DNA of 64,000 nt from Pectobacterium aroidearum (GTDB lineage Bacteria > Pseudomonadota > Gammaproteobacteria > Enterobacterales > Enterobacteriaceae): NCBI RefSeq assembly GCF_041228105.1, contig NZ_CP166097.1, positions 3,348,001 to 3,412,000 of the forward strand. Direction: 5' to 3'. Under the pieces are notes generated by a model, which was given only the letters and a program-made list of their open reading frames with translations, ran no database searches and was not told where the DNA came from. Position numbers and translations under genes: made by a program. Below, piece after piece: positions 1 to 64,000 of this stretch. The first letter of the stretch is position 1. Each line of letters opens with the position of its first letter.

Positions 1-807
<807 letters not shown>

Positions 808-964
808 TTATCAATGCTGACTATTTATCGATGATCGCCGTGGCGCGCCTGACGTTGCTTTGCTTGCGCGCGCCTCGAATGGCCGAAATTCTAGAGGAAA
901 AAGGAGGGCATGAACAGAAATAAGAAACCGGTTGCATATCCGGTACTCGCGGGTCTGGTGATAT

Positions 965-987
965 AAAAAATCCGCCACGAACGGCGA
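965..987 (-). terminator. Rho-independent terminator of the MerR-type gene
   Basis: Read on the minus strand, a TTCGCC/GGCGGA stem with a short loop is followed by a run of six T. It lies just after the merR-like stop codon at 996. Confidence 0.6.
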
Positions 988-995
988 AGTGCGCT

Positions 996-1451
996 TTATT
1001 TTTTCGTCTTCTGGGGCGCCTTACGAGTGGCTGACTTGTTCGTTTTATCCCGCATCTGGCTCTTTCGATGCGTGGTCTCGACAAGTTTCCTGAACGTCGG
1101 GCATTCCATATGCGATGGTGCAGAACAATCGGCGACGTGCCGCAGCGTGTCACGCAATATCTTTAACTCATGAATTTGCTGGTCGATTTCATCAGCTTTC
1201 TTATGCAGCACAGTGCGGGGCAAATCTGGCATCCCATTCTTGTTAAACATGCCAGCGATTTCCTGTAGTGAAAACCCCGCCGATTTCCCCAGCGTAATTA
1301 GCCTGAGTTGCAGCAGCACGTCTTCAGCAAACTGCCGCCGGAGCCCATGCCGGGACACCGAAGCAATCAGCCCGATTTCCTCGTAGTAACGCAGCGCCGA
1401 AGGCGTGAGCCCACTCTTCTCCGCGATTTCTCCAATATCCAGAAATTTCAT
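996..1451 (-). CDS. MerR-family transcriptional regulator
   Basis: This is a 151-residue protein with a typical N-terminal MerR winged helix (IGEIAEKSGLTPSALRYYEEIGL, residues about 5-27), a long dimerisation helix, and a C-terminal pair of cysteines (C...MEC). MerR proteins distort promoters with over-long spacers to activate them. Upstream in-frame starts exist, but the domain begins right after the ATG at 1451, which has a GAGG Shine-Dalgarno. The gene is divergent from an MFS pump, and the promoter between them has the 19-bp spacer typical of MerR targets, so it most likely controls that pump. The inducer is unknown. Confidence 0.88.
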   Translation of the reverse strand: MKFLDIGEIAEKSGLTPSALRYYEEIGLIASVSRHGLRRQFAEDVLLQLRLITLGKSAGFSLQEIAGMFNKNGMPDLPRTVLHKKADEIDQQIHELKILRDTLRHVADCSAPSHMECPTFRKLVETTHRKSQMRDKTNKSATRKAPQKTKK

Positions 1452-1453
1452 GC

Positions 1454-1484
1454 TTGACCTCAAGTCGACTTTAATTTGTAGCAT
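1454..1484 (+). promoter_or_regulatory. MerR-type promoter/operator of the MFS gene (19-bp spacer)
   Basis: A TTGACC -35 (1454-1459) and a TAGCAT -10 (1479-1484) are separated by 19 bp, the over-long spacing of MerR-activated promoters. The perfect palindrome AAGTCGACTT (1462-1471) lies inside the spacer. The site starts 3 bp from the merR-like start codon and contains that gene's Shine-Dalgarno on the other strand. Confidence 0.65.
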
Positions 1485-1517
1485 GCTCTGGAACCCATAT
1501 TCTGACAAGGATAAAAA

Positions 1518-2753
1518 ATGATAATTAATCAACCAGACGAACCAGAGCAGGCCAAACCGGGCGTCACCCTCACACTGGCGCTCGCAATACTGGCAGCCTC
1601 GCTGGGAACGAGCATTGCCAACATCGCCCTTCCAACGCTGACGGAAACATTTTCTGCGCCATTTGCGCAGGTTCAGGCCGTCGTCATCGCCTATCTTGCC
1701 GCTATGGCGCTTTCCGTTGTGATCGCTGGCCGCCTTGGCGATCGCTATGGGCTGAAGCCGGTTTTCGTTGCAGGTCTTGGCCTCTTCTCCGTTGCATCGC
1801 TGCTGTGTGCCATCGCTCCCCACCTGTGGCAACTTATCGGTGCAAGAGCGCTTCAGGGGATCGGCGCCGCCTTCCTGATGACGCTCGGCATGGCACTGCT
1901 GAGGCAGACGGCTGGTGAAAATCATGTCGGACGAGCGATGGGGATACTGGGAACAGTATCCGCACTGGGAACCGCGCTTGGCCCTTCTGTCGGCGGCTTC
2001 CTGCTTACGGCAGCAGGATGGCGTAGTCTATTCTGGGTACAGATTCCGCTGGTCACGATCGTCCTGTTGCTGGCTTTCACCCAACTGCCAGACACCCCAG
2101 TTAACAAGAAGGCGCAACGTTCAGACGCCCCATCGACTCGGAAAATATCACTTTTGCCGCATCTCACGATCAATGCGACCATCGCCTCTGTCATGATGAC
2201 GACGTTAATCGTCGGTCCCTATTATCTTGGTCTGGGTCTGGGCTTACAGGAAACGCAGGTAGGCGTGGTGATGGCCATTGGCCCCGCTATTGCGATTTTC
2301 TGCGGCATTCCGTCAGGGCGACTAGTCGATACCTGGGGGTTTGGACGGGCTCTTACCGGCGGGATAACCCTCGTGGTTACCGGCACCTTTATGCTGGCGA
2401 TCTTACCTAATCTGTTCGGCGTCGCGGGATACATCCTTGCCATTATTGTCCTGACGCCAGGCTATCAGCTCTTTCTGGCAGCAAACAACACCGCCACTCT
2501 TGCCGAGGTTCCTGGGCACCAACGCGGTACGGTCTCCGGCCTGCTTAACCTGTCGCGCAATCTTGGGTTGATCGCCGGAGCTTCGCTCATGGGACAGGTT
2601 TTCTCTCTGGGTGTCGGCACAGAAGATTTTATCCATGCCACGCCAACTGCCCTCGCGAATGGCATGCAGCTCACCTTCTTTCTGTCTGGCGGCATCATCG
2701 TTGCCGCCATCGTATTCTTCCATCTGCCAAGATGGAAACGGGCTCCCCAATAA
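1518..2753 (+). CDS. MFS drug-efflux transporter
   Basis: This 411-residue multi-helix membrane protein belongs to the major facilitator superfamily. It has the opening ASLGTSIANIALPTL and the motif-A sequence GRLGDRYGLKPVF between TM2 and TM3, as in proton-driven drug exporters. An AAGGA Shine-Dalgarno stands before the ATG. It is transcribed divergently from the MerR-type regulator and followed by its own terminator, so it is a one-gene unit. The substrate cannot be read from sequence. It is shorter than classical 14-TM pumps and fits about 12 TM segments. Confidence 0.88.
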   Translation: MIINQPDEPEQAKPGVTLTLALAILAASLGTSIANIALPTLTETFSAPFAQVQAVVIAYLAAMALSVVIAGRLGDRYGLKPVFVAGLGLFSVASLLCAIAPHLWQLIGARALQGIGAAFLMTLGMALLRQTAGENHVGRAMGILGTVSALGTALGPSVGGFLLTAAGWRSLFWVQIPLVTIVLLLAFTQLPDTPVNKKAQRSDAPSTRKISLLPHLTINATIASVMMTTLIVGPYYLGLGLGLQETQVGVVMAIGPAIAIFCGIPSGRLVDTWGFGRALTGGITLVVTGTFMLAILPNLFGVAGYILAIIVLTPGYQLFLAANNTATLAEVPGHQRGTVSGLLNLSRNLGLIAGASLMGQVFSLGVGTEDFIHATPTALANGMQLTFFLSGGIIVAAIVFFHLPRWKRAPQ

Positions 2754-2782
2754 CGTACGAAGTCAGTGCCGCTTTAATTTAC

Positions 2783-2802
2783 GGGGGGCTTCCCCCCTTT
2801 TT
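2783..2802 (+). terminator. Rho-independent terminator of the MFS gene
   Basis: A G6-CTT-C6 stem-loop is followed by TTTTT, 30 bp after the MFS stop. Short outer repeats (TTTACG/CGTAAA) flank it. Confidence 0.85.
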
Positions 2803-2921
2803 CACGTAAATCACCGCGGATTCATGAGCGCTATTCATAACATCTATCCTGTTACACCCGATTATCCACAGGCGTAATCCCGATAATATGGCCCGAAGAA
2901 TATAAAACCAGATGGATAGAT

Positions 2922-4121
2922 ATGACTCAGGTTCAGACCCGCCCGGAAAAAACGCCAGGGCTATTTTTTATTGCCATTCTCAGTGCGCTGATGGCATTTA
3001 CGTCCTTATCGACAGACATTTATTTACCTGCCATGCCCGTCATGGCGAAAGATTTACAGGGCAATGCAGAGCTAACCATCACCGGCTTTTTAATCGGCTT
3101 TTGCATCGCGCAGCTGATTTGGGGGCCGTTGAGCGATCATCTGGGACGCCGGATGCCGCTGTTTATTGGTATGGTTCTGTTTATCATCGGCTCTGTCGGC
3201 TGCGCCCTGTCTACGGATATGTCGCAAATCGTTTTTTGGCGAGTCTTTCAGGCGTTGGGCGCGTGTACTGGCCCAATGCTGGCTCGCGCGATGATTCGCG
3301 ACCTCTTTAGCCGCACACGCGCAGCGCAAATGCTCTCGACGCTCATTATCGTGATGGCGATTGCGCCCATTGCCGGACCGTTACTCGGCGGGCAGTTAAT
3401 CAAAGTGACATCATGGCATGCCATTTTTTGGCTACTGGCGGTGATTGGTATCGCGATGCTGATGTCATTACGCTGGCTGCCTGAAACGTTACCCGAAGAC
3501 AGACGGGTGAAGGCATCATTACCCAGCGCCTTTCGCAACTATTATGCGCTGCTGACGAACACCAGCTTCATGCGTTTCACCTTATGTCTGACGTTCTATT
3601 ATGTCGCCGCCTACGCTTTTATTACCGGTTCGGCCTTTGTCTACATCACCTACTTCGGTATTGATCCGCAGCATTACGGCTGGCTATTTGCGCTGAATAT
3701 CGTCGGCGTGATGGGCATGAGCGTGGTCAACCGTCGTCTGGTTCAGCGCTACTCGCTAGAAAAGCTGCTTAAATTTGCCGTACTGATCGCGACTGTCGCT
3801 TCGTTCATTCTGGCTGTCGGCGCAAAGCTGCATATCGGGGGAATAGTGCTGATTGTGGTCTCGGTGTTCGTCTTCTTCTCGATGAACGGCATCATCGCTG
3901 CCACTTCTACCGCCGCCGCGCTTGACGCGGTGCCCAATATTGCCGGTTCAGCATCAGCACTGATCGGATCGCTACAGTACGGCAGCGGCATTATCTCTTC
4001 GCTATTGCTTGCGCTACTGAGCGATGGAACACCGTGGACGATGGCGTGGATCATCGCCCTGTTTTCCGCAGCCAGTGCGGTAATTGCGCTGACTACGCGG
4101 GAACGAGGAACTACAGCGTGA
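2922..4121 (+). CDS. Bcr/CflA-family multidrug efflux MFS transporter
   Basis: This 399-residue inner-membrane protein has the Bcr/CflA signature opening STDIYLPAMPVMAKDL and the motif-A-like GPLSDHLGRRMPLF. Members export drugs such as bicyclomycin or chloramphenicol using the proton gradient. Twelve hydrophobic segments can be followed. It stands alone on its strand, and its last 11 bp overlap the 3' end of the convergent antitoxin gene. Substrate unknown. Confidence 0.88.
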   Translation: MTQVQTRPEKTPGLFFIAILSALMAFTSLSTDIYLPAMPVMAKDLQGNAELTITGFLIGFCIAQLIWGPLSDHLGRRMPLFIGMVLFIIGSVGCALSTDMSQIVFWRVFQALGACTGPMLARAMIRDLFSRTRAAQMLSTLIIVMAIAPIAGPLLGGQLIKVTSWHAIFWLLAVIGIAMLMSLRWLPETLPEDRRVKASLPSAFRNYYALLTNTSFMRFTLCLTFYYVAAYAFITGSAFVYITYFGIDPQHYGWLFALNIVGVMGMSVVNRRLVQRYSLEKLLKFAVLIATVASFILAVGAKLHIGGIVLIVVSVFVFFSMNGIIAATSTAAALDAVPNIAGSASALIGSLQYGSGIISSLLLALLSDGTPWTMAWIIALFSAASAVIALTTRERGTTA

Positions 4122-4413
4122 ACACGTAATGAGAGCCGTCCGGCAGCTCAACATCAAGACGCAGCTTACTGCCGGTCGCCTCGACATAGCGTTTGAGTGT
4201 GGAAAGTTTCAGATCGCGACCGGGTTTCTCCATTACCGCCACGGTCGGCTGCTTTAATCCAAGCGTCTGCGCCATGTCTACTTGCGTTTTTTGCACCCTC
4301 TCACGCAGTTCAGCGAGGTGAATATTGAGCAACATATCTGCCGCAAGAGCGTGAGCATCAATGATGACCTCTGGTTTTTCATCCGCAAGAAGCTGTTCCA
4401 GCGTTCTGCCCAT
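4111..4413 (-). CDS. XRE-family antitoxin of a HigBA/RelE-like toxin-antitoxin pair
   Basis: This is a 100-residue protein with an HTH in its middle (RVQKTQVDMAQTLGLKQPTVAVMEKPGRDLKLSTLKRYVEATG). The pattern matches antitoxins encoded downstream of RelE/HigB-type toxins. It would neutralise the toxin and bind the operon promoter. It lies 18 bp after the toxin gene with an AAGGA Shine-Dalgarno. The toxin-first order is the hig-type arrangement. Its 3' end overlaps the convergent Bcr-type gene by 11 bp. Confidence 0.88.
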   Translation of the reverse strand: MGRTLEQLLADEKPEVIIDAHALAADMLLNIHLAELRERVQKTQVDMAQTLGLKQPTVAVMEKPGRDLKLSTLKRYVEATGSKLRLDVELPDGSHYVFTL

Positions 4414-4431
4414 GGCATTATTCCTTTTTCT

Positions 4432-4770
4432 CTATTTTTTCAGATAATTGGTGAATTCTCGATCGGCAAACGGGATCATCTCTTCGTAAAAGCGTTTTTC
4501 ATTACCAGACTTATTACCTGCACAAAGCAGGATCCCTCTACGATGTGTGTCGAAAGCAAAAAATGCCCGTATCGGCATCCCTCGGCTCTGAATACGCAGC
4601 TCTTTCATGTTGCTATAGCGGGAACCTTTGACCGTATCAGCATAAGGCCGAGGTAACATGGGCCCCTTTTCCCGTAGTACGATAAGTGCTGCAAGCACAC
4701 AAGCTCGATCCATATCGTTTAGTGCGCTTAACCAGCGATCAAACGCGTCCGTCGTTTCAATTCTCCACAC
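4432..4770 (-). CDS. RelE/HigB-type toxin (putative mRNA interferase)
   Basis: A 112-residue protein with the family's core pattern: LREKGPMLPRPYADTVKGS, NMKELRIQ, PIRAFFAFD, LCAGNKSGNEKRFYEEMI. RelE/HigB-fold toxins cut mRNA, usually on the ribosome. The GTG at 4770 is chosen because a GGGGAGGA Shine-Dalgarno stands just before it and because relatives recalled from memory begin Met-Trp-x-Ile-Glu-Thr at this point. A TTG at 4785 is the alternative start. It is first in a two-gene operon with its antitoxin. Activity is inferred. Confidence 0.85.
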   Translation of the reverse strand: MWRIETTDAFDRWLSALNDMDRACVLAALIVLREKGPMLPRPYADTVKGSRYSNMKELRIQSRGMPIRAFFAFDTHRRGILLCAGNKSGNEKRFYEEMIPFADREFTNYLKK

Positions 4771-4795
4771 AAATCCTCCCCACAAATATAGATTA

Positions 4796-4820
4796 AAAGC
4801 TATATAGCAGTAAAGCTATA
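4796..4820. promoter_or_regulatory. Candidate autoregulatory operator of the toxin-antitoxin operon
   Basis: The perfect palindrome GCTATATAGC (4799-4808) and two direct copies of AAAGCTATA (4796-4804 and 4812-4820) lie 26-50 bp upstream of the toxin start. Short palindromes here are usual for antitoxin binding. No binding data. Confidence 0.4.
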
Positions 4821-4920
4821 ATTTGCATTATGAAGTGACAGCAGACGATATGCACAGATCAGTGAACGAAACCGGAAACGGTATTCCAATACTTCTGTGG
4901 AGATAAAATGAAATGACTAT

Positions 4921-4946
4921 CATCGTGCGAGCAAGGTCGCACGATG
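4921..4946 (-). terminator. Hairpin downstream of the HxlR-type gene
   Basis: A perfect 10-bp stem (CATCGTGCGA/TCGCACGATG) with a 6-nt loop lies about 50 bp past the HxlR stop. The T-rich tail on the minus strand is only moderate, so termination is likely but not certain. Confidence 0.45.
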
Positions 4947-4998
4947 AGGTGGTATTTAGCGCGTGGAGAGACCTATTGATTAAGAGTCAAATGGTCGT

Positions 4999-5439
4999 TC
5001 AGGCATCGCGTTGTCTGGCCTGACGGCGGGAGCGGCAAATCTCGGCATGGTTTTTATCGGCCCACTGAATTAACAGTTGCATGGGCTGTAAAAAGGAGTG
5101 CCCTAATGGCGTCAGCGTGTATTCCACGCGTGGGGGAACTTCCGCATAAATCGTCCGATGAATAAATCCATCCGCCTCTAGCCGTTTTAACGTGCGTGAC
5201 AGCATCTGGCGCGAAATATCGTCAATATGGCGATGTAATTCGTTAAAACGCAGCGTCTTTTGCGCCAGTGCCTCCAGTATTAACAGGCTCCACCGGTCGC
5301 CAATGCGATCCAACACATCACGGATCGGACAAGGATGGTCAAATGCAGCATCGTCGAGGCTTTCCGCTGACGACGTTTCTGGGTTAACCGCGTCATTGAT
5401 GGATGTGTCATTAGTCATTTCTGCGTGACCTGGTTGCAT
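4999..5439 (-). CDS. HxlR-family transcriptional regulator
   Basis: This 146-residue protein carries the HxlR winged-helix pattern CPIRDVLDRIGDRWSLLILEAL, LRFNELHRHIDDISRQMLSRTLKRLEADGFI, PPRVEYTLTPLGHSF. The cysteine before PIRDVL is the conserved one that often acts as a redox or electrophile sensor. The ATG at 5439 is used; in-frame longer forms would need a TTG start. The gene is divergent from a NAD(P)-binding oxidoreductase, the usual HxlR partner. The intergenic region has two direct TAGTCT hexamers (5493-5498 and 5511-5516) that could be binding half-sites. Confidence 0.9.
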   Translation of the reverse strand: MQPGHAEMTNDTSINDAVNPETSSAESLDDAAFDHPCPIRDVLDRIGDRWSLLILEALAQKTLRFNELHRHIDDISRQMLSRTLKRLEADGFIHRTIYAEVPPRVEYTLTPLGHSFLQPMQLLIQWADKNHAEICRSRRQARQRDA

Positions 5440-5541
5440 ACTGGTGACTTCTTGTCGGGGAAAAGTCGGCAATGTACCATCCGGGTGGTCTATAGTCTAT
5501 TTTTGTTACCTAGTCTCAAAACAAGAAAATAAGGAGTCCAC

Positions 5542-6153
5542 ATGTCACATATCGCACTCATTGGCGCCTCAGGCGGTGCCGGTTCACGCATTCTTAAAGA
5601 GTTATCTGACCGTGGACATACGGTCACCGCCATTGCACGTCATCCAGAAAAAATCGCCTCGCTGCCGAACGTCACCGCTAAGCAGGGGGATGCACTGGAC
5701 AAGGATGCACTGGTCGCCTTATTCAAAGGGCATGATGCCGTGGTCAGCGCCGTTAAATTTGGTTCGTCCGATCCAACAACGCTGATTGCCGCCGTTAAAA
5801 CCGCAGGCGTAAAACGCTATCTGGTCGTCGGCGGCGCGGGGAGTCTGGAAATTGCACCGGGTCAACGTTTGATCGATCAGCCGGACTTCCCTGATGCTTA
5901 CCGCCCTGAAGCTTCTCGTGGTGCAGCTTTCCTCGACTTGTTAAAACAAGAGAAGGATCTTGATTGGTCATTCCTCTCTCCGTCCGCCGAATTTGTTCCC
6001 GGCCAGCGCACAGGCACCTTCCGCCTCGGCAAAGATGCGCTGCTAAGTAATGATAAAGGCAGCAGCATCTCCTTCGAAGACTATGCTGTCGCGCTGGTTG
6101 ATGAAATTGAAAACCCGGCACATTCTCGTCAGCGCTTTACCGTGGGTTATTAA
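5542..6153 (+). CDS. NAD(P)-binding atypical SDR oxidoreductase
   Basis: A 203-residue Rossmann-fold protein of the NmrA/YwnB-like type. The nucleotide-binding loop IGASGGAGSRIL is at the N terminus, with VVGGAGSL near residue 95 and a C-terminal SFEDYAVALVDEIENP typical of this group. It has no classical Tyr-x-x-x-Lys pair, so catalysis is uncertain; relatives reduce quinones or act as redox sensors. It is transcribed from a promoter shared with the divergent HxlR regulator. A short AAGGAG-type Shine-Dalgarno precedes the ATG. Confidence 0.85.
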   Translation: MSHIALIGASGGAGSRILKELSDRGHTVTAIARHPEKIASLPNVTAKQGDALDKDALVALFKGHDAVVSAVKFGSSDPTTLIAAVKTAGVKRYLVVGGAGSLEIAPGQRLIDQPDFPDAYRPEASRGAAFLDLLKQEKDLDWSFLSPSAEFVPGQRTGTFRLGKDALLSNDKGSSISFEDYAVALVDEIENPAHSRQRFTVGY

Positions 6154-6320
6154 CCCCTGACGACAATCCGCGCATTGCGCGTTTTTCCTCAGCAATGTGC
6201 GGATCTCGCCTTATATCAATAGGTCGTAGAGATAGAACAGAACGGTATCAGCAAGCGGCGTGAGTTTGTTATGGTGTTGCCTTAACTCGCTCTCTTTTTC
6301 ATGCATTAAGGAGTTTTTGA

Positions 6321-7160
6321 ATGGCTACGTCCCCAACCTATGTGCCGCCAAAAGTCTGGCAGCCCGCCTCTTCCGGTGGCGCCTTCGCCAATATTAACCG
6401 TCCTATAGCCGGTCCGACGCACGAAAAAGCGCTGCCCGTTGGCAAACATCCGCTTCAGCTTTACTCGCTGGCGACGCCAAACGGCGTGAAAGTGACGATC
6501 ATGCTGGAAGAGCTGCTGGCGCTGGGCCATTCGGGTGCGGAGTACGATGCCTGGCTGATTAAGATCGGCGATGGCGATCAGTTCTCCAGCGGATTTGTTG
6601 ACGTCAATCCGAACTCTAAAATCCCGGCGTTGCTTGATCAAAGCGGCGACAAACCGGTTCGCGTGTTTGAGTCCGGTTCCATTCTGGTGTACCTGGCCGA
6701 GAAATTTGGCGCGCTGCTGCCGAACGATCTCGCAACACGCACAGAAACCCTGAACTGGCTCTTCTGGCAGATGGGCTCCGCCCCTTACGTTGGCGGTGGA
6801 TTCGGCCATTTCTACGCCTACGCGCCAGAAAAATTTGAATACCCGATCAACCGTTTCACGATGGAAACCAAGCGCCAGTTGGATGTACTCAACCGTCGAC
6901 TGGCTGAAAGCCGCTATCTGGCTGGCGACAGCTATACGATCGCCGATATCGCGGTGTGGCCGTGGTACGGTGGGTTGGTGCAAAACGCGCTGTACTCTGC
7001 CGCAGAGTTCCTGTCCGCACATGAATACACGCATGTGATCCGTTGGGCTGACGAGATTGCCGCCCGTCCGGCAGTGATTCGCGGTCGTAAGGTCAACCGC
7101 ACCTGGGGTGAAGAATCAGAACAGGTCGCTGAGCGTCATCAGGCATCCGATCTGGATTAA
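6321..7160 (+). CDS. yghU: YghU-type glutathione S-transferase / disulfide-bond oxidoreductase
   Basis: A 279-residue cytoplasmic GST-fold protein with the extended N terminus found in YghU. The thioredoxin-like half contains LYSLATPNGVKVTIMLEELL and NPNSKIPALLD (cis-proline region) plus ESGSILVYLAEKFG for glutathione contact. The helical half contains YTIADIAVWPWYGGL. YghU uses two glutathione molecules and reduces disulfides and peroxides. Shine-Dalgarno AAGGAG. It is a single-gene unit, convergent with the following MFS gene. Confidence 0.92.
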   Translation: MATSPTYVPPKVWQPASSGGAFANINRPIAGPTHEKALPVGKHPLQLYSLATPNGVKVTIMLEELLALGHSGAEYDAWLIKIGDGDQFSSGFVDVNPNSKIPALLDQSGDKPVRVFESGSILVYLAEKFGALLPNDLATRTETLNWLFWQMGSAPYVGGGFGHFYAYAPEKFEYPINRFTMETKRQLDVLNRRLAESRYLAGDSYTIADIAVWPWYGGLVQNALYSAAEFLSAHEYTHVIRWADEIAARPAVIRGRKVNRTWGEESEQVAERHQASDLD

Positions 7161-7166
7161 TCTTCT

Positions 7167-7190
7167 GCCGCCTGCATCCATGTAGGCGGC
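7167..7190. terminator. Hairpin between convergent yghU and MFS genes
   Basis: An 11-bp stem (GCCGCCTGCAT/ATGTAGGCGGC, one wobble pair) with a 2-nt loop sits in the short gap between the two stop codons. It lacks a strong T tail. Confidence 0.5.
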
Positions 7191-7204
7191 ATCACCATTC
7201 ACCT

Positions 7205-8461
7205 TCAGCGCCCTTCCTTTTCCGGCACGCGGCCATCGGCTAACGCCTCTTCCACACGATTGATATCCGCCTGCCGCGCGGCATACCACCAGCTCAGCAG
7301 TGCGCCTATTGCGCAGGCCGTGAGTAATATCACCGGCGGAAGCAGCGTGCCATCATGCACGACACCCATAATCACGCCGACTACCCCGCCAAAAACATAC
7401 TGCAATACGCCGAGCAGCGAGGAAGCCGAACCAGTCTGCCCCGGTGCCGCATTCATCGCCACGGCCACCACGTTACCGAACACCAGACTCAGGAAGCTCA
7501 TGGTCAGGAATAACAATGCCGTGACAACCCACAGCGATGCAATGCCAGCCAGCAACACGCCGGACAGCACCAGCCCTCCCACGACATGCAGGGCGATCCC
7601 AACCGGCAAGATTTGATATTCACGCCAGCGGTTCAGCAGGAAGATATTCATTTGTCCCAGCGCCACCATGCCCAGCGCATTCGACGCAAAAATGTAGCTG
7701 TAAGTCGTGGGCGACAGGTGAAAATATTCAATAAAGATGAAGGCAGACGCGCCAATATAGGTAAACAGACCGCCCATCACGAAAGAACCAGACAGCGTAT
7801 AGCCCATGAATTTTCTCTGCCGCAGGAGTGTGGCAAAGCCGGTTAACGCTGACAACGTGCCGCCGGCGACGCGGTCACGCCGCGGCAGGCTTTCCGGCAC
7901 CCAGCGCCAGGTGGCGAACAGCATCAGCATACCGACAACCGTCAGTACCCAAAAAATAGCTGACCACCCCAGCGTGCCGAGCAGCACGCTGCCCAATGGC
8001 GGCGCGACAATCGGCGCTATCGCCATCACCTGCATGAGCAGCGAGAACACTTTTGCAGCATCGCGTTCTGAATACAAATCCGCCACGATGGCACGCGGGA
8101 TTACCAATCCAGCGGCCCCGCCGAGGCCCTGCATCAGACGGAAAAAGACAAACCACGATAGCGTGGAAGCATGGGCGATCAGCAAAGAAGACACAGAAAA
8201 CAGCACGATGCCCAGCAACAGCGGCCCTTTTCGGCCATAGCGATCGGTCAGCGGACCATAGACCAGTTGACCAAGCGCCAGCCCGATCAAAAAGACCGAC
8301 AGCGAGGTCTGCATTCCCGCCGCGTCCGCCCCGATATCCTGCTGGATCGCAGGGAAAGCCGGGAGATACATATCAATCGACATGGCATCAAACGCGCACA
8401 GAATGCCTAAAATGCCGATGAGAATAAAACTGCGCGACGCCAGTAAAGACGAATCAGACAT
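7205..8461 (-). CDS. Bcr/CflA-type MFS multidrug transporter
   Basis: This 418-residue inner-membrane exporter has AMSIDMYLPAFPAIQQDI in TM1 and GPLTDRYGRKGPLLLG as motif A, both typical of the Bcr/CflA group. A longer reading frame extends upstream, but the ATG at 8461 has a good GAGG Shine-Dalgarno and places TM1 at the usual distance from the N terminus. It is divergent from an unusual double TetR regulator that probably represses it. It is the second Bcr-like pump in the window. Confidence 0.88.
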   Translation of the reverse strand: MSDSSLLASRSFILIGILGILCAFDAMSIDMYLPAFPAIQQDIGADAAGMQTSLSVFLIGLALGQLVYGPLTDRYGRKGPLLLGIVLFSVSSLLIAHASTLSWFVFFRLMQGLGGAAGLVIPRAIVADLYSERDAAKVFSLLMQVMAIAPIVAPPLGSVLLGTLGWSAIFWVLTVVGMLMLFATWRWVPESLPRRDRVAGGTLSALTGFATLLRQRKFMGYTLSGSFVMGGLFTYIGASAFIFIEYFHLSPTTYSYIFASNALGMVALGQMNIFLLNRWREYQILPVGIALHVVGGLVLSGVLLAGIASLWVVTALLFLTMSFLSLVFGNVVAVAMNAAPGQTGSASSLLGVLQYVFGGVVGVIMGVVHDGTLLPPVILLTACAIGALLSWWYAARQADINRVEEALADGRVPEKEGR

Positions 8462-8555
8462 CGATAACACCTCAAAAATAGACCACTCAATCATGAATAA
8501 CCGACAGCAAAGGGAGTGCGAATCGGCTAAGATGCGTATTGCTGAGCGCAATATA

Positions 8556-8570
8556 TGACTGACCAGTCGA
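8556..8570. promoter_or_regulatory. Candidate TetR operator between the MFS pump and the double TetR gene
   Basis: GACTGACCAGTC (8557-8568) matches its own reverse complement at 10 of 12 positions. It lies 20 bp before the regulator's start codon and about 100 bp before the divergent pump gene, fitting joint control. Confidence 0.45.
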
Positions 8571-8587
8571 AAATACAAGGCAATGTG

Positions 8588-9841
8588 ATGGCGCGCAAAA
8601 AAACTATTGGAAACGATCAGATTCTGGACGCTGCGGAACAGGTGCTGCTGCGCGATGGCGTGCATCGTTTTACGCTAGATGCCGTTGCCGCCGAAGCTGG
8701 CATAAGTAAAGGCGGACTGGTTTACAGCTTCCCCAGCAAAGACCTGTTGATCATGACGATGCTATCGCGTGAGCTGGCACGTTTTGAACAGGAAGCGCAG
8801 CAGCAAACCGCGCGTTACGCCAATCAGCCTTACGCCGATGTATTGGGTCACATAGCGGCGATAGGTCAGGAAGAGGACGAGACAACATCGCGCGCGGTGG
8901 GTCTGCTTACCGCACTGGTTCACTCCCCCGCGATGCTGGAACCCGTGCGGGAATTTTACCGCATCCGACTGGATCGACTACGTGACGCCACGCCGACCAT
9001 GCAGCGTATCCGCCTGGCGTTTCTTGCCACAGAAGGCGTTTTTCTGTTGCAGGGACTGGGCTTCGTGACGCTGGATCGCGAGGAACGGCAGACGATGATT
9101 GATGATGCCAAATCGTTGTTCCAGTCGGGCGATAACGCCGATACGCTGACGGCATATACCACTGCGGATCACCGCGTCACATCGTCAGCGACCCCCACCG
9201 CTTATTCGCAAGAAACGCCTTCTATTCCCGCAGGAGAAACGATCTCCGAACAGGCGATCGCCTGGCTGGCAGAGAAAGGCGTCGCACCGAGTGGTACAGG
9301 ATTAGGAGCTGTACATTCCCGTGCCGCACATATTGTCGAGACGGCCACGAACATCATCAAACGTGACGGCATCAGTGCCTTAACGCATCGTGCTGTTGCG
9401 AATGAAGCCCACATACCGTTAGGGTCAACCACCTACCATTTTAACAGTCTGGACGACATGCTGAATGCGGTAATGCGCAGTGCGATTGCCTTATTTCGCG
9501 ATGACATGTTTAGCTGGTTTCATCAGCGTCGCCACGACGACCCGCGTGATGTTCTGACCGATTTTGTCATACGCGGCATTGAAGATATTGACGATCTGGC
9601 GCGTGAGTATGAACTCTTCACCGCCGCCATTTCACGCCCTTCCCTGCGCCCTATCGCGCTCGAATGGTCTAACACCGTTGTCGCCATCATCAAAGTGGTC
9701 ACTCCCGACAGCGCCGCGCTGCCGCTGGGTACGCTAATGAACGGCTTTTTCATCCGCGCGCTGCTGGAAAAACACGAGCGCACGCTACCGCGCGATCTGG
9801 TTTATCAGTCAGTTTCTGCGCTCTATAACGCCTTTCGCTAA
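8588..9841 (+). CDS. Tandem double TetR-family regulator
   Basis: A 417-residue protein made of two complete TetR modules. The first has its HTH at residues about 10-50 (ILDAAEQVLLRDGVHRFTLDAVAAEAGISKGGLVYSF). The second begins near residue 250 with its own HTH (ATNIIKRDGISALTHRAVANEAHIPLGSTTYHF). Ordinary TetR proteins are about 200 residues and dimerise, so this chain could act as a built-in heterodimer. The ATG at 8588 is chosen because AAGG stands 7 nt before it and because the longer start at 8555 would put the candidate operator inside the gene. It is divergent from a Bcr-like pump, its probable target. Ligand unknown. Confidence 0.85.
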   Translation: MARKKTIGNDQILDAAEQVLLRDGVHRFTLDAVAAEAGISKGGLVYSFPSKDLLIMTMLSRELARFEQEAQQQTARYANQPYADVLGHIAAIGQEEDETTSRAVGLLTALVHSPAMLEPVREFYRIRLDRLRDATPTMQRIRLAFLATEGVFLLQGLGFVTLDREERQTMIDDAKSLFQSGDNADTLTAYTTADHRVTSSATPTAYSQETPSIPAGETISEQAIAWLAEKGVAPSGTGLGAVHSRAAHIVETATNIIKRDGISALTHRAVANEAHIPLGSTTYHFNSLDDMLNAVMRSAIALFRDDMFSWFHQRRHDDPRDVLTDFVIRGIEDIDDLAREYELFTAAISRPSLRPIALEWSNTVVAIIKVVTPDSAALPLGTLMNGFFIRALLEKHERTLPRDLVYQSVSALYNAFR

Positions 9842-9846
9842 GCCAG

Positions 9847-9870
9847 ACGGTTTTCTCACGGGAAAACCGT
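9847..9870 (+). terminator. Terminator-like hairpin after the double TetR gene
   Basis: A perfect 9-bp stem (ACGGTTTTC/GAAAACCGT) with a 6-nt loop lies 6 bp after the stop codon. The T tail is weak. Confidence 0.5.
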
Positions 9871-9925
9871 TCCCCAATGATTACCGGTCTGCTTCTCCTC
9901 CTGCCTGCCCTTTACAATAAAAACT

Positions 9926-9992
9926 GTACATATGTACTATTTTTTATCAAACTATCAAACACAAATAACTCTCGTTTGCATTCGTACATATG
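9926..9992. repeat. Two GTACATATG copies, one in a perfect 12-bp palindrome, upstream of fepA
   Basis: GTACATATGTAC at 9926-9937 is a perfect palindrome. GTACATATG recurs at 9984-9992, 58 bp further on and 28 bp before the receptor start codon. This looks like an operator pair for an unidentified regulator. Confidence 0.4.
9963..9982. promoter_or_regulatory. Weak Fur-box-like site upstream of fepA
   Basis: Read on the minus strand the stretch begins AATGCAAACGAGAGTTATTT, which resembles variant enterobacterial Fur boxes. The match to the 19-bp consensus is partial. Iron control of a FepA-type receptor is expected. Confidence 0.35.
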
Positions 9993-10019
9993 CGCGTTGT
10001 TAGGGATGAAAAATAAAAA

Positions 10020-12242
10020 ATGCACAAACAGCAATTCCATACCATAAAACCACTGGCACTGATCGTTGCCGGACTACTCGGAGCACACTTAGGCACCGCA
10101 CAGGCTGCCGATGAGGATGTGATGACCGTTAAGGCCACTGCCGAGCAGGAGTTAAAACAGCAGCCTGGGGTGTCGATCATCACGGCGGACGATATTAAAA
10201 AAGCGCCGCCCGTTAACGATCTCTCAGAAATCATTCGTAAGATGCCGGGCGTGAACCTCACAGGTAATAGCGCCACCGGCGCCAGAGGCAACAACCGCCA
10301 GATCGATCTGCGCGGCATGGGGCCGGAAAATACGCTGATTCTCATTGATGGCCGTCCGGTGACCTCACGTAACGCGATTCGCTACGCCTGGGACGGTGAA
10401 CGGGATACCCGAGGCGATACGAACTGGGTGCCGGTAGAAGACGTGGAACGTATTGAAGTCATCCGTGGCCCGGCGGCGGCGCGCTACGGTTCTGGTGCAG
10501 CGGGCGGCGTGGTGAATATCATCACCAAACGTCCGTCCAACGTCTGGACTGGTTCACTCTCGCTGTACGGCAATCAGCCGGAAAACAGCAAAGAAGGCGC
10601 CACACGCCGTGCCAATATCAACCTAAGCGGCCCGCTGGCTGGTGATGCGCTCACCATGCGCCTGTACGGCAATATCAATAAAACCGATTCCGACAGTTGG
10701 GATATCAACCGAAACCAGAATGGTTCCGCCGCAGCCGGACGCGAAGGGGTGCGCAATAAAGACCTCAATACCCTGCTGTCCTGGAAACTCTCTCCGCAGC
10801 AGATTGTTGATATTGAAGCGGGCTATAGCCGTCAGGGTAATATCTATACTGGAGATACTCAGTTCAGCCTTGATCCCAGCTCACTAGGTAGCAACGTACC
10901 TGAATCATTGGCTCAGCGTGGAGCAGAAACCAACCGGCTTTATCGCCAGAATTATGCGATAACGCACAATGGAATTTGGGATTGGGGACAATCCAAGTTG
11001 GGTTTCTCTTATGATCAAACGAATAACACCCGTATGCAGGAAGGGTTCACTGGTCGAACAGAAGGAGCTATTGCTGCCGATGGGGATTATAAGACCAGCC
11101 GCCTGAAGAATTACCGTCTGAATGGCGAGTTGAATATTCCGTTAGATTTCTGGGTAGAACAAACCCTAACGCTAGGCGCAGAGTGGAATCGTGAACAGCT
11201 AAACGATCCTGCCTCAACAGGCTATCGCCCCACAGATCGCTCAGGGAACATAACCGATCCCACTATCGGTGGTATTTCCGCAGAACCTAGCCAGCGTAGC
11301 AGCAAAAACAGCGCTGAACTCAGTGCGCTCTACTTTGAAGATAACATCGAAGTCGTACCCGGCACCAAAGTGATTCCCGGTTTGCGCTTTGATTATCATG
11401 ACAAATTTGGCGGCAATTACAGCCCCAGCCTGAACATCCAGCAGGAACTGGGCGAGATGTTCAGCGTGAAAGCCGGTATTGCTCGCGCCTTTAAAGCACC
11501 AAACCTTTACCAATCCTCTACCGGTTATTTGCTTTATTCACGCGGTAACGGCTGCCCGTTCGGCGTGGATTATAATAACGGCGGCGGCTGCTATCTGGCA
11601 GGTAATGACAACCTGAATCCCGAAATCAGCGTCAACAAAGAAATCGGTCTGGAATTCAAACATGCCGGCTGGCAGGCCGGTGTGACCTATTTCCGCAATG
11701 ACTATAAAAACAAGATTGTTTCCGGCACGGATATTCTTGGGCTGACGCAGTCAAATGCGGCGATCTTGCGTTGGGAAAATGGCGGTAAAGCGCTAGTCGA
11801 GGGGCTGGAAGCCAACCTGCTGGTACCGGTGGTGGAAGACACACTGGACTGGAGCACCAACGCCACCTATATGATTGAATCAAAAAATAAAGACACCGGT
11901 AATCCGCTGTCGATCATCCCGAAATACACCGTCAACACAATGCTGGATTGGCAGGCTACGGATAAACTGTCCGCCAACGTCAGTTGGACGATGTACGGCA
12001 AACAAAAGCCACGTCAATACGCGACGAACTGGACAGAGTACAACAGCGGACTTTCCTCACGCGAAATCGGCAGCTACTCCGTTGCGGGTGTCGGCGTGAA
12101 CTACCAGTTCAACAAGAACCTGCGCGTCAATGCCGGTATCAGTAACCTGTTTGATAAGCAGATTTATCGCGAGGCGAAAGGTGCGTCTACCTATAACGAA
12201 CCGGGACGCGCTTACTATGCAGGGGTAACCACCTCATTCTGA
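10020..12242 (+). CDS. fepA: TonB-dependent ferric-catecholate (FepA-type) receptor
   Basis: This 740-residue outer-membrane receptor has a signal peptide ending near GTAQA and a TonB-box-like MTVKA. The plug domain closely follows FepA (PGVSIITADDIKK, IIRKMPGVNLTGNSATGARGNNRQIDLRGMGPENTLILIDGRPV, RGPAAARYGSGAAGGVVNIITKRP). The barrel ends in a terminal Phe (YYAGVTTSF). A cysteine pair (GNGCPFG...GGCYLAGN) in an outer loop is as in FepA. It binds ferric enterobactin-like siderophores and imports them with TonB energy. No fep/ent genes are next to it, so it is an isolated receptor and may be a paralogue. No strong Shine-Dalgarno is seen. Confidence 0.85.
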   Translation: MHKQQFHTIKPLALIVAGLLGAHLGTAQAADEDVMTVKATAEQELKQQPGVSIITADDIKKAPPVNDLSEIIRKMPGVNLTGNSATGARGNNRQIDLRGMGPENTLILIDGRPVTSRNAIRYAWDGERDTRGDTNWVPVEDVERIEVIRGPAAARYGSGAAGGVVNIITKRPSNVWTGSLSLYGNQPENSKEGATRRANINLSGPLAGDALTMRLYGNINKTDSDSWDINRNQNGSAAAGREGVRNKDLNTLLSWKLSPQQIVDIEAGYSRQGNIYTGDTQFSLDPSSLGSNVPESLAQRGAETNRLYRQNYAITHNGIWDWGQSKLGFSYDQTNNTRMQEGFTGRTEGAIAADGDYKTSRLKNYRLNGELNIPLDFWVEQTLTLGAEWNREQLNDPASTGYRPTDRSGNITDPTIGGISAEPSQRSSKNSAELSALYFEDNIEVVPGTKVIPGLRFDYHDKFGGNYSPSLNIQQELGEMFSVKAGIARAFKAPNLYQSSTGYLLYSRGNGCPFGVDYNNGGGCYLAGNDNLNPEISVNKEIGLEFKHAGWQAGVTYFRNDYKNKIVSGTDILGLTQSNAAILRWENGGKALVEGLEANLLVPVVEDTLDWSTNATYMIESKNKDTGNPLSIIPKYTVNTMLDWQATDKLSANVSWTMYGKQKPRQYATNWTEYNSGLSSREIGSYSVAGVGVNYQFNKNLRVNAGISNLFDKQIYREAKGASTYNEPGRAYYAGVTTSF

Positions 12243-12326
12243 TCGTCATCCTTTTCTGACAGTGACGCCTTTCTGGTTCGGCGTGTTTAAGAGCCGGAAA
12301 GTACAATATTCACAGAATTAGCGGCT

Positions 12327-12375
12327 AAAAAAATCGGCCTCTGTCTTCTCCCGCAAAGGAGGAGGCAAAGGCCGA
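12327..12375 (-). terminator. Rho-independent terminator of cheV
   Basis: A long imperfect 18-bp stem (outer seven pairs TCGGCCT/AGGCCGA perfect) with a 6-nt loop is followed on the minus strand by seven T. It begins about 20 bp past the cheV stop. Confidence 0.85.
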
Positions 12376-12396
12376 ATGTTGTGGCTGCCGGAACGA

Positions 12397-13362
12397 TTAA
12401 CGACGTACTTTATTTAGCACCGTCTGAATCGCCGACGACAGTTCGTTGATCTCGAATTTCGCGACATAGGCATCTGCACCCACATTGCGTACGTGATCTT
12501 CGTTCGCGCTACCCGACAGTGAAGAGTGAATCACGACAGGAATATTCTTCAGGAATTCTTCACGCTTGATATTTCTGGTCAGCGTAAAGCCGTCCATTTC
12601 CGGCATTTCCAAATCGGTCAGGACGAGTGAAATCTTGTCCGAAATAGGTCGGCCTTCCGACTGCGCTTCTTGCGCAATCTGTCGAATCTTATTCCAGGCA
12701 TCCTGTCCGGTGATGTGCATACTAAACGGAATGCCCATCTGGGTCAGTCCCTGCTCAAGCAACGAACGAGCAACTTTGGAATCTTCCGCCACAATCGCAA
12801 TCGCCCCAGGCGTATAGGGATAAATTTTCTCTTCTGAATTCTTGAGCTTAGTTTCGCGCTCGCCAGGAATGATATCAAACAGAATCTGTTCAACATCCAG
12901 CACCAGCGCCAGACGATTACTGTCTTTGTCGTTATCAAGGCGCGCGATACTGGTGATATACGAGCTACTCACGCCCGCTTCAGCAGCCAGAACCTGGCTC
13001 CATTCCAGACGAACAATATCGTCTACCGATTCCACCGCGAATGCCTGCGTACTGCGAGCATACTCAGTGATAAGGAGAATGTTCAGGCCCGTATCCGGTG
13101 AACTGCCGACCACAGCAGGAAGATCGATAACGGGAATGATTTGCCCGCGAATGTTGACCATACCCAGCATCGGCGATTTCATGCCAGCCGCTTTGGTCAA
13201 TGTAGGCATTGGCACAATTTCACGCAGTTTAAACACGTTGATGCCAAACAGCTCAGATTTGCCACCTTCAGGTGATTTGCCCAGCTGGAATAATAAGAGT
13301 TCGAATTTATTAGCAGAGGTGAGGTTTGTTCTCTCATCAATCTCTTTTTGAAAATTATCCAT
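12397..13362 (-). CDS. cheV: Chemotaxis coupling/receiver protein CheV
   Basis: A 321-residue cytoplasmic protein with an N-terminal CheW-like domain (residues about 15-165, with MVNIRGQIIPVIDLP) and a C-terminal response-regulator receiver domain whose phospho-acceptor Asp sits in LVLTDLEMPEMDGF. CheV couples chemoreceptors to CheA and can serve as a phosphate sink. The ATG at 13362 has a GAGGA Shine-Dalgarno; an earlier ATG at 13383 has none. It is a monocistronic gene outside the main che cluster, as is usual in enterobacteria, and has its own terminator. I found no convincing sigma-28 promoter upstream. Confidence 0.93.
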   Translation of the reverse strand: MDNFQKEIDERTNLTSANKFELLLFQLGKSPEGGKSELFGINVFKLREIVPMPTLTKAAGMKSPMLGMVNIRGQIIPVIDLPAVVGSSPDTGLNILLITEYARSTQAFAVESVDDIVRLEWSQVLAAEAGVSSSYITSIARLDNDKDSNRLALVLDVEQILFDIIPGERETKLKNSEEKIYPYTPGAIAIVAEDSKVARSLLEQGLTQMGIPFSMHITGQDAWNKIRQIAQEAQSEGRPISDKISLVLTDLEMPEMDGFTLTRNIKREEFLKNIPVVIHSSLSGSANEDHVRNVGADAYVAKFEINELSSAIQTVLNKVRR

Positions 13363-13713
13363 GCTTTCCTCAGTGCGAGTCATTATTTATAGGTATAGCG
13401 TAATCAGGCAACATTCGAGATGTGAGTAAACAGGAACTAACATCTGGCCGCTCCACTGTACGTGATAGTCGTGTTCTTCAATCTTATCCAGCGTTAAACG
13501 TAAAAAACTTGTTAATTGTGTCAACTTCATCGTCCAACGACGGAAATCATCGGACCAGTAGACGGATATCAGCCCTCTTCAGTGTAACAGCCGGCTAGCA
13601 TCCTTTACGGTATAGATAACATTCCCTGAACCATTAATATCGGCAGAATTTGCCAACACCTTATCCCAAATCGTGACAGAAATGTTGCCTGAGAAGAAAA
13701 CCTCGCGCCTCTC
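13363..13713. other. Noncoding stretch between cheV and the pqi-type operon promoter
   Basis: No reading frame with a supported start was found. It must contain the cheV promoter, but no clear sigma-28 or sigma-70 element stands out. The operon promoter and its palindrome follow at 13714-13763. Confidence 0.5.
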
Positions 13714-13763
13714 TTGACACAATAAGCAGAAAAAAATAAAACTATACCGTACGGTTTAGTTTT
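13714..13763 (+). promoter_or_regulatory. Sigma-70 promoter with overlapping 26-bp palindromic operator for the pqi-type operon
   Basis: A consensus TTGACA (13714-13719), 17-bp spacer and TAAAAC (13737-13742) form the promoter. A 26-bp palindrome at 13738-13763, centred on ACCGTACGGT and extended to AAAACTA/TAGTTTT, deviates from perfect symmetry in a single base pair position and covers the -10. This is the size and shape of a TetR-type operator, and the operon ends in a convergent TetR gene. Confidence 0.7.
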
Positions 13764-13853
13764 AAAAATACGTATGGCGACCATCATTGAACGCCGTGTC
13801 GCTAAGGCTGCGTGTTATCACGCTATTCGCGGTTCTCTTTACAGGATTCTCAT

Positions 13854-14516
13854 ATGTTCACATTATCCCGGGTTGCACGTCCTATCGTATTGGTTCTGGC
13901 TGTCGTACTCGCAGGCTGCGCGAGCAATCCCCCCGTCCGCTACAGCGGTATCGCATCGTCTACGCAATTGGCGCAAAACACCGGAAAGCACGCAGATCGC
14001 ATTCCTTACCGTTACACCACGGCCGTCGACTGGAAGCAATACACCCACATCATCATCGATCCGGTCAGCATTTATCAGGGAAGCGACAGCCAATTTAACG
14101 ACATGTCACAACAGGATAAGCAGTCGCTGGCCGCCTATATGCAGGATGCGTTCAGTAAAACCTTGCGATCCCGTTTCAATGAAGTGACATCGCCTGCGCC
14201 CGGTACACTGCGGCTCAAACTGACGCTAACGGGGGCCGATACGACGACGCCGGTTGCCGGTACATTTACCAAATTTGACCTAGCTGGCGGGCCGTACAAC
14301 ATTGTGCAATCCATTCGCGGTAAAGAGGGGCTGCTTAACGGCTCGGTAAGCTATGCCGTTGAAATTTATGATGCGACAACCAACAAATTGCTCAATGCCT
14401 ACGTCGCGAAACAGTATCCGAACGCCATGAACGTCAGTGCCAGCATAGGGGCATTGAGCGCCGCGGAGGTGGGTATCGATAAAGCGGCTGAAGAACTGGC
14501 TGACATGCTGAAGTAA
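13854..14516 (+). CDS. DUF3313-type lipoprotein, first gene of the pqi-type operon
   Basis: A 220-residue lipoprotein with a signal peptide and lipobox LAGC (Cys22). The mature part (DWKQYTHIIIDPVSIY, DMSQQDKQSLAAYMQDAF, LRLKLTLTGADTTTPV) follows the DUF3313 pattern. The ATG at 13854 has a CAGGA Shine-Dalgarno; longer frames upstream lack one. DUF3313 proteins have no firmly established function. It lies directly after the palindromic promoter and 33 bp before pqiA-like genes, so it is probably co-transcribed and part of the same envelope lipid-transport system. Confidence 0.85.
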   Translation: MFTLSRVARPIVLVLAVVLAGCASNPPVRYSGIASSTQLAQNTGKHADRIPYRYTTAVDWKQYTHIIIDPVSIYQGSDSQFNDMSQQDKQSLAAYMQDAFSKTLRSRFNEVTSPAPGTLRLKLTLTGADTTTPVAGTFTKFDLAGGPYNIVQSIRGKEGLLNGSVSYAVEIYDATTNKLLNAYVAKQYPNAMNVSASIGALSAAEVGIDKAAEELADMLK

Positions 14517-14549
14517 GCGAAAAACATAGAGATAACGGTGCGGAACAGC

Positions 14550-15188
14550 ATGATGACCATTTACCCCCACTTAATTATCTGTCCGCACTGCGACAGCGTG
14601 CACCATTACCGGGCGTTAAACCCCGGTGAGGCGGCTCGCTGCACGCGCTGTCAGGCCACACTTTATCGTTCAGGTTGGCTGAATACCGGGCATCGGTTGG
14701 CGCTGATACAAACGGCAGCCATCCTGTTTTTTATCGCTAATAGCTATCCGGTGCTGACCGTCAGTTTTCATGCGTTACAGAATACAGCCACACTGTGGCA
14801 AGCCGCGCTCGCACTGGCCAACGGCGCCACCCTGCCGCTGGCGATAGGCTGTTTTTTCCTTCTGATTATTGCCCCTTTTCTGCAAATCGTGCTGACGGGC
14901 TGGGTGCTGATGTTCGCCAATCAGGGGCGCTGCGCCCCCGGTTTTATTTCTGTCATGAAGGTACTGCTGTGGCTTCGTCCCTGGAGCATGCTGGAAATTG
15001 CAACGTTGGGTTTTCTGATCGCCGCCATCAAACTCGCCGGTTTTATGCAGGTGATGCCAGGAGCGGGCTGTTGGACGCTGGCGGCGCTGATGCTGCTGCT
15101 CATCGTCGTCAACAGTGTCGACCTTCGCCCACTGTGGTCGCTGATGCCCACGGACGGTAACCGCGGCGTGCTCAGCCATGAAAAGTAA
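14550..15188 (+). CDS. pqiA: PqiA-like membrane protein, N-terminal-half equivalent
   Basis: A 212-residue inner-membrane protein corresponding to one half of E. coli PqiA. It has a zinc-ribbon-like CPHC...CTRC at residues about 11-35, then about four TM segments with PVLTVSFH and LRPWSMLEIATLGFLIAAIKL. PqiA family proteins are the membrane partner of MCE proteins in lipid trafficking across the envelope. The start could also be the GTG at 14538; the ATG at 14550 has a GGA upstream. It overlaps the next gene by 11 bp. In E. coli both halves form one chain of about 417 residues. Confidence 0.85.
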   Translation: MMTIYPHLIICPHCDSVHHYRALNPGEAARCTRCQATLYRSGWLNTGHRLALIQTAAILFFIANSYPVLTVSFHALQNTATLWQAALALANGATLPLAIGCFFLLIIAPFLQIVLTGWVLMFANQGRCAPGFISVMKVLLWLRPWSMLEIATLGFLIAAIKLAGFMQVMPGAGCWTLAALMLLLIVVNSVDLRPLWSLMPTDGNRGVLSHEK

Positions 15189-15801
15189 TCCGTCCACCCC
15201 GCCGCTGCAACTGGTTGCCTGTCCGCTGTGCGGCCTCGTCTGCCAGCACGATGCCGACTCACACGCTGTGGCGCGTTGCCCACGCTGCCGGTCGCGGCTG
15301 ACGCCGTCACACAAGAGCAGCAGCGTACACGCCTCTGCTCTGCTGGTTGCCGCCCTGATTTTCTATATCCCCGCCAACGTGTTACCCGTGATGTACACCC
15401 GTCTGTTCGGGCTAGGGAGCGAAAGTACCCTCTTAAGCGGCGTGATCGATTTCTGGCACAGCGGCGACTACGGCATCGCCCTGCTGATATTTATCGCCAG
15501 CATCGTCATTCCCTGTATGAAATTTCTGATTCTCGGCCTGCTGCTATTCATTTCACGCCAAAAAAGCCGTAAAGCGATGGCCGAGCGTGCGGCACTGTAT
15601 CGGTTAATGGAATGGGTGGGTTACTGGTCCATGCTGGATGTCGTCGTCATTGCCGCCGTCTCTGCGCTCGTCAGATTTCCTCCCCTGAGTGAAGCGGAGC
15701 CCCGCAGCGGCATTCTTTTTTTTGGGCTGGTGGTGATACTGACCATGTTATCTGCCATGAGCTATGACCCGCGTCTTATCTGGAAAGGTGACAAAAAATG
15801 A
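15178..15801 (+). CDS. pqiA: PqiA-like membrane protein, C-terminal-half equivalent
   Basis: A 207-residue protein homologous to the second half of PqiA: CPLC...CPRC ribbon, then IPANVLPVMYTRLFG, a four-helix membrane part and the end motif MSYDPRLIWKGDKK. It shares the PqiA duplication pattern with the preceding gene and overlaps it by 11 bp, and overlaps pqiB by 4 bp (ATGA). Separate half-size PqiA proteins may work as a heterodimer. Both halves keep all four cysteines and the membrane pattern, so this is a genuine two-gene arrangement, not a frameshift remnant. Confidence 0.88.
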   Translation: MKSNPSTPPLQLVACPLCGLVCQHDADSHAVARCPRCRSRLTPSHKSSSVHASALLVAALIFYIPANVLPVMYTRLFGLGSESTLLSGVIDFWHSGDYGIALLIFIASIVIPCMKFLILGLLLFISRQKSRKAMAERAALYRLMEWVGYWSMLDVVVIAAVSALVRFPPLSEAEPRSGILFFGLVVILTMLSAMSYDPRLIWKGDKK

Positions 15802-17441
15802 TCCACGACCAACCCAGCGATCCGGTGATAATCCGCCAACGCTGGCGAATCTCATTGATCTGGCTGGTACCGGCGCTCGCAATGCTAACGGGGCTCGCCA
15901 TGTTGATTCACACCTGGTCGGGTACCGGGCCAGAAATCGTGGTTTCCTTCCAGAGCGCAACCGGTCTTGAGGCCGGCCGCACCATCGTCAAATATAAAGA
16001 CGTGGCGGTAGGCACCGTAAAAGACATCTCGCTGAGTCAGGACAGCAATCAGGTTCTCGTCACAGTGCAGCTCAATAAAAATGCGGAAAATCTGGCACAT
16101 GCCGATAGCCGCTTTTGGGTGGTACGCCCACGTGTCGGCATCAACGGCGTCACGGGTATAGATACCCTGCTTTCCGGTGCTTACATCGGGGCAGATAAAG
16201 GCGAATCGGCTCAGAGAGAGACCCGTTTCGTCGGTTTAGAGTCACCGCCTGCGGTAATTAATGGCATGCCGGGCAGCCGTTTTGTCATTCAGGCGGACGA
16301 TCTCGGGTCGCTGGATAGCGGTTCGCCAGTTTACTACCGCCGCATCCCTGTCGGCCGCATCGCGTCCTATCAGTTGAACCGCGATGGTCGCAGCGTCCAG
16401 CTTCAGGTTTTTATCGATGCGCCCTACGACCGCTTTGTTACGCCGAATACCCGTTTCTGGAATGCCAGCGGAGTGGATCTCTCGGTTGACACCAACGGTT
16501 TTCGCCTCAAAACGCAAACCCTCGCTGCCGTTATGGCTGGCGGCATCGCATTTTCCACTCCCGATCTGGACAGCACGATTGCCAGACCGGAACCGCTGAC
16601 GACCTACAAACTGGCGAGCGATCGGGAATCGGCCCTATTGCCGCCTGATGGTCCGCCCATCCTCTTCAAACTCCGCTTTGATCGTTCACTACACGGCCTG
16701 GAGATCGGTGCACCCGTTGAATTCTCCAGTGTCAAAATCGGCCACGTGACCACCATTGAGCTGGATTACAGCAAAACGGGCTACCGTTTTCCGACGGTCG
16801 TCAGCATTGAGGTGTTCCCTAACCGTCTCGGCAACGTACTGGATAAGCTGCCTAAGTCGACGACATCGCTTGAACAGCAAACCGCAGAGTTTACGCGCGA
16901 TCTGGTTGAACACGGCCTGCGTGCACAGGTTGCACCAAGTAATTTGCTGACCGGACAGCTCTATATCTCACTCGATTTTGTGCCCGATGCCGCGAAAGTG
17001 CCTTTTGATATCAACGCCCACCCGTTGGTTTTACCCACCGTCAATGGCGGATTTGATCGGTTACAAACGCAGATGGCAAGCATCATCGGCAAGATCGATA
17101 ACCTGCCGCTGGATGCCATCGGTCGCAACATGAACACCACGCTGGTCGAAGCCAATAAAGCGCTGCGACAGGTCAACGGACAGACATTGCCGGAAGCCAA
17201 TCGATTGATGAAAAGCATGCAGCTGGCCGCACGCCGTGCACAGGATGTACTGGAAGACGATTCACCGATGCAGTTGGGCATCACACAGTCATTACAGGAA
17301 ATGCAGCGCACGCTACGTGCCCTGCGCAGCCTGGCAGAACAGATTGACCGTCACCCGGAATCGCTGCTGCGAGGGCGACCAGACGATGCATCGCCGACAG
17401 TTAATCCTGCTCCTCTTTCCCGAGAAGGATCTTCAAAATGA
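15798..17441 (+). CDS. pqiB: PqiB, MCE-domain lipid-transport protein
   Basis: A 547-residue protein, nearly the same length as E. coli PqiB. One N-terminal TM helix (residues about 20-42) is followed by three MCE domains starting near GPEIVVSFQSATGLEAGRTIVKYKDVAVGTV, GSRFVIQADDLGSLDSGSPVYYRRIPVGRI and ILFKLRFDRSLHGLEIGAPVEFSSVKIGHV. A C-terminal helical coiled region forms the needle that spans the periplasm in the family. It links PqiA to the outer-membrane lipoprotein PqiC. Overlaps of 4 bp on both sides show tight translational coupling. Confidence 0.95.
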   Translation: MIHDQPSDPVIIRQRWRISLIWLVPALAMLTGLAMLIHTWSGTGPEIVVSFQSATGLEAGRTIVKYKDVAVGTVKDISLSQDSNQVLVTVQLNKNAENLAHADSRFWVVRPRVGINGVTGIDTLLSGAYIGADKGESAQRETRFVGLESPPAVINGMPGSRFVIQADDLGSLDSGSPVYYRRIPVGRIASYQLNRDGRSVQLQVFIDAPYDRFVTPNTRFWNASGVDLSVDTNGFRLKTQTLAAVMAGGIAFSTPDLDSTIARPEPLTTYKLASDRESALLPPDGPPILFKLRFDRSLHGLEIGAPVEFSSVKIGHVTTIELDYSKTGYRFPTVVSIEVFPNRLGNVLDKLPKSTTSLEQQTAEFTRDLVEHGLRAQVAPSNLLTGQLYISLDFVPDAAKVPFDINAHPLVLPTVNGGFDRLQTQMASIIGKIDNLPLDAIGRNMNTTLVEANKALRQVNGQTLPEANRLMKSMQLAARRAQDVLEDDSPMQLGITQSLQEMQRTLRALRSLAEQIDRHPESLLRGRPDDASPTVNPAPLSREGSSK

Positions 17442-18064
17442 AGCACGCTGCATTATTCTTATCGCTGGCCGTTATTGCGTCGCTGAGCGCCTGCTCGTCG
17501 TCTCCGGTGCGTTATCACACGCTGCTGGCACCAGCATCACCTGCTGCAACCACGGCGTACTCAGTTCCCTTTTTCATCGATGTGCTGCCCGTTGGCGTGC
17601 CAGCGCAGCTTGATACGTCGCAGCTTGTGATTCGACAAGGTGACAGCGGCGCTGTCGTACTGGATAACGAACGCTGGCTCAGCCCTCTGGGCGAGGAAAT
17701 CCGTACCGCGCTTTCCGCCAATCTGGTGCAGCGTCTCAACACGCAGGATGTTTCAGGACTGATGCGTCCGACAGGTATACCGGTGGTCAGAATCCACCTT
17801 CAGGTTCGGCGGTTTGATAGCTGGCCCGGTCAATCTGTGGCGCTTGACGCCGACTGGAGCCTAAGCACCGTCGGGAAAGGCGATGCGCGTGAACGACTGC
17901 TCTGTCGTAGCCAGTTTACCGAACGGGCAGTTGGCGGTGATAGTGCGATGCTGCACGCTCAACAGCAGAGCATCACTCGGCTAGCAGAGCACATCGCGAC
18001 GACGGCAGCCCGCTGGATGCCGGATCGCCAAGGAACCTGCCTTACACCGCCGCTCCAGCCATAA
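17438..18064 (+). CDS. pqiC: PqiC outer-membrane lipoprotein
   Basis: A 208-residue lipoprotein with signal peptide and lipobox SLSAC (Cys19). The body (PVRYHTLLAP, FFIDVLPVGVPAQLDTSQLVIRQGDSGAVVLDNERWLSPLGEEIRTALSANLVQRL) matches the PqiC/DUF330 family. It anchors the PqiB tunnel at the outer membrane. It starts inside the pqiB stop and its last 23 bp overlap the convergent TetR gene. Confidence 0.93.
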   Translation: MKHAALFLSLAVIASLSACSSSPVRYHTLLAPASPAATTAYSVPFFIDVLPVGVPAQLDTSQLVIRQGDSGAVVLDNERWLSPLGEEIRTALSANLVQRLNTQDVSGLMRPTGIPVVRIHLQVRRFDSWPGQSVALDADWSLSTVGKGDARERLLCRSQFTERAVGGDSAMLHAQQQSITRLAEHIATTAARWMPDRQGTCLTPPLQP

Positions 18065-18656
18065 ACATACTGACCGCATTTCCTACGATCTCACGAATAC
18101 GTTCGAGGCTCATGGGCTGTAAATGGCGGTGGAAGATGCGGTCATCAATTTCTGCTGTCAGCAGCGCCAAAAATTGCAGCGCCCGCACGCGCGGATCCCC
18201 TGCTTTCAGCGCCTGCCGCGCTATCGCCGCCGCCATCAGCTCAGACAGTTTATCGACATTCTCTTTCGGGCCAGATTCATAAAACAGCGCACCAATATCG
18301 GAATGTCCAGCTTCCGCCACCACCATGCGATAAATCGCCATGGCGCTGCTATCGTTGGTCAGCACATACAGAATGCGTTCGCCAAAACGCGTTAGCTGTA
18401 CCTCCAACGTTTCGGATACCTGCATGTCTGTCACCAGCTCGGCGGTTGCCTCAGACAGATGCATCGTCGCATGTTCACGAACAACCGCCGTAAACAGCGC
18501 TTCTTTGGTTGAGAAATACCCATACAGCGTCGCTTTGGAACCGCCGACCCGCTTCGCAAGCTCATTCATGGTGGCCCGTTCATAGCCCATTTCCTGAAAA
18601 AGCTGCGCCGCCGTTTTAACGATAGCTTCTCGACGCGCCTTAGTTCGGACTTTCAT
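18042..18656 (-). CDS. TetR-family regulator, probable repressor of the pqi-type operon
   Basis: A 204-residue TetR protein with the HTH at residues about 12-50 (IVKTAAQLFQEMGYERATMNELAKRVGGSKATLYGYFSTKEALF). The ATG at 18656 has an AGGAG Shine-Dalgarno 5 nt away. It is convergent with pqiC and overlaps it. The large palindrome over the promoter of the upstream operon is a fitting binding site. In E. coli pqiABC belongs to the SoxRS regulon, so a local TetR would be a different control. The link to the palindrome is inference. Confidence 0.88.
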   Translation of the reverse strand: MKVRTKARREAIVKTAAQLFQEMGYERATMNELAKRVGGSKATLYGYFSTKEALFTAVVREHATMHLSEATAELVTDMQVSETLEVQLTRFGERILYVLTNDSSAMAIYRMVVAEAGHSDIGALFYESGPKENVDKLSELMAAAIARQALKAGDPRVRALQFLALLTAEIDDRIFHRHLQPMSLERIREIVGNAVSMFMAGAAV

Positions 18657-19152
18657 CACCACTCCTGCCAACCGAGGCTGACGAGCAAAATAGGATTCGA
18701 TATAGCAATATTATCAAAACATTAGCCTCATCGCCGCCTCTTTACACAAAACGGTACCACAGCCAGTAGGAACGGGAGAAAAGACCAGAAAAGCATGATG
18801 ATGAACAGCGAAAGACGACGAGGGTTGATAAGCGAAAACGGATTATTTACTATCCAGCTCCGAATGGCGGGATACCCGTTTTTAGGGCGTGTGGTTTGAT
18901 GCCACACGCCCTAAATTCAGTAGACAGAACAGAGACAAAATTATGGGTAATTCCCTGGGTTGGCAAATCAATTTGTAACAATTTTTTTTAAAATTTACTT
19001 TCTTAAATTTTTTATAAATTGCCCTGTTCATGAAAAAATTATAAGTGATATCATGGAGTAACAGTAGTTAGACTTAGGTATAGGTCAGCACTATACTTTT
19101 ATGACGTCATCTATATCATGGGTACATTCTTGCTTTTTATTGAGGCCGTTAC
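18657..19152. other. AT-rich noncoding region upstream of virR
   Basis: No supported gene is present. The left part holds the tetR promoter region and a strong hairpin (18881-18915). The right part, from about 18950, is very AT-rich and must contain the virR promoter. It includes the 10-bp palindrome ATGACGTCAT at 19101-19110. I found no convincing lux-box-like 20-bp dyad. Confidence 0.6.
18881..18915. terminator. Perfect 14-bp hairpin between tetR and virR
   Basis: Arms TTTAGGGCGTGTGG and CCACACGCCCTAAA are exact complements around a 7-nt loop. The A/T ends give a terminator-like shape in both directions, but neighbouring transcription units do not point into it, so its role is unclear. Confidence 0.5.
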
Positions 19153-19890
19153 ATGTCTGTATTTTGCTCTGATAATGAAATTATCAATAACACGATAAAA
19201 AGCTATCTCGGCCGAAAGTTAAAGCAGTATGGCGACCTGAAATATGCTTACATGATCATGAACAAGAAAAACCCGTCTCAGGTTGTGATCATCTCAAATT
19301 ACCCGCAAGAATGGGTGAATACCTATAAAGAAAATAACTATCAGCATATCGACCCGGTTATTTTGACGGCGATAAATAAAGTCTCGCCTTTCTCCTGGGA
19401 AGACAACATCGTTATTAACTCTAAGCTGAAGTTCTCCAAGATTTTTAATCTGTCAAAAGAGTACGATATTGTTAATGGCTACACCTTTGTGTTGCATGAC
19501 AACAATAATAATCTGGCAGCCCTATCGATTATGTTTGAAGAGCACTCACCAACGGATATTGAAAGTATTGTCGAGGAAAATAAAGACAAACTGCAAATGC
19601 TGCTCATCACCGTTCATGAGAAAATCACCACGCTTTACAAAGAGATGACGCAAAGCACCCAGAGCAGAAAACAAGGCGACAAAGAGATTTTCTCCCAGCG
19701 TGAAAACGAAATTCTGTACTGGGCCAGCATGGGGAAAACCTACCCGGAAATTGCGCTGATTCTGGATATCAAAATCAGCACCGTGAAATTCCATATTGGC
19801 AATGTGGTAAAAAAACTGGGTGTTCTCAATGCCAAGCATGCCATCAGGCTGGGCGTAGAATTACAGCTCATCAAACCTGAACCCTCATGA
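19153..19890 (+). CDS. virR: Orphan LuxR-family quorum-sensing receptor (ExpR2/VirR type)
   Basis: A 245-residue LuxR protein. The N-terminal acyl-homoserine-lactone domain has the conserved Trp54, Tyr58, Asp67-Pro68 and Trp82 pattern. The C-terminal GerE-type HTH is [45 protein letters not shown]. The closest match from memory is the Pectobacterium ExpR/VirR group, which repress virulence genes until the signal binds. No luxI-type synthase is adjacent (ExpR1 is normally convergent with expI), so the ExpR2/VirR identity is favoured. Base composition is more AT-rich than its neighbours, usual for these genes. Confidence 0.88.
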
Positions 19891-19925
19891 ATCTCATCAA
19901 GTCTATTCCACCCTCCACATGCCCC

Positions 19926-21746
19926 TTAAACCTGAGCATTATGGGATAGACGTTTACTCTTCTGCTGTGTATTCCACAACGCGCGATAACGCCCTTCAGC
20001 AAGCCGTAATTCGCGGTGTGTACCCTGCTGGGAAATAACGCCCTTCTCCACAACCAGAATGCGATGTGCCCCCACGATCGTCGATAGCCGATGTGCGATA
20101 ACAATGACCGTTTTGTCCTGTACCAGCCTGTCAATCGCCCGCTGTACGGCTAGCTCGCTTTCGGTATCTAACGCCGCTGTCGGTTCATCCAAAATCACAA
20201 TTGGCGCCTCCTTCAATAAGGCCCGCGCGATTGAAATACGCTGCTGTTCACCGCCGGATAATCGGCCGCCAATGTCGCCCAACCGCGTTTGCCATCCCTG
20301 CGGCAGCCGTTGAATAAATTCCAGACACTGGGCGGCCTCCGCAGCCCGTTCAACCTCTGCGTCGCTGGCCTCCGGGCGTGCCATCCGAATATTTGCCAAC
20401 ACCGAATCATCAAATAGATAGACGTCCTGAAATACCACGGAAATCAGCCGATTTAATTCACGCGTTGGAATGTGGCGGATATCGACGCCGCCGATACAAA
20501 CGCGCCCGCGTTGCGGATCCGCATGACGCATTAACAGTCGTGTTATCGTCGTTTTCCCCGAACCCGACGGCCCGACCAGCGCCGTCATTCCCTTCTCCGG
20601 TAGCATGATGTTTACCTCATCGAGTACCGGTTCAGTCTCATCCACGTAGTGAAAACTCACCTGTTCGAACGTAATCGCATATGTTGTCGGCACCGCGACG
20701 GGCTGATGCAGTGGCAGCGGTTCAATGGCCAGCAGATCGTCAATCCGACGCAACGCCGTCTCAATCAACTCCAGCACGGCCGTATAGCTGACAAACGTCG
20801 CCAGCGGTTCAGAGAAGCGCACGACAATGACCATCATCGCGGCGACGATGGCCGTATCCCACGCCCCCACCACAACGCCGCTAATCCCCAGAATCAGCAC
20901 ACCCTGAAGGCCCAACTCCACGACGCTGGCGACCACCGCACCGGGTTTGGCACCGCGACGGTGAGATGACGTCTGTATCTGCTGTAGATGCTGAAAACGC
21001 TGACGCAGCGCCGATGTGCGCTCAGCCTGCTGACAGCTGGTTCTCAGGACGGCAAGCCCCTGCACATATTCCACAATATCGGCGCTGGTTTGCTGGTTAG
21101 CCTCCGCCAGCGCCTGCATCGTGTGCGCAAATGCGGGCCGCCTCCAGCGATAAAGCAGCGCGATGACGGGAAAAAGCAGCAACAGGCTGACGCCTAGCCG
21201 CCACTCGACCACCAGCATGATAAGCGCAATCACGACAGGCGTCACAATAGCCAGCAGCAGTTGGTTTACTATCGCCAGCATATAGTTCAGGTTCTCATCC
21301 ACACTGCCTAGCAGCAGCGCGTTGATATCCCCCGCCCGTGCGGACTGAAGCGTGGTCAGCGGCATACTCCGCAACTGCTCTCCCAGACGCATACGCAGTT
21401 CATGGGTCGCCGCCGCAAGCTGCCCGCGATATTCAAACCCTTGACCATACCAACGCAGTACCAGCGTCAACAGGCTCAGAAATGTCATGATCGTCAGCCA
21501 TATAGCTATCTCGCGAGCCGCCGCCGCGTGCATGAACGCAGACAGCAGCGGAAACAGGCACGCCAGCGCTAACCCTTGCGCAACAGCCGCCGCCAGCAAG
21601 CTCAGGCAACACCGACGGAAGTGGAGAACCTGCGAACCCGTGACGCGTTCCAGTTGACGATACGTGTGCCACCACGCGGATAGCCGCGCCGTTATGGCGG
21701 CATTATTTATGGTGATATTGTTTATTGAGGCACGCTTTTCATTCAT
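19926..21746 (-). CDS. ybtQ: YbtQ-like ABC transporter (fused membrane and ATPase domains)
   Basis: A 606-residue half-transporter. Its six-TM domain contains LTLVLRWYGQGFEYRGQLAAATHELRMRLGEQL and SVDENLNYMLAIVNQLLL, strongly recalling YbtQ of Yersinia. The ATPase domain has Walker A GPSGSGKTT, signature LSGGEQQR and Walker B VILDEP. With its partner it forms a heterodimer that brings the ferric siderophore across the inner membrane, unusually with an exporter-type fold. The ATG at 21746 touches the stop of ybtP (TGATG), so translation is coupled. A GTG at 21749 is an alternative start. Confidence 0.88.
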   Translation of the reverse strand: MNEKRASINNITINNAAITARLSAWWHTYRQLERVTGSQVLHFRRCCLSLLAAAVAQGLALACLFPLLSAFMHAAAAREIAIWLTIMTFLSLLTLVLRWYGQGFEYRGQLAAATHELRMRLGEQLRSMPLTTLQSARAGDINALLLGSVDENLNYMLAIVNQLLLAIVTPVVIALIMLVVEWRLGVSLLLLFPVIALLYRWRRPAFAHTMQALAEANQQTSADIVEYVQGLAVLRTSCQQAERTSALRQRFQHLQQIQTSSHRRGAKPGAVVASVVELGLQGVLILGISGVVVGAWDTAIVAAMMVIVVRFSEPLATFVSYTAVLELIETALRRIDDLLAIEPLPLHQPVAVPTTYAITFEQVSFHYVDETEPVLDEVNIMLPEKGMTALVGPSGSGKTTITRLLMRHADPQRGRVCIGGVDIRHIPTRELNRLISVVFQDVYLFDDSVLANIRMARPEASDAEVERAAEAAQCLEFIQRLPQGWQTRLGDIGGRLSGGEQQRISIARALLKEAPIVILDEPTAALDTESELAVQRAIDRLVQDKTVIVIAHRLSTIVGAHRILVVEKGVISQQGTHRELRLAEGRYRALWNTQQKSKRLSHNAQV

Positions 21747-23572
21747 CACGCCCGCTCTCCTGACTGCCCATTAACTGATGATGCGCCGCCTAACGCCCAA
21801 TTCTGCGCCTGCTCATAATGCCGCCACAGTTCGCTATAGCGGCCTTGTGCAACCAACAGCGCATCATGGCGACCCGACTCGCTCAGCCGCCCGCGATCGA
21901 AAACCACAATCTGATCGGCATCACGAATCGTCGACAGCCGATGCGCCACCATGATGACCGTTTTACCTCGCATAAGTACGCCGAGCGCCGCCAGCAGTGC
22001 TGCCTCGTTTTCCGGGTCGGCAAACGCCGTGGGTTCGTCCAGCACCAGAATCGGCCGGTTATGCAGTAGCGCCCGCGCAATGGCGATGCGCTGACGCTGA
22101 CCGCCGGAAAGGAACTGGCCGCGCTCACCGGCTGGCGTGTCGTAGCCCTGCGGCAGCGCCATGATAAAATCGTGCGCCTGCGCTGCCGTTGCGGCGGCAA
22201 TCACCTCGTCCATGCTTTTCTCCGGCACACCCAGCCGAATGTTATTGGCGATAGTGTCCGCAAACAGGAAAGACTCCTGAAAAACAAACGACACCTGCTG
22301 CATGAGCGTGGCGGTTTTCATCTGTCGGATATCAACACCACCAATCAAAATGCGCCCGGCGGTTACGTCCCAAAACCGAGGAATAAGCCGCGCCACGGTG
22401 GTTTTCCCCGCGCCAGATGCGCCTACCAGCGCCGTGACCGATCCTGCTGGCACCTGAAAACTGACATCCTCCAGCACCCAGTCGCTCACGTGCCGGTCGT
22501 AGCGAAAACTCACCTGCTCAAAGCTCACACTGGCATCAGCGGGTAAGGCATCATTTTCCGCTTCCGGCAGCGGCGACAATGCCAGCACGTCCTGAATCCG
22601 GCTGATGCTCAATCGGGTTTTCGCCACCATGTGATTCAGTGCCATCATCGGCATAATGGCCTCTGCCATGCCATTGCCGAGCAGCAGCACCTCTACCCAC
22701 AGGCTGAAATCAAGATCGCCGGAGTGATAGAAACCGTACGCCACCCAGCACAGCACCAGCAGCGTTGGAAGCGGATTAAGTATCGCGAAGGAGAAACGCG
22801 CCGAGAAACCCGCCTGCTGATACCAGCGCGTGAGCACGTCCAGATAATGTTCCAGCGCCTGCTGGTAGCGTCCAAACGTTGACGCGCCGGTATCGAAGGT
22901 ACGCACTACCGGCATCGCCTGTACAAATTCAATCACTGCCGTACTAACCGCTTCTCGCGCCAGGTTATAGCGTTGGTTCATCTCACCGGCATCGCGCATC
23001 GCCAGCGTCAGCACGGCAGCGCCGACGAGCAGCACCAGCAAGGCCGCCAGTGCTAAGCGCCAGTCCAGCCAGAACAACAATGCCCCCGTACACAGCGGCG
23101 CCACAAAAGCACGCGCATAGAGCGGCGTGCTGTCCGCCACAAACAGGTGGAGCGCTTTGACATCGTCCTGCACGATCTTCGCCAGCGAGCCAGTACCCAA
23201 ACGCCGCACCTCGCCCAGTGGGATCCGCGTCAGCTGTTCTGCCAGCGCGATGCGAATCTGGTTTTCCAGCCGGAATGCGGCATAGTGAGACTGGTCAAAA
23301 GCCAGCAAACGCAGTAGATAGCTGGCGCTCAAACACAGCACCGCCCCGACCATCGTCAACAACGGCCATGACGCGGGTTGTAAAATGAGCAGTCGGATAC
23401 CCCATGCCAGAAAAAGCAGAAATGCGGTGCCAGCCAGAACCGACAGCCCTGACAGGCACATCGCCAAACGAATCTGCCCTCTTACAGGGTGCATAATGTG
23501 CCAGGCGCGGCTCTGTGGCGTAGAAGGCGGCGTGGCAGCGGATGAACCGCCCTCAACAGCGGAATGTGGCAT
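21746..23572 (-). CDS. ybtP: YbtP-like ABC transporter (fused membrane and ATPase domains)
   Basis: A 608-residue half-transporter, first gene of the ybtPQ operon. The TM domain includes LGTGSLAKIVQDDVKALHLFVADSTPLYARAF. The ATPase half has Walker A GASGAGKTT, Q-loop FVFQESFLF, signature LSGGQRQR and Walker B LVLDEPTAFADPENE. It pairs with the downstream YbtQ-like protein for ferric-siderophore import. The ATG at 23572 is chosen by alignment; a GTG at 23599 would add nine residues. The upstream intergenic region carries the AraC-type direct repeats and a Fur-like site shared with divergent ybtA. Confidence 0.88.
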   Translation of the reverse strand: MPHSAVEGGSSAATPPSTPQSRAWHIMHPVRGQIRLAMCLSGLSVLAGTAFLLFLAWGIRLLILQPASWPLLTMVGAVLCLSASYLLRLLAFDQSHYAAFRLENQIRIALAEQLTRIPLGEVRRLGTGSLAKIVQDDVKALHLFVADSTPLYARAFVAPLCTGALLFWLDWRLALAALLVLLVGAAVLTLAMRDAGEMNQRYNLAREAVSTAVIEFVQAMPVVRTFDTGASTFGRYQQALEHYLDVLTRWYQQAGFSARFSFAILNPLPTLLVLCWVAYGFYHSGDLDFSLWVEVLLLGNGMAEAIMPMMALNHMVAKTRLSISRIQDVLALSPLPEAENDALPADASVSFEQVSFRYDRHVSDWVLEDVSFQVPAGSVTALVGASGAGKTTVARLIPRFWDVTAGRILIGGVDIRQMKTATLMQQVSFVFQESFLFADTIANNIRLGVPEKSMDEVIAAATAAQAHDFIMALPQGYDTPAGERGQFLSGGQRQRIAIARALLHNRPILVLDEPTAFADPENEAALLAALGVLMRGKTVIMVAHRLSTIRDADQIVVFDRGRLSESGRHDALLVAQGRYSELWRHYEQAQNWALGGASSVNGQSGERA

Positions 23573-23650
23573 AATTTTTCTCTTTTCTCCTTCCCGCACA
23601 GTCGCTTACTCGTAACGTAAGCAAATCAACTCGACGGCGGCAATAAAGTC

Positions 23651-23711
23651 AGGAATAATAACTATTCTCAATTGCGTATCTACCCGATTCGAGCCGATTT
23701 CTACCCGAATC
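23651..23711 (-). promoter_or_regulatory. YbtA-type operator plus Fur-like site, ybtPQ/ybtA intergenic
   Basis: On the minus strand GATTCGGGTA (23711-23702) and GAATCGGGTA (23690-23681) are direct repeats spaced exactly 21 bp. A Fur-like stretch is centred about 30 bp further on (23651-23669). The same layout occurs before the other two island units. It reads toward ybtP and also lies in the ybtA upstream region, so autoregulation is possible. Confidence 0.7.
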
Positions 23712-23820
23712 GGTACGGAGTTACCGCCATCAGCCGCGTTGCCATGATCGCCCAATGATCGGATCGCCAAATGGCCGGATCGTCCGATGACCGCAACCAG
23801 CATCTCCAGGAGTCTGCCCA

Positions 23821-24789
23821 TTGAACGCCTCCCCACTGAAAGCCACCAGCGAACCTGAAGTCACTATTTCAAATTTGATTGCTGAACTGCACGTTGTGCG
23901 GCCGGACACCGGTGCGGACTGTAGCCTGCTGCGCGCCACGCTTCAGGAAGGGCTGGATATTCTGGTGTGGCGTGGACAGTTCCGACAGCCCACCACCATG
24001 CATTTGCATGACGACTGGGGACGCATCAATTTTTCCTGTTCATTGCAGGGAGACTCGCAATTTGCACTGAAAGGCGATCGGGGGCGTGAACACCTGCTGA
24101 AGCAAGGCTCGGGCTGCATTAGCTACACCCCAGACTGTCAGGGTACATCGTCTTACGCCGGGCAGTTTGAAAGTGTCACCGTATCGCTAAGCCCCGAGCT
24201 ACTGGCTAACTGGGTGCCGGATCTCGCCGGTAACCTGCAACAGCAGTTGGATTCCGGCAGGCTCTGCACCCACTGTGACTGCAACGCCGAAATGCGGGCA
24301 ACGGCTCAGGTATTAAGCCATGCGCTGTCTGGGTTAACGCATCCGCAGCAGGCCGGTGAAAGCCGCCATGCACCGCTGTGGCTGCTGGGACAAAGCATGA
24401 TTATGGTGAGTCTCGCCGTCGCCGGACATGCCGACACCGCCCTCCAGCAGGACACGCTGAGTCTGGCCGATCGCCACAAGCTGCTGCGCGCCAAAGATCT
24501 GCTGTTAGCGGATTTGTCACAGGCACCCACTATCGCCATGCTGTCCAGAGAAACCGGGTTAAGCGTTCTCAAGCTGAAACGCGGGTTCCGCCTGCTCTTC
24601 AATAACAGCATCTATGGGTTATTCCAGGCCGAACGTATGCATGAAGCGCGGCGTCGCCTGTTTGCCACGGGCGCCCCCGTTATGGTGGTTGCCACCGATC
24701 TGGGCTATGCCAACGCCAGTCACTTTAGCGCCGCTTTCCAAAAACAGTTTGGCGTCACACCTTCCGCTTTCAAGCGCCTGAACATTTAG
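23821..24789 (+). CDS. ybtA: YbtA-like AraC-family activator of the siderophore-uptake island
   Basis: A 322-residue AraC protein. The N-terminal half (LHVVRPDTGADCSLLRATLQEGLDILVWRGQF, TTMHLHDDWGRINF) resembles Yersinia YbtA, which senses the siderophore. The C-terminal double HTH (IAMLSRETGLSVLKLKRGFRLLFN ... VATDLGYANASHFSAAFQKQFGVTPSAFKR) binds DNA. The start is a TTG at 23821 supported by AGGAG 8 nt upstream and by family length; no ATG is available early enough. It is divergent from ybtPQ with repeated operators between. YbtA activates the receptor and transporter genes when the siderophore is present. Confidence 0.87.
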   Translation: MNASPLKATSEPEVTISNLIAELHVVRPDTGADCSLLRATLQEGLDILVWRGQFRQPTTMHLHDDWGRINFSCSLQGDSQFALKGDRGREHLLKQGSGCISYTPDCQGTSSYAGQFESVTVSLSPELLANWVPDLAGNLQQQLDSGRLCTHCDCNAEMRATAQVLSHALSGLTHPQQAGESRHAPLWLLGQSMIMVSLAVAGHADTALQQDTLSLADRHKLLRAKDLLLADLSQAPTIAMLSRETGLSVLKLKRGFRLLFNNSIYGLFQAERMHEARRRLFATGAPVMVVATDLGYANASHFSAAFQKQFGVTPSAFKRLNI

Positions 24790-24816
24790 TGGAAAACCAG
24801 CGCTACCGTTCATCCC

Positions 24817-24875
24817 GATACGGGTACAAATAGACTGGATTCGGGTGGCGCCAAAAAAGCGAATGATTATCATTT
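24817..24875 (+). promoter_or_regulatory. YbtA-type operator plus strong Fur box upstream of the small gene and ybtX
   Basis: GATACGGGTA (24817-24826) and GATTCGGGTG (24838-24847) are direct repeats 21 bp apart. AATGATTATCATT (24863-24875) is a perfect 13-bp Fur palindrome; the 19-mer around it matches 15 of 19 consensus bases. Confidence 0.8.
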
Positions 24876-24902
24876 TCTCCATGATAAGCCGGAGAAACCG
24901 TC

Positions 24903-25325
24903 ATGCCCGATTCCATTGCAACGCCACACCCTTTCCTTGATACACACACCTGGCCGATAGTTTTCTTACACATGCCGGAGCAGGTGCCTGACGAGGAATC
25001 CGCTAACTATATGGCGCAGATCAATCAGCTGTATGCCAGAAAAGAACGTTTTGTACTCTGTATGACCGGCGCCGACCTCCCCCATCGCTCACCCGTTTTT
25101 ATGAATGCTTACCTCCAGTGGACGCGCGATAACGTGAGCCAGCAACAGCAATACTGCGCAGGTGCCATTCGTATCGAAAGCGACGACGTTCAAAGGCAAA
25201 AATACGTGGAATGGGCGGAGAACTGGGCGCAGTCCGGGCAGGCACCTTACGCCTATTATGTTGTAGCCACCTCACTGGAAGCACAGGCGCTGGCGCTAAC
25301 GCTGCTGGATCGCGACAAACCATGA
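24903..25325 (+). CDS. Small protein of unknown function in the ybt island
   Basis: A 140-residue soluble protein with no signal peptide or TM segment. It reads WPIVFLHMPEQVPDEESANYMAQINQLYARKERFVLCMTGADLP, then a Trp/Cys-rich stretch NAYLQWTRDNVSQQQQYCAGAIRIESDD and PYAYYVVATSLEAQALALTLL. The alternation of strands and helices and the CAGAIRI centre faintly recall small STAS-like domains, but I do not recognise the family with confidence. It starts after a GGAG Shine-Dalgarno, is led by the Fur/YbtA-type operator and overlaps ybtX by 4 bp (ATGA), so it is co-expressed with siderophore uptake. I recall no counterpart in the Yersinia ybt cluster. Confidence 0.8.
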   Translation: MPDSIATPHPFLDTHTWPIVFLHMPEQVPDEESANYMAQINQLYARKERFVLCMTGADLPHRSPVFMNAYLQWTRDNVSQQQQYCAGAIRIESDDVQRQKYVEWAENWAQSGQAPYAYYVVATSLEAQALALTLLDRDKP

Positions 25326-26569
25326 CAGACAGGCCGATAACACGCTATCTGCCCTATTGGTGTTTCTATCTTCATCAGGGCATGATCACCGCACTCATTA
25401 TGCAAGGCGTGGCGGGCTATTTTCGCCACGCGGGGTTGGATCTTGCGCAGTTAAGCTGGCTGTCGCTGACCTTTCTCCCGTGGATTGCCAAATGCCTCTG
25501 GGCACCGTGGGGCGAGCGTCACGCACTTCCTCTGCGTGGTAATCCCTATTTAGGCAGTCTGGTACTACTCCAGATCGCAATGGCGATAATGCTGGTCGGG
25601 ATTGGCATGATTTCACCAGAGCAGTCTGTTCTGGCTATTGTCATCGCGCTGATGCTGTTAGCGCTGCTCTCCGCCAGCCACGATATCTATGCCGACGGCA
25701 TCACGATTTGTACCACCAGCGCCACCAGTCGCGCGCTGGCGAATACCGCACAGGTCGGCGGCAGCTATCTGGGGATTCTGTTCGGCTCTTATGCATTCCT
25801 GAGTATTGCAGAACAGGCGGGATGGCGAGGTGGCTTCTTCGCACTGGCGGGTTTATCGCTGCTGATGCTCATCCTGCCGTTGCGCTATACCCGGCAACCT
25901 CAAATTCAGCATCATCAGATTCAGCAAACCGCACGCCCAACGCTCAACCGTCTGACGTTTAAAGCGCTCTGGCCGGTATTAGCCTTCACGGCCATTTTCT
26001 ATCTGGCAATGCGCGGCATGATGGCACTACAGACCGTCATGCTGATCGACCAAAAGCTTAGCCTGAGCCAATTGGGTATGATCATGACCGTGTACAGCAC
26101 CGTCGTCAGCGGCGTAGGGATTGTGCTCGCCAACGTCCTGATTCGTCGCATGGGCACACTGCGTTGCCTGCTGCCCGTGATGGTCACGCACGCGCTACTC
26201 GCCGTCGCGCTGGCCGTCGGCTATCCGCTGTTTACGCTGAATCTCTGGATCGCGCTCTTTGGCGTGGTCAATCTGGCCGCTGCAATTGGGTTTGTCACGT
26301 TATACAACGTCCTGATGGGACTGGTCAGACCCCATCAACCTGCGTCCGACTATGCGCTGTTTCAGTCCACCGATGCCGCCGTCGCCATGATCGTATCGAT
26401 CGCCGCACTCCAGTTAGCACATTACACAAACTATCAGACCACGCTGGGCGTACTGGCCTGCTTCGCCATCGCCAGCCTGTGGCCTGCCAAACGGCTATCT
26501 CTACGGCTTTCTCGCGTGTTTTCTGACGGCGTTACACCCGCTACCGTCAGCCAGCGAGGACAGGATTGA
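25322..26569 (+). CDS. ybtX: YbtX-like MFS transporter of the siderophore island
   Basis: A 415-residue inner-membrane MFS protein starting MTDRPITRYLPYWCFYLHQGMITALIMQGVAGYF. It has 12 hydrophobic segments and AGLDLAQLSWLSLTFLPWIAKCLWAPWGE as in YbtX/signal-transporter-like proteins. The ATG at 25322 overlaps the previous stop as ATGA; a longer upstream frame is spurious. In Yersinia YbtX is not needed for iron uptake but has been linked to zinc acquisition with yersiniabactin. Here it is the second gene of a Fur/YbtA-type unit. Confidence 0.85.
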   Translation: MTDRPITRYLPYWCFYLHQGMITALIMQGVAGYFRHAGLDLAQLSWLSLTFLPWIAKCLWAPWGERHALPLRGNPYLGSLVLLQIAMAIMLVGIGMISPEQSVLAIVIALMLLALLSASHDIYADGITICTTSATSRALANTAQVGGSYLGILFGSYAFLSIAEQAGWRGGFFALAGLSLLMLILPLRYTRQPQIQHHQIQQTARPTLNRLTFKALWPVLAFTAIFYLAMRGMMALQTVMLIDQKLSLSQLGMIMTVYSTVVSGVGIVLANVLIRRMGTLRCLLPVMVTHALLAVALAVGYPLFTLNLWIALFGVVNLAAAIGFVTLYNVLMGLVRPHQPASDYALFQSTDAAVAMIVSIAALQLAHYTNYQTTLGVLACFAIASLWPAKRLSLRLSRVFSDGVTPATVSQRGQD

Positions 26570-26599
26570 CCACAGAGAAAACGGGCAGGACGGCTGCTG

Positions 26600-26657
26600 T
26601 ATTCGGGTTGAAATAGACCCGATACGGGTAGCCCAAAAAATGCAAACGATTATCATT
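26600..26657 (+). promoter_or_regulatory. YbtA-type operator plus Fur box upstream of fyuA
   Basis: TATTCGGGTT (26600-26609) and GATACGGGTA (26621-26630) are direct repeats 21 bp apart, followed by ACGATTATCATT (26646-26657), a Fur half-palindrome. Spacing between repeats and Fur site matches the other two copies within 1 bp. Confidence 0.78.
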
Positions 26658-26765
26658 TAACTTTCATCATTCTCTGTCTTACGCGCTTTTCGTACCGCAA
26701 TAAAGCGTGACGTGATGAAAACCGTTGCCTTTGACATCGATTTTAGTCTTTTCAGGGATTTAATA

Positions 26766-28775
26766 ATGAAAATAACGCGTCTTTATCCGCTTGCCTTAAC
26801 CGGCATATTTCTCTCTTCCTGTGCCTTTGCCGCTCAGGAAGATACGCTTGTTGTCTCCGCCAGCAAACAGTCACCCTATTCTGCCTCGGCCAATAACGTC
26901 TCTTCCACCGTCGTCACGGCACCGGAACTGAAAGATGCGGGGGTCACCAGCACCGACAAACTGACCCGCGTGATGCCCGGCCTGAATCTCGGCAATAACG
27001 GTAGCCTGCTGTTCCCCTCCATCTCACTGCGCGGCGTGTCTTCCGCACAGGATTTCTACAGCCCGGCGGTGACGGTCTACGTGGACGGCGTACCACAGCT
27101 CGCCACTCACACCGTGCAGGCACTCTCCGATGTAGAAAGCATCGAAATGCTGCGAGGCCCGCAGGGAACGCTATACGGTAAAAGCGCACAGGGCGGTATT
27201 ATCAATATCGTGACTCAGCAGCCGGACAGCACGCCGCGTGGCTATGTCGAAGGCGGCGTAGCCAGCCGCGATGGCTATCACGGCAAAATCAATCTCAGCG
27301 GTCCCATTCAGGATGGCCTGCTGTACGGCAGTGTAACCCTGCTGCGTCAGGTCGATTCGGGGGCGATGACCAACCCCGCGACGGGCAGCGATAACCTCGG
27401 CGGGACAAAGTCCAGCGTCGGGAATCTTCGGCTACGTCTGGCTCCCGAGGGCCAACCGTGGGAAACCAGTCTGGCACTAACGGAAGACTGCACGCGCGCC
27501 ACGCAGGATACCTATCTGCCGTTTGGCGATGTGAAAAGCCGGACGCTGGAGATCGCCGCCGGATCGCCGGATCCCAAACTACGCCGCTGCACCCATAGCC
27601 AGTCGCTGAGCGGGAAATACACTACCGACAACTGGATCTTCAGCCTGATCGGCGCATGGCAGCAGCAAAATTACGAGCGCACCTTCCCGAACAGTACGCT
27701 GATTGCCGACATGCCGGAGCGCTGGAATCAGGACGTGCAGGAATTGCGTGCAGCGACACACGGCGCAGGCCGCACGGTGGATATGGTGTTCGGCCTTTAC
27801 CGACAGAACACGCGTGAAAAACTCGATTTAACCTATAGCATGGCAGGCTCTCCGTTCATGAAGAGCAATGCCAACACGTCAACGGAGACGTTAGCCGCCT
27901 ACAGCGATCTGACCTGGCACCTGACCGACCGTATCGATCTGGGTGGCGGACTGCGTGTGTCGCACGATAAAGCTAAAACCCGTTACCACCAGCAGTTCTC
28001 CGGCATGAGCGCGAGCGACAGCAATAGCGTTGATGACGATCAGGTACTGGGACAGCTCTCCGCCAGCTACCTGCTGAACAATGATTGGCGTGTCTATACC
28101 CGCGTCGCGCAGGGCTACAAGCCAACTGGCTTTAACTACTCGCCCGCCGCTGGCACTCAGGCCATTCCTTATAATGCGGAGAAATCGATTAACTATGAAA
28201 TCGGCTCGCGCTATCAGAACGGCGATGTGCAACTTCAGGGTGCCGTGTTTCATACCCACACGCGTGATATGCAGCTGTATTCCGGCCCGGTCGGTATGCA
28301 AACACTCAGCAATGCAGGCAGCGCCGACGCCAGCGGCGTAGAGATGATGCTGAAGTGGCAGTTCGTTCCCAACTGGTCATGGGATATCAACGGCACTTAT
28401 GTCCGTTCTGAATTTACCAGTGACAGTGAGAGCTATCAGGATAAGCGCGTGCCTTTCGTACCGCGCTACGGTGCCGGTACCAGCCTGAACGGATTGATTG
28501 ATACCTCATTCGGCGCATTAATGCCGCGTCTGGCCTTCAACGTAGTAGGACCACACTACTTCGACGGCGACAACGCGTTGCGTCAGGGCACCTATACCAC
28601 GACCGACCTGCGCCTCAGTTGGCAGGCCACTGACCGGGTGAATATCGCCGGCTATGTGGATAACGTCTTCGACCGCCGCTACCGCACCTTTGGCTTCATG
28701 AGCGGCACCTCGGGCTACGCACAGGTCAATGAAGGCCGAACCGTTGGCGTGGACGTGCGGGTCGATTTGTTCTGA
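26766..28775 (+). CDS. fyuA: FyuA/Psn-type TonB-dependent yersiniabactin receptor
   Basis: A 669-residue outer-membrane receptor very close in pattern to Yersinia FyuA: MKITRLYPLAL signal peptide, TonB box DTLVVSASKQ, plug SASANNVSSTVV and ISLRGVSSAQDFY, GTLYGKSAQGGIINIVTQQPDSTPRGYVEGG, and barrel end VDVRVDLF. FyuA takes up ferric yersiniabactin and is also the pesticin receptor. The ATG at 26766 has AGGGA 9 nt upstream. It has its own Fur/YbtA-type operator and a hairpin after the stop. No irp or ybtE/T/S synthesis genes are in the window. Confidence 0.93.
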   Translation: MKITRLYPLALTGIFLSSCAFAAQEDTLVVSASKQSPYSASANNVSSTVVTAPELKDAGVTSTDKLTRVMPGLNLGNNGSLLFPSISLRGVSSAQDFYSPAVTVYVDGVPQLATHTVQALSDVESIEMLRGPQGTLYGKSAQGGIINIVTQQPDSTPRGYVEGGVASRDGYHGKINLSGPIQDGLLYGSVTLLRQVDSGAMTNPATGSDNLGGTKSSVGNLRLRLAPEGQPWETSLALTEDCTRATQDTYLPFGDVKSRTLEIAAGSPDPKLRRCTHSQSLSGKYTTDNWIFSLIGAWQQQNYERTFPNSTLIADMPERWNQDVQELRAATHGAGRTVDMVFGLYRQNTREKLDLTYSMAGSPFMKSNANTSTETLAAYSDLTWHLTDRIDLGGGLRVSHDKAKTRYHQQFSGMSASDSNSVDDDQVLGQLSASYLLNNDWRVYTRVAQGYKPTGFNYSPAAGTQAIPYNAEKSINYEIGSRYQNGDVQLQGAVFHTHTRDMQLYSGPVGMQTLSNAGSADASGVEMMLKWQFVPNWSWDINGTYVRSEFTSDSESYQDKRVPFVPRYGAGTSLNGLIDTSFGALMPRLAFNVVGPHYFDGDNALRQGTYTTTDLRLSWQATDRVNIAGYVDNVFDRRYRTFGFMSGTSGYAQVNEGRTVGVDVRVDLF

Positions 28776-28791
28776 TTTCTTTCGTTTTCCT

Positions 28792-28832
28792 GCTGCCTTT
28801 TAATCATATTGCTATACAGGTTAAAAGGCAGC
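28792..28832 (+). terminator. Terminator-like inverted repeat after fyuA
   Basis: A perfect 12-bp stem (GCTGCCTTTTAA/TTAAAAGGCAGC) with a 17-nt loop lies 16 bp after the stop. No T tail follows. Confidence 0.5.
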
Positions 28833-29007
28833 GTCGTGTGCTATTCCACCACCGTTCTCTCTTACAATCCCTTACCGATTAGCCTTTCTCCTTTCACCAA
28901 AGTCATATTAATGACATCGCCGCTGTCCCATACTGGCTTGTCACTGACTTATCATGCCCCGTTTTTCCCTGCTACCTGGCGCTTTGTGCGCCTGCCGGAG
29001 ACCCGTC

Positions 29008-29766
29008 ATGAAACGCAACACGATCTTGATCTTCACTGTTTCTGCCATCATTTTACTCGCGGCGGCCGCGGCAATAGGGTGGAAGGTTAGCCGGGGAAAC
29101 AGCAACGCGCTGTGGGAGATCGTCAGCGAACAGTGCGTGCCCAACCAGCAGCGTAATGGCAATTCCGCGCCCTGTCTGGAAGTCAATCTGGCGCAAGGCT
29201 ACGTGCTCTTTGATGACAGAAACGGCCCCTATCACGACCTGCTGCTCCCGACGGATAAAATCAGCGGTATCGAAAGCCCTGAACTCTTGCAGCAAAACAT
29301 ACCCAATTTCTTTATGCAGGCATGGGACAGACGCGGCCATCTGTCGCACGAAGCGGGTAAACCGATCAAAGATGATTATCTTTCGCTGGCGATTAACTCA
29401 CGCTACGGCCGTACGCAAAACCAGCTGCATATCCACATCGCCTGTATGCGTCCGGAAATTTATCAGACGTTAAACCAGCAGTTTCCAACGCTCTCTGCCG
29501 ACTGGAAAACGCTGCCTGTGAAAATTAACGGACACGTCTATCTGGCAAAAACGCTCACAGCGAACGAACTGACGCAAAGCGATCCGTTCAAAACACTCGA
29601 TCGCTACGCCCAGCAGCGGAATGAATCTATCGGCAAATATGGCCTCGCGATGGTCTCCACGCCCGCAGGCGAAAAGGTGCTGCTCGCCAGTCGCCTTGAT
29701 GTGTTCAATATGAATCTCGGATCGGTGGAAGAAATTCAGGACTTTTCCTGTGCGCTGGCGAAATAG
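29008..29766 (+). CDS. cdh: CDP-diacylglycerol diphosphatase
   Basis: A 252-residue protein with one N-terminal TM anchor (TILIFTVSAIILLAAAAAIGW) and a periplasmic domain carrying the HIT-like motif QLHIHIACMRP, the catalytic signature of Cdh. Other conserved parts are NALWEIVSEQCVPNQ and YLSLAINSRYGRTQ. It hydrolyses CDP-diacylglycerol to phosphatidate and CMP. The ATG at 29008 has GGAG 7 nt upstream. It stands alone between fyuA and an ERIC element and shows no sign of co-regulation with the iron genes. Confidence 0.92.
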   Translation: MKRNTILIFTVSAIILLAAAAAIGWKVSRGNSNALWEIVSEQCVPNQQRNGNSAPCLEVNLAQGYVLFDDRNGPYHDLLLPTDKISGIESPELLQQNIPNFFMQAWDRRGHLSHEAGKPIKDDYLSLAINSRYGRTQNQLHIHIACMRPEIYQTLNQQFPTLSADWKTLPVKINGHVYLAKTLTANELTQSDPFKTLDRYAQQRNESIGKYGLAMVSTPAGEKVLLASRLDVFNMNLGSVEEIQDFSCALAK

Positions 29767-29801
29767 CCGCTGGCCGCGTCAGACGGCGGACTGAAGATCG
29801 A

Positions 29802-29928
29802 TATACCCTAAAGAATTCAAGTTTCAGGAAGGCGGCAAGTGAGGGAGTCCCGATGAGCTTACCCAAGTAAGTGATTCGGGTGACCGAGTGAAGCCAACGC
29901 ACATGCAACTTGAAGTGTGACGGGTATA
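29802..29928. repeat. ERIC (IRU) element, full length 127 bp
   Basis: Ends TATACCC/GGGTATA and the inner core with GAGCTTACCCAAGTAAGTGA match the enterobacterial repetitive intergenic consensus, and the length is exactly the classical 127 bp. It lies between cdh and the LysR gene. Confidence 0.9.
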
Positions 29929-30027
29929 GTAATCAATTCGCTATAACTTATGACTTTTTATTCATTGCGTTGCCAGCCAACCTCCGCCTAAAAAGTGGGG
30001 AAAATCGATATGTTAGGTAGCTGCAAC

Positions 30028-30966
30028 ATGCATCTGGATTTACGGCAATTACGCAATTTTCTTGCACTGGCCGAACATGGGAGTTTTGTACAGGCCGCAG
30101 AAGCCGTCTGTTTGTCACAGTCGGCATTCAGTCGCAGCATTCAGGCGCTGGAACAAGCGATGGGACATCCGCTTATCGATCGTCAGAGCCGTCGCTTTGC
30201 GCTGACGTGGCAAGGTAATACGCTGCTGCCGTTTGCCCGACGCATGCAGGAGCTGTCCTGGGAGCTGATGACCGACATGCGGCAGATCAGCGAGGCGCAG
30301 GAAGGTGAGCTGACGTTTGGTTGTGGCCCCGCCCCCTCTACCACGCTGATCCCCAAGGCGGTCGCACATTTCCATGCCCTGCGCCCACGCGCCAGAGTCA
30401 CCTACAGCGTGGATAACTGGCAGTCTCTGCGTGAACGACTGTTGGCCGACGAATGGCCTTTTATCGTTGCCGATACCTGGCAGGCCGAAATGGAAACCCA
30501 TCTCCACGTACAGCCATTAAGCCAGCAGCGCTGCTTCTTTATCTGCCATTCTTCACACCCGCTGGCACAACAGGCAACCGTGACGCCGGACGATTTGCTG
30601 CGCTTTCCGCTCGCGTCCCCTTTTATGCCCGTCGGTATGCGCAAGGTGCTGGCCGCCTTAACGCGCCAGCCCGATTATCGGCCGCAAATTCAGTGTGACC
30701 ATATCTATTCCGTGTTCAGTATCCTGCGGCATACGCAGGCCATCAGCTTCGCCAGCGAGGATGGCTTCGCACTGGGACGATTAAGCCACCAGTTGGTAGA
30801 AATTCCGCTGACGGGAACACCACCGGAATGGGGAAACATGCAAACCCGTTTTGGCATTGTCACCTGTTTGCAGAGAACGTTGCCTCCGCTGGCTGAACTG
30901 ATGATTGAAGCTATATTGGCGCAGGACAAACTGCGCTCACCCGCTCCGGCACTGCCGACCCTGTGA
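30028..30966 (+). CDS. LysR-family regulator next to the sulfonate/sulfate-ester locus
   Basis: A 312-residue LysR protein with the N-terminal HTH LRQLRNFLALAEHGSFVQAAEAVCLSQSAFSRSIQALEQAMGHPLIDRQSRRFALTWQG and a C-terminal periplasmic-binding-like effector domain from about residue 90. The ATG at 30028 has AGGTAG 7 nt upstream; an ATG at 30010 with GGGGA is also possible. It is convergent, 12 bp apart, with the substrate-binding protein gene, so it probably regulates the sulfur locus. Effector unknown. Confidence 0.85.
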   Translation: MHLDLRQLRNFLALAEHGSFVQAAEAVCLSQSAFSRSIQALEQAMGHPLIDRQSRRFALTWQGNTLLPFARRMQELSWELMTDMRQISEAQEGELTFGCGPAPSTTLIPKAVAHFHALRPRARVTYSVDNWQSLRERLLADEWPFIVADTWQAEMETHLHVQPLSQQRCFFICHSSHPLAQQATVTPDDLLRFPLASPFMPVGMRKVLAALTRQPDYRPQIQCDHIYSVFSILRHTQAISFASEDGFALGRLSHQLVEIPLTGTPPEWGNMQTRFGIVTCLQRTLPPLAELMIEAILAQDKLRSPAPALPTL

Positions 30967-30978
30967 GCGCCTACGTGA

Positions 30979-32124
30979 TTATTTTGCGGGATTGCCGCTG
31001 GCGTCATACACCGGCCAATTTGACTCCAGTCCTTTGGCCTTCAATGCCCGATCGGCAAACTCGCCAGCAAACCAGTCGCTGGCTGAAAACGAGTTACGAA
31101 TGAGTCCGGCGGCTTTCGCCCGCTCTATGCTGTCCTGCAAGCTGCTAAGCAGGAACGGATCGAGACGCGGTGAGCTTTGAAACGGGAGATCTTCCGCTTT
31201 CAGCTCTTCCTGAAAGATCGCCTGCGGAATCTGGCTCTGCTCTGCCATTAGCGCGGTATAGTCCGGCAGGTGCTGCGCCTCGCCGATCCACCGCGCATTG
31301 TCCACCAGCACATTCACCAGTTGCTGTGTCGTGCCGGGATAGCGGTCGATAAAGTCCTGCGTCGCCAGCACCGCAGCCTGCGTGGTATTCGCCCAGCCCA
31401 GTGCTCGGCTGGTGGTCACAATATTAATTCCCTGCTTACGCAACGCCAGCAGGGAGACGCCGCCCCATACTGCATCCACGCGTCTGGCTGCGAGCGCCGC
31501 TTTGCCCGCCGTCCAGTCCAGATTGATGACCCGCACGTCGCGCTCGTTTAGCCCAACGCTTTTAATCGCGCGCTCAAACGACAGCTGATCGGCCGTTCCC
31601 TTGTAGACTGCAATCCGCTTACCGCGTAAATCTTCAATGCGTTGAATACCCGATTCCGGCGTCGCCGCCAGATAAGAATTAGAGCCGCGCGATCCCAGCA
31701 GCACCCGCGTCGGCAATCCCCCCGCCCGACCAATAATGGCCGCCAGATCGCCCAAATACACCACATCCAACTGCTTGTTCGCCAGCGCCTCATTTACCGC
31801 CGGACCCGCGCCTTTAAAGAACGACCACTGAATCTTGATGCCCTGCGGTTCAAATTCTTTCTCCAGTTGCTTTTGAATATGCGCCAACCCCAACGGCCCG
31901 CGGATAAAGGGTTTGCTGCCCGCGCTTTGGTCCGGCAAACCAATGCGAATCTCTGTCGGCTTCTGTGCATCCTGTGGGGCCGCATCGTTTGCCTGAACAG
32001 TCGATGCCATTAGCGCCGTGCTCATCAACAGAGCACCGCCAATGAACTTATGCAGCCCCTGTCGCCAGCGAGAATGGAAAGTTACCGATAAAATAGCTAT
32101 CGATGGGATTGATGGTTGGTGCAT
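30979..32124 (-). CDS. Periplasmic binding protein, sulfonate/sulfate-ester ABC transporter
   Basis: A 381-residue secreted protein with a long N-terminal region and signal sequence (FIGGALLMSTALMASTVQANDA). The mature part, EIRIGLPDQSAGSKPF...GPLGLAHIQKQLEKEFEPQGIKIQWSFFKGAGPAVNEALANKQLDVVYLGDLAAIIGRAGGLPTRVL, is of the SsuA/AtsR/TauA type. It would deliver sulfonates or sulfate esters to the permease encoded divergently. The ATG at 32124 has GAGGA 7 nt upstream. The signal sequence starts unusually late (about residue 25), so a shorter start is not excluded. Confidence 0.87.
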   Translation of the reverse strand: MHQPSIPSIAILSVTFHSRWRQGLHKFIGGALLMSTALMASTVQANDAAPQDAQKPTEIRIGLPDQSAGSKPFIRGPLGLAHIQKQLEKEFEPQGIKIQWSFFKGAGPAVNEALANKQLDVVYLGDLAAIIGRAGGLPTRVLLGSRGSNSYLAATPESGIQRIEDLRGKRIAVYKGTADQLSFERAIKSVGLNERDVRVINLDWTAGKAALAARRVDAVWGGVSLLALRKQGINIVTTSRALGWANTTQAAVLATQDFIDRYPGTTQQLVNVLVDNARWIGEAQHLPDYTALMAEQSQIPQAIFQEELKAEDLPFQSSPRLDPFLLSSLQDSIERAKAAGLIRNSFSASDWFAGEFADRALKAKGLESNWPVYDASGNPAK

Positions 32125-32362
32125 ACGGTTTTCCTCAATAATTTGTTTCATCTACCATGAAAACTAACGAACCGTCTGCATCAGGCTTAAATAACATTTA
32201 CAGGTTTGTTCAGCGGAAAAAAGCATAAATCAGCACTGGCGGGCGCGGGCTACGCATATGCATTTCTTGCACGGCGACCATCGCTTTATTGCATTGGCGT
32301 TCAAAGCTGAAACCTGTTTTTTATTCCCTATTCATCCAGTCGTGATGCTTTCGTGGAATAAA

Positions 32363-33976
32363 ATGAATAAGTCGATACTGCTGAAAAAAAACGCGAACAT
32401 CTGGCCTGCTCTACCGACAGCACGGGCCTATTCTCTTGTCGTGCCAAGAATTGTGTCGCTTGTAGTACCACTAATTGTGCCGCTGGCACTGCTGGCGCTG
32501 TGGTATATCAGCACCCACTACGGCTGGATGCCCGCCCAGATTCTCCCTGCCCCCAACGTCGTCGCTAACACCGCCGTCGAACTCTGGCACAACGATCTCC
32601 TGCCGCAGCTCTTTATCAGCCTGCAACGATTAGCCAGCGGTCTGCTGGCAGGCTTACTGGCGGGAACGCTGCTTGGCGCGCTCATGGGCGCTTCACGCCG
32701 CGCCGAACATCTGTTGCATCCGACGGTATACGCGCTGGCACAGATCCCGACGCTGGGCTGGATCCCGCTATTTATGGTGCTGTTTGGCATTGATGACGGC
32801 TTAAAACTTGCGGTCATCATCAAGGCGGTAATTATCCCGGTGACGCTGCATACGCAAACGGGCGTGCGCAACGTGCCGCATGCGCTCCAGGAAGTCGCCC
32901 GCACTCTGCGCCTGCCGTGGCATCAGCGCCTCATCAAATTAACGTTGCCCGCCGCACTCCCCACCTGGCTAACCGGCTTACGACTGGCGCTTTCGCAGGC
33001 ATGGGTATCGCTGATTGTGGTCGAACTGCTGGCGTCGTCTCAGGGCATTGGCTACCTGCTGGTATGGGGACGCCAGCTGTTTCAACTGGATATCGTGTTT
33101 GTCTGCATCGCCGTGATAGGTCTGGCAGGGCTGACGATGGAGTGGACAATCAATCAGCTGGAACGTCGTCTGGTCTTCTGGCCACACCCGCCGCTCAGTC
33201 GCTTAACCGCTGCGCCGTCTCGCCGCTTATCCGCGCTGGTTTTACCGTTCCTGCTTCTGCTGCTCTGGCAACAGGCCAGCCGTTTTGGCTGGATCGATCC
33301 GTTACTCCTGCCACCGCCCGCAGACGTGTGGCACATGTTGCTGCAAGGCGTCCACGACGGTTCACTCACTGAGGCAATGCAGGCCAGCCTGACTCGCGCG
33401 CTCGCCGGTGCGGTATGTGGCATTGTTGCTGGCCTCATAGGTGGCGTACTGCTGGGGCTAAACGCCACCAGCGACGCCCTTTTTACGCCCACGGTCGCGA
33501 CGCTGCGTCAGATCGCACTGTTTGCCTGGCTACCGCTGCTGACCGCCTGGGTTGGCAACGATGAAGCCGGGAAAATCACCTTTGTCGCCCTGGCCTCCTT
33601 CTTCCCCATGCTGGTAGCCAGCCATCGCGGTATCCGCCAGCGTTCGCAGGCCTTACAGGAAGTCGCACAGGTGTTACAGCTCCGTCTCTCAACCCGTCTG
33701 AGGGTGCTGATTCTGCCGGGTGCTGCTCCCGCCATCTTTGCGGGTTTACGTCTGTCGCTGATTTACGCCTGGCTTGGCACCATCGGCGCGGAATATTTCA
33801 TGTCATCCGGCACGGGAATCGGCAGCCTGATGATCAACGCCCAACAGTTACTGGATATGCCCCTCATTATCAGCGGCATGCTGTTGATTGGATTAACAGG
33901 CGCGGTACTCGACCGCGTTGGATTAGGTCTGGAACAGCGGATGACGCGCTGGCGTTCCGCAGGAGAAATCGCATGA
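32363..33976 (+). CDS. Fused double permease, sulfonate/sulfate-ester ABC transporter
   Basis: A 537-residue protein holding two BPD_transp_1 permease units in one chain. The first has EVARTLRLPWHQRLIKLTLPAALPTWLTGLRLALSQAWVSLIVVEL (EAA loop, about residues 180-230). The second has EVAQVLQLRLSTRLRVLILPGAAPAIFAGLRLSLIYAWLGTIGAEYF (about 440-490). SsuC-type permeases normally have one unit and homodimerise; AtsB of the Pseudomonas sulfate-ester system is, from memory, a similarly doubled permease. The ATG at 32363 has GTGGA upstream; longer in-frame starts lack a ribosome site. It overlaps the ATPase gene by 4 bp. Confidence 0.85.
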   Translation: MNKSILLKKNANIWPALPTARAYSLVVPRIVSLVVPLIVPLALLALWYISTHYGWMPAQILPAPNVVANTAVELWHNDLLPQLFISLQRLASGLLAGLLAGTLLGALMGASRRAEHLLHPTVYALAQIPTLGWIPLFMVLFGIDDGLKLAVIIKAVIIPVTLHTQTGVRNVPHALQEVARTLRLPWHQRLIKLTLPAALPTWLTGLRLALSQAWVSLIVVELLASSQGIGYLLVWGRQLFQLDIVFVCIAVIGLAGLTMEWTINQLERRLVFWPHPPLSRLTAAPSRRLSALVLPFLLLLLWQQASRFGWIDPLLLPPPADVWHMLLQGVHDGSLTEAMQASLTRALAGAVCGIVAGLIGGVLLGLNATSDALFTPTVATLRQIALFAWLPLLTAWVGNDEAGKITFVALASFFPMLVASHRGIRQRSQALQEVAQVLQLRLSTRLRVLILPGAAPAIFAGLRLSLIYAWLGTIGAEYFMSSGTGIGSLMINAQQLLDMPLIISGMLLIGLTGAVLDRVGLGLEQRMTRWRSAGEIA

Positions 33977-34782
33977 CGTCCACTCCCCTTGATGTGCCGC
34001 CACCGGTGGTGCAGTTCGATCGCCTGCGTAAACAGTTTCGCGTGCAGGGCGAAGCGCTGACGGTGATTGATGATTTTTCCCTGTCGATTCACAGCGGTGA
34101 ACTGGTCGCCATTGTCGGCAGCAGCGGCTGCGGCAAATCTACGTTGTTACGTATGTTGGTCGGTCTGGACAACGACTATCAGGGACGCGTGCTGGTTGAA
34201 GGGCAAACCGTGCGCGGTATCGGGCGCGAGCGCGGCATGGTGTTTCAGGAACCGCGCCTGTTTCCGTGGCTGACGGTACGGCAAAACATCGCACTCGGGC
34301 TGGCGAATGAGGCGATCGATAGCAAAGAGCGGAAACGCCTGATCGACCACTTTATTCAGCTTGTGCACTTGCAGGATTTTGCCGACGCCCTACCCGCCCA
34401 GCTTTCCGGCGGCATGGCGCAGCGTGTCGCGATCGCACGAGGTCTGGTCGCCAACCCACGCATCCTGATGCTGGATGAGCCTTTTGGTGCGCTGGATGCG
34501 CTAACGCGCCAGCAGATGCAGCAGGAGCTGCGCCGCATTCATCAGGCGGAGGGCACCACCACGCTGCTGGTCACCCACGATGTCGAAGAAGCCGTCTATC
34601 TCGCCGATCGCGTCGTCGTACTGGCACCGCGACCGGGTCGTATCCGCCAGATTGCGACAATTTCGCTGCCGCATCCGCGCCAGCGTGACAGCCAAGATTT
34701 TCACCAGCAGTGCAGCCAGTTGCTCGCATTGCTGACTCAGCCCGCCGATACCGCGGCCGCTTTCTCTTCACTGAACTCATAA
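33973..34782 (+). CDS. ATPase of the sulfonate/sulfate-ester ABC transporter
   Basis: A 269-residue ABC ATPase of the SsuB/TauB/AtsC type: Walker A GSSGCGKST, Q-loop VFQEPRLFPWLTV, signature LSGGMAQR, Walker B LMLDEPFGALDALTRQQM, switch His in LLVTHDVEEAVYLADRVVVLAPRPGRI. It powers the fused permease, with which it overlaps by ATGA. Seventeen base pairs separate it from the sulfotransferase-like gene, so the three genes form one operon. Confidence 0.92.
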   Translation: MTSTPLDVPPPVVQFDRLRKQFRVQGEALTVIDDFSLSIHSGELVAIVGSSGCGKSTLLRMLVGLDNDYQGRVLVEGQTVRGIGRERGMVFQEPRLFPWLTVRQNIALGLANEAIDSKERKRLIDHFIQLVHLQDFADALPAQLSGGMAQRVAIARGLVANPRILMLDEPFGALDALTRQQMQQELRRIHQAEGTTTLLVTHDVEEAVYLADRVVVLAPRPGRIRQIATISLPHPRQRDSQDFHQQCSQLLALLTQPADTAAAFSSLNS

Positions 34783-34798
34783 ATACTGGAGCACCATT

Positions 34799-36592
34799 AT
34801 GGGACACCCTTCCGTCTACCCGACCGGTACGACGATTTACAACCCGGAAAAAGCCTGGGGCGGCTACACTGTCTTTCAGGCGCTGGAGCGCGGCGCGGTG
34901 CTGGTGGATATGAACGGCACCGAACTACGCCTGTGGGAAGGCTTGCACGGTTTTCCCAACAAAATCCTGCCCGGCGGTTACATCCTCGGGCATAGCGGTG
35001 AACGTGATTCGCGCTACGGCATGCAGGACATGGTCGATCTGATTCAGGTGGACTGGGACGGCAACGTCGTCTGGAAATTCAACGGCTATGAACACATTAC
35101 CGATCCTGATCTCCCACCAGAATGGATGGCGCGCGTCCATCATGATTACCAGCGCAGCGGTAATCCGGTCGGCTATTACGCACCGGGACAAGAGCCGCAG
35201 TCGATTGGCGGCAACACGCTACTGCTGGCGCATACCAATCTGCATAACGAACGGATCAGCGACAAACTGCTGCTCGACGACACCATTATTGAGGTGGACT
35301 GGGAAGGTAACATCTTATGGGAATGGCGTTGCAGCGATCATTTTGACGAGTTGGGCTTTGACGACGATGCGAAAACCGCGCTGTACAACAATCCTAACCT
35401 GCGCAAAAGTGGCGGCGGCATGGGCGACTGGATGCACATCAACTCCATGTCGGCACTCGGCCCCAACCCGTGGTTCGATCAAGGCGATACCCGTTTCCAC
35501 CCGGATAACATTATCTGGGACGCCCGCGAATCCAACATCATCGCCATCATCGACAAACAGAGTGGCAATATCGTCTGGCAGCTTGGTCCTAATTACAACA
35601 CGCCTGAACTCAAACACATTGGCTGGATTATCGGCCAGCATCACGCGCATATGATACCCGCGGGCTTGCCGGGGGCGGGCAATATTCTGGTGTTTGATAA
35701 CGGTGGTTGGGCAGGCTACGGCGCACCCAATCCGGCCTCGGCCGACGGCGTGAAAAACGCCTGGCGTGACTATTCGCGCGTGCTGGAAATCAACCCGGTG
35801 ACGCTGGATATTGTCTGGCGCTATTCGCCCTACGAAGCAGGCATTCCACACCCGACCGACGCTTTCCGTTTTTACAGCCCGTACATCAGTAATATCCAGC
35901 GCCTGCCGAACGGCAATACGCTGATTAACGAAGGCGCCAATGGTCGACTCTTTGAAGTCACCGTCGATCACGAGATTGTCTGGGAGTTTATTTCCCCGTA
36001 TTGGGGCAAGACGGTGAATACCAACATGCTGTATCGCGCTTACCGTGTGCCCTACGAGTGGGTGCCACAGTTGCCGCGTCCACAGGAAACGCCAGTGATC
36101 GCCCCCGACAACACTCGGCTACGTCAACCGGGAGCCGCCGCCCCCGGCTTCGCCAGCGTCATTCGTATTGAGGGCACGCGCCCCTACAAAAAGAGCGGCG
36201 ATGCCCTGTGCGTCGCAACCGATAGCGAAGACCTCAAGCGCAGCCCGAAGCTTTTTGCCGTCAACCGCGAGCGCTTTGCTTCACTGACCGCTGACGACTG
36301 GCCTGAACTGGCAGCCCAACAAGGCCCACAGTTGCTGCTGGTCGGCGCGGAGCGCTGCGTCCACTGCAAAAGCCTCTACCGCCAGTTGGAAACGATTCTG
36401 GATAACGAGGAACACCGCCACTTACCGAGTCATTATCTGGACGCCGATCGTCACACTGCGCTGGCGGAGAAACTGGCGGTCAGAACGTTACCGACCCTGC
36501 TATGGATCGAAAATGGTGGAGAACGGGCTCGCTTGAGCGGCGCACAGCAACCCGAACGCCTACGCCAGTGGCTGGCCGCACAGCAACGCTAA
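34799..36592 (+). CDS. Arylsulfotransferase-like beta-propeller fused to a C-terminal thioredoxin-like domain
   Basis: This 597-residue protein has no signal peptide. Residues about 15-420 form repeated propeller blades (VDMNGTELRLWEG, IEVDWEGNILWEW, DKQSGNIVWQLG, DIVWRYSPY, EVTVDHEIVWEF) with many His and Trp, in the ASST/Arylsulfotran_2 pattern. From about residue 470 a thioredoxin-like domain follows: FASLTADDWPELAAQQGPQLLLVGAERCVHCKSLYRQLE with a CVHC redox pair, then RTLPTLLWIENG containing the cis-proline. ASST enzymes move sulfate between phenols. Position at the end of a sulfur ABC operon suggests cytoplasmic handling of the imported sulfate ester. The role of the redox domain is unknown. 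Confidence 0.8.
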   Translation: MGHPSVYPTGTTIYNPEKAWGGYTVFQALERGAVLVDMNGTELRLWEGLHGFPNKILPGGYILGHSGERDSRYGMQDMVDLIQVDWDGNVVWKFNGYEHITDPDLPPEWMARVHHDYQRSGNPVGYYAPGQEPQSIGGNTLLLAHTNLHNERISDKLLLDDTIIEVDWEGNILWEWRCSDHFDELGFDDDAKTALYNNPNLRKSGGGMGDWMHINSMSALGPNPWFDQGDTRFHPDNIIWDARESNIIAIIDKQSGNIVWQLGPNYNTPELKHIGWIIGQHHAHMIPAGLPGAGNILVFDNGGWAGYGAPNPASADGVKNAWRDYSRVLEINPVTLDIVWRYSPYEAGIPHPTDAFRFYSPYISNIQRLPNGNTLINEGANGRLFEVTVDHEIVWEFISPYWGKTVNTNMLYRAYRVPYEWVPQLPRPQETPVIAPDNTRLRQPGAAAPGFASVIRIEGTRPYKKSGDALCVATDSEDLKRSPKLFAVNRERFASLTADDWPELAAQQGPQLLLVGAERCVHCKSLYRQLETILDNEEHRHLPSHYLDADRHTALAEKLAVRTLPTLLWIENGGERARLSGAQQPERLRQWLAAQQR

Positions 36593-36605
36593 CCCCCCTC
36601 TGAAT

Positions 36606-36630
36606 GCGATCTCGCTTCCAGTGAGATCGC
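36606..36630 (+). terminator. Hairpin after the sulfotransferase-like gene
   Basis: A perfect 8-bp stem (GCGATCTC/GAGATCGC) with a 9-nt loop starts 13 bp after the stop. No clear T tail. Confidence 0.5.
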
Positions 36631-36792
36631 TCTATCCATCCACCGCCTCTTACACAAATGCCTCAATTTGCGGTGATTTATATCCGGCTTAAAAAATTAT
36701 GCAGCGGTGGACGTGGCCGCCGAGTGAGCGGCATCGATGCGCCAATTTATACGCGTTGGATCACATTTCCTTTGCATCACTTCGTCGTAATT

Positions 36793-36807
36793 TGTTATGT
36801 TATTACA
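36793..36807. promoter_or_regulatory. Zur-box-like site upstream of the Opp/Nik-type operon
   Basis: TGTTATGTTATTACA matches the 15-bp Zur core TGTTATANTATAACA at 12 of 14 defined positions. It sits 31 bp before the first start codon. An in-frame ATG inside the site is therefore not the real start. Confidence 0.68.
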
Positions 36808-36838
36808 TATCGATTTACACCAACCGTATACGTTAACC

Positions 36839-37681
36839 ATGATTAACTGGAACAGACACACAGACGCCATTCTTCAGGTAGAGAACCTTAATCTATCTAT
36901 TGGTGGCGAAGCCAAAGTCAGCGAGGTCAGTTTTACGCTGTTCGCGGGTGAACGTGTCTGTTTACTCGGCGCATCCGGTTCAGGTAAATCCCTCACTGCC
37001 AAAGCAGTCATCGGCACGCCGCCAGCAGGTTGTCAGGTTAGTGGCAGCATTCGGGTCAATGGCGAAGAGGTGGGTCAGTTGAAAGCGCTGGCTCGCCCGC
37101 AGACTGGCCGCGTCTCTGCCGTGTTCCAGGACTCGGCAGCAGCGCTGAATCCCCTCATGCCGCTGGGAAAACAGCTGTCACTGGCGTTGAAAACGACCTC
37201 TTCCGCTGAGCTTTCTGCGCTGCTTAGCGCTATGCAATTGGATGACATTCCCAACCTGTTGCAGCGCTACCCTGCCGAATTGTCCGGCGGTCAGCGTCAG
37301 CGCATTTGTATTACCCTTGCACTGCTCGGCAAGACGCGTCTGCTGGTGGCAGACGAGCCCACTACCGCGCTTGATGTCATTACTCAGCAGCAGGTATTGC
37401 AGGTCTTACAGGAACGTAGCGTCCAGCCGGACGCCCCCGCCCTGCTGTTTATTACGCATGATATCGCCGTTGCCGCACAACTTTGCCAACGCGGTCTGGT
37501 GATGGAAAACGGGCAGATCGTGGAATCTGGCAGTATGCTGCAACTGCTGGATGCACCACAGCATCCTTACACCCGCAGTCTGGTTGCTGTCGCCCGTCGC
37601 GCTGACACACTTTTATCCGACAATGTGTTATTGACGACGAATATATCGCCTGCAACCATTGCCGGAGCGCTCGCCGGATGA
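36839..37681 (+). CDS. Opp/Nik-type ABC ATPase 1 (NikD/DppD/CntD-like), candidate zinc or metallophore importer
   Basis: A 280-residue ATPase of the peptide/nickel transporter family: Walker A GASGSGKSL, VFQDSAAALNPLMPLG, signature LSGGQRQR, Walker B LLVADEPTTALDV, His switch FITHDIAVAAQL, and the C-terminal HPYTRSLVA typical of Opp/Dpp ATPases. First gene of a five-gene operon preceded by a Zur-like box. The ATG at 36839 is used because an earlier one lies within that box; its Shine-Dalgarno is poor. It overlaps the second ATPase gene by 4 bp. Zinc-related function is inferred from regulation, not from this sequence. Confidence 0.85.
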   Translation: MINWNRHTDAILQVENLNLSIGGEAKVSEVSFTLFAGERVCLLGASGSGKSLTAKAVIGTPPAGCQVSGSIRVNGEEVGQLKALARPQTGRVSAVFQDSAAALNPLMPLGKQLSLALKTTSSAELSALLSAMQLDDIPNLLQRYPAELSGGQRQRICITLALLGKTRLLVADEPTTALDVITQQQVLQVLQERSVQPDAPALLFITHDIAVAAQLCQRGLVMENGQIVESGSMLQLLDAPQHPYTRSLVAVARRADTLLSDNVLLTTNISPATIAGALAG

Positions 37682-38514
37682 ACCACCACCTGCATGCGGT
37701 TCCCACACCGTTTTTAAGCCTCGAACACGTCAGCCGCTATTGCCAAACGTCGCGTTTGCCGTGGCAAAAGATCGATCCTGCCGGTGCGATTTTTCACGAC
37801 CTGTCGCTGACGATACAACAGCATGAACGCGTCGGGCTGGTTGGCGCTTCCGGCTGTGGTAAATCCACGCTGCTAAAAACCCTGCTCGCGCTTGAAGCGC
37901 CGGAGCGTGGCGCCGTGTACTGCGACGGCAACCTGATTAAGCCGGGATCGGTGCGTTCGCTGATTTGGTATCGTCGCCGCGTCCAGTATATTCCTCAGGA
38001 TCCGGCAGGCTCGCTCGCGCCACGCCAGCGCGTTGCCGATCTTCTCACCGAGCCGCTGAAACGACTCCGTCCTGATGAAAACCGGCATGTTAATGGAAAG
38101 AATTCGACCCGTCTGCGTGAAGTCATGGATCAGGTGGGGTTGAGCACCACACTTCTGGACAGAGTCGCCGGGCAGCTTTCCGGCGGTCAGGCACAACGTG
38201 TCGCGCTGGCACGAGCGCTGATGGTTCAACCCGAGTTTTTAGTGGCGGATGAGCCGGTCAGCGGTCTGGATTTACCGTTGCGCGAACAGATTAAAACGCT
38301 GCTTCAACAGGTCACCAAACAAAACAAGATGGGTTTACTGATGGTATCGCACGATATTTCCATGCTCGCCGGTTTGTGCGACAGAATGCTGGTTATGGAC
38401 GGCGGATGCATCATTGAAGATCGCCCCACCGCCGAGGTTCTGGCTTCACCGCAGCAGCCGCACACTGCCCGCCTGTTGCAGGCCGTACCCGCGCTGTCGA
38501 CGTCTGGTTATTAG
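37678..38514 (+). CDS. Opp/Nik-type ABC ATPase 2 (NikE/DppF/CntF-like)
   Basis: A 278-residue partner ATPase: Walker A GASGCGKST, Q-loop YIPQDPAGSLAPRQRV (the position where this family has QDP), signature LSGGQAQR, Walker B LVADEPVSGLDL, and LMVSHDISMLAGL. It forms the heterodimeric motor with the preceding ATPase, to which it is coupled by an ATGA overlap. A gap of 98 bp follows before the MFS gene, the largest in the operon. Confidence 0.9.
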   Translation: MNHHLHAVPTPFLSLEHVSRYCQTSRLPWQKIDPAGAIFHDLSLTIQQHERVGLVGASGCGKSTLLKTLLALEAPERGAVYCDGNLIKPGSVRSLIWYRRRVQYIPQDPAGSLAPRQRVADLLTEPLKRLRPDENRHVNGKNSTRLREVMDQVGLSTTLLDRVAGQLSGGQAQRVALARALMVQPEFLVADEPVSGLDLPLREQIKTLLQQVTKQNKMGLLMVSHDISMLAGLCDRMLVMDGGCIIEDRPTAEVLASPQQPHTARLLQAVPALSTSGY

Positions 38515-38612
38515 CTCGCTGAGCACACATTTTTTACAATAAAATACCGCGTCAATAACACATTTTCCCATCGCGGGCTTTTATCACGACTCTTCTTATA
38601 ATGGATGATGAC

Positions 38613-39860
38613 ATGTCAGACCTTACCGCCAGCCGCACGCCGCGGCCTTACCCTCCGTTGCTTCTGGGCAGCCAGCTTGTTTTCAACATTGGCTTTTATG
38701 CCGTCGTGCCGTTTCTGGCGATTTTCCTGCGTGACGACATGCTGCTTTCCGGCTGGGCTATCGGACTGGTGATTGGCTTACGCACCTTTTCTCAACAGGG
38801 CATGTTTTTAGTCGGCGGTGCGCTGGCTGACCGCTTTGGCGCACGCGTAATTATCCTGTGCGGCTGCGTCGTACGCATCAGCGGTTATCTCCTGCTGGCG
38901 CTGGGCGATTCGCTGTGGCCGATTATTCTCGGTGCCTGCCTGACCGGCGTCGGCGGAGCCCTGTTCTCCCCCGCCATTGAGGCATTAATGGCGCAAGCCG
39001 GTACGCAAAGTGAAAAAGAGGGAAAACGCAGCCGCTCCGAGTGGTTCGCCCTGTTTGCGATTTGCGGCGAGCTAGGCGCGGTGTTGGGTCCCCTGCTGGG
39101 CTCGGTACTGGCTGGATACGGATTCCAGCGCGTGGCGCTCGCCGGCGCTGGCGTCTTTGTCATTGCGCTCATCGTCCTGTTTTTCAGTCTGCCGCCGACG
39201 CAGCGTAATCAGGGCGAATTACACATCGCCCCATGGTGGGAAACCTTCCGCCAGCGGCGCTTTGTTGCGTTCATCATTGCCTACAGCGCTTACCTGTTCA
39301 GCTACAACCAGCTCTATCTGGCGCTGCCAGTTGAACTGCACCGCTCCGGAAGCAGTGAGAAAGACCTCGGCCCGCTGTTTGTTCTGGCTTCACTGCTCGT
39401 GATCGGATTACAGCTTCCGCTGGCGCGTTTTGCCCGCCGGGTTGGTGCAGCACGCATGCTGCCATTGGGCTTCGCACTGCTGTCTGCCTCGTTCCTTAGT
39501 GTCGCCCTGTTTGCTTCCAGCACGCCGCCAGAAGGATGGCAGCGCCTGCTTCCGGCTATCTCCTTGATTACCCTGTTAACGCTGGGACAGATGTTAATCG
39601 TCCCCGTTGGTATGGATCTCATCCCGCGTTTTGCCAACAACCAGAATCTGGGGGCGCACTATGGCGCGCTGGCATCGATGGGCGGCATTGCTGTTCTGGT
39701 CGGCAACTTTGTACTCGGTAGCCAGCTCGACCGTGCGCTGACGCCGTCGCCACAGGCCGCTATTCCGTGGGTGCTGCTCGCCGCTGTGCCGCTGTGCAGT
39801 TCGCTGGCGATGATGGTCATCTGCCGCCCGTTTAAATCCGCTTCAACCTTGAATGAATAA
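38613..39860 (+). CDS. MFS transporter inside the Zur-linked ABC operon (CntE-like position)
   Basis: A 415-residue, 12-TM MFS protein: LLLGSQLVFNIGFYAVVPFLAIFLRDDMLLSGWAIGLVIGLRTFSQQG, motif A GALADRFGARVIILCG. It belongs to the drug-exporter-like group and sits between the ATPase and binding-protein genes. In opine-metallophore systems (staphylopine Cnt) an MFS exporter, CntE, is encoded with an Opp-type importer, which makes metallophore export a reasonable guess. The start at 38613 has GGA 7 nt upstream; an ATG at 38601 is in frame without a ribosome site. Confidence 0.82.
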   Translation: MSDLTASRTPRPYPPLLLGSQLVFNIGFYAVVPFLAIFLRDDMLLSGWAIGLVIGLRTFSQQGMFLVGGALADRFGARVIILCGCVVRISGYLLLALGDSLWPIILGACLTGVGGALFSPAIEALMAQAGTQSEKEGKRSRSEWFALFAICGELGAVLGPLLGSVLAGYGFQRVALAGAGVFVIALIVLFFSLPPTQRNQGELHIAPWWETFRQRRFVAFIIAYSAYLFSYNQLYLALPVELHRSGSSEKDLGPLFVLASLLVIGLQLPLARFARRVGAARMLPLGFALLSASFLSVALFASSTPPEGWQRLLPAISLITLLTLGQMLIVPVGMDLIPRFANNQNLGAHYGALASMGGIAVLVGNFVLGSQLDRALTPSPQAAIPWVLLAAVPLCSSLAMMVICRPFKSASTLNE

Positions 39861-39870
39861 GGACAGACTG

Positions 39871-41382
39871 ATGAATATGCGTAATCTCCTGTGGCCCGTT
39901 TCCGGCCTGCTATCAGCCACACTGCTGCTGTCAGGCTGCTTCAACGAGCCGGAGGAAAAGCACACCTCGCATCATGACGGCCGAATCAAACTGGCGATGC
40001 TTCAACCACCGCGCTCCGGCCTGACGCCATTGAGCGATGATGCCTTTAAGCTGTCGCGCTGGAGCACGGCAGAAACGCTAGTGGTGCTCGACAAGCTCGG
40101 CGAAGCTCAGCCTGCGTTAGCGACAACATGGCAGCAGATCGATGATAAATCCTGGCGTTTTGAGCTGCGTCCCAATGTTCATTTTCACGATAACACCACG
40201 TTAAACGCCGCCACGGTGGTTAATGCGCTCACCGTCGCGTCCACCGCCGCCCCCAAACCGCGCATTCTGGACGGCGTGCAGTTAACGGTAAAAGCCGATG
40301 GCGATAACGCCGTGATTGTCTCCACCGCTAAAGCCGATCCACTGCTGCCCCAGCGCTTATCCAGCCCGCAGTTGGCGATTCTCTCTACCCATGCCTACGG
40401 CCAGAATGGCGTCGTTAACCCAGTCAATACCGGAAGCGGTCCGTTTGTTCTGCGTAGCGTCACTGGCACCAGCAGCGCGGTGTTAGATAGATTCGACGGT
40501 TACTGGGGTGAAAAAGCGCAGGCCAGCGGGATCGACGTCAGCTTTGTCTCTGACGGTGCAGCGCGCGCGGCTGCATTACGTACCGGCACGGCAGACATTG
40601 TCGAAGCCATTCCGGTTTCTCAGGCACCGCTGCTGGATCAATCGCTGGTGCATGAAGTCCCGATGCCGCGTACCAACACGCTGTATCTGAATACGCTCCA
40701 TGGCGTGATGCAAGATCCTGCGATGCGTGCCGCCGTGCGTGATGCCATCAATCGCCAACAGCTGGTGGATAACGTTTATGAGAAGCGCGCCGACATCGCG
40801 CAGGGCCTGTTAGGTCCCGCGTTGCCGTGGGCGGCGGAACTGCGCCAGCCGGTGGCAAATCCGGTCAAAGCCGGTACGCCTGCGGGTGCGACCATCACGC
40901 TGGCAACCTTCAGCGATCGCGCCGAGCTGCCTGAGGTGGCAGTCTATCTGGCACAGCAGCTTACCGCCGCCGGATTTACGGTGAAACAGGTAGTGCGTGA
41001 GTATGCGCAGATTGAGTCCGACGCGCTGGCAGGCAAGTTTGACGCCTTTATTTTATCCCGCGCTACCGTGCTGGATTCCGGCGATCCGGTGGCTTACCTG
41101 TACAGCGATTTTGCCTGCGAAGGGTCATTCAACATCGCGCAACTGTGCCGCCCGGAAATCGATCTGGCGTTACAGAAAGCGGCTATGATTCCTGCTGGCG
41201 TTGCACGCCGTCAGGCCATCATGCAGGCAGAAAACCTGATCCTTGCCAGCGATGCTGCGATTCCGATGCTGCATGAGCGCGTCATTCAGGGTGAAAGCGC
41301 ACAGGTAAAAGACGCACTGCGCGACCCGCGTGAACGCACGCTGATTAACGCCACCACGCATATTGCTACCGACGCGAAATAA
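39871..41382 (+). CDS. Lipoprotein substrate-binding protein, SBP_bac_5 family (CntA/NikA/DppA-like)
   Basis: A 503-residue lipoprotein with lipobox LLSGC (Cys23), followed at once by a short His-bearing linker EEKHTSHHDGR. The body matches extracellular solute-binding family 5: ETLVVLDKLGEAQPALATTWQQIDDKSWRFELRPNVHFHDNTTLNAATVVNAL, TGSGPFVLRSV, FDGYWG. Such proteins bind peptides, nickel or metallophores. The ATG at 39871 has AAGGA 7 nt upstream; an overlapping ATG at 39853 is less likely. A lipid anchor is unusual for a Gram-negative member of this family. Ligand unknown; zinc linked by operon regulation. Confidence 0.88.
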   Translation: MNMRNLLWPVSGLLSATLLLSGCFNEPEEKHTSHHDGRIKLAMLQPPRSGLTPLSDDAFKLSRWSTAETLVVLDKLGEAQPALATTWQQIDDKSWRFELRPNVHFHDNTTLNAATVVNALTVASTAAPKPRILDGVQLTVKADGDNAVIVSTAKADPLLPQRLSSPQLAILSTHAYGQNGVVNPVNTGSGPFVLRSVTGTSSAVLDRFDGYWGEKAQASGIDVSFVSDGAARAAALRTGTADIVEAIPVSQAPLLDQSLVHEVPMPRTNTLYLNTLHGVMQDPAMRAAVRDAINRQQLVDNVYEKRADIAQGLLGPALPWAAELRQPVANPVKAGTPAGATITLATFSDRAELPEVAVYLAQQLTAAGFTVKQVVREYAQIESDALAGKFDAFILSRATVLDSGDPVAYLYSDFACEGSFNIAQLCRPEIDLALQKAAMIPAGVARRQAIMQAENLILASDAAIPMLHERVIQGESAQVKDALRDPRERTLINATTHIATDAK

Positions 41383-41420
41383 CGGGTAACACGCCCAGCA
41401 ACCAGAAAGATGACGAGTTT

Positions 41421-43199
41421 ATGAGCGAACCGCTATATTGCCGCACCTGTGCAACCATCAACCAGACACAACGCCCGCAATACGGCATGCTGATCCCGCT
41501 GTTTTCGCGGCTGCTGACGCTGGCGGGGATCGTCGTGCTGATTGGTATGCTGCCGTGGTTGTCCGGTCAGGATCCGGCGCTGGCGCTGCTACGTGCTCGT
41601 TCCGGCGAGCAGGAAGCGACGGCGGAAACGCTAAATGCCATTCGTCACTCTCTCGGGCTGGATCAGGGCCCACTGCAATTGCTGTTGAACTGGCTGACAG
41701 GTCTACTACACGGCGATGCAGGCAATTCCTGGGTGTCTGGCCGACCAGTCCTTCCGGGGATGTTACAGGCGGCGGGCGTCTCGCTCACGCTGATGGCGTC
41801 CTCAGCGCTGGTGGCCTTCACACTGGCTGCCGTGTTGTGCGCCCCAACCTTTCGCCAGGGGTTACGCGGTCAGGTTCATCGTTCAGGCGGTCTGTTTGCC
41901 GCCTTATTTACCGCACTGCCTGAATTTCTGCTGGCGTCGTTTCTGCTGATCGTCGGTGCCGTCTGGCTACAGTGGTTTCCGCCCTATGGCTGGCTGGGCC
42001 TACACTACGCGGTGCTGCCGTCGCTGGCGCTCGGTATTCCGGCAGGCGGCTACCTTGGTCGAATTATTGCCGACGCACTCTCCGCCACGTTCAGCGAAAA
42101 CTGGCTCACCACCTGGAGCGTGGCGGGCGTGAGCCGTCGTCATGTCGCACTGGCGGTGCTGAAACGTACGTTGCCCAGCGTGATGCCGCTGGTCGGGCTG
42201 GTGCTGGTCTCGTTAACCGGTGGTGCCATCGCTGTCGAAAAAGTATTCGCGATTCCCGGTCTGGGACGTGCGACGCTGGGAGCTGCGGCCGCACAGGATC
42301 TGCCCGCCTTACAGATTGGCGTGTTGATTCTTTTACTCATCGCCTCACTGGCGGGTATCGCTGCCAGCGGCGTACGGCTGCTGATTCTCGGACGCGCGCT
42401 GCGGAGCGGGGCGATGCCCGTGCCGGAAGAACGTGGTAGCCCGGTGTCTCGCTATGCAATCTGGCTGCCGGTTATCTGCGTGCTACTGCTGGCGCTGCTG
42501 TTGCTGGCTGGCTTACCGCGCGATCCCTATACGTCTGCCTTTCTACGCCTGCAACCGCCGTCGTTCCTGCTGCCTTTTGGCGCGGACGCGATGGGGCGTG
42601 ATTTACTGGCGCGCGTCGCCCACGGCACGCTAAATACCTGTCTGCTGGCACTGGTGGTATCGCTGGCCTGTCTGGCAATCGGCCTGCTGGTTGGGCTGTT
42701 TCCGCGTCTGCTTACGGGCCCCATCGAAGTGACCAACGCCTTGCCGCCGGTGATTGCCGGGCTGCTGGTTGCCGCCGTTAATGGCCCGACGGCAACGGGC
42801 GCGGCGATTGCCGTGATTGCAGTGAGTTGGGCTCCGCTGGCTGCCCACACCGCGGCGCTGGTCGCCGAAATTAATGCGCGTCCTTATATTCGCATGCTGC
42901 CAATCCTTGGCGTGGGACCGATACGGCGCAGCCTGTTTTATGTTTTGCCTGCGCTGATTGGGCCACTCTTTCGTCACGCCATGCTGCGACTGCCAGGCAT
43001 CGCGCTGGCGCTGGCATCGCTCGGCTTCTTAGGTCTGGGAGCCTCACCGCCGACACCAGAGTGGGGACGCGTGCTGGCAGAAGGAATGCCGTATATCGAA
43101 CGTGCCTTCTGGGGCGTGCTGGCACCGGCGGCCGCACTCGGCGTGCTGTCGATACTGGCCGTGAGCGCGGCAAACCTCTCTGGTCGCCACAAGCACTAA
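41421..43199 (+). CDS. Fused Opp/Nik-type permease (NikB-NikC or CntB-CntC in one chain)
   Basis: A 592-residue protein joining both permeases of a dipeptide/nickel-type transporter. The first half has SLGLDQGPLQLLLNWLTGLLHGDAGNSW and the EAA loop TTWSVAGVSRRHVALAVLKRTLPSVMPLVGLVLVSLTGGAIAVEKVFAIPGLG. The second has LPFGADAMGRDLLARVAHGTLNTCLLALVVSLACLAIG and VGPIRRSLFYVLPALIGPLFRHAMLRLPGIALALASLGFLGLGASPPTPEWG. In most relatives these are two genes. The N terminus carries an extra 22 residues with a Cys-x-x-Cys pair (YCRTC) before TM1, possibly metal-binding. Last gene of the Zur-linked operon. Confidence 0.87.
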   Translation: MSEPLYCRTCATINQTQRPQYGMLIPLFSRLLTLAGIVVLIGMLPWLSGQDPALALLRARSGEQEATAETLNAIRHSLGLDQGPLQLLLNWLTGLLHGDAGNSWVSGRPVLPGMLQAAGVSLTLMASSALVAFTLAAVLCAPTFRQGLRGQVHRSGGLFAALFTALPEFLLASFLLIVGAVWLQWFPPYGWLGLHYAVLPSLALGIPAGGYLGRIIADALSATFSENWLTTWSVAGVSRRHVALAVLKRTLPSVMPLVGLVLVSLTGGAIAVEKVFAIPGLGRATLGAAAAQDLPALQIGVLILLLIASLAGIAASGVRLLILGRALRSGAMPVPEERGSPVSRYAIWLPVICVLLLALLLLAGLPRDPYTSAFLRLQPPSFLLPFGADAMGRDLLARVAHGTLNTCLLALVVSLACLAIGLLVGLFPRLLTGPIEVTNALPPVIAGLLVAAVNGPTATGAAIAVIAVSWAPLAAHTAALVAEINARPYIRMLPILGVGPIRRSLFYVLPALIGPLFRHAMLRLPGIALALASLGFLGLGASPPTPEWGRVLAEGMPYIERAFWGVLAPAAALGVLSILAVSAANLSGRHKH

Positions 43200-43357
43200 T
43201 CGATGGTGGAACGCCGCCTCAACGCTCTCTTCTCTTCACACTCACAGTTCCGCCAGATTTCACGATGGCGGGCCTGTGCATCTTCAGTTACGCTGTGAGC
43301 TAACCTCTGCCGAAGTACGGGATATGAATAATGCAGAGCGTGATTAAAGGAGAGAAT

Positions 43358-44812
43358 ATGCATAACAGCGACGTCAGTCTTACCGTCACTCAGGCTCTGG
43401 ATAAACTGGAAGCGCTGTATGATGACGCCGTCTCAGCGCTGCGCGACGCCATCGGGGACTTCATCAATGATGGCACCCTGCCCGATGCCAACGCGCGCGC
43501 GGCGGGATTATTTTCCTACCCGGCCTTGCGCGTCAGCTGGAGCGGCAATTCGACCGGCCATCCCCGCCATCGCGCCTATGGACGTTTCACCCATCCCGGC
43601 AGCTACTCCACCACCGTGACCCGCCCGGCATTTCTACGCGCTTATCTGGCTGAACAGCTTGCGCTGCTGGAGGGGGATTATGATGTCACCATTGACGTCA
43701 GCCCGTCACAGCAGGAAATTCCGTTCCCCTACGTGCTCGACGGTTCCGACCTGATTCTTGACCGCTCCATGAGCGCGGGCATCGCCAAACATTTCCCCAC
43801 TACGGAACTGTCACAGATTGGAGACGAGACGGCCGACGGGCTGTTTCATGCCACCACCACATCGCCGCTGTCGCACTTCGACGCCCTGCGCACTGATTTC
43901 TCGCTGGCGCGGCTTCGCCACTACACCGGCACGCCGGTGGAACATATTCAGCCGTTTATCCTCTTCACCAACTACACCCGTTATGTCGATGAGTTTGTAC
44001 GCTGGGCGTGTGCGCAGATTGCCGATCCCGATAGCCCCTATGAGGCACTATCCTGCGCGGGCGGTATCTACATCACCGCCGAGACACCGAACCCAGAGCA
44101 GACGGTGTCCGATCTGGCCTGGAAGAACCATCAGATGCCTGCCTATCACCTGATCCCCCGCCAGGGTAAAGGGATTACGATGGTCAACATTGGCGTCGGA
44201 CCATCCAACGCGAAAACCATCTGCGATCACCTTGCGGTGATGCGTCCGCATGCCTGGCTGATGATTGGCCACTGCGGCGGCCTGCGCGAGAGTCAGTCCA
44301 TCGGTGATTATGTGCTGGCGCACGCTTACCTGCGTGACGATCACGTACTGGACGCCGTATTGCCGCCTGACATCCCGATTCCCAGCATCGCCGAAGTGCA
44401 GCGTGCGTTGTACGACGCCACCAAGATGGTCAGCGGCATGCCGGGAGAAGAAGTTAAGCAGCGCCTGCGTACCGGCACGGTGGTTACCACTGATGACCGC
44501 AACTGGGAGCTCCGCTATGCGGCCTCTGCTCTACGGTTTAACCTCAGTCGCGCCGTCGCGGTAGATATGGAAAGTGCGACAATTGCCGCGCAGGGGTATC
44601 GTTTCCGAGTGCCTTACGGCACGCTGCTGTGCGTCTCGGATAAGCCGTTACACGGTGAAATCAAGCTGCCGGGACAGGCAAACCGTTTCTATGAAGGGGC
44701 GATTTCGGAGCATTTGCAGATTGGCATCTGCGCCATCGATCTGTTGCGGGCTGAAAGCGATAAGCTGCACTCACGCAAACTGCGTACCTTTAACGAGCCG
44801 CCGTTCCGCTAG
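43358..44812 (+). CDS. amn: AMP nucleosidase
   Basis: A 484-residue cytoplasmic enzyme, the same length as E. coli Amn, that cleaves AMP to adenine and ribose 5-phosphate. It has an Amn-specific N-terminal domain (LEALYDDAVSALRDAIGDFI, FSYPALRVSWSG) and a nucleoside-phosphorylase-like C-terminal domain (VNIGVGPSNAKTICDHLAVMRPHAWLMIGHCGGLRESQSIGDYVLAHAYLRDD, AVDMESATIAAQGYRF). The ATG at 43358 has AGGAG 5 nt upstream; a longer frame from 43331 is unlikely. No Zur-like box precedes it, so membership in the zinc regulon is doubtful. Confidence 0.95.
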   Translation: MHNSDVSLTVTQALDKLEALYDDAVSALRDAIGDFINDGTLPDANARAAGLFSYPALRVSWSGNSTGHPRHRAYGRFTHPGSYSTTVTRPAFLRAYLAEQLALLEGDYDVTIDVSPSQQEIPFPYVLDGSDLILDRSMSAGIAKHFPTTELSQIGDETADGLFHATTTSPLSHFDALRTDFSLARLRHYTGTPVEHIQPFILFTNYTRYVDEFVRWACAQIADPDSPYEALSCAGGIYITAETPNPEQTVSDLAWKNHQMPAYHLIPRQGKGITMVNIGVGPSNAKTICDHLAVMRPHAWLMIGHCGGLRESQSIGDYVLAHAYLRDDHVLDAVLPPDIPIPSIAEVQRALYDATKMVSGMPGEEVKQRLRTGTVVTTDDRNWELRYAASALRFNLSRAVAVDMESATIAAQGYRFRVPYGTLLCVSDKPLHGEIKLPGQANRFYEGAISEHLQIGICAIDLLRAESDKLHSRKLRTFNEPPFR

Positions 44813-44830
44813 TCAAATGATGTTGTTCAG

Positions 44831-44859
44831 GCAGCCGACCCCTGCGTGCCGTCGGCTGC
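44831..44859 (+). terminator. Terminator-like hairpin after amn
   Basis: A perfect 9-bp stem (GCAGCCGAC/GTCGGCTGC) with an 11-nt loop lies 18 bp after the amn stop and before the next Zur-like box. The T tail is weak. Confidence 0.5.
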
Positions 44860-44876
44860 TCTGGCGCGGTTAAATT

Positions 44877-44891
44877 CGTTATGTTATAACA
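44877..44891 (+). promoter_or_regulatory. Zur-box-like site upstream of the small Cys-rich gene
   Basis: CGTTATGTTATAACA matches the Zur core TGTTATANTATAACA at 12 of 14 defined positions and contains the palindrome GTTATAAC. It ends 27 bp before the start codon. Confidence 0.7.
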
Positions 44892-44918
44892 AATCAAATT
44901 TCATCGCGGATAAACCCA

Positions 44919-45158
44919 ATGAAGAAAGGTCTGTCAGTTCTGTTGCTTTCCCTGGTGGCGGCGCAAGCATCTGCGTTTCAAGCCAAAATGGTTCAGTCTA
45001 CGGAGAGCGGGCTACGCAATATTGATGACGCTAAGCGTGCCTTTTCCGGCTTTACGCCAATGGGGCTGAATACGATTCACCCCGGCCAGTGCGATGCCAC
45101 CTCCGTTAACGGCTGTGGTTGCCCATTTTGCACCCAGCTGCGGCTCATTGGCCGCTAA
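44919..45158 (+). CDS. Small exported Cys-rich protein, Zur-box associated, function unknown
   Basis: A 79-residue protein with a clean signal peptide (MKKGLSVLLLSLVAAQASA, cleavage after ASA). The mature part is about 60 residues and ends in a cysteine cluster, GQCDATSVNGCGCPFCTQLRLIGR, with four Cys within 14 residues. I do not recognise the family. The Zur-like box directly upstream and the convergent AztD-like gene suggest a periplasmic zinc-starvation role such as metal binding or handing zinc to a carrier. A GGAT Shine-Dalgarno is weak but present. Disulfide formation rather than metal binding is equally possible for the cysteines. Confidence 0.82.
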   Translation: MKKGLSVLLLSLVAAQASAFQAKMVQSTESGLRNIDDAKRAFSGFTPMGLNTIHPGQCDATSVNGCGCPFCTQLRLIGR

Positions 45159-45226
45159 TCACCACACCGTTGCTATAGACGATTCGGGCATCCCTGCCCG
45201 TATGCTGCTTCAATTCTGAACCGGGT

Positions 45227-46546
45227 TTAGCGCTTACCCGCCAGTTCGGTAGGCGCGCCATCAATCTTAATATCCAGCCCCTGCTTCGCGCTGTTCAGAT
45301 AAAACTCACGAATGCGCTGATTCACCGGATCGCTGACGTACACGCTGCCGCCGACGATGGCGAGCGACGGTGTCGGCGTTTTGGCACCGTAAGCGCAGTC
45401 AAACGCCTCGACCGCATCAAAGCTGGCGATTTGCTTCCAGTTTGGTGCCACGTCATATAGACGCAGCTTGCCATCTGGCGTCAGGTTTGCCACTCGTTTG
45501 CCATCGGCAGAGATTTCAAATTTACACACAGCCTGTTCATCCGGGATGGAAAACACATCCTGTGCCGTAAGCTTTTTGGATTGCGGATCGATACGAATCA
45601 GTGCGTTAAATGGCTGCCCGCCCAGCCCACCGTAATTCCCAATGACGTAACGACCTTGCAGACCCGATTTCAGCGTACTGGTACGACGATCGTCAGGATA
45701 AGCCAGCTTGTGCGACACCCATTTCCCACTCTGCTGTTTTACGATCAACACGCCGCCGTCACTTTTTGCATCACCTTCCGCCAGTTTTACATTACAGCCA
45801 AAAACGTGAACATGATTCAGCGCGCTGTGGCCGTGAAATTCTTTACACGAACGCTGGGGATCCTGCGCCTGATTAAAGTCCGCAATGGCTTTCCAGCCCT
45901 TATCCTGCTGATAAACAACAAAGCCATTAGGCCGCGACGTCACCGTTTTATCATCACCTTTGGCATAGGCCGCTTTCGGCACGGAAATCAGCCACTGGTT
46001 GTTCCCCAACGGCGCAGTGATACCGTGCTGCGGCGCAGGGCTTTTACGTTTCTCAACGACAGGATTGGCGCTATCCAGTTCAGACAAGCGGATCATCACC
46101 GATTCAGGCTGGCTGGGGCCGTCCCACGGACGTAAGCCATCGTATGACCAGGCGATCCAGCCGTTTTCCGAGGTAATATGCGAGGGTTTGTCTCCCGTCA
46201 CCCGCAGCGGCAAAAGCCGCGGCTCACCTTTATGCACGTCCAGATGGTCGTCATGCGATTCATAGGTCAGGCCAGTATCAAGGAAAGCAATCGTACCCGC
46301 GTCATCGTAAAGATTGACGATGGTGAATCGGCCATCTTCGGTAGGCACCAGCGATGCGTTCGCGTGACCCACGTCAAAAGTATGTGTGACTTTGAAGGTA
46401 TCCAGATCCAGCACGCTGAGCGTCGGTTTCTGGTGATCGGAAAAGATTAATCGTCCGCGCAATACCTCATGGTCGTGCGCCTGAACGCTCGCACTCCCCA
46501 CCCCCATCAGCAGCCCCAGAGTCGCCGCGATTGTCGTTTTCTGCAT
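45227..46546 (-). CDS. aztD: AztD-like periplasmic zinc metallochaperone (beta-propeller)
   Basis: A 439-residue secreted protein with signal peptide (MQKTTIAATLGLLMGVGSASVQA) and a mature N terminus HDHEVLRGRLIFSD rich in His and Asp. Seven propeller-like repeats follow, with histidine patches VGHANASL, SHDDHLDVHKGEP, HGHSALNHVHVFGC. This fits AztD, a chaperone that passes zinc to a periplasmic binding protein. GGAG Shine-Dalgarno. A near-consensus Zur box stands 35 bp upstream. It is convergent with the small Cys-rich gene. The family assignment is from remembered pattern; another metal-binding propeller is possible. Confidence 0.8.
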   Translation of the reverse strand: MQKTTIAATLGLLMGVGSASVQAHDHEVLRGRLIFSDHQKPTLSVLDLDTFKVTHTFDVGHANASLVPTEDGRFTIVNLYDDAGTIAFLDTGLTYESHDDHLDVHKGEPRLLPLRVTGDKPSHITSENGWIAWSYDGLRPWDGPSQPESVMIRLSELDSANPVVEKRKSPAPQHGITAPLGNNQWLISVPKAAYAKGDDKTVTSRPNGFVVYQQDKGWKAIADFNQAQDPQRSCKEFHGHSALNHVHVFGCNVKLAEGDAKSDGGVLIVKQQSGKWVSHKLAYPDDRRTSTLKSGLQGRYVIGNYGGLGGQPFNALIRIDPQSKKLTAQDVFSIPDEQAVCKFEISADGKRVANLTPDGKLRLYDVAPNWKQIASFDAVEAFDCAYGAKTPTPSLAIVGGSVYVSDPVNQRIREFYLNSAKQGLDIKIDGAPTELAGKR

Positions 46547-46580
46547 CTTTCTCTCCGTGATGTTATTGTGATTCTTGATA

Positions 46581-46595
46581 TGTTATAACATAACA
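46581..46595 (-). promoter_or_regulatory. Near-consensus Zur box upstream of the aztD-like gene
   Basis: TGTTATAACATAACA differs from the Zur core TGTTATANTATAACA at one defined position. It lies 35 bp upstream of the start codon, where Zur-zinc would block the promoter. Confidence 0.85.
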
Positions 46596-46631
46596 TTAAA
46601 AGATACCAGAATCAGGCAGAAAGGACATAGC

Positions 46632-46657
46632 AAAAGCGCCACATCCGTGGCGCTTTT
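46632..46657. terminator. Bidirectional terminator, serves proP
   Basis: A perfect 11-bp stem (AAAAGCGCCAC/GTGGCGCTTTT) with loop ATCC lies 19 bp past the proP stop. T runs occur on both strands. Confidence 0.88.
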
Positions 46658-46676
46658 CTTGTACAGTGAGGCGAGG

Positions 46677-48179
46677 TTAATTAATCTCAGGATGCTGTTC
46701 GGTCAGCCGTTTTCTTTTCTTCTCCAGCTCGGCAATTTGCTCATCAATCTCTTCTATTTTTAGCTCAATATTGTCGTACTGTTCCTGTAACAGCTCTTTG
46801 GCTTCCGTCCGATCCGACGCCGCAGGCGTTGCGCCTTTCAGCGGCTGGTTTGCCGTTTCTCGCATCGACATCCCGGTAATCAAACCGATAAGCCCAATCA
46901 CCATCAGGTAATACGCCGGCATATACAGGTTACTGGTCGATTCCACCAGCCACGCCGCCGCCGTCGGCGTAAAGCCCGCAACCAGTACAGAAACGTTAAA
47001 TGAGGTCGCCAGCGCGCTATAACGAATATGCGTCGGGAACAGTGCGGGAAGCGTCGAAGCCATCACCCCCGTGAACGAATTCAGCAGGACAGCCAGCATC
47101 AGTAATCCGCAAAAAATCAGCCCGATCACATCACTGTTGATCAAGATGAAGCTGGGTACTGACAGCAACAGCAGCCCAATACTGCCGCAAATAATAAATG
47201 GTTTACGCCCGTAGCGATCGCTCATCAGCCCCATCACCGGCTGCACAAACAGCATCCCGATCATGACGGCAATAATAATCATCACGCCATGATCTTCCGA
47301 GTAATTCAGGCTGTGTGAAAGGTAACTCGGCATATAGGTCAGCAGCATGTAATAGGTCACGTTGGTGGTAATCACCATCCCAATACAGATCAGCAGACCT
47401 TTCCATTGCTTGCTAACAATTTCACGCAGAGAAATCTTCGGCGGGGATTGAATGCTGTCTTTTGATTCTTTATCAATATTGTCCACGTGCTGCTGGAACG
47501 TCGGCGTTTCTTCCAGCGCATGGCGCAAATAAATCCCAATTAATCCGAGCGGTGCAGCAATAAAGAACGGAATACGCCATCCCCATTCCAGAAAGCTTTC
47601 TTCTCCGACAATGGAGGAAATAAGCACCACGACACCTGCCCCCATCACGAATCCGGCAATCGAGCCGAAATCCAGCCAGCTTCCTAAAAATCCGCGTCGT
47701 CTATCCGGGGAATATTCGGCAACGAAAATCGCCGCGCCGGTATATTCGCCCCCAACGGAGAAGCCCTGCGCCAGTTTCGCCAACAGCAGTAGTATCGGCG
47801 CCCAAATACCGATCGATTCATAAGACGGAATCAAGCCAATACAGAATGTGCTCACCGACATGATAATAATGGTGATCGACAAGACTTTCTGGCGACCAAA
47901 TTTATCGCCCATCGCGCCAAAAAATATTCCGCCGAGCGGCCGAACTAAAAAGGGAACCGAGAATGTTGCCAGTGCGGCAATCATTTGTACGCCGGGGTCG
48001 GCACCGGGGAAAAAAACCTGTCCGAGCGCATACGCCACAAAACCATATACACCAAAATCAAACCATTCCATCGCATTACCCAATGCGGCTGCGGTAATGG
48101 CTTTTTTGAGTCTGGCATTATCAATAATGGTAATGTCCTGAATTTTCATCGGCTCAATTTTTTTCTTTTTTAATCTCAT
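46677..48179 (-). CDS. proP: Osmosensing proline/glycine-betaine:H+ symporter ProP
   Basis: A 500-residue MFS symporter aligned almost end to end with E. coli ProP: LKKAITAAALGNAMEWFDFGVYGFVAYALGQVFFPGADP, GFSVGGEYTGAAIFVAEYSPDRRRGFLGSWLDFGSIAGF, YYMLLTYMPSYLSHSLNYSEDHG. The C-terminal tail DRTEAKELLQEQYDNIELKIEEIDEQIAELEKKRKRL forms the heptad coiled coil that tunes the osmotic threshold. The ATG at 48179 has AAGGA 7 nt upstream. It takes up proline, betaine and related osmoprotectants under high osmolarity. Monocistronic, with its own terminator. Confidence 0.96.
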   Translation of the reverse strand: MRLKKKKIEPMKIQDITIIDNARLKKAITAAALGNAMEWFDFGVYGFVAYALGQVFFPGADPGVQMIAALATFSVPFLVRPLGGIFFGAMGDKFGRQKVLSITIIIMSVSTFCIGLIPSYESIGIWAPILLLLAKLAQGFSVGGEYTGAAIFVAEYSPDRRRGFLGSWLDFGSIAGFVMGAGVVVLISSIVGEESFLEWGWRIPFFIAAPLGLIGIYLRHALEETPTFQQHVDNIDKESKDSIQSPPKISLREIVSKQWKGLLICIGMVITTNVTYYMLLTYMPSYLSHSLNYSEDHGVMIIIAVMIGMLFVQPVMGLMSDRYGRKPFIICGSIGLLLLSVPSFILINSDVIGLIFCGLLMLAVLLNSFTGVMASTLPALFPTHIRYSALATSFNVSVLVAGFTPTAAAWLVESTSNLYMPAYYLMVIGLIGLITGMSMRETANQPLKGATPAASDRTEAKELLQEQYDNIELKIEEIDEQIAELEKKRKRLTEQHPEIN

Positions 48180-48453
48180 CCTTTTTTCCTTTGCTTAAAA
48201 AGCGACCACTTATTAAAAATAAAATAGTTTTTTCATGCACAGGGAACCACCCGACTGCGCGCTGAAAAATGAACAGCTGATTGGTCGCAATATTCATTAC
48301 ACATTGGTACTGCTGAATGGAGTATAGAAGAATTTGGACAAAAGCTCGGGTTCAGGGTGCCGTATGCATAAATAACGGACAGGAATATAATCAAAGGAAA
48401 ATAATGGTAAAGAGTTATGACAAAATCATCACATTGCTATCGGTAGGGTATTT

Positions 48454-49392
48454 TTACTTACGCGGCGTAATCATTTTTGGGTTACGGCTAAAATAGCGCG
48501 TAAATGCCAGACTGAAATTAGCAGGATGCCGATAGCCAACTTGCCAGGCAGTCTGCGCCACCTGAAATCCCTGTTCCAGCAGTTGATGCGCCCGTTCCAT
48601 CCGCATCCGCAATAGCATCTGACCCGGCGTGGTCGCGAAGCAGCGGTGAAATCCGAGTTTGAGTCTGGATTCACTCATTCCTGCCTGAGTCGCGATACAA
48701 GCCAGCGTCAGCGGTTCAGCCAGATGTTCACGCATCCAGCGGCACACCTGCTCCAACTGCTGCCGTTCTTGTAGATGAATAGCGCCGCGCCTCTCTTCCG
48801 GCTGCAGGACGTGACGATACTGCGCCAGCAGGCTTAAAGCATGGATGTGACGGTTTAGCGGATCGGCGTCAGCGCACAGCGCATTGACATGAACCTGACT
48901 GGCGGCAGAGACGGGGGCAAACGCACGCTGTTGTACCCCATCGCCACTGAACAGCAGTTCCGCACACTCCACGCCAAAATAACGAGCCGCCGCCGTTTTC
49001 CCCACCAACAGCCGTAGCTGATCGACCTGCTGCTGAGCGTGATAATGACGTTCACCTACGCTGGCGCCAAACGTCGTAATCGTGACATGCCGTTGGCGAA
49101 ACCAAATCTGTGAACCGCCGTTATCGTAATAAGCCGACTCCCCTGCCAGCGCAAATGTCATAACCAGCATCGGTTGCGAATGTGGATTCTGTGTTTCTTC
49201 CACCAACGCACGGTGCGGGCGGTATTGTGAATGCGCCAATGACAGATCCGCATCAATGCGGCTGAAATCCGACCAGCATTCACCGATATCGCCCGGCAGG
49301 ATGCGACGTGAATCAGCGCGATTCACTTCACTCATCCGACACCGATCGCCGGACGATAACCCCTCTCGCACCCGTTGCTGTCTTTGTGTCAT
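48454..49392 (-). CDS. AraC-family regulator (iron-related type)
   Basis: A 312-residue protein. Its C-terminal AraC domain (about 210-312) has two HTH motifs: TLACIATQAGMSESRLKLGFHRCFATTPGQMLLRMRMERAHQLL and VAQTAWQVGYRHPANFSLAFTRYFSRNP. The N-terminal part with MLVMTFALAGESAYYDNG and HVTITTFGASVGERHYHAQQQVDQLRLLVGKTAAARYFG resembles PchR-type siderophore regulators. The ATG at 49392 has a G-rich Shine-Dalgarno; longer frames run into a Fur-like box and are rejected. Divergent from an O-methyltransferase gene, which it may control together with Fur. Confidence 0.82.
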   Translation of the reverse strand: MTQRQQRVREGLSSGDRCRMSEVNRADSRRILPGDIGECWSDFSRIDADLSLAHSQYRPHRALVEETQNPHSQPMLVMTFALAGESAYYDNGGSQIWFRQRHVTITTFGASVGERHYHAQQQVDQLRLLVGKTAAARYFGVECAELLFSGDGVQQRAFAPVSAASQVHVNALCADADPLNRHIHALSLLAQYRHVLQPEERRGAIHLQERQQLEQVCRWMREHLAEPLTLACIATQAGMSESRLKLGFHRCFATTPGQMLLRMRMERAHQLLEQGFQVAQTAWQVGYRHPANFSLAFTRYFSRNPKMITPRK

Positions 49393-49446
49393 TTTTCCCC
49401 CAACGTTTCGCATATGAAAAACGCCGTCTCGCATAACAATGAACAT

Positions 49447-49463
49447 AATAACGATTCTCATTT
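49447..49463. promoter_or_regulatory. Fur-box-like site between the AraC and O-methyltransferase genes
   Basis: AATAACGATTCTCATTT is a common enterobacterial variant of the Fur box. It lies 55 bp from the AraC start and 50 bp from the methyltransferase start, able to control both. Confidence 0.6.
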
Positions 49464-49512
49464 ATAGATAGCATATTCCCTATCGACTGACCATCAATGA
49501 GAAAGGCCACTT

Positions 49513-50499
49513 ATGAATCCATTAGAGACGTTATGGCAGCTTGCCGCCAGCAGCGTGAAGGCGGATGCCTTACATCTGGCGCTGGAACAGCAGATTTTCG
49601 ATCGGCTGGAGGAAGCCTCCACGCCGGAACAGCTGGCGGCAACGCTAGGCTGGCAACCGGAGAAAACCGGGTTTCTGCTTGAACTGCTGTGGAGCATGCA
49701 GCTACTGACGCGCCATCACGACGGCTATCGTACCGACCCGACCTGTGCCACCGTACTCTGTCGCAGCAGTTCACGTTTTCTGGGCGACGCCTGGCGCTTT
49801 CGCCTCACCAGCCTGCGCCAGTTTGGTCAGGAGCTTGGCGACGGCATGCATCAGCCTCTGCCGACCCAACTGACCGAGTTACCGCGCGATGCCGCGTGGG
49901 CCAACGCCGCGGAGCAGCAAATCGCTCAGGAACAGCGGGCGGTAACGGCTGACCGCGCCGAGCAGCTTCTTTCCAGCCTGCCGGATTTCCCGCAAATCAG
50001 GCACGTTCTCGATCTGGGCGGCGGCCCCGGCTGGGTGGCGATTACGCTGGCGCTGCGTCATGCTCAGATCTCCGGTACGGTGTATGACCTGCCGCAGACC
50101 GCCGCCGTGGCGCAGCGCAATATCGACGCAGCCGGGCTATCCGCACGGCTGTCGGCACAAAGCGGCGCCTTGCCCCGAGAAAAATACGATCTGATTTGGA
50201 GCTCTTCTTTCCTGCATTTTGTCGAGGACATTCCCGCGATGCTGACGACGCTCCGCGATACGCTGGCACCGGAGGGTACACTGGTTCTGGCACAGGCGGA
50301 GATTGCTGACGAGGCCGATGAGGCCGCGCCGGTTCTGCCGTTCTACCTGCCGATGCAAATGAGTGGACGCCACGTTACGCGGGAAGGTCAACTGGCGCAG
50401 TGGTTACTGGCTGCGGGCTTTACCTCTGTCGAAACCCGACGTCATCAGGCATTTCCTATGGCACCGCTGAATGTGCTGATCGCCCGCAAACACGGGTAA
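49513..50499 (+). CDS. SAM-dependent O-methyltransferase-like protein, Fur-box associated
   Basis: A 328-residue class I methyltransferase of the plant-type/acetylserotonin O-methyltransferase group. An N-terminal winged dimerisation domain (ALHLALEQQIFDRLEEASTPEQLAATLGWQPEKTGFLLELLWSMQLL) is followed by the SAM-binding motif VLDLGGGPGWVAITLALRHAQISGTVYDLP and a late IWSSSFLHFVED. It has no neighbouring biosynthetic gene except the divergent AraC regulator. The Fur-like box suggests expression under iron limitation, for example to modify a small molecule. The substrate cannot be told from sequence. Confidence 0.83.
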   Translation: MNPLETLWQLAASSVKADALHLALEQQIFDRLEEASTPEQLAATLGWQPEKTGFLLELLWSMQLLTRHHDGYRTDPTCATVLCRSSSRFLGDAWRFRLTSLRQFGQELGDGMHQPLPTQLTELPRDAAWANAAEQQIAQEQRAVTADRAEQLLSSLPDFPQIRHVLDLGGGPGWVAITLALRHAQISGTVYDLPQTAAVAQRNIDAAGLSARLSAQSGALPREKYDLIWSSSFLHFVEDIPAMLTTLRDTLAPEGTLVLAQAEIADEADEAAPVLPFYLPMQMSGRHVTREGQLAQWLLAAGFTSVETRRHQAFPMAPLNVLIARKHG

Positions 50500-50540
50500 C
50501 CTTCGCACGATATGCTCGAACACTAATCGTGATAGAAAAG

Positions 50541-50576
50541 CAAAAAGCCAGTCAGCATGCGCTGACTGGCAAAAAA
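50541..50576 (-). terminator. Rho-independent terminator of the chemoreceptor gene
   Basis: A perfect 10-bp stem (GCCAGTCAGC/GCTGACTGGC) with loop ATGC, followed on the minus strand by five T. Its stem is nearly the same as that of the patA terminator. Confidence 0.82.
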
Positions 50577-50661
50577 GCTTATACAATCTATTGAGGAAAC
50601 GTCTTGTTGTTATGCTTGCTGACTTTCAATACATCCCTGAGATGTTGGCTATTATAATATT

Positions 50662-52326
50662 TTAAAAATTCGTCCAATCTGACGGACGTTGAGCGGCTGC
50701 ACGAGTAGAAACCGGAAGCATCGCCACAAGCGAGAGAGCCTGAGTTGCAGGTTGCAACATTGAGGGTTTATGGCCCGCAATTCTAAACACGGAAACTTCT
50801 CTAACGAGCTGATCGGCTTGCTCCTTGAGACTTTGTGCGGCAGCAGCGGATTCTTCTACCAAAGCAGCATTCTGCTGCGTAGTCTGATCCATTTGGCTGA
50901 CAGCGATCCCCACCTGTTCAACCCCCGTCGACTGTTCAGCACTTGCCGCGCTGATCTCGGATACCGTATCGCTCAACTGACGAATAGACATCACGACCTG
51001 CTGCATCGTGTCCCCCGCTTTGTTAACCAATACAGAGCCAAGTTCAACGCGTTCAACGCTGGCCGTAATCAGATTCTTAATTTCTTTAGCCGCTTCGGCA
51101 CTGCGCTGTGCCAAGTTACGCACTTCTCCCGCCACAACAGCAAAACCACGACCTTGTTCACCAGCACGTGCCGCCTCAACAGCGGCGTTGAGCGCCAGAA
51201 TATTCGTCTGAAAAGCAATGCTGTCGATGACATTGATGATATCCGCAATGCTACGCGAGCTTTCATTGATCGCTCTCATCGTGTCCACCACCTCATTGAC
51301 AACATCACCTCCCTGCTGCGCCACAGTGCTTGCGTTTTTCGCCAGCACGTTCGCCTGAAGCGCGTTATCAGCATTGTTTTTTACCGTCATCCCTAATTGC
51401 GTCATCGTCGAGGAGGTTTCTTCCAGCGCACTCGCCTGCTCTTCAGTTCGTGATGATAAATCAGCATTACCCTGAGCAATCTGCATGCTGGCCGTCGCGA
51501 CACTCTCGGCATTGTTTCTGACGCCAACCACCATCCGTGTTAGCGCCGCTTGCATTTCCTGCATAGCCTCCAATAGCAACCCCGTTTCATCACGGTTATT
51601 GACGACAATCGAACCACTCAGATCGCCTTCGCTGATGCGTTTCGCAGAAGAAAGTGCAATAGATAACGGTGCCGTGACACTTCGGGTCAATAGCCAGGCC
51701 GTAAAGCATCCTAATACCGTAGAGAAAACGGATAGTATTAACATCCACAACAGCGCATCGTGGATATATTCTTTTGTCACCTGCTTAGCATGATCAACGA
51801 ATGAGACCTGTAATGCAGTCAACTCATTGAGCTTGGTAAAATAAAGCGATTGGATAGCGGCTATATCGCCAAACACCAATTCGGTAGCCAACGCATCTTG
51901 CTCATCCATCGCATAGTCAATGGCTTTATTAATGCTCACACTATATTGTTTTCTAATGTCGATAAGCTGATTAAACAGCTCACGTCCTTTCTGCGAAGTA
52001 ATGCTGCCATCGAGGTTTTTATATATTTCACTTGCCGAGTTAGTCGTTTTTACGATGACCGCCCTCAGCGCCTGTTTTTCCTGATTTCTGTCGGCAGGGA
52101 GGAGGATAATATCGCGCAAAGTACGAACATTGGTATTCAAGATATCTTGAATATCACGCAACATATCAACCTTCACCATTCTATCTTCAGTGATCTCATC
52201 AACTTCGGTGCCAATATCCTTCATAAAATAATAGCCCACAGATGACAAAATCAGTGTCAATATGATTAGCAAACCAAAGCCAAGAGCAAGCCTATTTCCA
52301 ATTTTTATATTTTTAAAAAAATCCAT
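50662..52326 (-). CDS. Methyl-accepting chemotaxis protein
   Basis: A 554-residue transmembrane chemoreceptor. TM1 spans about 11-33, a four-helix-bundle type periplasmic sensor about 34-190, and TM2 about 191-213. A HAMP domain follows, then the cytoplasmic signalling domain with the hairpin tip [41 protein letters not shown]. The C terminus ends in DWTNF, matching the W-x-x-F pentapeptide that tethers CheR and CheB. The ligand is unknown. It is monocistronic with a candidate sigma-28 promoter 70-96 bp upstream of the start and a terminator downstream. Such receptors are numerous in soft-rot bacteria. Confidence 0.94.
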
Positions 52327-52395
52327 ATTAGCACCAGAATTTTACATTCTTACCATGTTTACCCAATTGCGATTGATAGACACATTAGCTACTGT

Positions 52396-52422
52396 TTATC
52401 TGAAAAAATACGACAAACGGTA
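52396..52422 (-). promoter_or_regulatory. Candidate sigma-28 (FliA) promoter of the chemoreceptor gene
   Basis: On the minus strand TACCGTTT (52422-52415), an 11-nt spacer and TCAGATAA (52403-52396) match the FliA consensus TAAAGTTT-N11-GCCGATAA at 12 of 16 positions. It would give a leader of about 60 nt. Confidence 0.55.
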
Positions 52423-53027
52423 AAGCAAACCGCTATTGCAACCGGTTCCCTGGCTCCTATAAACTTCTTATTTTTAGATGCGTATAGCAGAACACTGGCA
52501 TAAGAAATTCATTTAGCCATAATATTTTTCATATATGTAAAAATACTTACTTACAGCAATTGTTTACTTGATAAAGTAACTCGAAAAAAATCTTACATCA
52601 TTTCGCACTTCACATTATTTGTGCGTATAACTAAAATCGAGCCATGGTTAAGAAAGCTAAGTTTTTGCCCTCACTCCCCCTGTTTTAGCCGGTGTTATGC
52701 CTCAATTGATGCAAACGCATTCATAAACACAGTATCGAGATAAAGCCTCGCTACGGTCTATAAGCTTACACTATCATAAATGCAATATCGATCGGAAATA
52801 ACGATCATTAGACCGTTCAATTCCTTGTATTCGATCGTTTTTTTCTATCAGAAAAAAAGCTCTGATCTTTATTCATTAAATCGAATTTATAAATTAGAAG
52901 ACTAATAGTTTAGATAAACTACGATAGCGTCCAGATCATGACGCGGTGAGGCGAACGGTATAGCGTAACGTTGCTGAATTAATTAGAGGGTAAAGATAAA
53001 AGCAGAGCGTTTAATACCTATCAACAT

Positions 53028-53061
53028 AAAAAAAGCCAGTCAGTAAGGGCTGACTGGCTTT
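53028..53061 (-). terminator. Rho-independent terminator of patA
   Basis: A perfect 12-bp stem (AAAGCCAGTCAG/CTGACTGGCTTT) with a 6-nt loop, followed on the minus strand by seven T. It begins 44 bp past the patA stop. Confidence 0.88.
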
Positions 53062-53104
53062 CGGGCTGAACCTAATAAGGTGCTGCGTGTTTCCGTCTCG
53101 TTTT

Positions 53105-54553
<1,449 letters not shown>

Positions 54554-54557
54554 TTAA

Positions 54558-54573
54558 TGCACATAACACGCCA
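54558..54573 (-). promoter_or_regulatory. Candidate sigma-54 promoter of patA
   Basis: On the minus strand TGGCGTG-N4-GTGCA gives the invariant GG-N10-GC pair (GG at 54572-54571, GC at 54560-54559) and 9 of 12 consensus bases. The -12 GC is about 48 bp from the TTG start. E. coli patA is reported to be sigma-54 dependent. Confidence 0.55.
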
Positions 54574-54738
54574 GTCGCCCGCCCCAAACCAGAATAAAAT
54601 ACAAAAACGCGATCTAAACCAAAAATCCAGCAGATAATTTGAACCAAATATTAATATGAAAAATTAATAACCAATTGGCTCGGTGAATACCAGGATGAAG
54701 AAAAATAAAGCCTCGTGTGATGCCCCGCTTTTGCCCAA

Positions 54739-54759
54739 CGCGCCCTCTTTTGGGGCGCG
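54739..54759 (-). terminator. GC hairpin downstream of patD
   Basis: A perfect 7-bp stem (CGCGCCC/GGGCGCG) with a 7-nt loop lies about 90 bp past the patD stop. It lacks a T run on the minus strand, so termination would be partial. Confidence 0.4.
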
Positions 54760-54850
54760 CCAGATCAGGACAAACGCGCTATGCCATTATCGGCTTCCCG
54801 TTCAGGGCTCTCCGTTCAAGATAAAGCCCCGTGCGGCAAACCGGCGATCC

Positions 54851-56275
54851 TCAGTGCCGGATCATGATATGGCGCACGATGGTGTAATCCTCCAGACCGT
54901 ACATCGACATATCTTTGCCGTAGCCTGACAGTTTCTGCCCGCCGTGCGGCATTTCGCTCACCAGCATGAAGTGGGTATTCACCCAGGTACAGCCGTATTG
55001 AAGACATGCGGCAAGACGGTGCGCCCGCCCGATATCGCGCGTCCAGACCGACGAGGCCAGCCCGTAATGCGAAGCGTTGGCCCAGCCAATCACCTGCGCT
55101 TCATCGTCGAACGGCGTAATGGAAATAACGGGACCAAATACTTCTTTCTGGACGATCTCATCTTCCTGCTTCGCGCCCGCCAGCACCGTGGGCTGGAAGT
55201 AGAATCCCTGCCCTTTCACTCGCTCGCCACCGGTCACCACCGTAATATGCGGCAGCGCTTTAGCGCGTTCGACGAACCCCACCACGCGTTCCAGTTGCTG
55301 CTCAGTAATCAGCGGCCCCAGTTCGGTGGTTTCATCGTGCGGATCGCCCATTTTCAGCGTCGCCACCGCGTTACCTAATGCTTCCACGACCTTATCGTAG
55401 ACGGCACGCTGCACATACAGCCGACAGGCGGCAGTACAGTCTTGCCCCGCATTATAGAAGCCGAAGCTGCGAATCCCATCAACGACCTGATCGATATCGG
55501 CATCGTCGAAAACAATCACCGGCGCTTTGCCACCCAGCTCCATATGCGTCCGTTTTACGCTTGAGGCAGTATGCGACAGAATATGCGCACCGGTCGCAAT
55601 CGAACCGGTCAGCGACACCATGTTCACTTTCTCATGCCCCGTCAGCGCATCACCGATGTCAGCACCGCGTCCGAACACAATATTCACCACGCCTGCCGGC
55701 AGAATCTCCGCCAGCAAATGCGCCAGATAAAACGTGGTTAGCGGCGTTTGCTCCGCCGGTTTCAGCACCACACAGTTCCCCGCCGCCAGCGCCGGTGCCA
55801 GCTTCCACGACGCCATCATCAGCGGATAATTCCACGGTGCAATGGACGCCACTACGCCAACCGGGTCGCGCCGGATCATCGAGGTGTGCCCTTCGAGATA
55901 TTCTCCGGCCGCCGAACCGCTCAGACAGCGCGCCGCGCCGGCAAAAAAGCGAAACACATCAGCAACCGCAGGCACTTCATCATTCAGTGCCGCATGGTAG
56001 GGCTTACCGCAGTTCAGCGATTCAAGCCTGGCAAACGCTTCAGCGTTTTCTTCAATAGCATCGGCAATCTGTAGCAGTAGCGTCGCACGCGTTTTCGGCG
56101 TGGTCTGTCCCCAGTGTGCAAAAGCGGACTCGGCAGCCAGAACGGCTGCATCAACCTGGTGCAGATCGGCCTGCGCAATGGCGGCAATTTGCTCTCCCGT
56201 GGCAGGGTTGAATACCGCCAACGCCTCGCCTTTACCCGCAACCAGCTTGCCTTCTATGAGTAATTTGTCGTGCAT
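54851..56275 (-). CDS. patD: Gamma-aminobutyraldehyde dehydrogenase PatD
   Basis: A 474-residue NAD-dependent aldehyde dehydrogenase resembling E. coli PatD/YdcW. It has [37 protein letters not shown]-type loop [15 protein letters not shown], the catalytic Glu in [20 protein letters not shown] and the catalytic Cys in [16 protein letters not shown]. It oxidises 4-aminobutanal to GABA, the step after PatA. The two genes are adjacent here, whereas they are apart in E. coli. It is on the same strand upstream of patA with a 339-bp gap. Confidence 0.93.
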
Positions 56276-56395
56276 ACATTTTCCTTACAGAGAGAAAACC
56301 GTCGTGTTTTTCACCATTATCTGCAAAATGTCTGTGCAAAAAACCTGCCACGTTGCACTGACTTATCAATCCGCTCTGCAACCGGCAGCCTTATG

Positions 56396-56566
56396 CTAAG
56401 GCGCGTTGCCCGATGCTTTCTTCGTCTGCGTAGCGGCCTGTCTGGCTTCCTCCGCCAGCGCCTCGATCTCTTCTTCCGTTAGTTGGTCTGACGCCTCATG
56501 CACCTTTGCCAGCCCTTCGCTGACCGTCACCTCTTTAGGATCCTGCGCTGAGTCCTTCGTGGTCAT
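56396..56566 (-). CDS. Small acidic protein of unknown function
   Basis: A 56-residue soluble protein, MTTKDSAQDPKEVTVSEGLAKVHEASDQLTEEEIEALAEEARQAATQTKKASGNAP, mostly helical and Glu/Ala-rich with a likely helix at TEEEIEALAEEARQAA. A very strong GGGAGGAG Shine-Dalgarno 6-8 nt before the ATG at 56566 supports real translation; the longer upstream frame is spurious. I do not recognise the family. It is divergent from hasI, with the Fur box between them, so iron control is possible. Confidence 0.7.
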   Translation of the reverse strand: MTTKDSAQDPKEVTVSEGLAKVHEASDQLTEEEIEALAEEARQAATQTKKASGNAP

Positions 56567-56673
56567 TTCTGCTCCTCCCGATGAAAGAATAAACCAGCAA
56601 AGATAAGTGTAGTCGATGGCAAAAATCCGCCAATCTGAAGAAGATTTAACTCTGCTTTTCGCATCCGCATATG

Positions 56674-56688
56674 TGATAATAATTATCA
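56674..56688. promoter_or_regulatory. Fur box upstream of hasI
   Basis: TGATAATAATTATCA is a perfect 15-bp palindrome and the classical Fur core. It lies 138 bp before hasI and 108 bp before the divergent small gene. Confidence 0.9.
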
Positions 56689-56825
56689 ATTACATTAAAT
56701 TTATTATTCAGGGCCTTACCCCGTCGACGGACAGTGCTGAGCATTGCTATGGATAGCGCCGTGGCAAGGGAAAGGGGTTCTGTTGCCGCAGAGTCGGCGG
56801 GAAGGTCACCTGACGGGACGTTGGC

Positions 56826-57335
56826 ATGTCAGAGTCTGAACTCAGAATGCTGTTCAACCACTATGCAGAGCGGTTAGAACGCTATCTCAATCACAAACTG
56901 CGCGACCCTCAGGCAGCAGCAGATCTGGTGCAAGAGAGTTTTTTACGGTTAGCGCAACGGCTGGAACAGCAGAATGATGTAGACGACAAGAAGGCATATC
57001 TCTATAAGACAGCAAATAATTTGCTGCTTGACCATGTTCGCCACCAGCAGCGCTGGCAGATGGCGACGTCCGTTGATGATACGGAGGCGACGCTGGAATA
57101 CCTGCCGGATGCCGCGCCTCAGCTCGATCAAACGGCCATCGCCCAACAGGAGCTGGAACGTCTGGCAAATGTGCTGTCGACGCTACCTGAACGCACGCAG
57201 TTGATATTTCATCTGCACCGGTTTGAACACATGACGCAGGCGCAAATTGCTCAGCAGTTGGAGATTTCCCTCAGCACCGTTGAGAAACATCTTGCCATGA
57301 CGTTGCACGCGATGATGACGATCCGCACCTCGTGA
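56826..57335 (+). CDS. hasI: ECF sigma factor HasI
   Basis: A 169-residue FecI-type ECF sigma factor. Region 2 contains HKLRDPQAAADLVQESFLRLAQRL and KAYLYKTANNLLLDHVRHQQR. Region 4 contains LSTLPERTQLIFHLHRFEHMTQAQIAQQLEISLSTVEKHLAMTL. In Serratia HasI directs transcription of the has operon when heme-loaded hemophore docks on HasR. Here it is led by a perfect Fur box and followed by hasS 99 bp downstream, which appears to have its own HasI promoter. Confidence 0.92.
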   Translation: MSESELRMLFNHYAERLERYLNHKLRDPQAAADLVQESFLRLAQRLEQQNDVDDKKAYLYKTANNLLLDHVRHQQRWQMATSVDDTEATLEYLPDAAPQLDQTAIAQQELERLANVLSTLPERTQLIFHLHRFEHMTQAQIAQQLEISLSTVEKHLAMTLHAMMTIRTS

Positions 57336-57369
57336 AACGCGTCGCCCATCATGAAATAATCACAAATTA

Positions 57370-57407
57370 TTTACGGGTTTATTGCCGTCAGACGTCTACA
57401 TATTTAG
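57370..57407 (+). promoter_or_regulatory. Candidate HasI-dependent promoter of hasS
   Basis: TTTACGGGTT (57370-57379), a 13-nt spacer and CGTCTACATATTTAG (57393-57407) recur with the same spacing before hasR. The CGTC element resembles ECF -10 boxes. It lies 38 bp upstream of hasS. Confidence 0.7.
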
Positions 57408-57434
57408 AGACCCTACACACTCCAGGCCTACAAC

Positions 57435-58388
57435 ATGAATGATTATCCCCCTGAGATCCAGCAGCAGGCAGCACGATGGGCCATACGTTTGGCCGAAGCG
57501 CCGCTGGACGATGAACAGGAACTGGCATTCCAGCACTGGCTGGCACAGGATCCGCGCCATCGCCACGCGTTGGAACAGGCAGGGATGCTCTGGCATGGGC
57601 TCGGGTCGCTCAGCGCCGAGCAACGGCAAGTGCTGCAACCACAACCGCCAGCCACCTTTCTCATCAAGCGCGTCAATCGCGCGACGCAGTGGAAAATCGC
57701 GGCCTTACTGCTACTGGGTTTCAGTATCGGCACGACGTGGATTTCCGACGGTATCCTCATGCTGCGCTCGGATTATCATGCAGTACATCAGGTCAAACAC
57801 GTTACGTTGCCGGACGGCAGTGAGGTCGATATGGATGCGGGCAGCGCCATTTCACTCGCCTATACGCCGCAAGAGCGGCGCGTCACGCTGTTACAAGGCT
57901 CAGCCTGGTTCACTGTCGCCCCAACAACCACTCAGGAAAAACGCCCTTTTCTGGTTGATGCGGCCTCAGGCACCACGCAGGCGCTGGGCACGCAGTTTAT
58001 TGTGCAAAACGCCTCACAGACAACGACCGTCGGCGTGGTGGAGCACAGTGTTCAGGTCACGGCAAACGGGCAATCATTGCAGCTTGATGAGCAGCAGGCG
58101 GCACGCTATACCGAACAAGGAATGACGCGACTCCCCGGCTGGAATAGCCGCGAGCGTGGCGACTGGCGGCGTGGCCTGCTGATCTTTGATCAACAGCCGC
58201 TGGCCGTCGTCATCGCACGTATCAATCAGTATCGCGCTGGCACGATCGTCATCCCTACGTCAGCGCTGCGCCAGCGTCAGGTCAGCGGCATTTTTTCACT
58301 GAACGAACTGGATGGCGCATTGCAAACCATCGCCACCGAACTGGGTGCCAAAACCGTTTCACTCCCCGGCGTCACCGTTCTGTACTGA
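57435..58388 (+). CDS. hasS: FecR-type anti-sigma factor HasS
   Basis: A 317-residue single-pass inner-membrane protein. The cytoplasmic part has the FecR N-terminal pattern QQQAARWAIRLAEAPLDDEQELAFQHWLAQDPRHRHALEQAGMLW. The TM helix is at about 86-102 (WKIAALLLLGFSIGTTW). The periplasmic FecR domain includes HVTLPDGSEVDMDAGSAISLAYTPQERRVTLLQGSAWFTVAP, and the C-terminal STN-like part has LLIFDQQPLAVVIARINQY. HasS holds HasI inactive until the HasR signal arrives. Confidence 0.93.
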   Translation: MNDYPPEIQQQAARWAIRLAEAPLDDEQELAFQHWLAQDPRHRHALEQAGMLWHGLGSLSAEQRQVLQPQPPATFLIKRVNRATQWKIAALLLLGFSIGTTWISDGILMLRSDYHAVHQVKHVTLPDGSEVDMDAGSAISLAYTPQERRVTLLQGSAWFTVAPTTTQEKRPFLVDAASGTTQALGTQFIVQNASQTTTVGVVEHSVQVTANGQSLQLDEQQAARYTEQGMTRLPGWNSRERGDWRRGLLIFDQQPLAVVIARINQYRAGTIVIPTSALRQRQVSGIFSLNELDGALQTIATELGAKTVSLPGVTVLY

Positions 58389-58507
58389 TCTCTTTCTCCC
58401 CTGTCTTCCCCCATCCCTGCCACGCCGCTCAGGCGTGGCGATCTCTCATAAACGTCCTTTACGTTCACAAGACCGCAACGTGCCATAGAAAAAAATTTAA
58501 ATATTTT

Positions 58508-58545
58508 TTTACGGGTTCTGTCTTCTCAGCCGTCTTCATATTTAG
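58508..58545 (+). promoter_or_regulatory. Candidate HasI-dependent promoter of hasR
   Basis: TTTACGGGTT (58508-58517), a 13-nt spacer and CGTCTTCATATTTAG (58531-58545) match the hasS promoter region almost exactly, while the spacers differ. A Fur-like site follows directly. Confidence 0.72.
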
Positions 58546-58550
58546 GTAAT

Positions 58551-58569
58551 GATTTTTATTATCATTTTC
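58551..58569 (+). promoter_or_regulatory. Fur-box-like site upstream of hasR
   Basis: The 19-mer matches the GATAATGATAATCATTATC consensus at 14 positions (ending in ATCATTTTC). It directly follows the candidate HasI promoter, so iron repression would act downstream of its start point. Confidence 0.7.
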
Positions 58570-58648
58570 ATTAAGAAAAGAAGGGGTAACTATCCCTTTG
58601 TTTATTAATGCTTATTGATGATTTAACGAATGGCAGACCAGGCGAAAA

Positions 58649-61327
58649 ATGTTTAAAAGAACACAACAGCAAAACAGCCGATTGTTACAACTTAATCCAC
58701 TTTCTCTTGCCGTCGGCATCGCACTGTCGCTGCCTGCTTCATTCCACTATGCGCAAGCAGAAACACCGGCAGCCAACGTTCAGGAAGCGGCTCGCCACAG
58801 CGTCACCTTCTCCATCAGCTCGCAACCGTTAAGCAGCGCGCTGCTGCGTTTCGCTGAACAGGCGGGGTTACAGGTCTTTTTTGCCGACGTCAAACTGGAA
58901 AATATGCAGGCCACCTCCCTTCAGGGTCGCTTCACGCCAGAGCAGGGGCTGCGCAGGATGATCGGCACTAACTCAGTCGATTTCCAGATCGGTAGCAACG
59001 GCGTCATTACCTTGCGCCCTCGTTCAACCAACGTCGATACGGCCAAAATAGACGATGTGATGACGGTACGTGCCTTTACCGTCGCCAATCCCGGTGACTG
59101 GATCTACGAACAGCCGCGTGCCATCAGCGTTATTTCACGCGAGCAGATGGATAACCGCCCTTCCCGCCATGCCGCCGATCTGCTGGAACAATCCGCTGGC
59201 GTTTACTCCAGCGTCAGCCAACAGGATCCTTCGCTGTCGGTGAACATTCGCGGCATACAGGATTTCGGCCGCGTGAATATGAACATCGACGGCGTGCGGC
59301 AGAATTTTCAAAAAACTGGCTACGGGCAGCGTAACGGTCAGATGTATATCGATTCGGAGCTGCTCTCCGGCGCAACCATTGAAAAAGGCGCGACAAACGT
59401 GATGGGCAGTGCAGGTACGCTGGGCGGTGTCGCCACGTTTAACACCGTTAGCGCCCACGATTTTCTGGCGCCGGGTAAAGAACTGGGCGGAAAACTACAC
59501 GCCAGCACAGGCGACAACGGCACGCATTTTATCGGCAGCGGCGTGCTCGCACTGGGTAACGAAAGCGGCGACATTCTGGTCGGTGCCAGCGAGCGTCATC
59601 TGGGCGACTACTGGCCGGGGAATGATGGCAACCTCGGTAATATTCGTATTCCCGGAAATTCAACTAATTACGAAGAGTGGGCGAATAACTTAAAGCATCA
59701 GAAAGTGACTAGCGCGGCCTACACCATGCGCTCGCGACTGGCGAAAGTCGGCTGGAATCTGCCAGCTAATCAGCGCTTCCAGCTCAGCTATATGCAAACG
59801 CAAACCTCTTCTGAAAACGCAGGGACGTTATCCAATCTTTCCAATACCGAACTGGGTTGGAAAGCCAGCGGACACAGCGAGATTATGGCACGCAGTACCG
59901 CGCTGGATTACAGCCTGAAGCCGGACGATCAGCGCTGGCTGGATTTTAAGGCCAAGATTTATTACGCCGATACCAATAACGACACCGATAACTATGCGCT
60001 CTCTAATACCAGTGCCTATCATGAAAGCACGCGGCTACGCACGTACGGCGCCCAAGCGCAGAATACATCGACGCTGTGGCAGCAAGGCGCGCACGATCTG
60101 AAAGCCGACTACGGACTGGATTTCTATTACGACAAGATCACGACGGACAGCACCAATAGCACGGCCAGTAACGCCACCCCGGAAGGGAACCGCGCGATGG
60201 CCAGCCTGTTCGCGAACCTGAATTATGCCTACGACGAATGGGTAACGCTGCAAGGCGGCCTGCGTTACGATCGCTACCGGTTACGCGGCACCACCAGCAT
60301 CAGCTATCGGGAAATTCCCTATACCATCACGAATCCCTGCACCGCACGGTCGATCGCGCTCTGCCCGCCGTTCGTGACCACCACGCAGGATTGGAATGTC
60401 GATGACGAACACGGCAAACTTTCCCCCACCCTGTTTGCTGGCGTCCGCCCCGGCGTTGAATGGCTACAGCTGTTCACCAGCTATGGCCTGTCCTGGCGTC
60501 CGCCGTCAGTCAGCGAAACCTTTGCCAACGGCACCTACAGCGCAGGCAACTATTACCTCTATCCAAACCCCAACCTTAAGCCGGAACGCTCTCGCGCCTG
60601 GGAAGTCGGATTCAATATTCAGCAGCCTAATCTGCTCGTTGATGGCGACAGGCTGGTCAGCAAAGTGTCCTATTTCGACACCCGGATCAACAACTACATC
60701 AGCCTGAACGGCGCGCGCAATAAGCCGGGCTATAACGGCTATTCCCTCAGCAATTCCGTGTTCCAGAACAATCTGGCGAAGAGTCGCTTCCGCGGCATGG
60801 AATACCAGTTGAATTACGACGCGGGCTTTTTATATGTCGATGCCACCTACACCCACATGATCGGCAATAACGATTTCTGTGCGCCGGTGGCCTGGATGGG
60901 CGGCGTCACGACCGTCGGCGGTTCCAGAGGCAACTACTACTCTACGCCTGTCGATACCACGGCTAGCGATTTCTCTTGCCAGAAAACGCTGTTATTCAGC
61001 AACGCGGCCTATCTGCCGGGCGACCGCGGTTCCGTCACGCTGGGGACACGCGTCTTCGATCGCAAGCTGGATATGGGCGTCACGATGCGCTTCGCTCCCG
61101 GCTATCAGGATGCTGCCGCACCGGCTAACTCCGCCTATTTAGCCGACTGGCCCAAATATGAAGTTTACGATCTGTACGCCAGCTATCGTCTGACCGACAG
61201 CCTGACGGTACGCGGATCCGTCGAAAATATCGCTAACCGTACTTACATCGTGAGCTATGGCGAATCATTGGGTTACACACCAAGCCGGGGAAGAACGGTG
61301 CAGGCTGGCGTGGAGTACCGATTCTAA
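58649..61327 (+). CDS. hasR: Hemophore receptor HasR (TonB-dependent, with signalling domain)
   Basis: An 892-residue outer-membrane receptor, similar in length to Serratia HasR. Signal peptide to about residue 36. An STN signalling domain (about 50-115, VTFSISSQPLSSALLRFAEQAGLQVFFADVKLE) contacts HasS. The plug domain has INIRGIQDF-type SVNIRGIQDFGRVNMNIDGVRQNF and GATIEKGATNVMGSAGTLGGVATFNTV. A long beta-barrel follows, ending VQAGVEYRF. It binds holo- and apo-hemophore, strips off heme and imports it with TonB/HasB energy, and signals through HasS-HasI. Confidence 0.95.
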   Translation: MFKRTQQQNSRLLQLNPLSLAVGIALSLPASFHYAQAETPAANVQEAARHSVTFSISSQPLSSALLRFAEQAGLQVFFADVKLENMQATSLQGRFTPEQGLRRMIGTNSVDFQIGSNGVITLRPRSTNVDTAKIDDVMTVRAFTVANPGDWIYEQPRAISVISREQMDNRPSRHAADLLEQSAGVYSSVSQQDPSLSVNIRGIQDFGRVNMNIDGVRQNFQKTGYGQRNGQMYIDSELLSGATIEKGATNVMGSAGTLGGVATFNTVSAHDFLAPGKELGGKLHASTGDNGTHFIGSGVLALGNESGDILVGASERHLGDYWPGNDGNLGNIRIPGNSTNYEEWANNLKHQKVTSAAYTMRSRLAKVGWNLPANQRFQLSYMQTQTSSENAGTLSNLSNTELGWKASGHSEIMARSTALDYSLKPDDQRWLDFKAKIYYADTNNDTDNYALSNTSAYHESTRLRTYGAQAQNTSTLWQQGAHDLKADYGLDFYYDKITTDSTNSTASNATPEGNRAMASLFANLNYAYDEWVTLQGGLRYDRYRLRGTTSISYREIPYTITNPCTARSIALCPPFVTTTQDWNVDDEHGKLSPTLFAGVRPGVEWLQLFTSYGLSWRPPSVSETFANGTYSAGNYYLYPNPNLKPERSRAWEVGFNIQQPNLLVDGDRLVSKVSYFDTRINNYISLNGARNKPGYNGYSLSNSVFQNNLAKSRFRGMEYQLNYDAGFLYVDATYTHMIGNNDFCAPVAWMGGVTTVGGSRGNYYSTPVDTTASDFSCQKTLLFSNAAYLPGDRGSVTLGTRVFDRKLDMGVTMRFAPGYQDAAAPANSAYLADWPKYEVYDLYASYRLTDSLTVRGSVENIANRTYIVSYGESLGYTPSRGRTVQAGVEYRF

Positions 61328-61361
61328 TTTCTCTGTTTCCCCACGCGGGAGGCAGGAAAAC

Positions 61362-61389
61362 AAAGGGGATGGGATGGCTCATCCTCTTT
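61362..61389 (+). terminator. Hairpin between hasR and hasA (attenuator-like)
   Basis: A 10-bp stem (61362-61371 with 61380-61389, one G-T wobble) and an 8-nt loop, with TCTTTC after it, lies 35 bp past hasR. Its weak T run would let part of transcription continue or protect the hasA mRNA 5' end. Confidence 0.5.
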
Positions 61390-61444
61390 CACGACAGACA
61401 CGGATGACCGTGCCTGTAGATCGTTAGTTAATGAGGAATCTATT

Positions 61445-62062
61445 ATGAGTTTTGCAATTACCTACGATGCCTACTATGCCAATTACAGCATTGCCAGCTA
61501 CCTGACTGAATGGTCGGCAGCGTTTGGTGACGTTAACCATACCGCGGGTAATACACAAGTCGGTGGCAATAATACCGGGGGCTTTTACGGCGGCGATACC
61601 TTTATAGACGGTACTCAATATGCGATCACGAGTACGCAGAACGATTTCTCCGCGCTCATTGCTGGCGGCGATCTGACCTACAGCCTCTTCACGCCTCCAG
61701 CCCACACGCTGTACGGCGACCTGGACAGCCTGTCCTTCGGGAACGTCCTGCAAGGTGGCACCACCGCGGGCACCACGTACTCTCTTGCTGAGCCGGAAGT
61801 CACCTTCAGCGGACTGGATCTCTCCACAGACGTTGCCAACCTGACCGTTAGCGATCGCGGTGTCGTTCATGACGTGATTTACGGCCTGATGAGCGGCCAG
61901 GTTCAGCCGCTGCTGGATGCGCTGACTAACGCGGGTATCGATATTAACGCCAGCCTGGATAGCCTGAGCTTCGCAACAGCGACCTCCGATGCTGCGCTTT
62001 CTGCCGATACCGTGGTTGACGTGGTTGGCGTCGCCGAAACGGCCGATCTGCTGGCGGCATAA
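61445..62062 (+). CDS. hasA: Secreted heme-binding hemophore HasA
   Basis: A 205-residue secreted protein with no N-terminal signal peptide. The expected heme-ligand residues are present: His32 in GDVNHTAGN, Tyr79 in GGDLTYSLF and its partner His87 in PPAHTLYGDLDSLSFG. These match Serratia HasA His32/Tyr75/His83 with a 4-residue shift caused by a longer loop. The C terminus ADLLAA resembles the type I secretion signal of HasA. It takes heme from host proteins and delivers it to HasR. A terminator-like hairpin follows, which keeps hasA more abundant than hasD in related systems. Confidence 0.96.
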   Translation: MSFAITYDAYYANYSIASYLTEWSAAFGDVNHTAGNTQVGGNNTGGFYGGDTFIDGTQYAITSTQNDFSALIAGGDLTYSLFTPPAHTLYGDLDSLSFGNVLQGGTTAGTTYSLAEPEVTFSGLDLSTDVANLTVSDRGVVHDVIYGLMSGQVQPLLDALTNAGIDINASLDSLSFATATSDAALSADTVVDVVGVAETADLLAA

Positions 62063-62064
62063 GA

Positions 62065-62096
62065 AAACGGCTAAAAGATGACGCTTTTAGCCGTTT
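62065..62096 (+). terminator. Terminator-like hairpin after hasA
   Basis: A perfect 13-bp stem (AAACGGCTAAAAG/CTTTTAGCCGTTT) with a 6-nt loop starts 2 bp after the hasA stop. Read-through to hasD is required unless hasD has its own promoter. Confidence 0.75.
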
Positions 62097-62126
62097 GAGT
62101 GAACACCGTCGCGGTACGGAGAGAGT

Positions 62127-62177
62127 CATACCCTAAATAATTCACGCTGCACGGATGCGGCGTGAAGTATGACGGGC
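62127..62177. repeat. Short ERIC-like remnant between hasA and hasD
   Basis: The ends CATACCCTAAATAATTC and GAAGTATGACGGG match the two ends of an ERIC-type element, but the central core is missing. The remaining middle forms a TTCACGC/GCGTGAA hairpin. Confidence 0.55.
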
Positions 62178-62320
62178 ACGGCACCGCGGCGGTCTACTGA
62201 GTGTAATAACCGTTGGCAAGCCGCGTCAATAGCGGTACGGCTAACCGCTTTCCCCTCTTCCACCCTGTGGGTACACCACGGTGAGAATGATGGCGACTTT
62301 ATTGAAGAAGGAACATCCCA

Positions 62321-64000
62321 TGCCCGCATCCCATCCGACTTCATCAGGCCGGGAGATTATTGACGCGCTGGCCGCCTACCGTCAGGGGTTCTGGGGAATT
62401 GGCCTGTTCAGTGCTGTTATCAATCTGCTGATGCTGGCACCGGCGATTTATATGCTCCAGGTTTATGACCGCGTATTGCCTTCCAGCAGCACCATGACGC
62501 TGGCGATGCTAACGATCATTATGCTGGGGCTATTTTTATTGATGGGATTACTGGAATGGATACGCAGCGCCGTGGTGATTCGCCTCGGTACGCAGATGGA
62601 TATGCGACTGAATCAGCGTATCTACAATGCGGCGTTTGAAAGCAATCTCAGGAACGGCACGGCGAGCGCCGGCCAAGCCTTAAACGATCTGACTGCCCTG
62701 CGCCAGTTCGCCACCGGGAATGCGCTATTTGCCTTCTTTGATGCGCCGTGGTTTCCGGTTTATCTGCTGGTGATTTTCTTACTTCATCCCTGGCTGGGCG
62801 TCATGGCGCTGGCGGGGGCAATCATACTGATTGTGCTGGCCTGGCTAAATCAAAAACTCACGCGCGAACCTTTGGCCTTAGCCGCACAAAACACCGTTCA
62901 GGCGACGCAGCAGGCCAACGCCAATCTGCGCAACGCCGATGCCATTGAAGCCATGGGGATGCTGCCCGCCATGCGCGAACGCTGGCTGACGCAGCACCAA
63001 GCGTTTCTCTATTATCAGAACGTTGCCAGCGAAAAAAGCGCCAACATTACCTCGCTGACGAAGAGCACCCGACTGGCGCTCCAGTCGCTGATGCTGGGTT
63101 TAGGTGCGCTGCTGGCCGTCAACGGCGATATCACCCCCGGTATGATGATTGCCGGATCCATTCTGGTCAGCCGCGTACTCAGTCCGATCGATCAGATCAT
63201 TGGCGTCTGGAAGCAGTGGATGCAGGCGCGGCTCGCCTGGCAGCGTATCAATCTCCTGCTCGATACTCATCCGGCACGCACCGCTGGCATGGCGCTGCCC
63301 GCTCCGGAAGGCAAACTTCAGGTGGAGCAGCTCAGCGCTAACGCACCTAATACCCGCACTCCCATACTCGCCAATATCACGTTTGACCTGGCTCCCGGCG
63401 ATGTGCTCGGCGTGTTAGGCCCTTCTGGCTCGGGCAAATCCACCCTCGCCCGCCTGCTGGTTGCCACCATGCCCGCTCTCGGTGGCAAAGTCAGGCTGGA
63501 CGGCGCAGACATGCACCAGTGGGACAAAAGCGACTTAGGCCGCTTTGTCGGTTATCTGCCACAGGATGTGCAGCTTTTCAGCGGGACGATTGCCGAAAAC
63601 ATTGCTCGTTTCACCCAGCCGGATGCAGAAAAGATCGTTGCCGCCGCCGTCACGGCAGGCGTTCATGAGATGATTCTTCGGCTGCCGCAGGGCTACGATA
63701 CGCAGCTGGGTGAAGGCGGAGCCGGGCTATCCGGCGGTCAGAAGCAGCGTGTCGCCCTTGCCAGAACCATCTATAACCAGCCGCGCCTGATTGTGATGGA
63801 TGAACCCAATGCCAGCCTCGATGACGACGGCGAGAAAGCCTTATTGGCCGCGATTGCCGCCCAGCAGGAAGCCAAGAGCACGCAGGTACTGATCACACAT
63901 AAACCCGCCCTGCTGTCCTGCGCCAATAAGCTGTTAGTCCTGCGCGCCGGACAGATTCAGTATTTCGGTGCAACAGAGCAGGTGCTTAAAGAGCTACAGC
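62321..64000 (+). CDS. hasD: HasD, type I secretion ABC transporter (3' end outside window)
   Basis: The first 560 codons of a PrtD/HasD-type exporter are open to the window end. The N-terminal TM domain has NLLMLAPAIYMLQVYDRVLPSSSTMTLAMLT and VSRVLSPIDQIIGVWKQW. The ATPase domain has Walker A GPSGSGKST, YLPQDVQLFSGTIAENIARF, signature LSGGQKQR and Walker B LIVMDEPNASLDD. With HasE and a TolC-like protein it secretes HasA. The ATG at 62321 has AAGGA 7 nt upstream. The gap after hasA contains a terminator-like hairpin and an ERIC-like remnant. hasE and hasB would be expected just beyond the window. Confidence 0.94.

Follow-up and report, generated by a model that had tools for sequence, protein, structure and literature searches.

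Zinc uptake is served in many bacteria by ZnuABC and in Klebsiella also by ZniCBA, which belong to a different ABC class from the importer described below and use a cluster A-I binding protein. NikABCDE, the NikA of Staphylococcus aureus (Opp5A) and the Opp1/Opp2 systems are associated with nickel and cobalt, and further zinc proteins are known as AztABCD in Paracoccus and AztD in Citrobacter. The Cnt systems for staphylopine, bacillopaline and pseudopaline join an Opp-type importer to an MFS exporter, a layout that the available portion of PMC7438024 describes for S. aureus and Paenibacillus.

We compared these systems with a locus of the soft-rot plant pathogen Pectobacterium aroidearum that lies in a window of 64,000 nucleotides, the whole stretch of DNA analysed. 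The original prediction, made from the letters of the window, described a Zur-controlled zinc/metallophore block. Family searches found every importer component that it had named, namely two Opp/Nik ATPases, an MFS protein, a lipoprotein binding protein and a fused permease. The features of the locus are as follows.

36793..36807, + strand: Zur-type box of the importer operon, TGTTATGTTATTACA; matrix rank 3; at most two mismatches in 57/58 proteobacterial relatives
36839..37681, + strand: NikD/OppD-type ATPase; PF00005; best NCBIfam models nikD (187.8 bits, cut-off 318.7) and CntD (176.8 bits, cut-off 380)
37678..38514, + strand: NikE/OppF-type ATPase; PF00005; best NCBIfam model NikE (198.7 bits, cut-off 354)
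38613..39860, + strand: MFS transporter within the operon; nearest curated model MdtH (134 bits, cut-off 469)
39853..41382, + strand: lipoprotein solute-binding protein, SBP_bac_5; the query that defines the family in this analysis
41421..43199, + strand: fused NikB-NikC-type permease of 592 aa; two PF00528 (BPD_transp_1) stretches in one protein
43331-44812, + strand: amn, AMP nucleosidase; NF006142, 811.5 bits, cut-off 307; between the units and not counted in the system
44877..44891, + strand: Zur-type box of the gene for the 79-aa protein; matrix rank 1; at most one mismatch in 8/8 related loci with the gene
44919..45158, + strand: 79-aa exported protein with C-terminal C-x7-C-x-C-x2-C (CDATSVNGCGCPFC); unnamed family, 53 proteins found
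45227..46546, - strand: AztD-like periplasmic zinc protein; NCBIfam NF038015; PDB chain 6cmk
46576..46595, - strand: Zur-type box of the AztD-like gene in two overlapping registers; matrix ranks 2 and 4

The binding protein carries a lipobox-like LLSGC. Comparison of related loci favours 38613 over 38601 as the MFS start, because an ATG occupies the place of 38601 in only 1 of 11 Pectobacterium loci and a stop codon directly precedes the 38613 ATG in five of them. The amn gene, which the original prediction did not mention, separates the operon from the gene for the 79-aa protein. It occurs near the operon in Pectobacterium, Samsonia and Brenneria loci and in one Pantoea locus, and is absent from the rest of the loci L017-L080; as an ordinary AMP nucleosidase with a patchy presence near related operons, it was rejected as an operon member.

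Three sites had been predicted to match TGTTATANTATAACA at 27-35 bp before start codons. The sites are real and rightly placed, with counted spacings of 31 bp (36793 box, start 36839), 27 bp (44877 box, start 44919) and 34 bp (AztD-like gene, start 46546), but none is an exact match. A scan of the window gives two mismatches for the 36793 box (TGTTATGTTATTACA), two for the 44877 box (CGTTATGTTATAACA) and one for the 46581 box (TGTTATAACATAACA), with overlapping further registers at 46576 and 44882. Five places in the window match TGTTATANTATAACA with at most three mismatches, against 0.90 expected, and five or more were reached in 0 of 100 shuffles. A matrix was derived from five sites elsewhere in the genome and scored over 63,978 window positions; the boxes at 44877, 46581 and 36793 rank first, second and third, and none of their scores was equalled in 200 first-order Markov windows (0/200). 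The box at 46576..46595 agrees at all 20 bases with the E. coli Zur motif given in PMC6103462. Scans for sigma-70 promoters and terminators gave no excess over shuffles.

The genome encodes Zur (NF008646, 319.7 bits, cut-off 167), and the operators in the window resemble other Zur-type sites of the species and, as in a Zur regulon, lie beside start codons. Similar sites precede znuA and, on the other side, znuC, giving the locus a likeness to ZnuABC; others lie ahead of an AztABC-like set, ZigA, the type B form of ribosomal protein L31 and a FecBCD-like importer. Eleven places genome-wide have at most one mismatch, three of which (1080877, 1491927 and 2267205) have no recognisable zinc gene, and sites with at most two mismatches are near background (50+62 versus 45+50 in the control). 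One of four such sites inspected overlaps the start of a DUF1007-NicO pair; no zinc-like genes were recognised at the other three.

Related operons in other genera carry the same signal. Of 58 proteobacterial loci, 57 have a site with at most two mismatches where the operon starts, versus 8 of 796 control gene starts, these eight comprising four AztD genes, one DUF1007 gene, one 262-aa gene without a family and two that were not inspected. The relatives extend over two phyla, Proteobacteria and Actinobacteria, and in all six actinobacterial relatives no place in the locus matches the published mycobacterial Zur consensus better than one that lies 58-84 bases 5′ of the operon start. Because this consensus is met only loosely (3-5 mismatches of 24, where the best of single shuffled loci have 3 to 7), the actinobacterial argument rests on position and not on score; ties occur elsewhere in the locus in 4 of the 6, and 4 of the 6 loci are close relatives. 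The comparisons within the genome and across genera, together with the presence of zur, strongly support the predicted Zur control of all three units, as judged from sequence. KEGG files Opp-type transporters under 'quorum sensing'. In the available portion of PMC10298282, the genes changed in a zur mutant of P. odoriferum are enriched in the KEGG classes 'ABC transporters' and 'quorum sensing', a weak hint towards a Zur-repressed importer.

The permease could be called in 58 related loci, and 57 of these encode it as a single protein of 497-604 aa. The MFS transporter is an optional part: of 64 related loci, 24, spread over two phyla, have a relative inside the operon or immediately ahead of it. 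A relative is present in 18/18 genomes of the genus searched, a MATE gene is present in 20 of 22 Vibrionaceae loci, and 20 of the 64 loci have neither. All five genes and a Zur-type box are present on the Klebsiella plasmid pLVPK, plasmids of this kind being linked to hypervirulence. The binding protein is found in 479 Klebsiella plasmid records, and the five genes with the box were read in one of these, pLVPK. The main text of a study on ZnuCBA and ZniCBA of K. pneumoniae mentions neither oligopeptide nor dipeptide, MFS or pLVPK (PMC10797113). A ligand clue was sought in neighbours of the actinobacterial loci and given up: Pfam searches of 10 ORFs, in GC-rich DNA where long-ORF calling is poor, returned a cellulase, a lytic transglycolase, a LuxR-type regulator, a PhoD phosphatase, an ABC ATPase fusion and five ORFs without a family, and nothing biosynthetic.

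The view that the importer, the 79-aa protein and the AztD-like protein form one joint block did not survive, because the three do not travel together. Besides the intervening amn, 11 Pectobacterium loci selected by the importer have AztD in 4 and the 79-aa protein in 7, and two draws of 394 genomes of the order contain the 79-aa family in 5, the importer in 17 and both in only 2, which belong to the genus itself. The best reading is that the 79-aa and AztD-like proteins are separate, probably zinc-regulated neighbours of the importer.

The 79-aa protein has the predicted character of a Cys-rich exported protein, with four Cys and a signal-like N-terminus, and its C-terminal motif is almost fixed across the family. 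It has no Pfam or NCBIfam match and one PHROGs match that is not significant (E 0.064); a fold model was set aside (pLDDT 55.2, pTM 0.22).

The AztD-like assignment is borne out by matches to NF038015 (E 1.3e-34; 119.5 bits, below the curated cut-off of 400) and to AztD itself, PDB chain 6cmk (E 1.2e-26). At the positions given in the available portion of PMC6689063, the zinc ligands H98, H101, D103, H123, H174 and H238 are kept, which makes 6 of the 7 that form sites 1 and 2; missing is the C-terminal His, a residue that the same text gives as conserved in 68.1% of homologues. The likeness to AztABCD and to the Citrobacter AztD thus consists of these six positions and of an AztABC-like set in the genome. 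Unlike in AztABCD, this set, which has its own Zur-type box, is unlinked from the AztD-like gene and lies 2.5 Mb away, and all components score below their curated cut-offs (D 119.5/400, C 269/350, B 252/280, A 203/220). The AztC-like protein also differs in that the stretch immediately ahead of DPHAW, where we place the AztC transfer loop, lacks His. The AztD-like protein is a putative zinc carrier, with the AztABC-like transporter as its candidate partner.

For the importer, the nearest curated models of the binding protein, permease and ATPases, although not of the MFS protein, are nickel or cobalt systems, and CntD is the second-best curated model for the first ATPase. The nearest folds of the binding protein among 50 structural matches listed are those of S. 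aureus NikA, one entry of which holds Ni-(L-His)(2-methyl-thiazolidine dicarboxylate). CntA is not among these 50, which is no argument against kinship. Scores against curated NikA models reach 177 bits of 600 and 84.4 of 393. NikABCDE and its kin thus offer the closest fold and models, but identity is about 20%. In an alignment with E. coli NikA (98/524 identical), R97, R137 and H416, presumably the chelate residues of that protein, align with K135, Q173 and a gap, as in 31/31 family members. The locus differs further from NikABCDE in its Zur-type promoter site, its single fused permease and the MFS gene within the operon. In the binding protein, 166 of 509 positions are at least 97% conserved over 63 sequences, a pattern as for one fixed ligand.

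With Cnt the locus shares, by architecture alone, the Opp-type subunits and the importer-plus-MFS layout. It differs in that the permeases are fused, the exporter is optional and the binding protein scores 41.2 bits against CntA, where the cut-off is 800. Nor were synthesis genes recognised. The CntM opine dehydrogenase family (PF10100) has no match in the genome at E≤1, in a search whose sensitivity the controls do not demonstrate (0/14 genomes passed the cut-off), and the CntL/NAS family (PF03059) has one match of 11.8 bits, below the cut-off of 27.1 (1/14 control genomes passed). The proposed genome search for cntL and cntM extends from the window to the genome, for these two families, the earlier remark that no opine-metallophore synthesis gene is present.

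The best explanation of the locus as a whole, to which we assign a probability of about 0.6, is that the genes at 36839-43199 encode a Zur-repressed importer for a complex of zinc with a small organic chelator that is apparently not self-made. We infer zinc-chelate import by the five-gene operon; the curated models place the importer in a nickel/cobalt/Cnt-like class, for which metal-chelate uptake is the best inference, and the imported zinc-chelate is best read as foreign. Of the predicted zinc-starvation importer for a metallophore or other zinc complex of foreign origin, Zur control and the lack of recognised CntM or NAS thus hold, and import itself is kept as the most plausible interpretation. 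At low zinc, Zur would leave the 36793 box and the operon would be transcribed. In the periplasm the lipoprotein would capture the zinc-chelate, which would then enter the cell through the fused NikBC-type permease, powered by the NikD/NikE-type ATPases. We hypothesize that the MFS protein, where present, recycles the emptied chelator, most likely by returning it outside for reuse. The 79-aa Cys protein would be an exported, separately Zur-controlled neighbour, and the AztD-like protein a separate periplasmic zinc carrier possibly partnered by the AztABC-like transporter.

An importer of zinc-free nutrients under Zur, taking up a peptide or metabolite that replaces the products of zinc enzymes, or salvaging zinc-binding peptides with no dedicated metallophore, is unlikely, though the strongest of the rivals. 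SBP_bac_5 proteins often bind peptides, peptide-binding folds stand just under NikA among the structural matches listed, and L31 type B, a replacement protein, also has a Zur-type site ahead of its gene. Against this, the closest models are nickel or cobalt ones for every component except the MFS protein, and the binding protein shows a striking conservation across phyla that would not be expected of broad peptide binders. That nickel or cobalt is the cargo and the boxes reflect metal cross-talk seems highly improbable: the subunits are NikABCDE-like and their best models nickel-named, but these models are well under cut-off, the assumed NikA ligand residues are not kept and Zur-type boxes stand in 57/58 loci.

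It is rather improbable that the operon is half of a home-made zincophore system, with unlinked, unrecognised synthesis genes, export by the MFS protein and reimport by the ABC transporter as in Cnt. An importer and an MFS gene in one Zur-boxed operon do recall the S. aureus and Paenibacillus layout (available portion of PMC7438024), and a second importer of the genome, the FecBCD-like one, is also Zur-boxed. However, the genome has no CntM and no NAS above cut-off, no common biosynthetic neighbour was recognised (most neighbours in the 27 loci listed being unannotated), and 20 of 64 loci lack both this MFS and a MATE gene.

On the preferred reading of zinc-chelate import, we suggest, tentatively and with more doubt than conviction, a further bacterial class of zinc uptake, spread over Proteobacteria, Actinobacteria and plasmids of the pLVPK kind. 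Zinc-chelators made by others, whether plant, microbe or host, would be imported under Zur control and, in loci with an MFS or MATE partner, re-exported empty through it, each serving as a reusable shuttle. The Zur-boxed 79-aa Cys protein, from an unnamed exported family with a nearly invariant C-terminal motif, is a second lead. If the suggestion is true, plant-associated, marine and soil bacteria, and Klebsiella by way of plasmids, would own a zinc-acquisition route that the generic names 'ABC transporter' and 'MFS transporter' conceal, and the question of which zinc complex gets borrowed would become testable.

In the window, which spans 3348001-3412000 of the contig, the original prediction placed three Zur-type sites, each ahead of a separate gene or operon. 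Read in order, the region contains:

36793: site before the importer operon
36839-43199, plus strand: importer operon (NikD/OppD-type ATPase, NikE/OppF-type ATPase, MFS protein, SBP_bac_5 lipoprotein binding protein, fused NikB-NikC-type permease)
43331-44812, plus strand: amn
44877: site before the 79-aa protein gene
44919-45158, plus strand: 79-aa exported Cys protein
45227-46546, minus strand: AztD-like protein
46581 (with register 46576): site before the AztD-like gene

All three sites are present at these places, although none fits the originally proposed string exactly (2, 2 and 1 mismatches, respectively). A 23-base position matrix was trained on five sites of this genome outside the window. 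Among 63,978 window positions, 44877, 46581 and 36793 rank first, second and third, and 0 of 200 first-order Markov windows reached the score of any of them. The 20-base Escherichia coli Zur motif in the excerpt of PMC6103462 has 0 mismatches at 46576 and 2 each at 36793 and 44877. Throughout the genome, a single contig of 5.28 Mb, TGTTATNNTATAACA at one mismatch or fewer yields 20 strand matches at 11 separate places, and the reversed pattern yields 4 matches; with two or fewer mismatches, matches occur at about background level. Three of the 11 places are in the window, three have no zinc gene by inspection, and five precede zinc-related or other genes. Sites elsewhere in the genome are:

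5′ of znuA and of znuC, its divergent neighbour (524 and 504 bits, both over cut-off)
before an AztABC-like set
before the GTPase ZigA (682 bits, cut-off 600)
before L31 type B (121.5 bits, cut-off 86)
G000:C1:201897 (L014 7084-9860): perfect site, 37 bp 5′ of the ATPase gene of a FecBCD-like ABC importer, whose nearest models ('F420-0' and others) score under cut-off

The genome also carries zur (319.7 bits, cut-off 167), with a LexA-like gene, by inspection, 0.8 kb away. Judged from sequence, Zur control of the window sites is very likely, as originally proposed. The accompanying proposal, that the importer, the 79-aa protein and AztD form a single joint block, is rejected.

A profile search recovered 53 members of the 79-aa family, from records named Pectobacterium, Samsonia, Brenneria, Dickeya, Musicola, Erwinia, Rahnella, Serratia, Superficieibacter and others; the family is present in 5 of 394 genomes of the order. 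Invariant in 27 aligned members are AF after the signal segment and a C-terminal G-C-x-C-x-F-C-x2-L-R. In the three of these five genomes that lie outside Pectobacterium, the closest Zur-type match within the 3-kb locus (2, 3 and 0 mismatches) sits just 5′ of or at the frame start, which gives the appearance of a distinct Zur-boxed family; our guess at its role is a small zinc or thiol carrier. Of the seven AztD zinc ligands in the excerpt of PMC6689063, the AztD-like protein retains six (H98, H101, D103, H123, H174 and H238); its natural candidate partner is the genome's AztABC-like set. Because this set scores under the AztA/B/C cut-offs and its AztC-like protein has no His in the stretch preceding DPHAW, zinc hand-over as in Paracoccus appears doubtful.

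Other genes carry similar boxes. In Brenneria roseae, the slot of the Pectobacterium 79-aa protein and AztD is occupied by a DksA-like gene (L028 14946-15365, between amn and proP; 114.8 bits, cut-off 115.5). It has a single Cys near the zinc-finger place and, at 15396, a Zur-type box free of mismatches; by inspection, its product would be DksA2-like. In the present genome, a palindromic box with two mismatches overlaps the called start of a DUF1007-NicO pair (G000:C1:1375843; L110 1343-2499); the pair in Vibrio jasicida (L070 5011-6545) has a perfect Zur-type box. Vibrio maritimus has a perfect site at the start of a 262-aa gene that matches no Pfam or NCBIfam model (L062 1837-2625). Separately, 30979-36592 of the window encodes an NMT1-type binding protein, a second fused double permease (572 aa), an ABC ATPase and an arylsulfotransferase-like protein whose C-terminal domain is a thioredoxin domain.

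A single scan across named genomes gave 251 relatives, and the best 80 of these, representing 79 loci, were kept; Pectobacterium is nearest among the named ones, with binding proteins of 94-98% identity. Of the 58 loci among the best 80 of 251 in which the permease is callable, 57 encode it as one protein. In some of these relatives, operon genes are called as two reading frames (permease in L017; first ATPase in L062 and L070). The binding protein occurs at E≤1e-60 in 17 of 394 genomes drawn from the order (4 of 114 genera) and on 524 of 72,556 plasmid records, 479 of them Klebsiella; the fused permease is on 509 (476 Klebsiella). A 10.5-kb stretch of pLVPK (L138), annotated by generic transporter names only, holds all five importer genes, arranged as in the window (67, 61, 72, 81 and 71% identity). 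Its Zur-type box (1558-1572, one mismatch; read in pLVPK alone) overlaps the annotated first start codon (1562), so this start is probably annotated too early.

Exporter partners vary among 64 loci (L017-L080; 56-98% identity over the best segment) of the best 80 of 251 relatives. Within or just 5′ of the operon, 24 of the 64 have a relative of the window's MFS protein; 23 belong to one sequence cluster, and the other, from Arthrobacter (L053), occupies the same slot at 44% identity. A MATE gene is found in 20 of 22 Vibrionaceae loci (one checked by Pfam), mostly adjoining the importer (2.4 kb away in L063, 3′ of it in L074), and five Rahnella loci have a one-cluster gene directly 3′ of the permease; Pfam assigns the single one tested to EamA. 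MFS, EamA and MATE exporters accompany zincophore clusters according to the excerpt of PMC7438024. Both the window-type MFS and MATE are absent from 20 of these 64 loci, one of which (Serratia, L048) has a different MFS protein two genes on. The window MFS is present in 18 of 18 Pectobacterium genomes searched and, at 10 Pectobacterium loci of the best 80 of 251, is better preserved than any other operon gene (mean 97.7%; binding protein and permease 96, ATPases 88, amn 97.5). We regard it as an optional importer partner, perhaps sending empty ligand back, a recycling role that we propose tentatively. In Enterobacter sp. BIGb0383 (L029 3944-8233), the MFS gene is flanked by the importer on one side and by a divergent EitABC siderophore set on the other (EitA 656 bits, cut-off 640; EitC 492, cut-off 485), which may connect this MFS family with siderophore loci. 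An MFS relative is also on 224 Escherichia plasmid records.

No title or abstract returned by full-text literature searches describes the importer as zinc-controlled. The excerpt of PMC10298282 reports enrichment of the pathways 'ABC transporters' and 'quorum sensing' among genes changed in a zur mutant, and names only znuABC; the enrichment would fit an Opp-type operon. For P. atrosepticum, a table in PMC4888284 contains the row 'Zur 4 3 1 3', and an earlier prediction of the importer's box is possible.

Regulation was compared in 180 bases around the start of the first operon gene at 58 proteobacterial loci from the best 80 of 251 relatives. The best site is free of mismatches at 9 loci and has 1 mismatch at 42, 2 at 6 and 3 at a single locus, from Rhizobium; the loci cover 16 genera and include many sister species, and so are not 58 independent events. 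As a control, a site with two or fewer mismatches occurs at 8 of 796 other gene starts of the same loci (4 AztD, 1 DUF1007, 1 family-less 262-aa gene, 2 others). The proteobacterial-type box is absent from six actinobacterial loci of the best 80 of 251. These were scanned with a 15-base sequence that we take to be an actinobacterial Zur-type box, and in five of six the one best-matching position in the locus is just 5′ of the operon, with L051 tied. The 24-base mycobacterial Zur consensus in the excerpt of PMC4298942 matches the upstream sites at 3-5 mismatches, the lowest count in all six loci, tied elsewhere in four. The operon is preceded by a proteobacterial-type box in one lineage and an actinobacterial-type box in another; this use of two regulators' dialects is the best sign of a functional zinc link. 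Import of a zinc complex by this operon, also part of the original prediction, is likely, with a probability of about 0.65.
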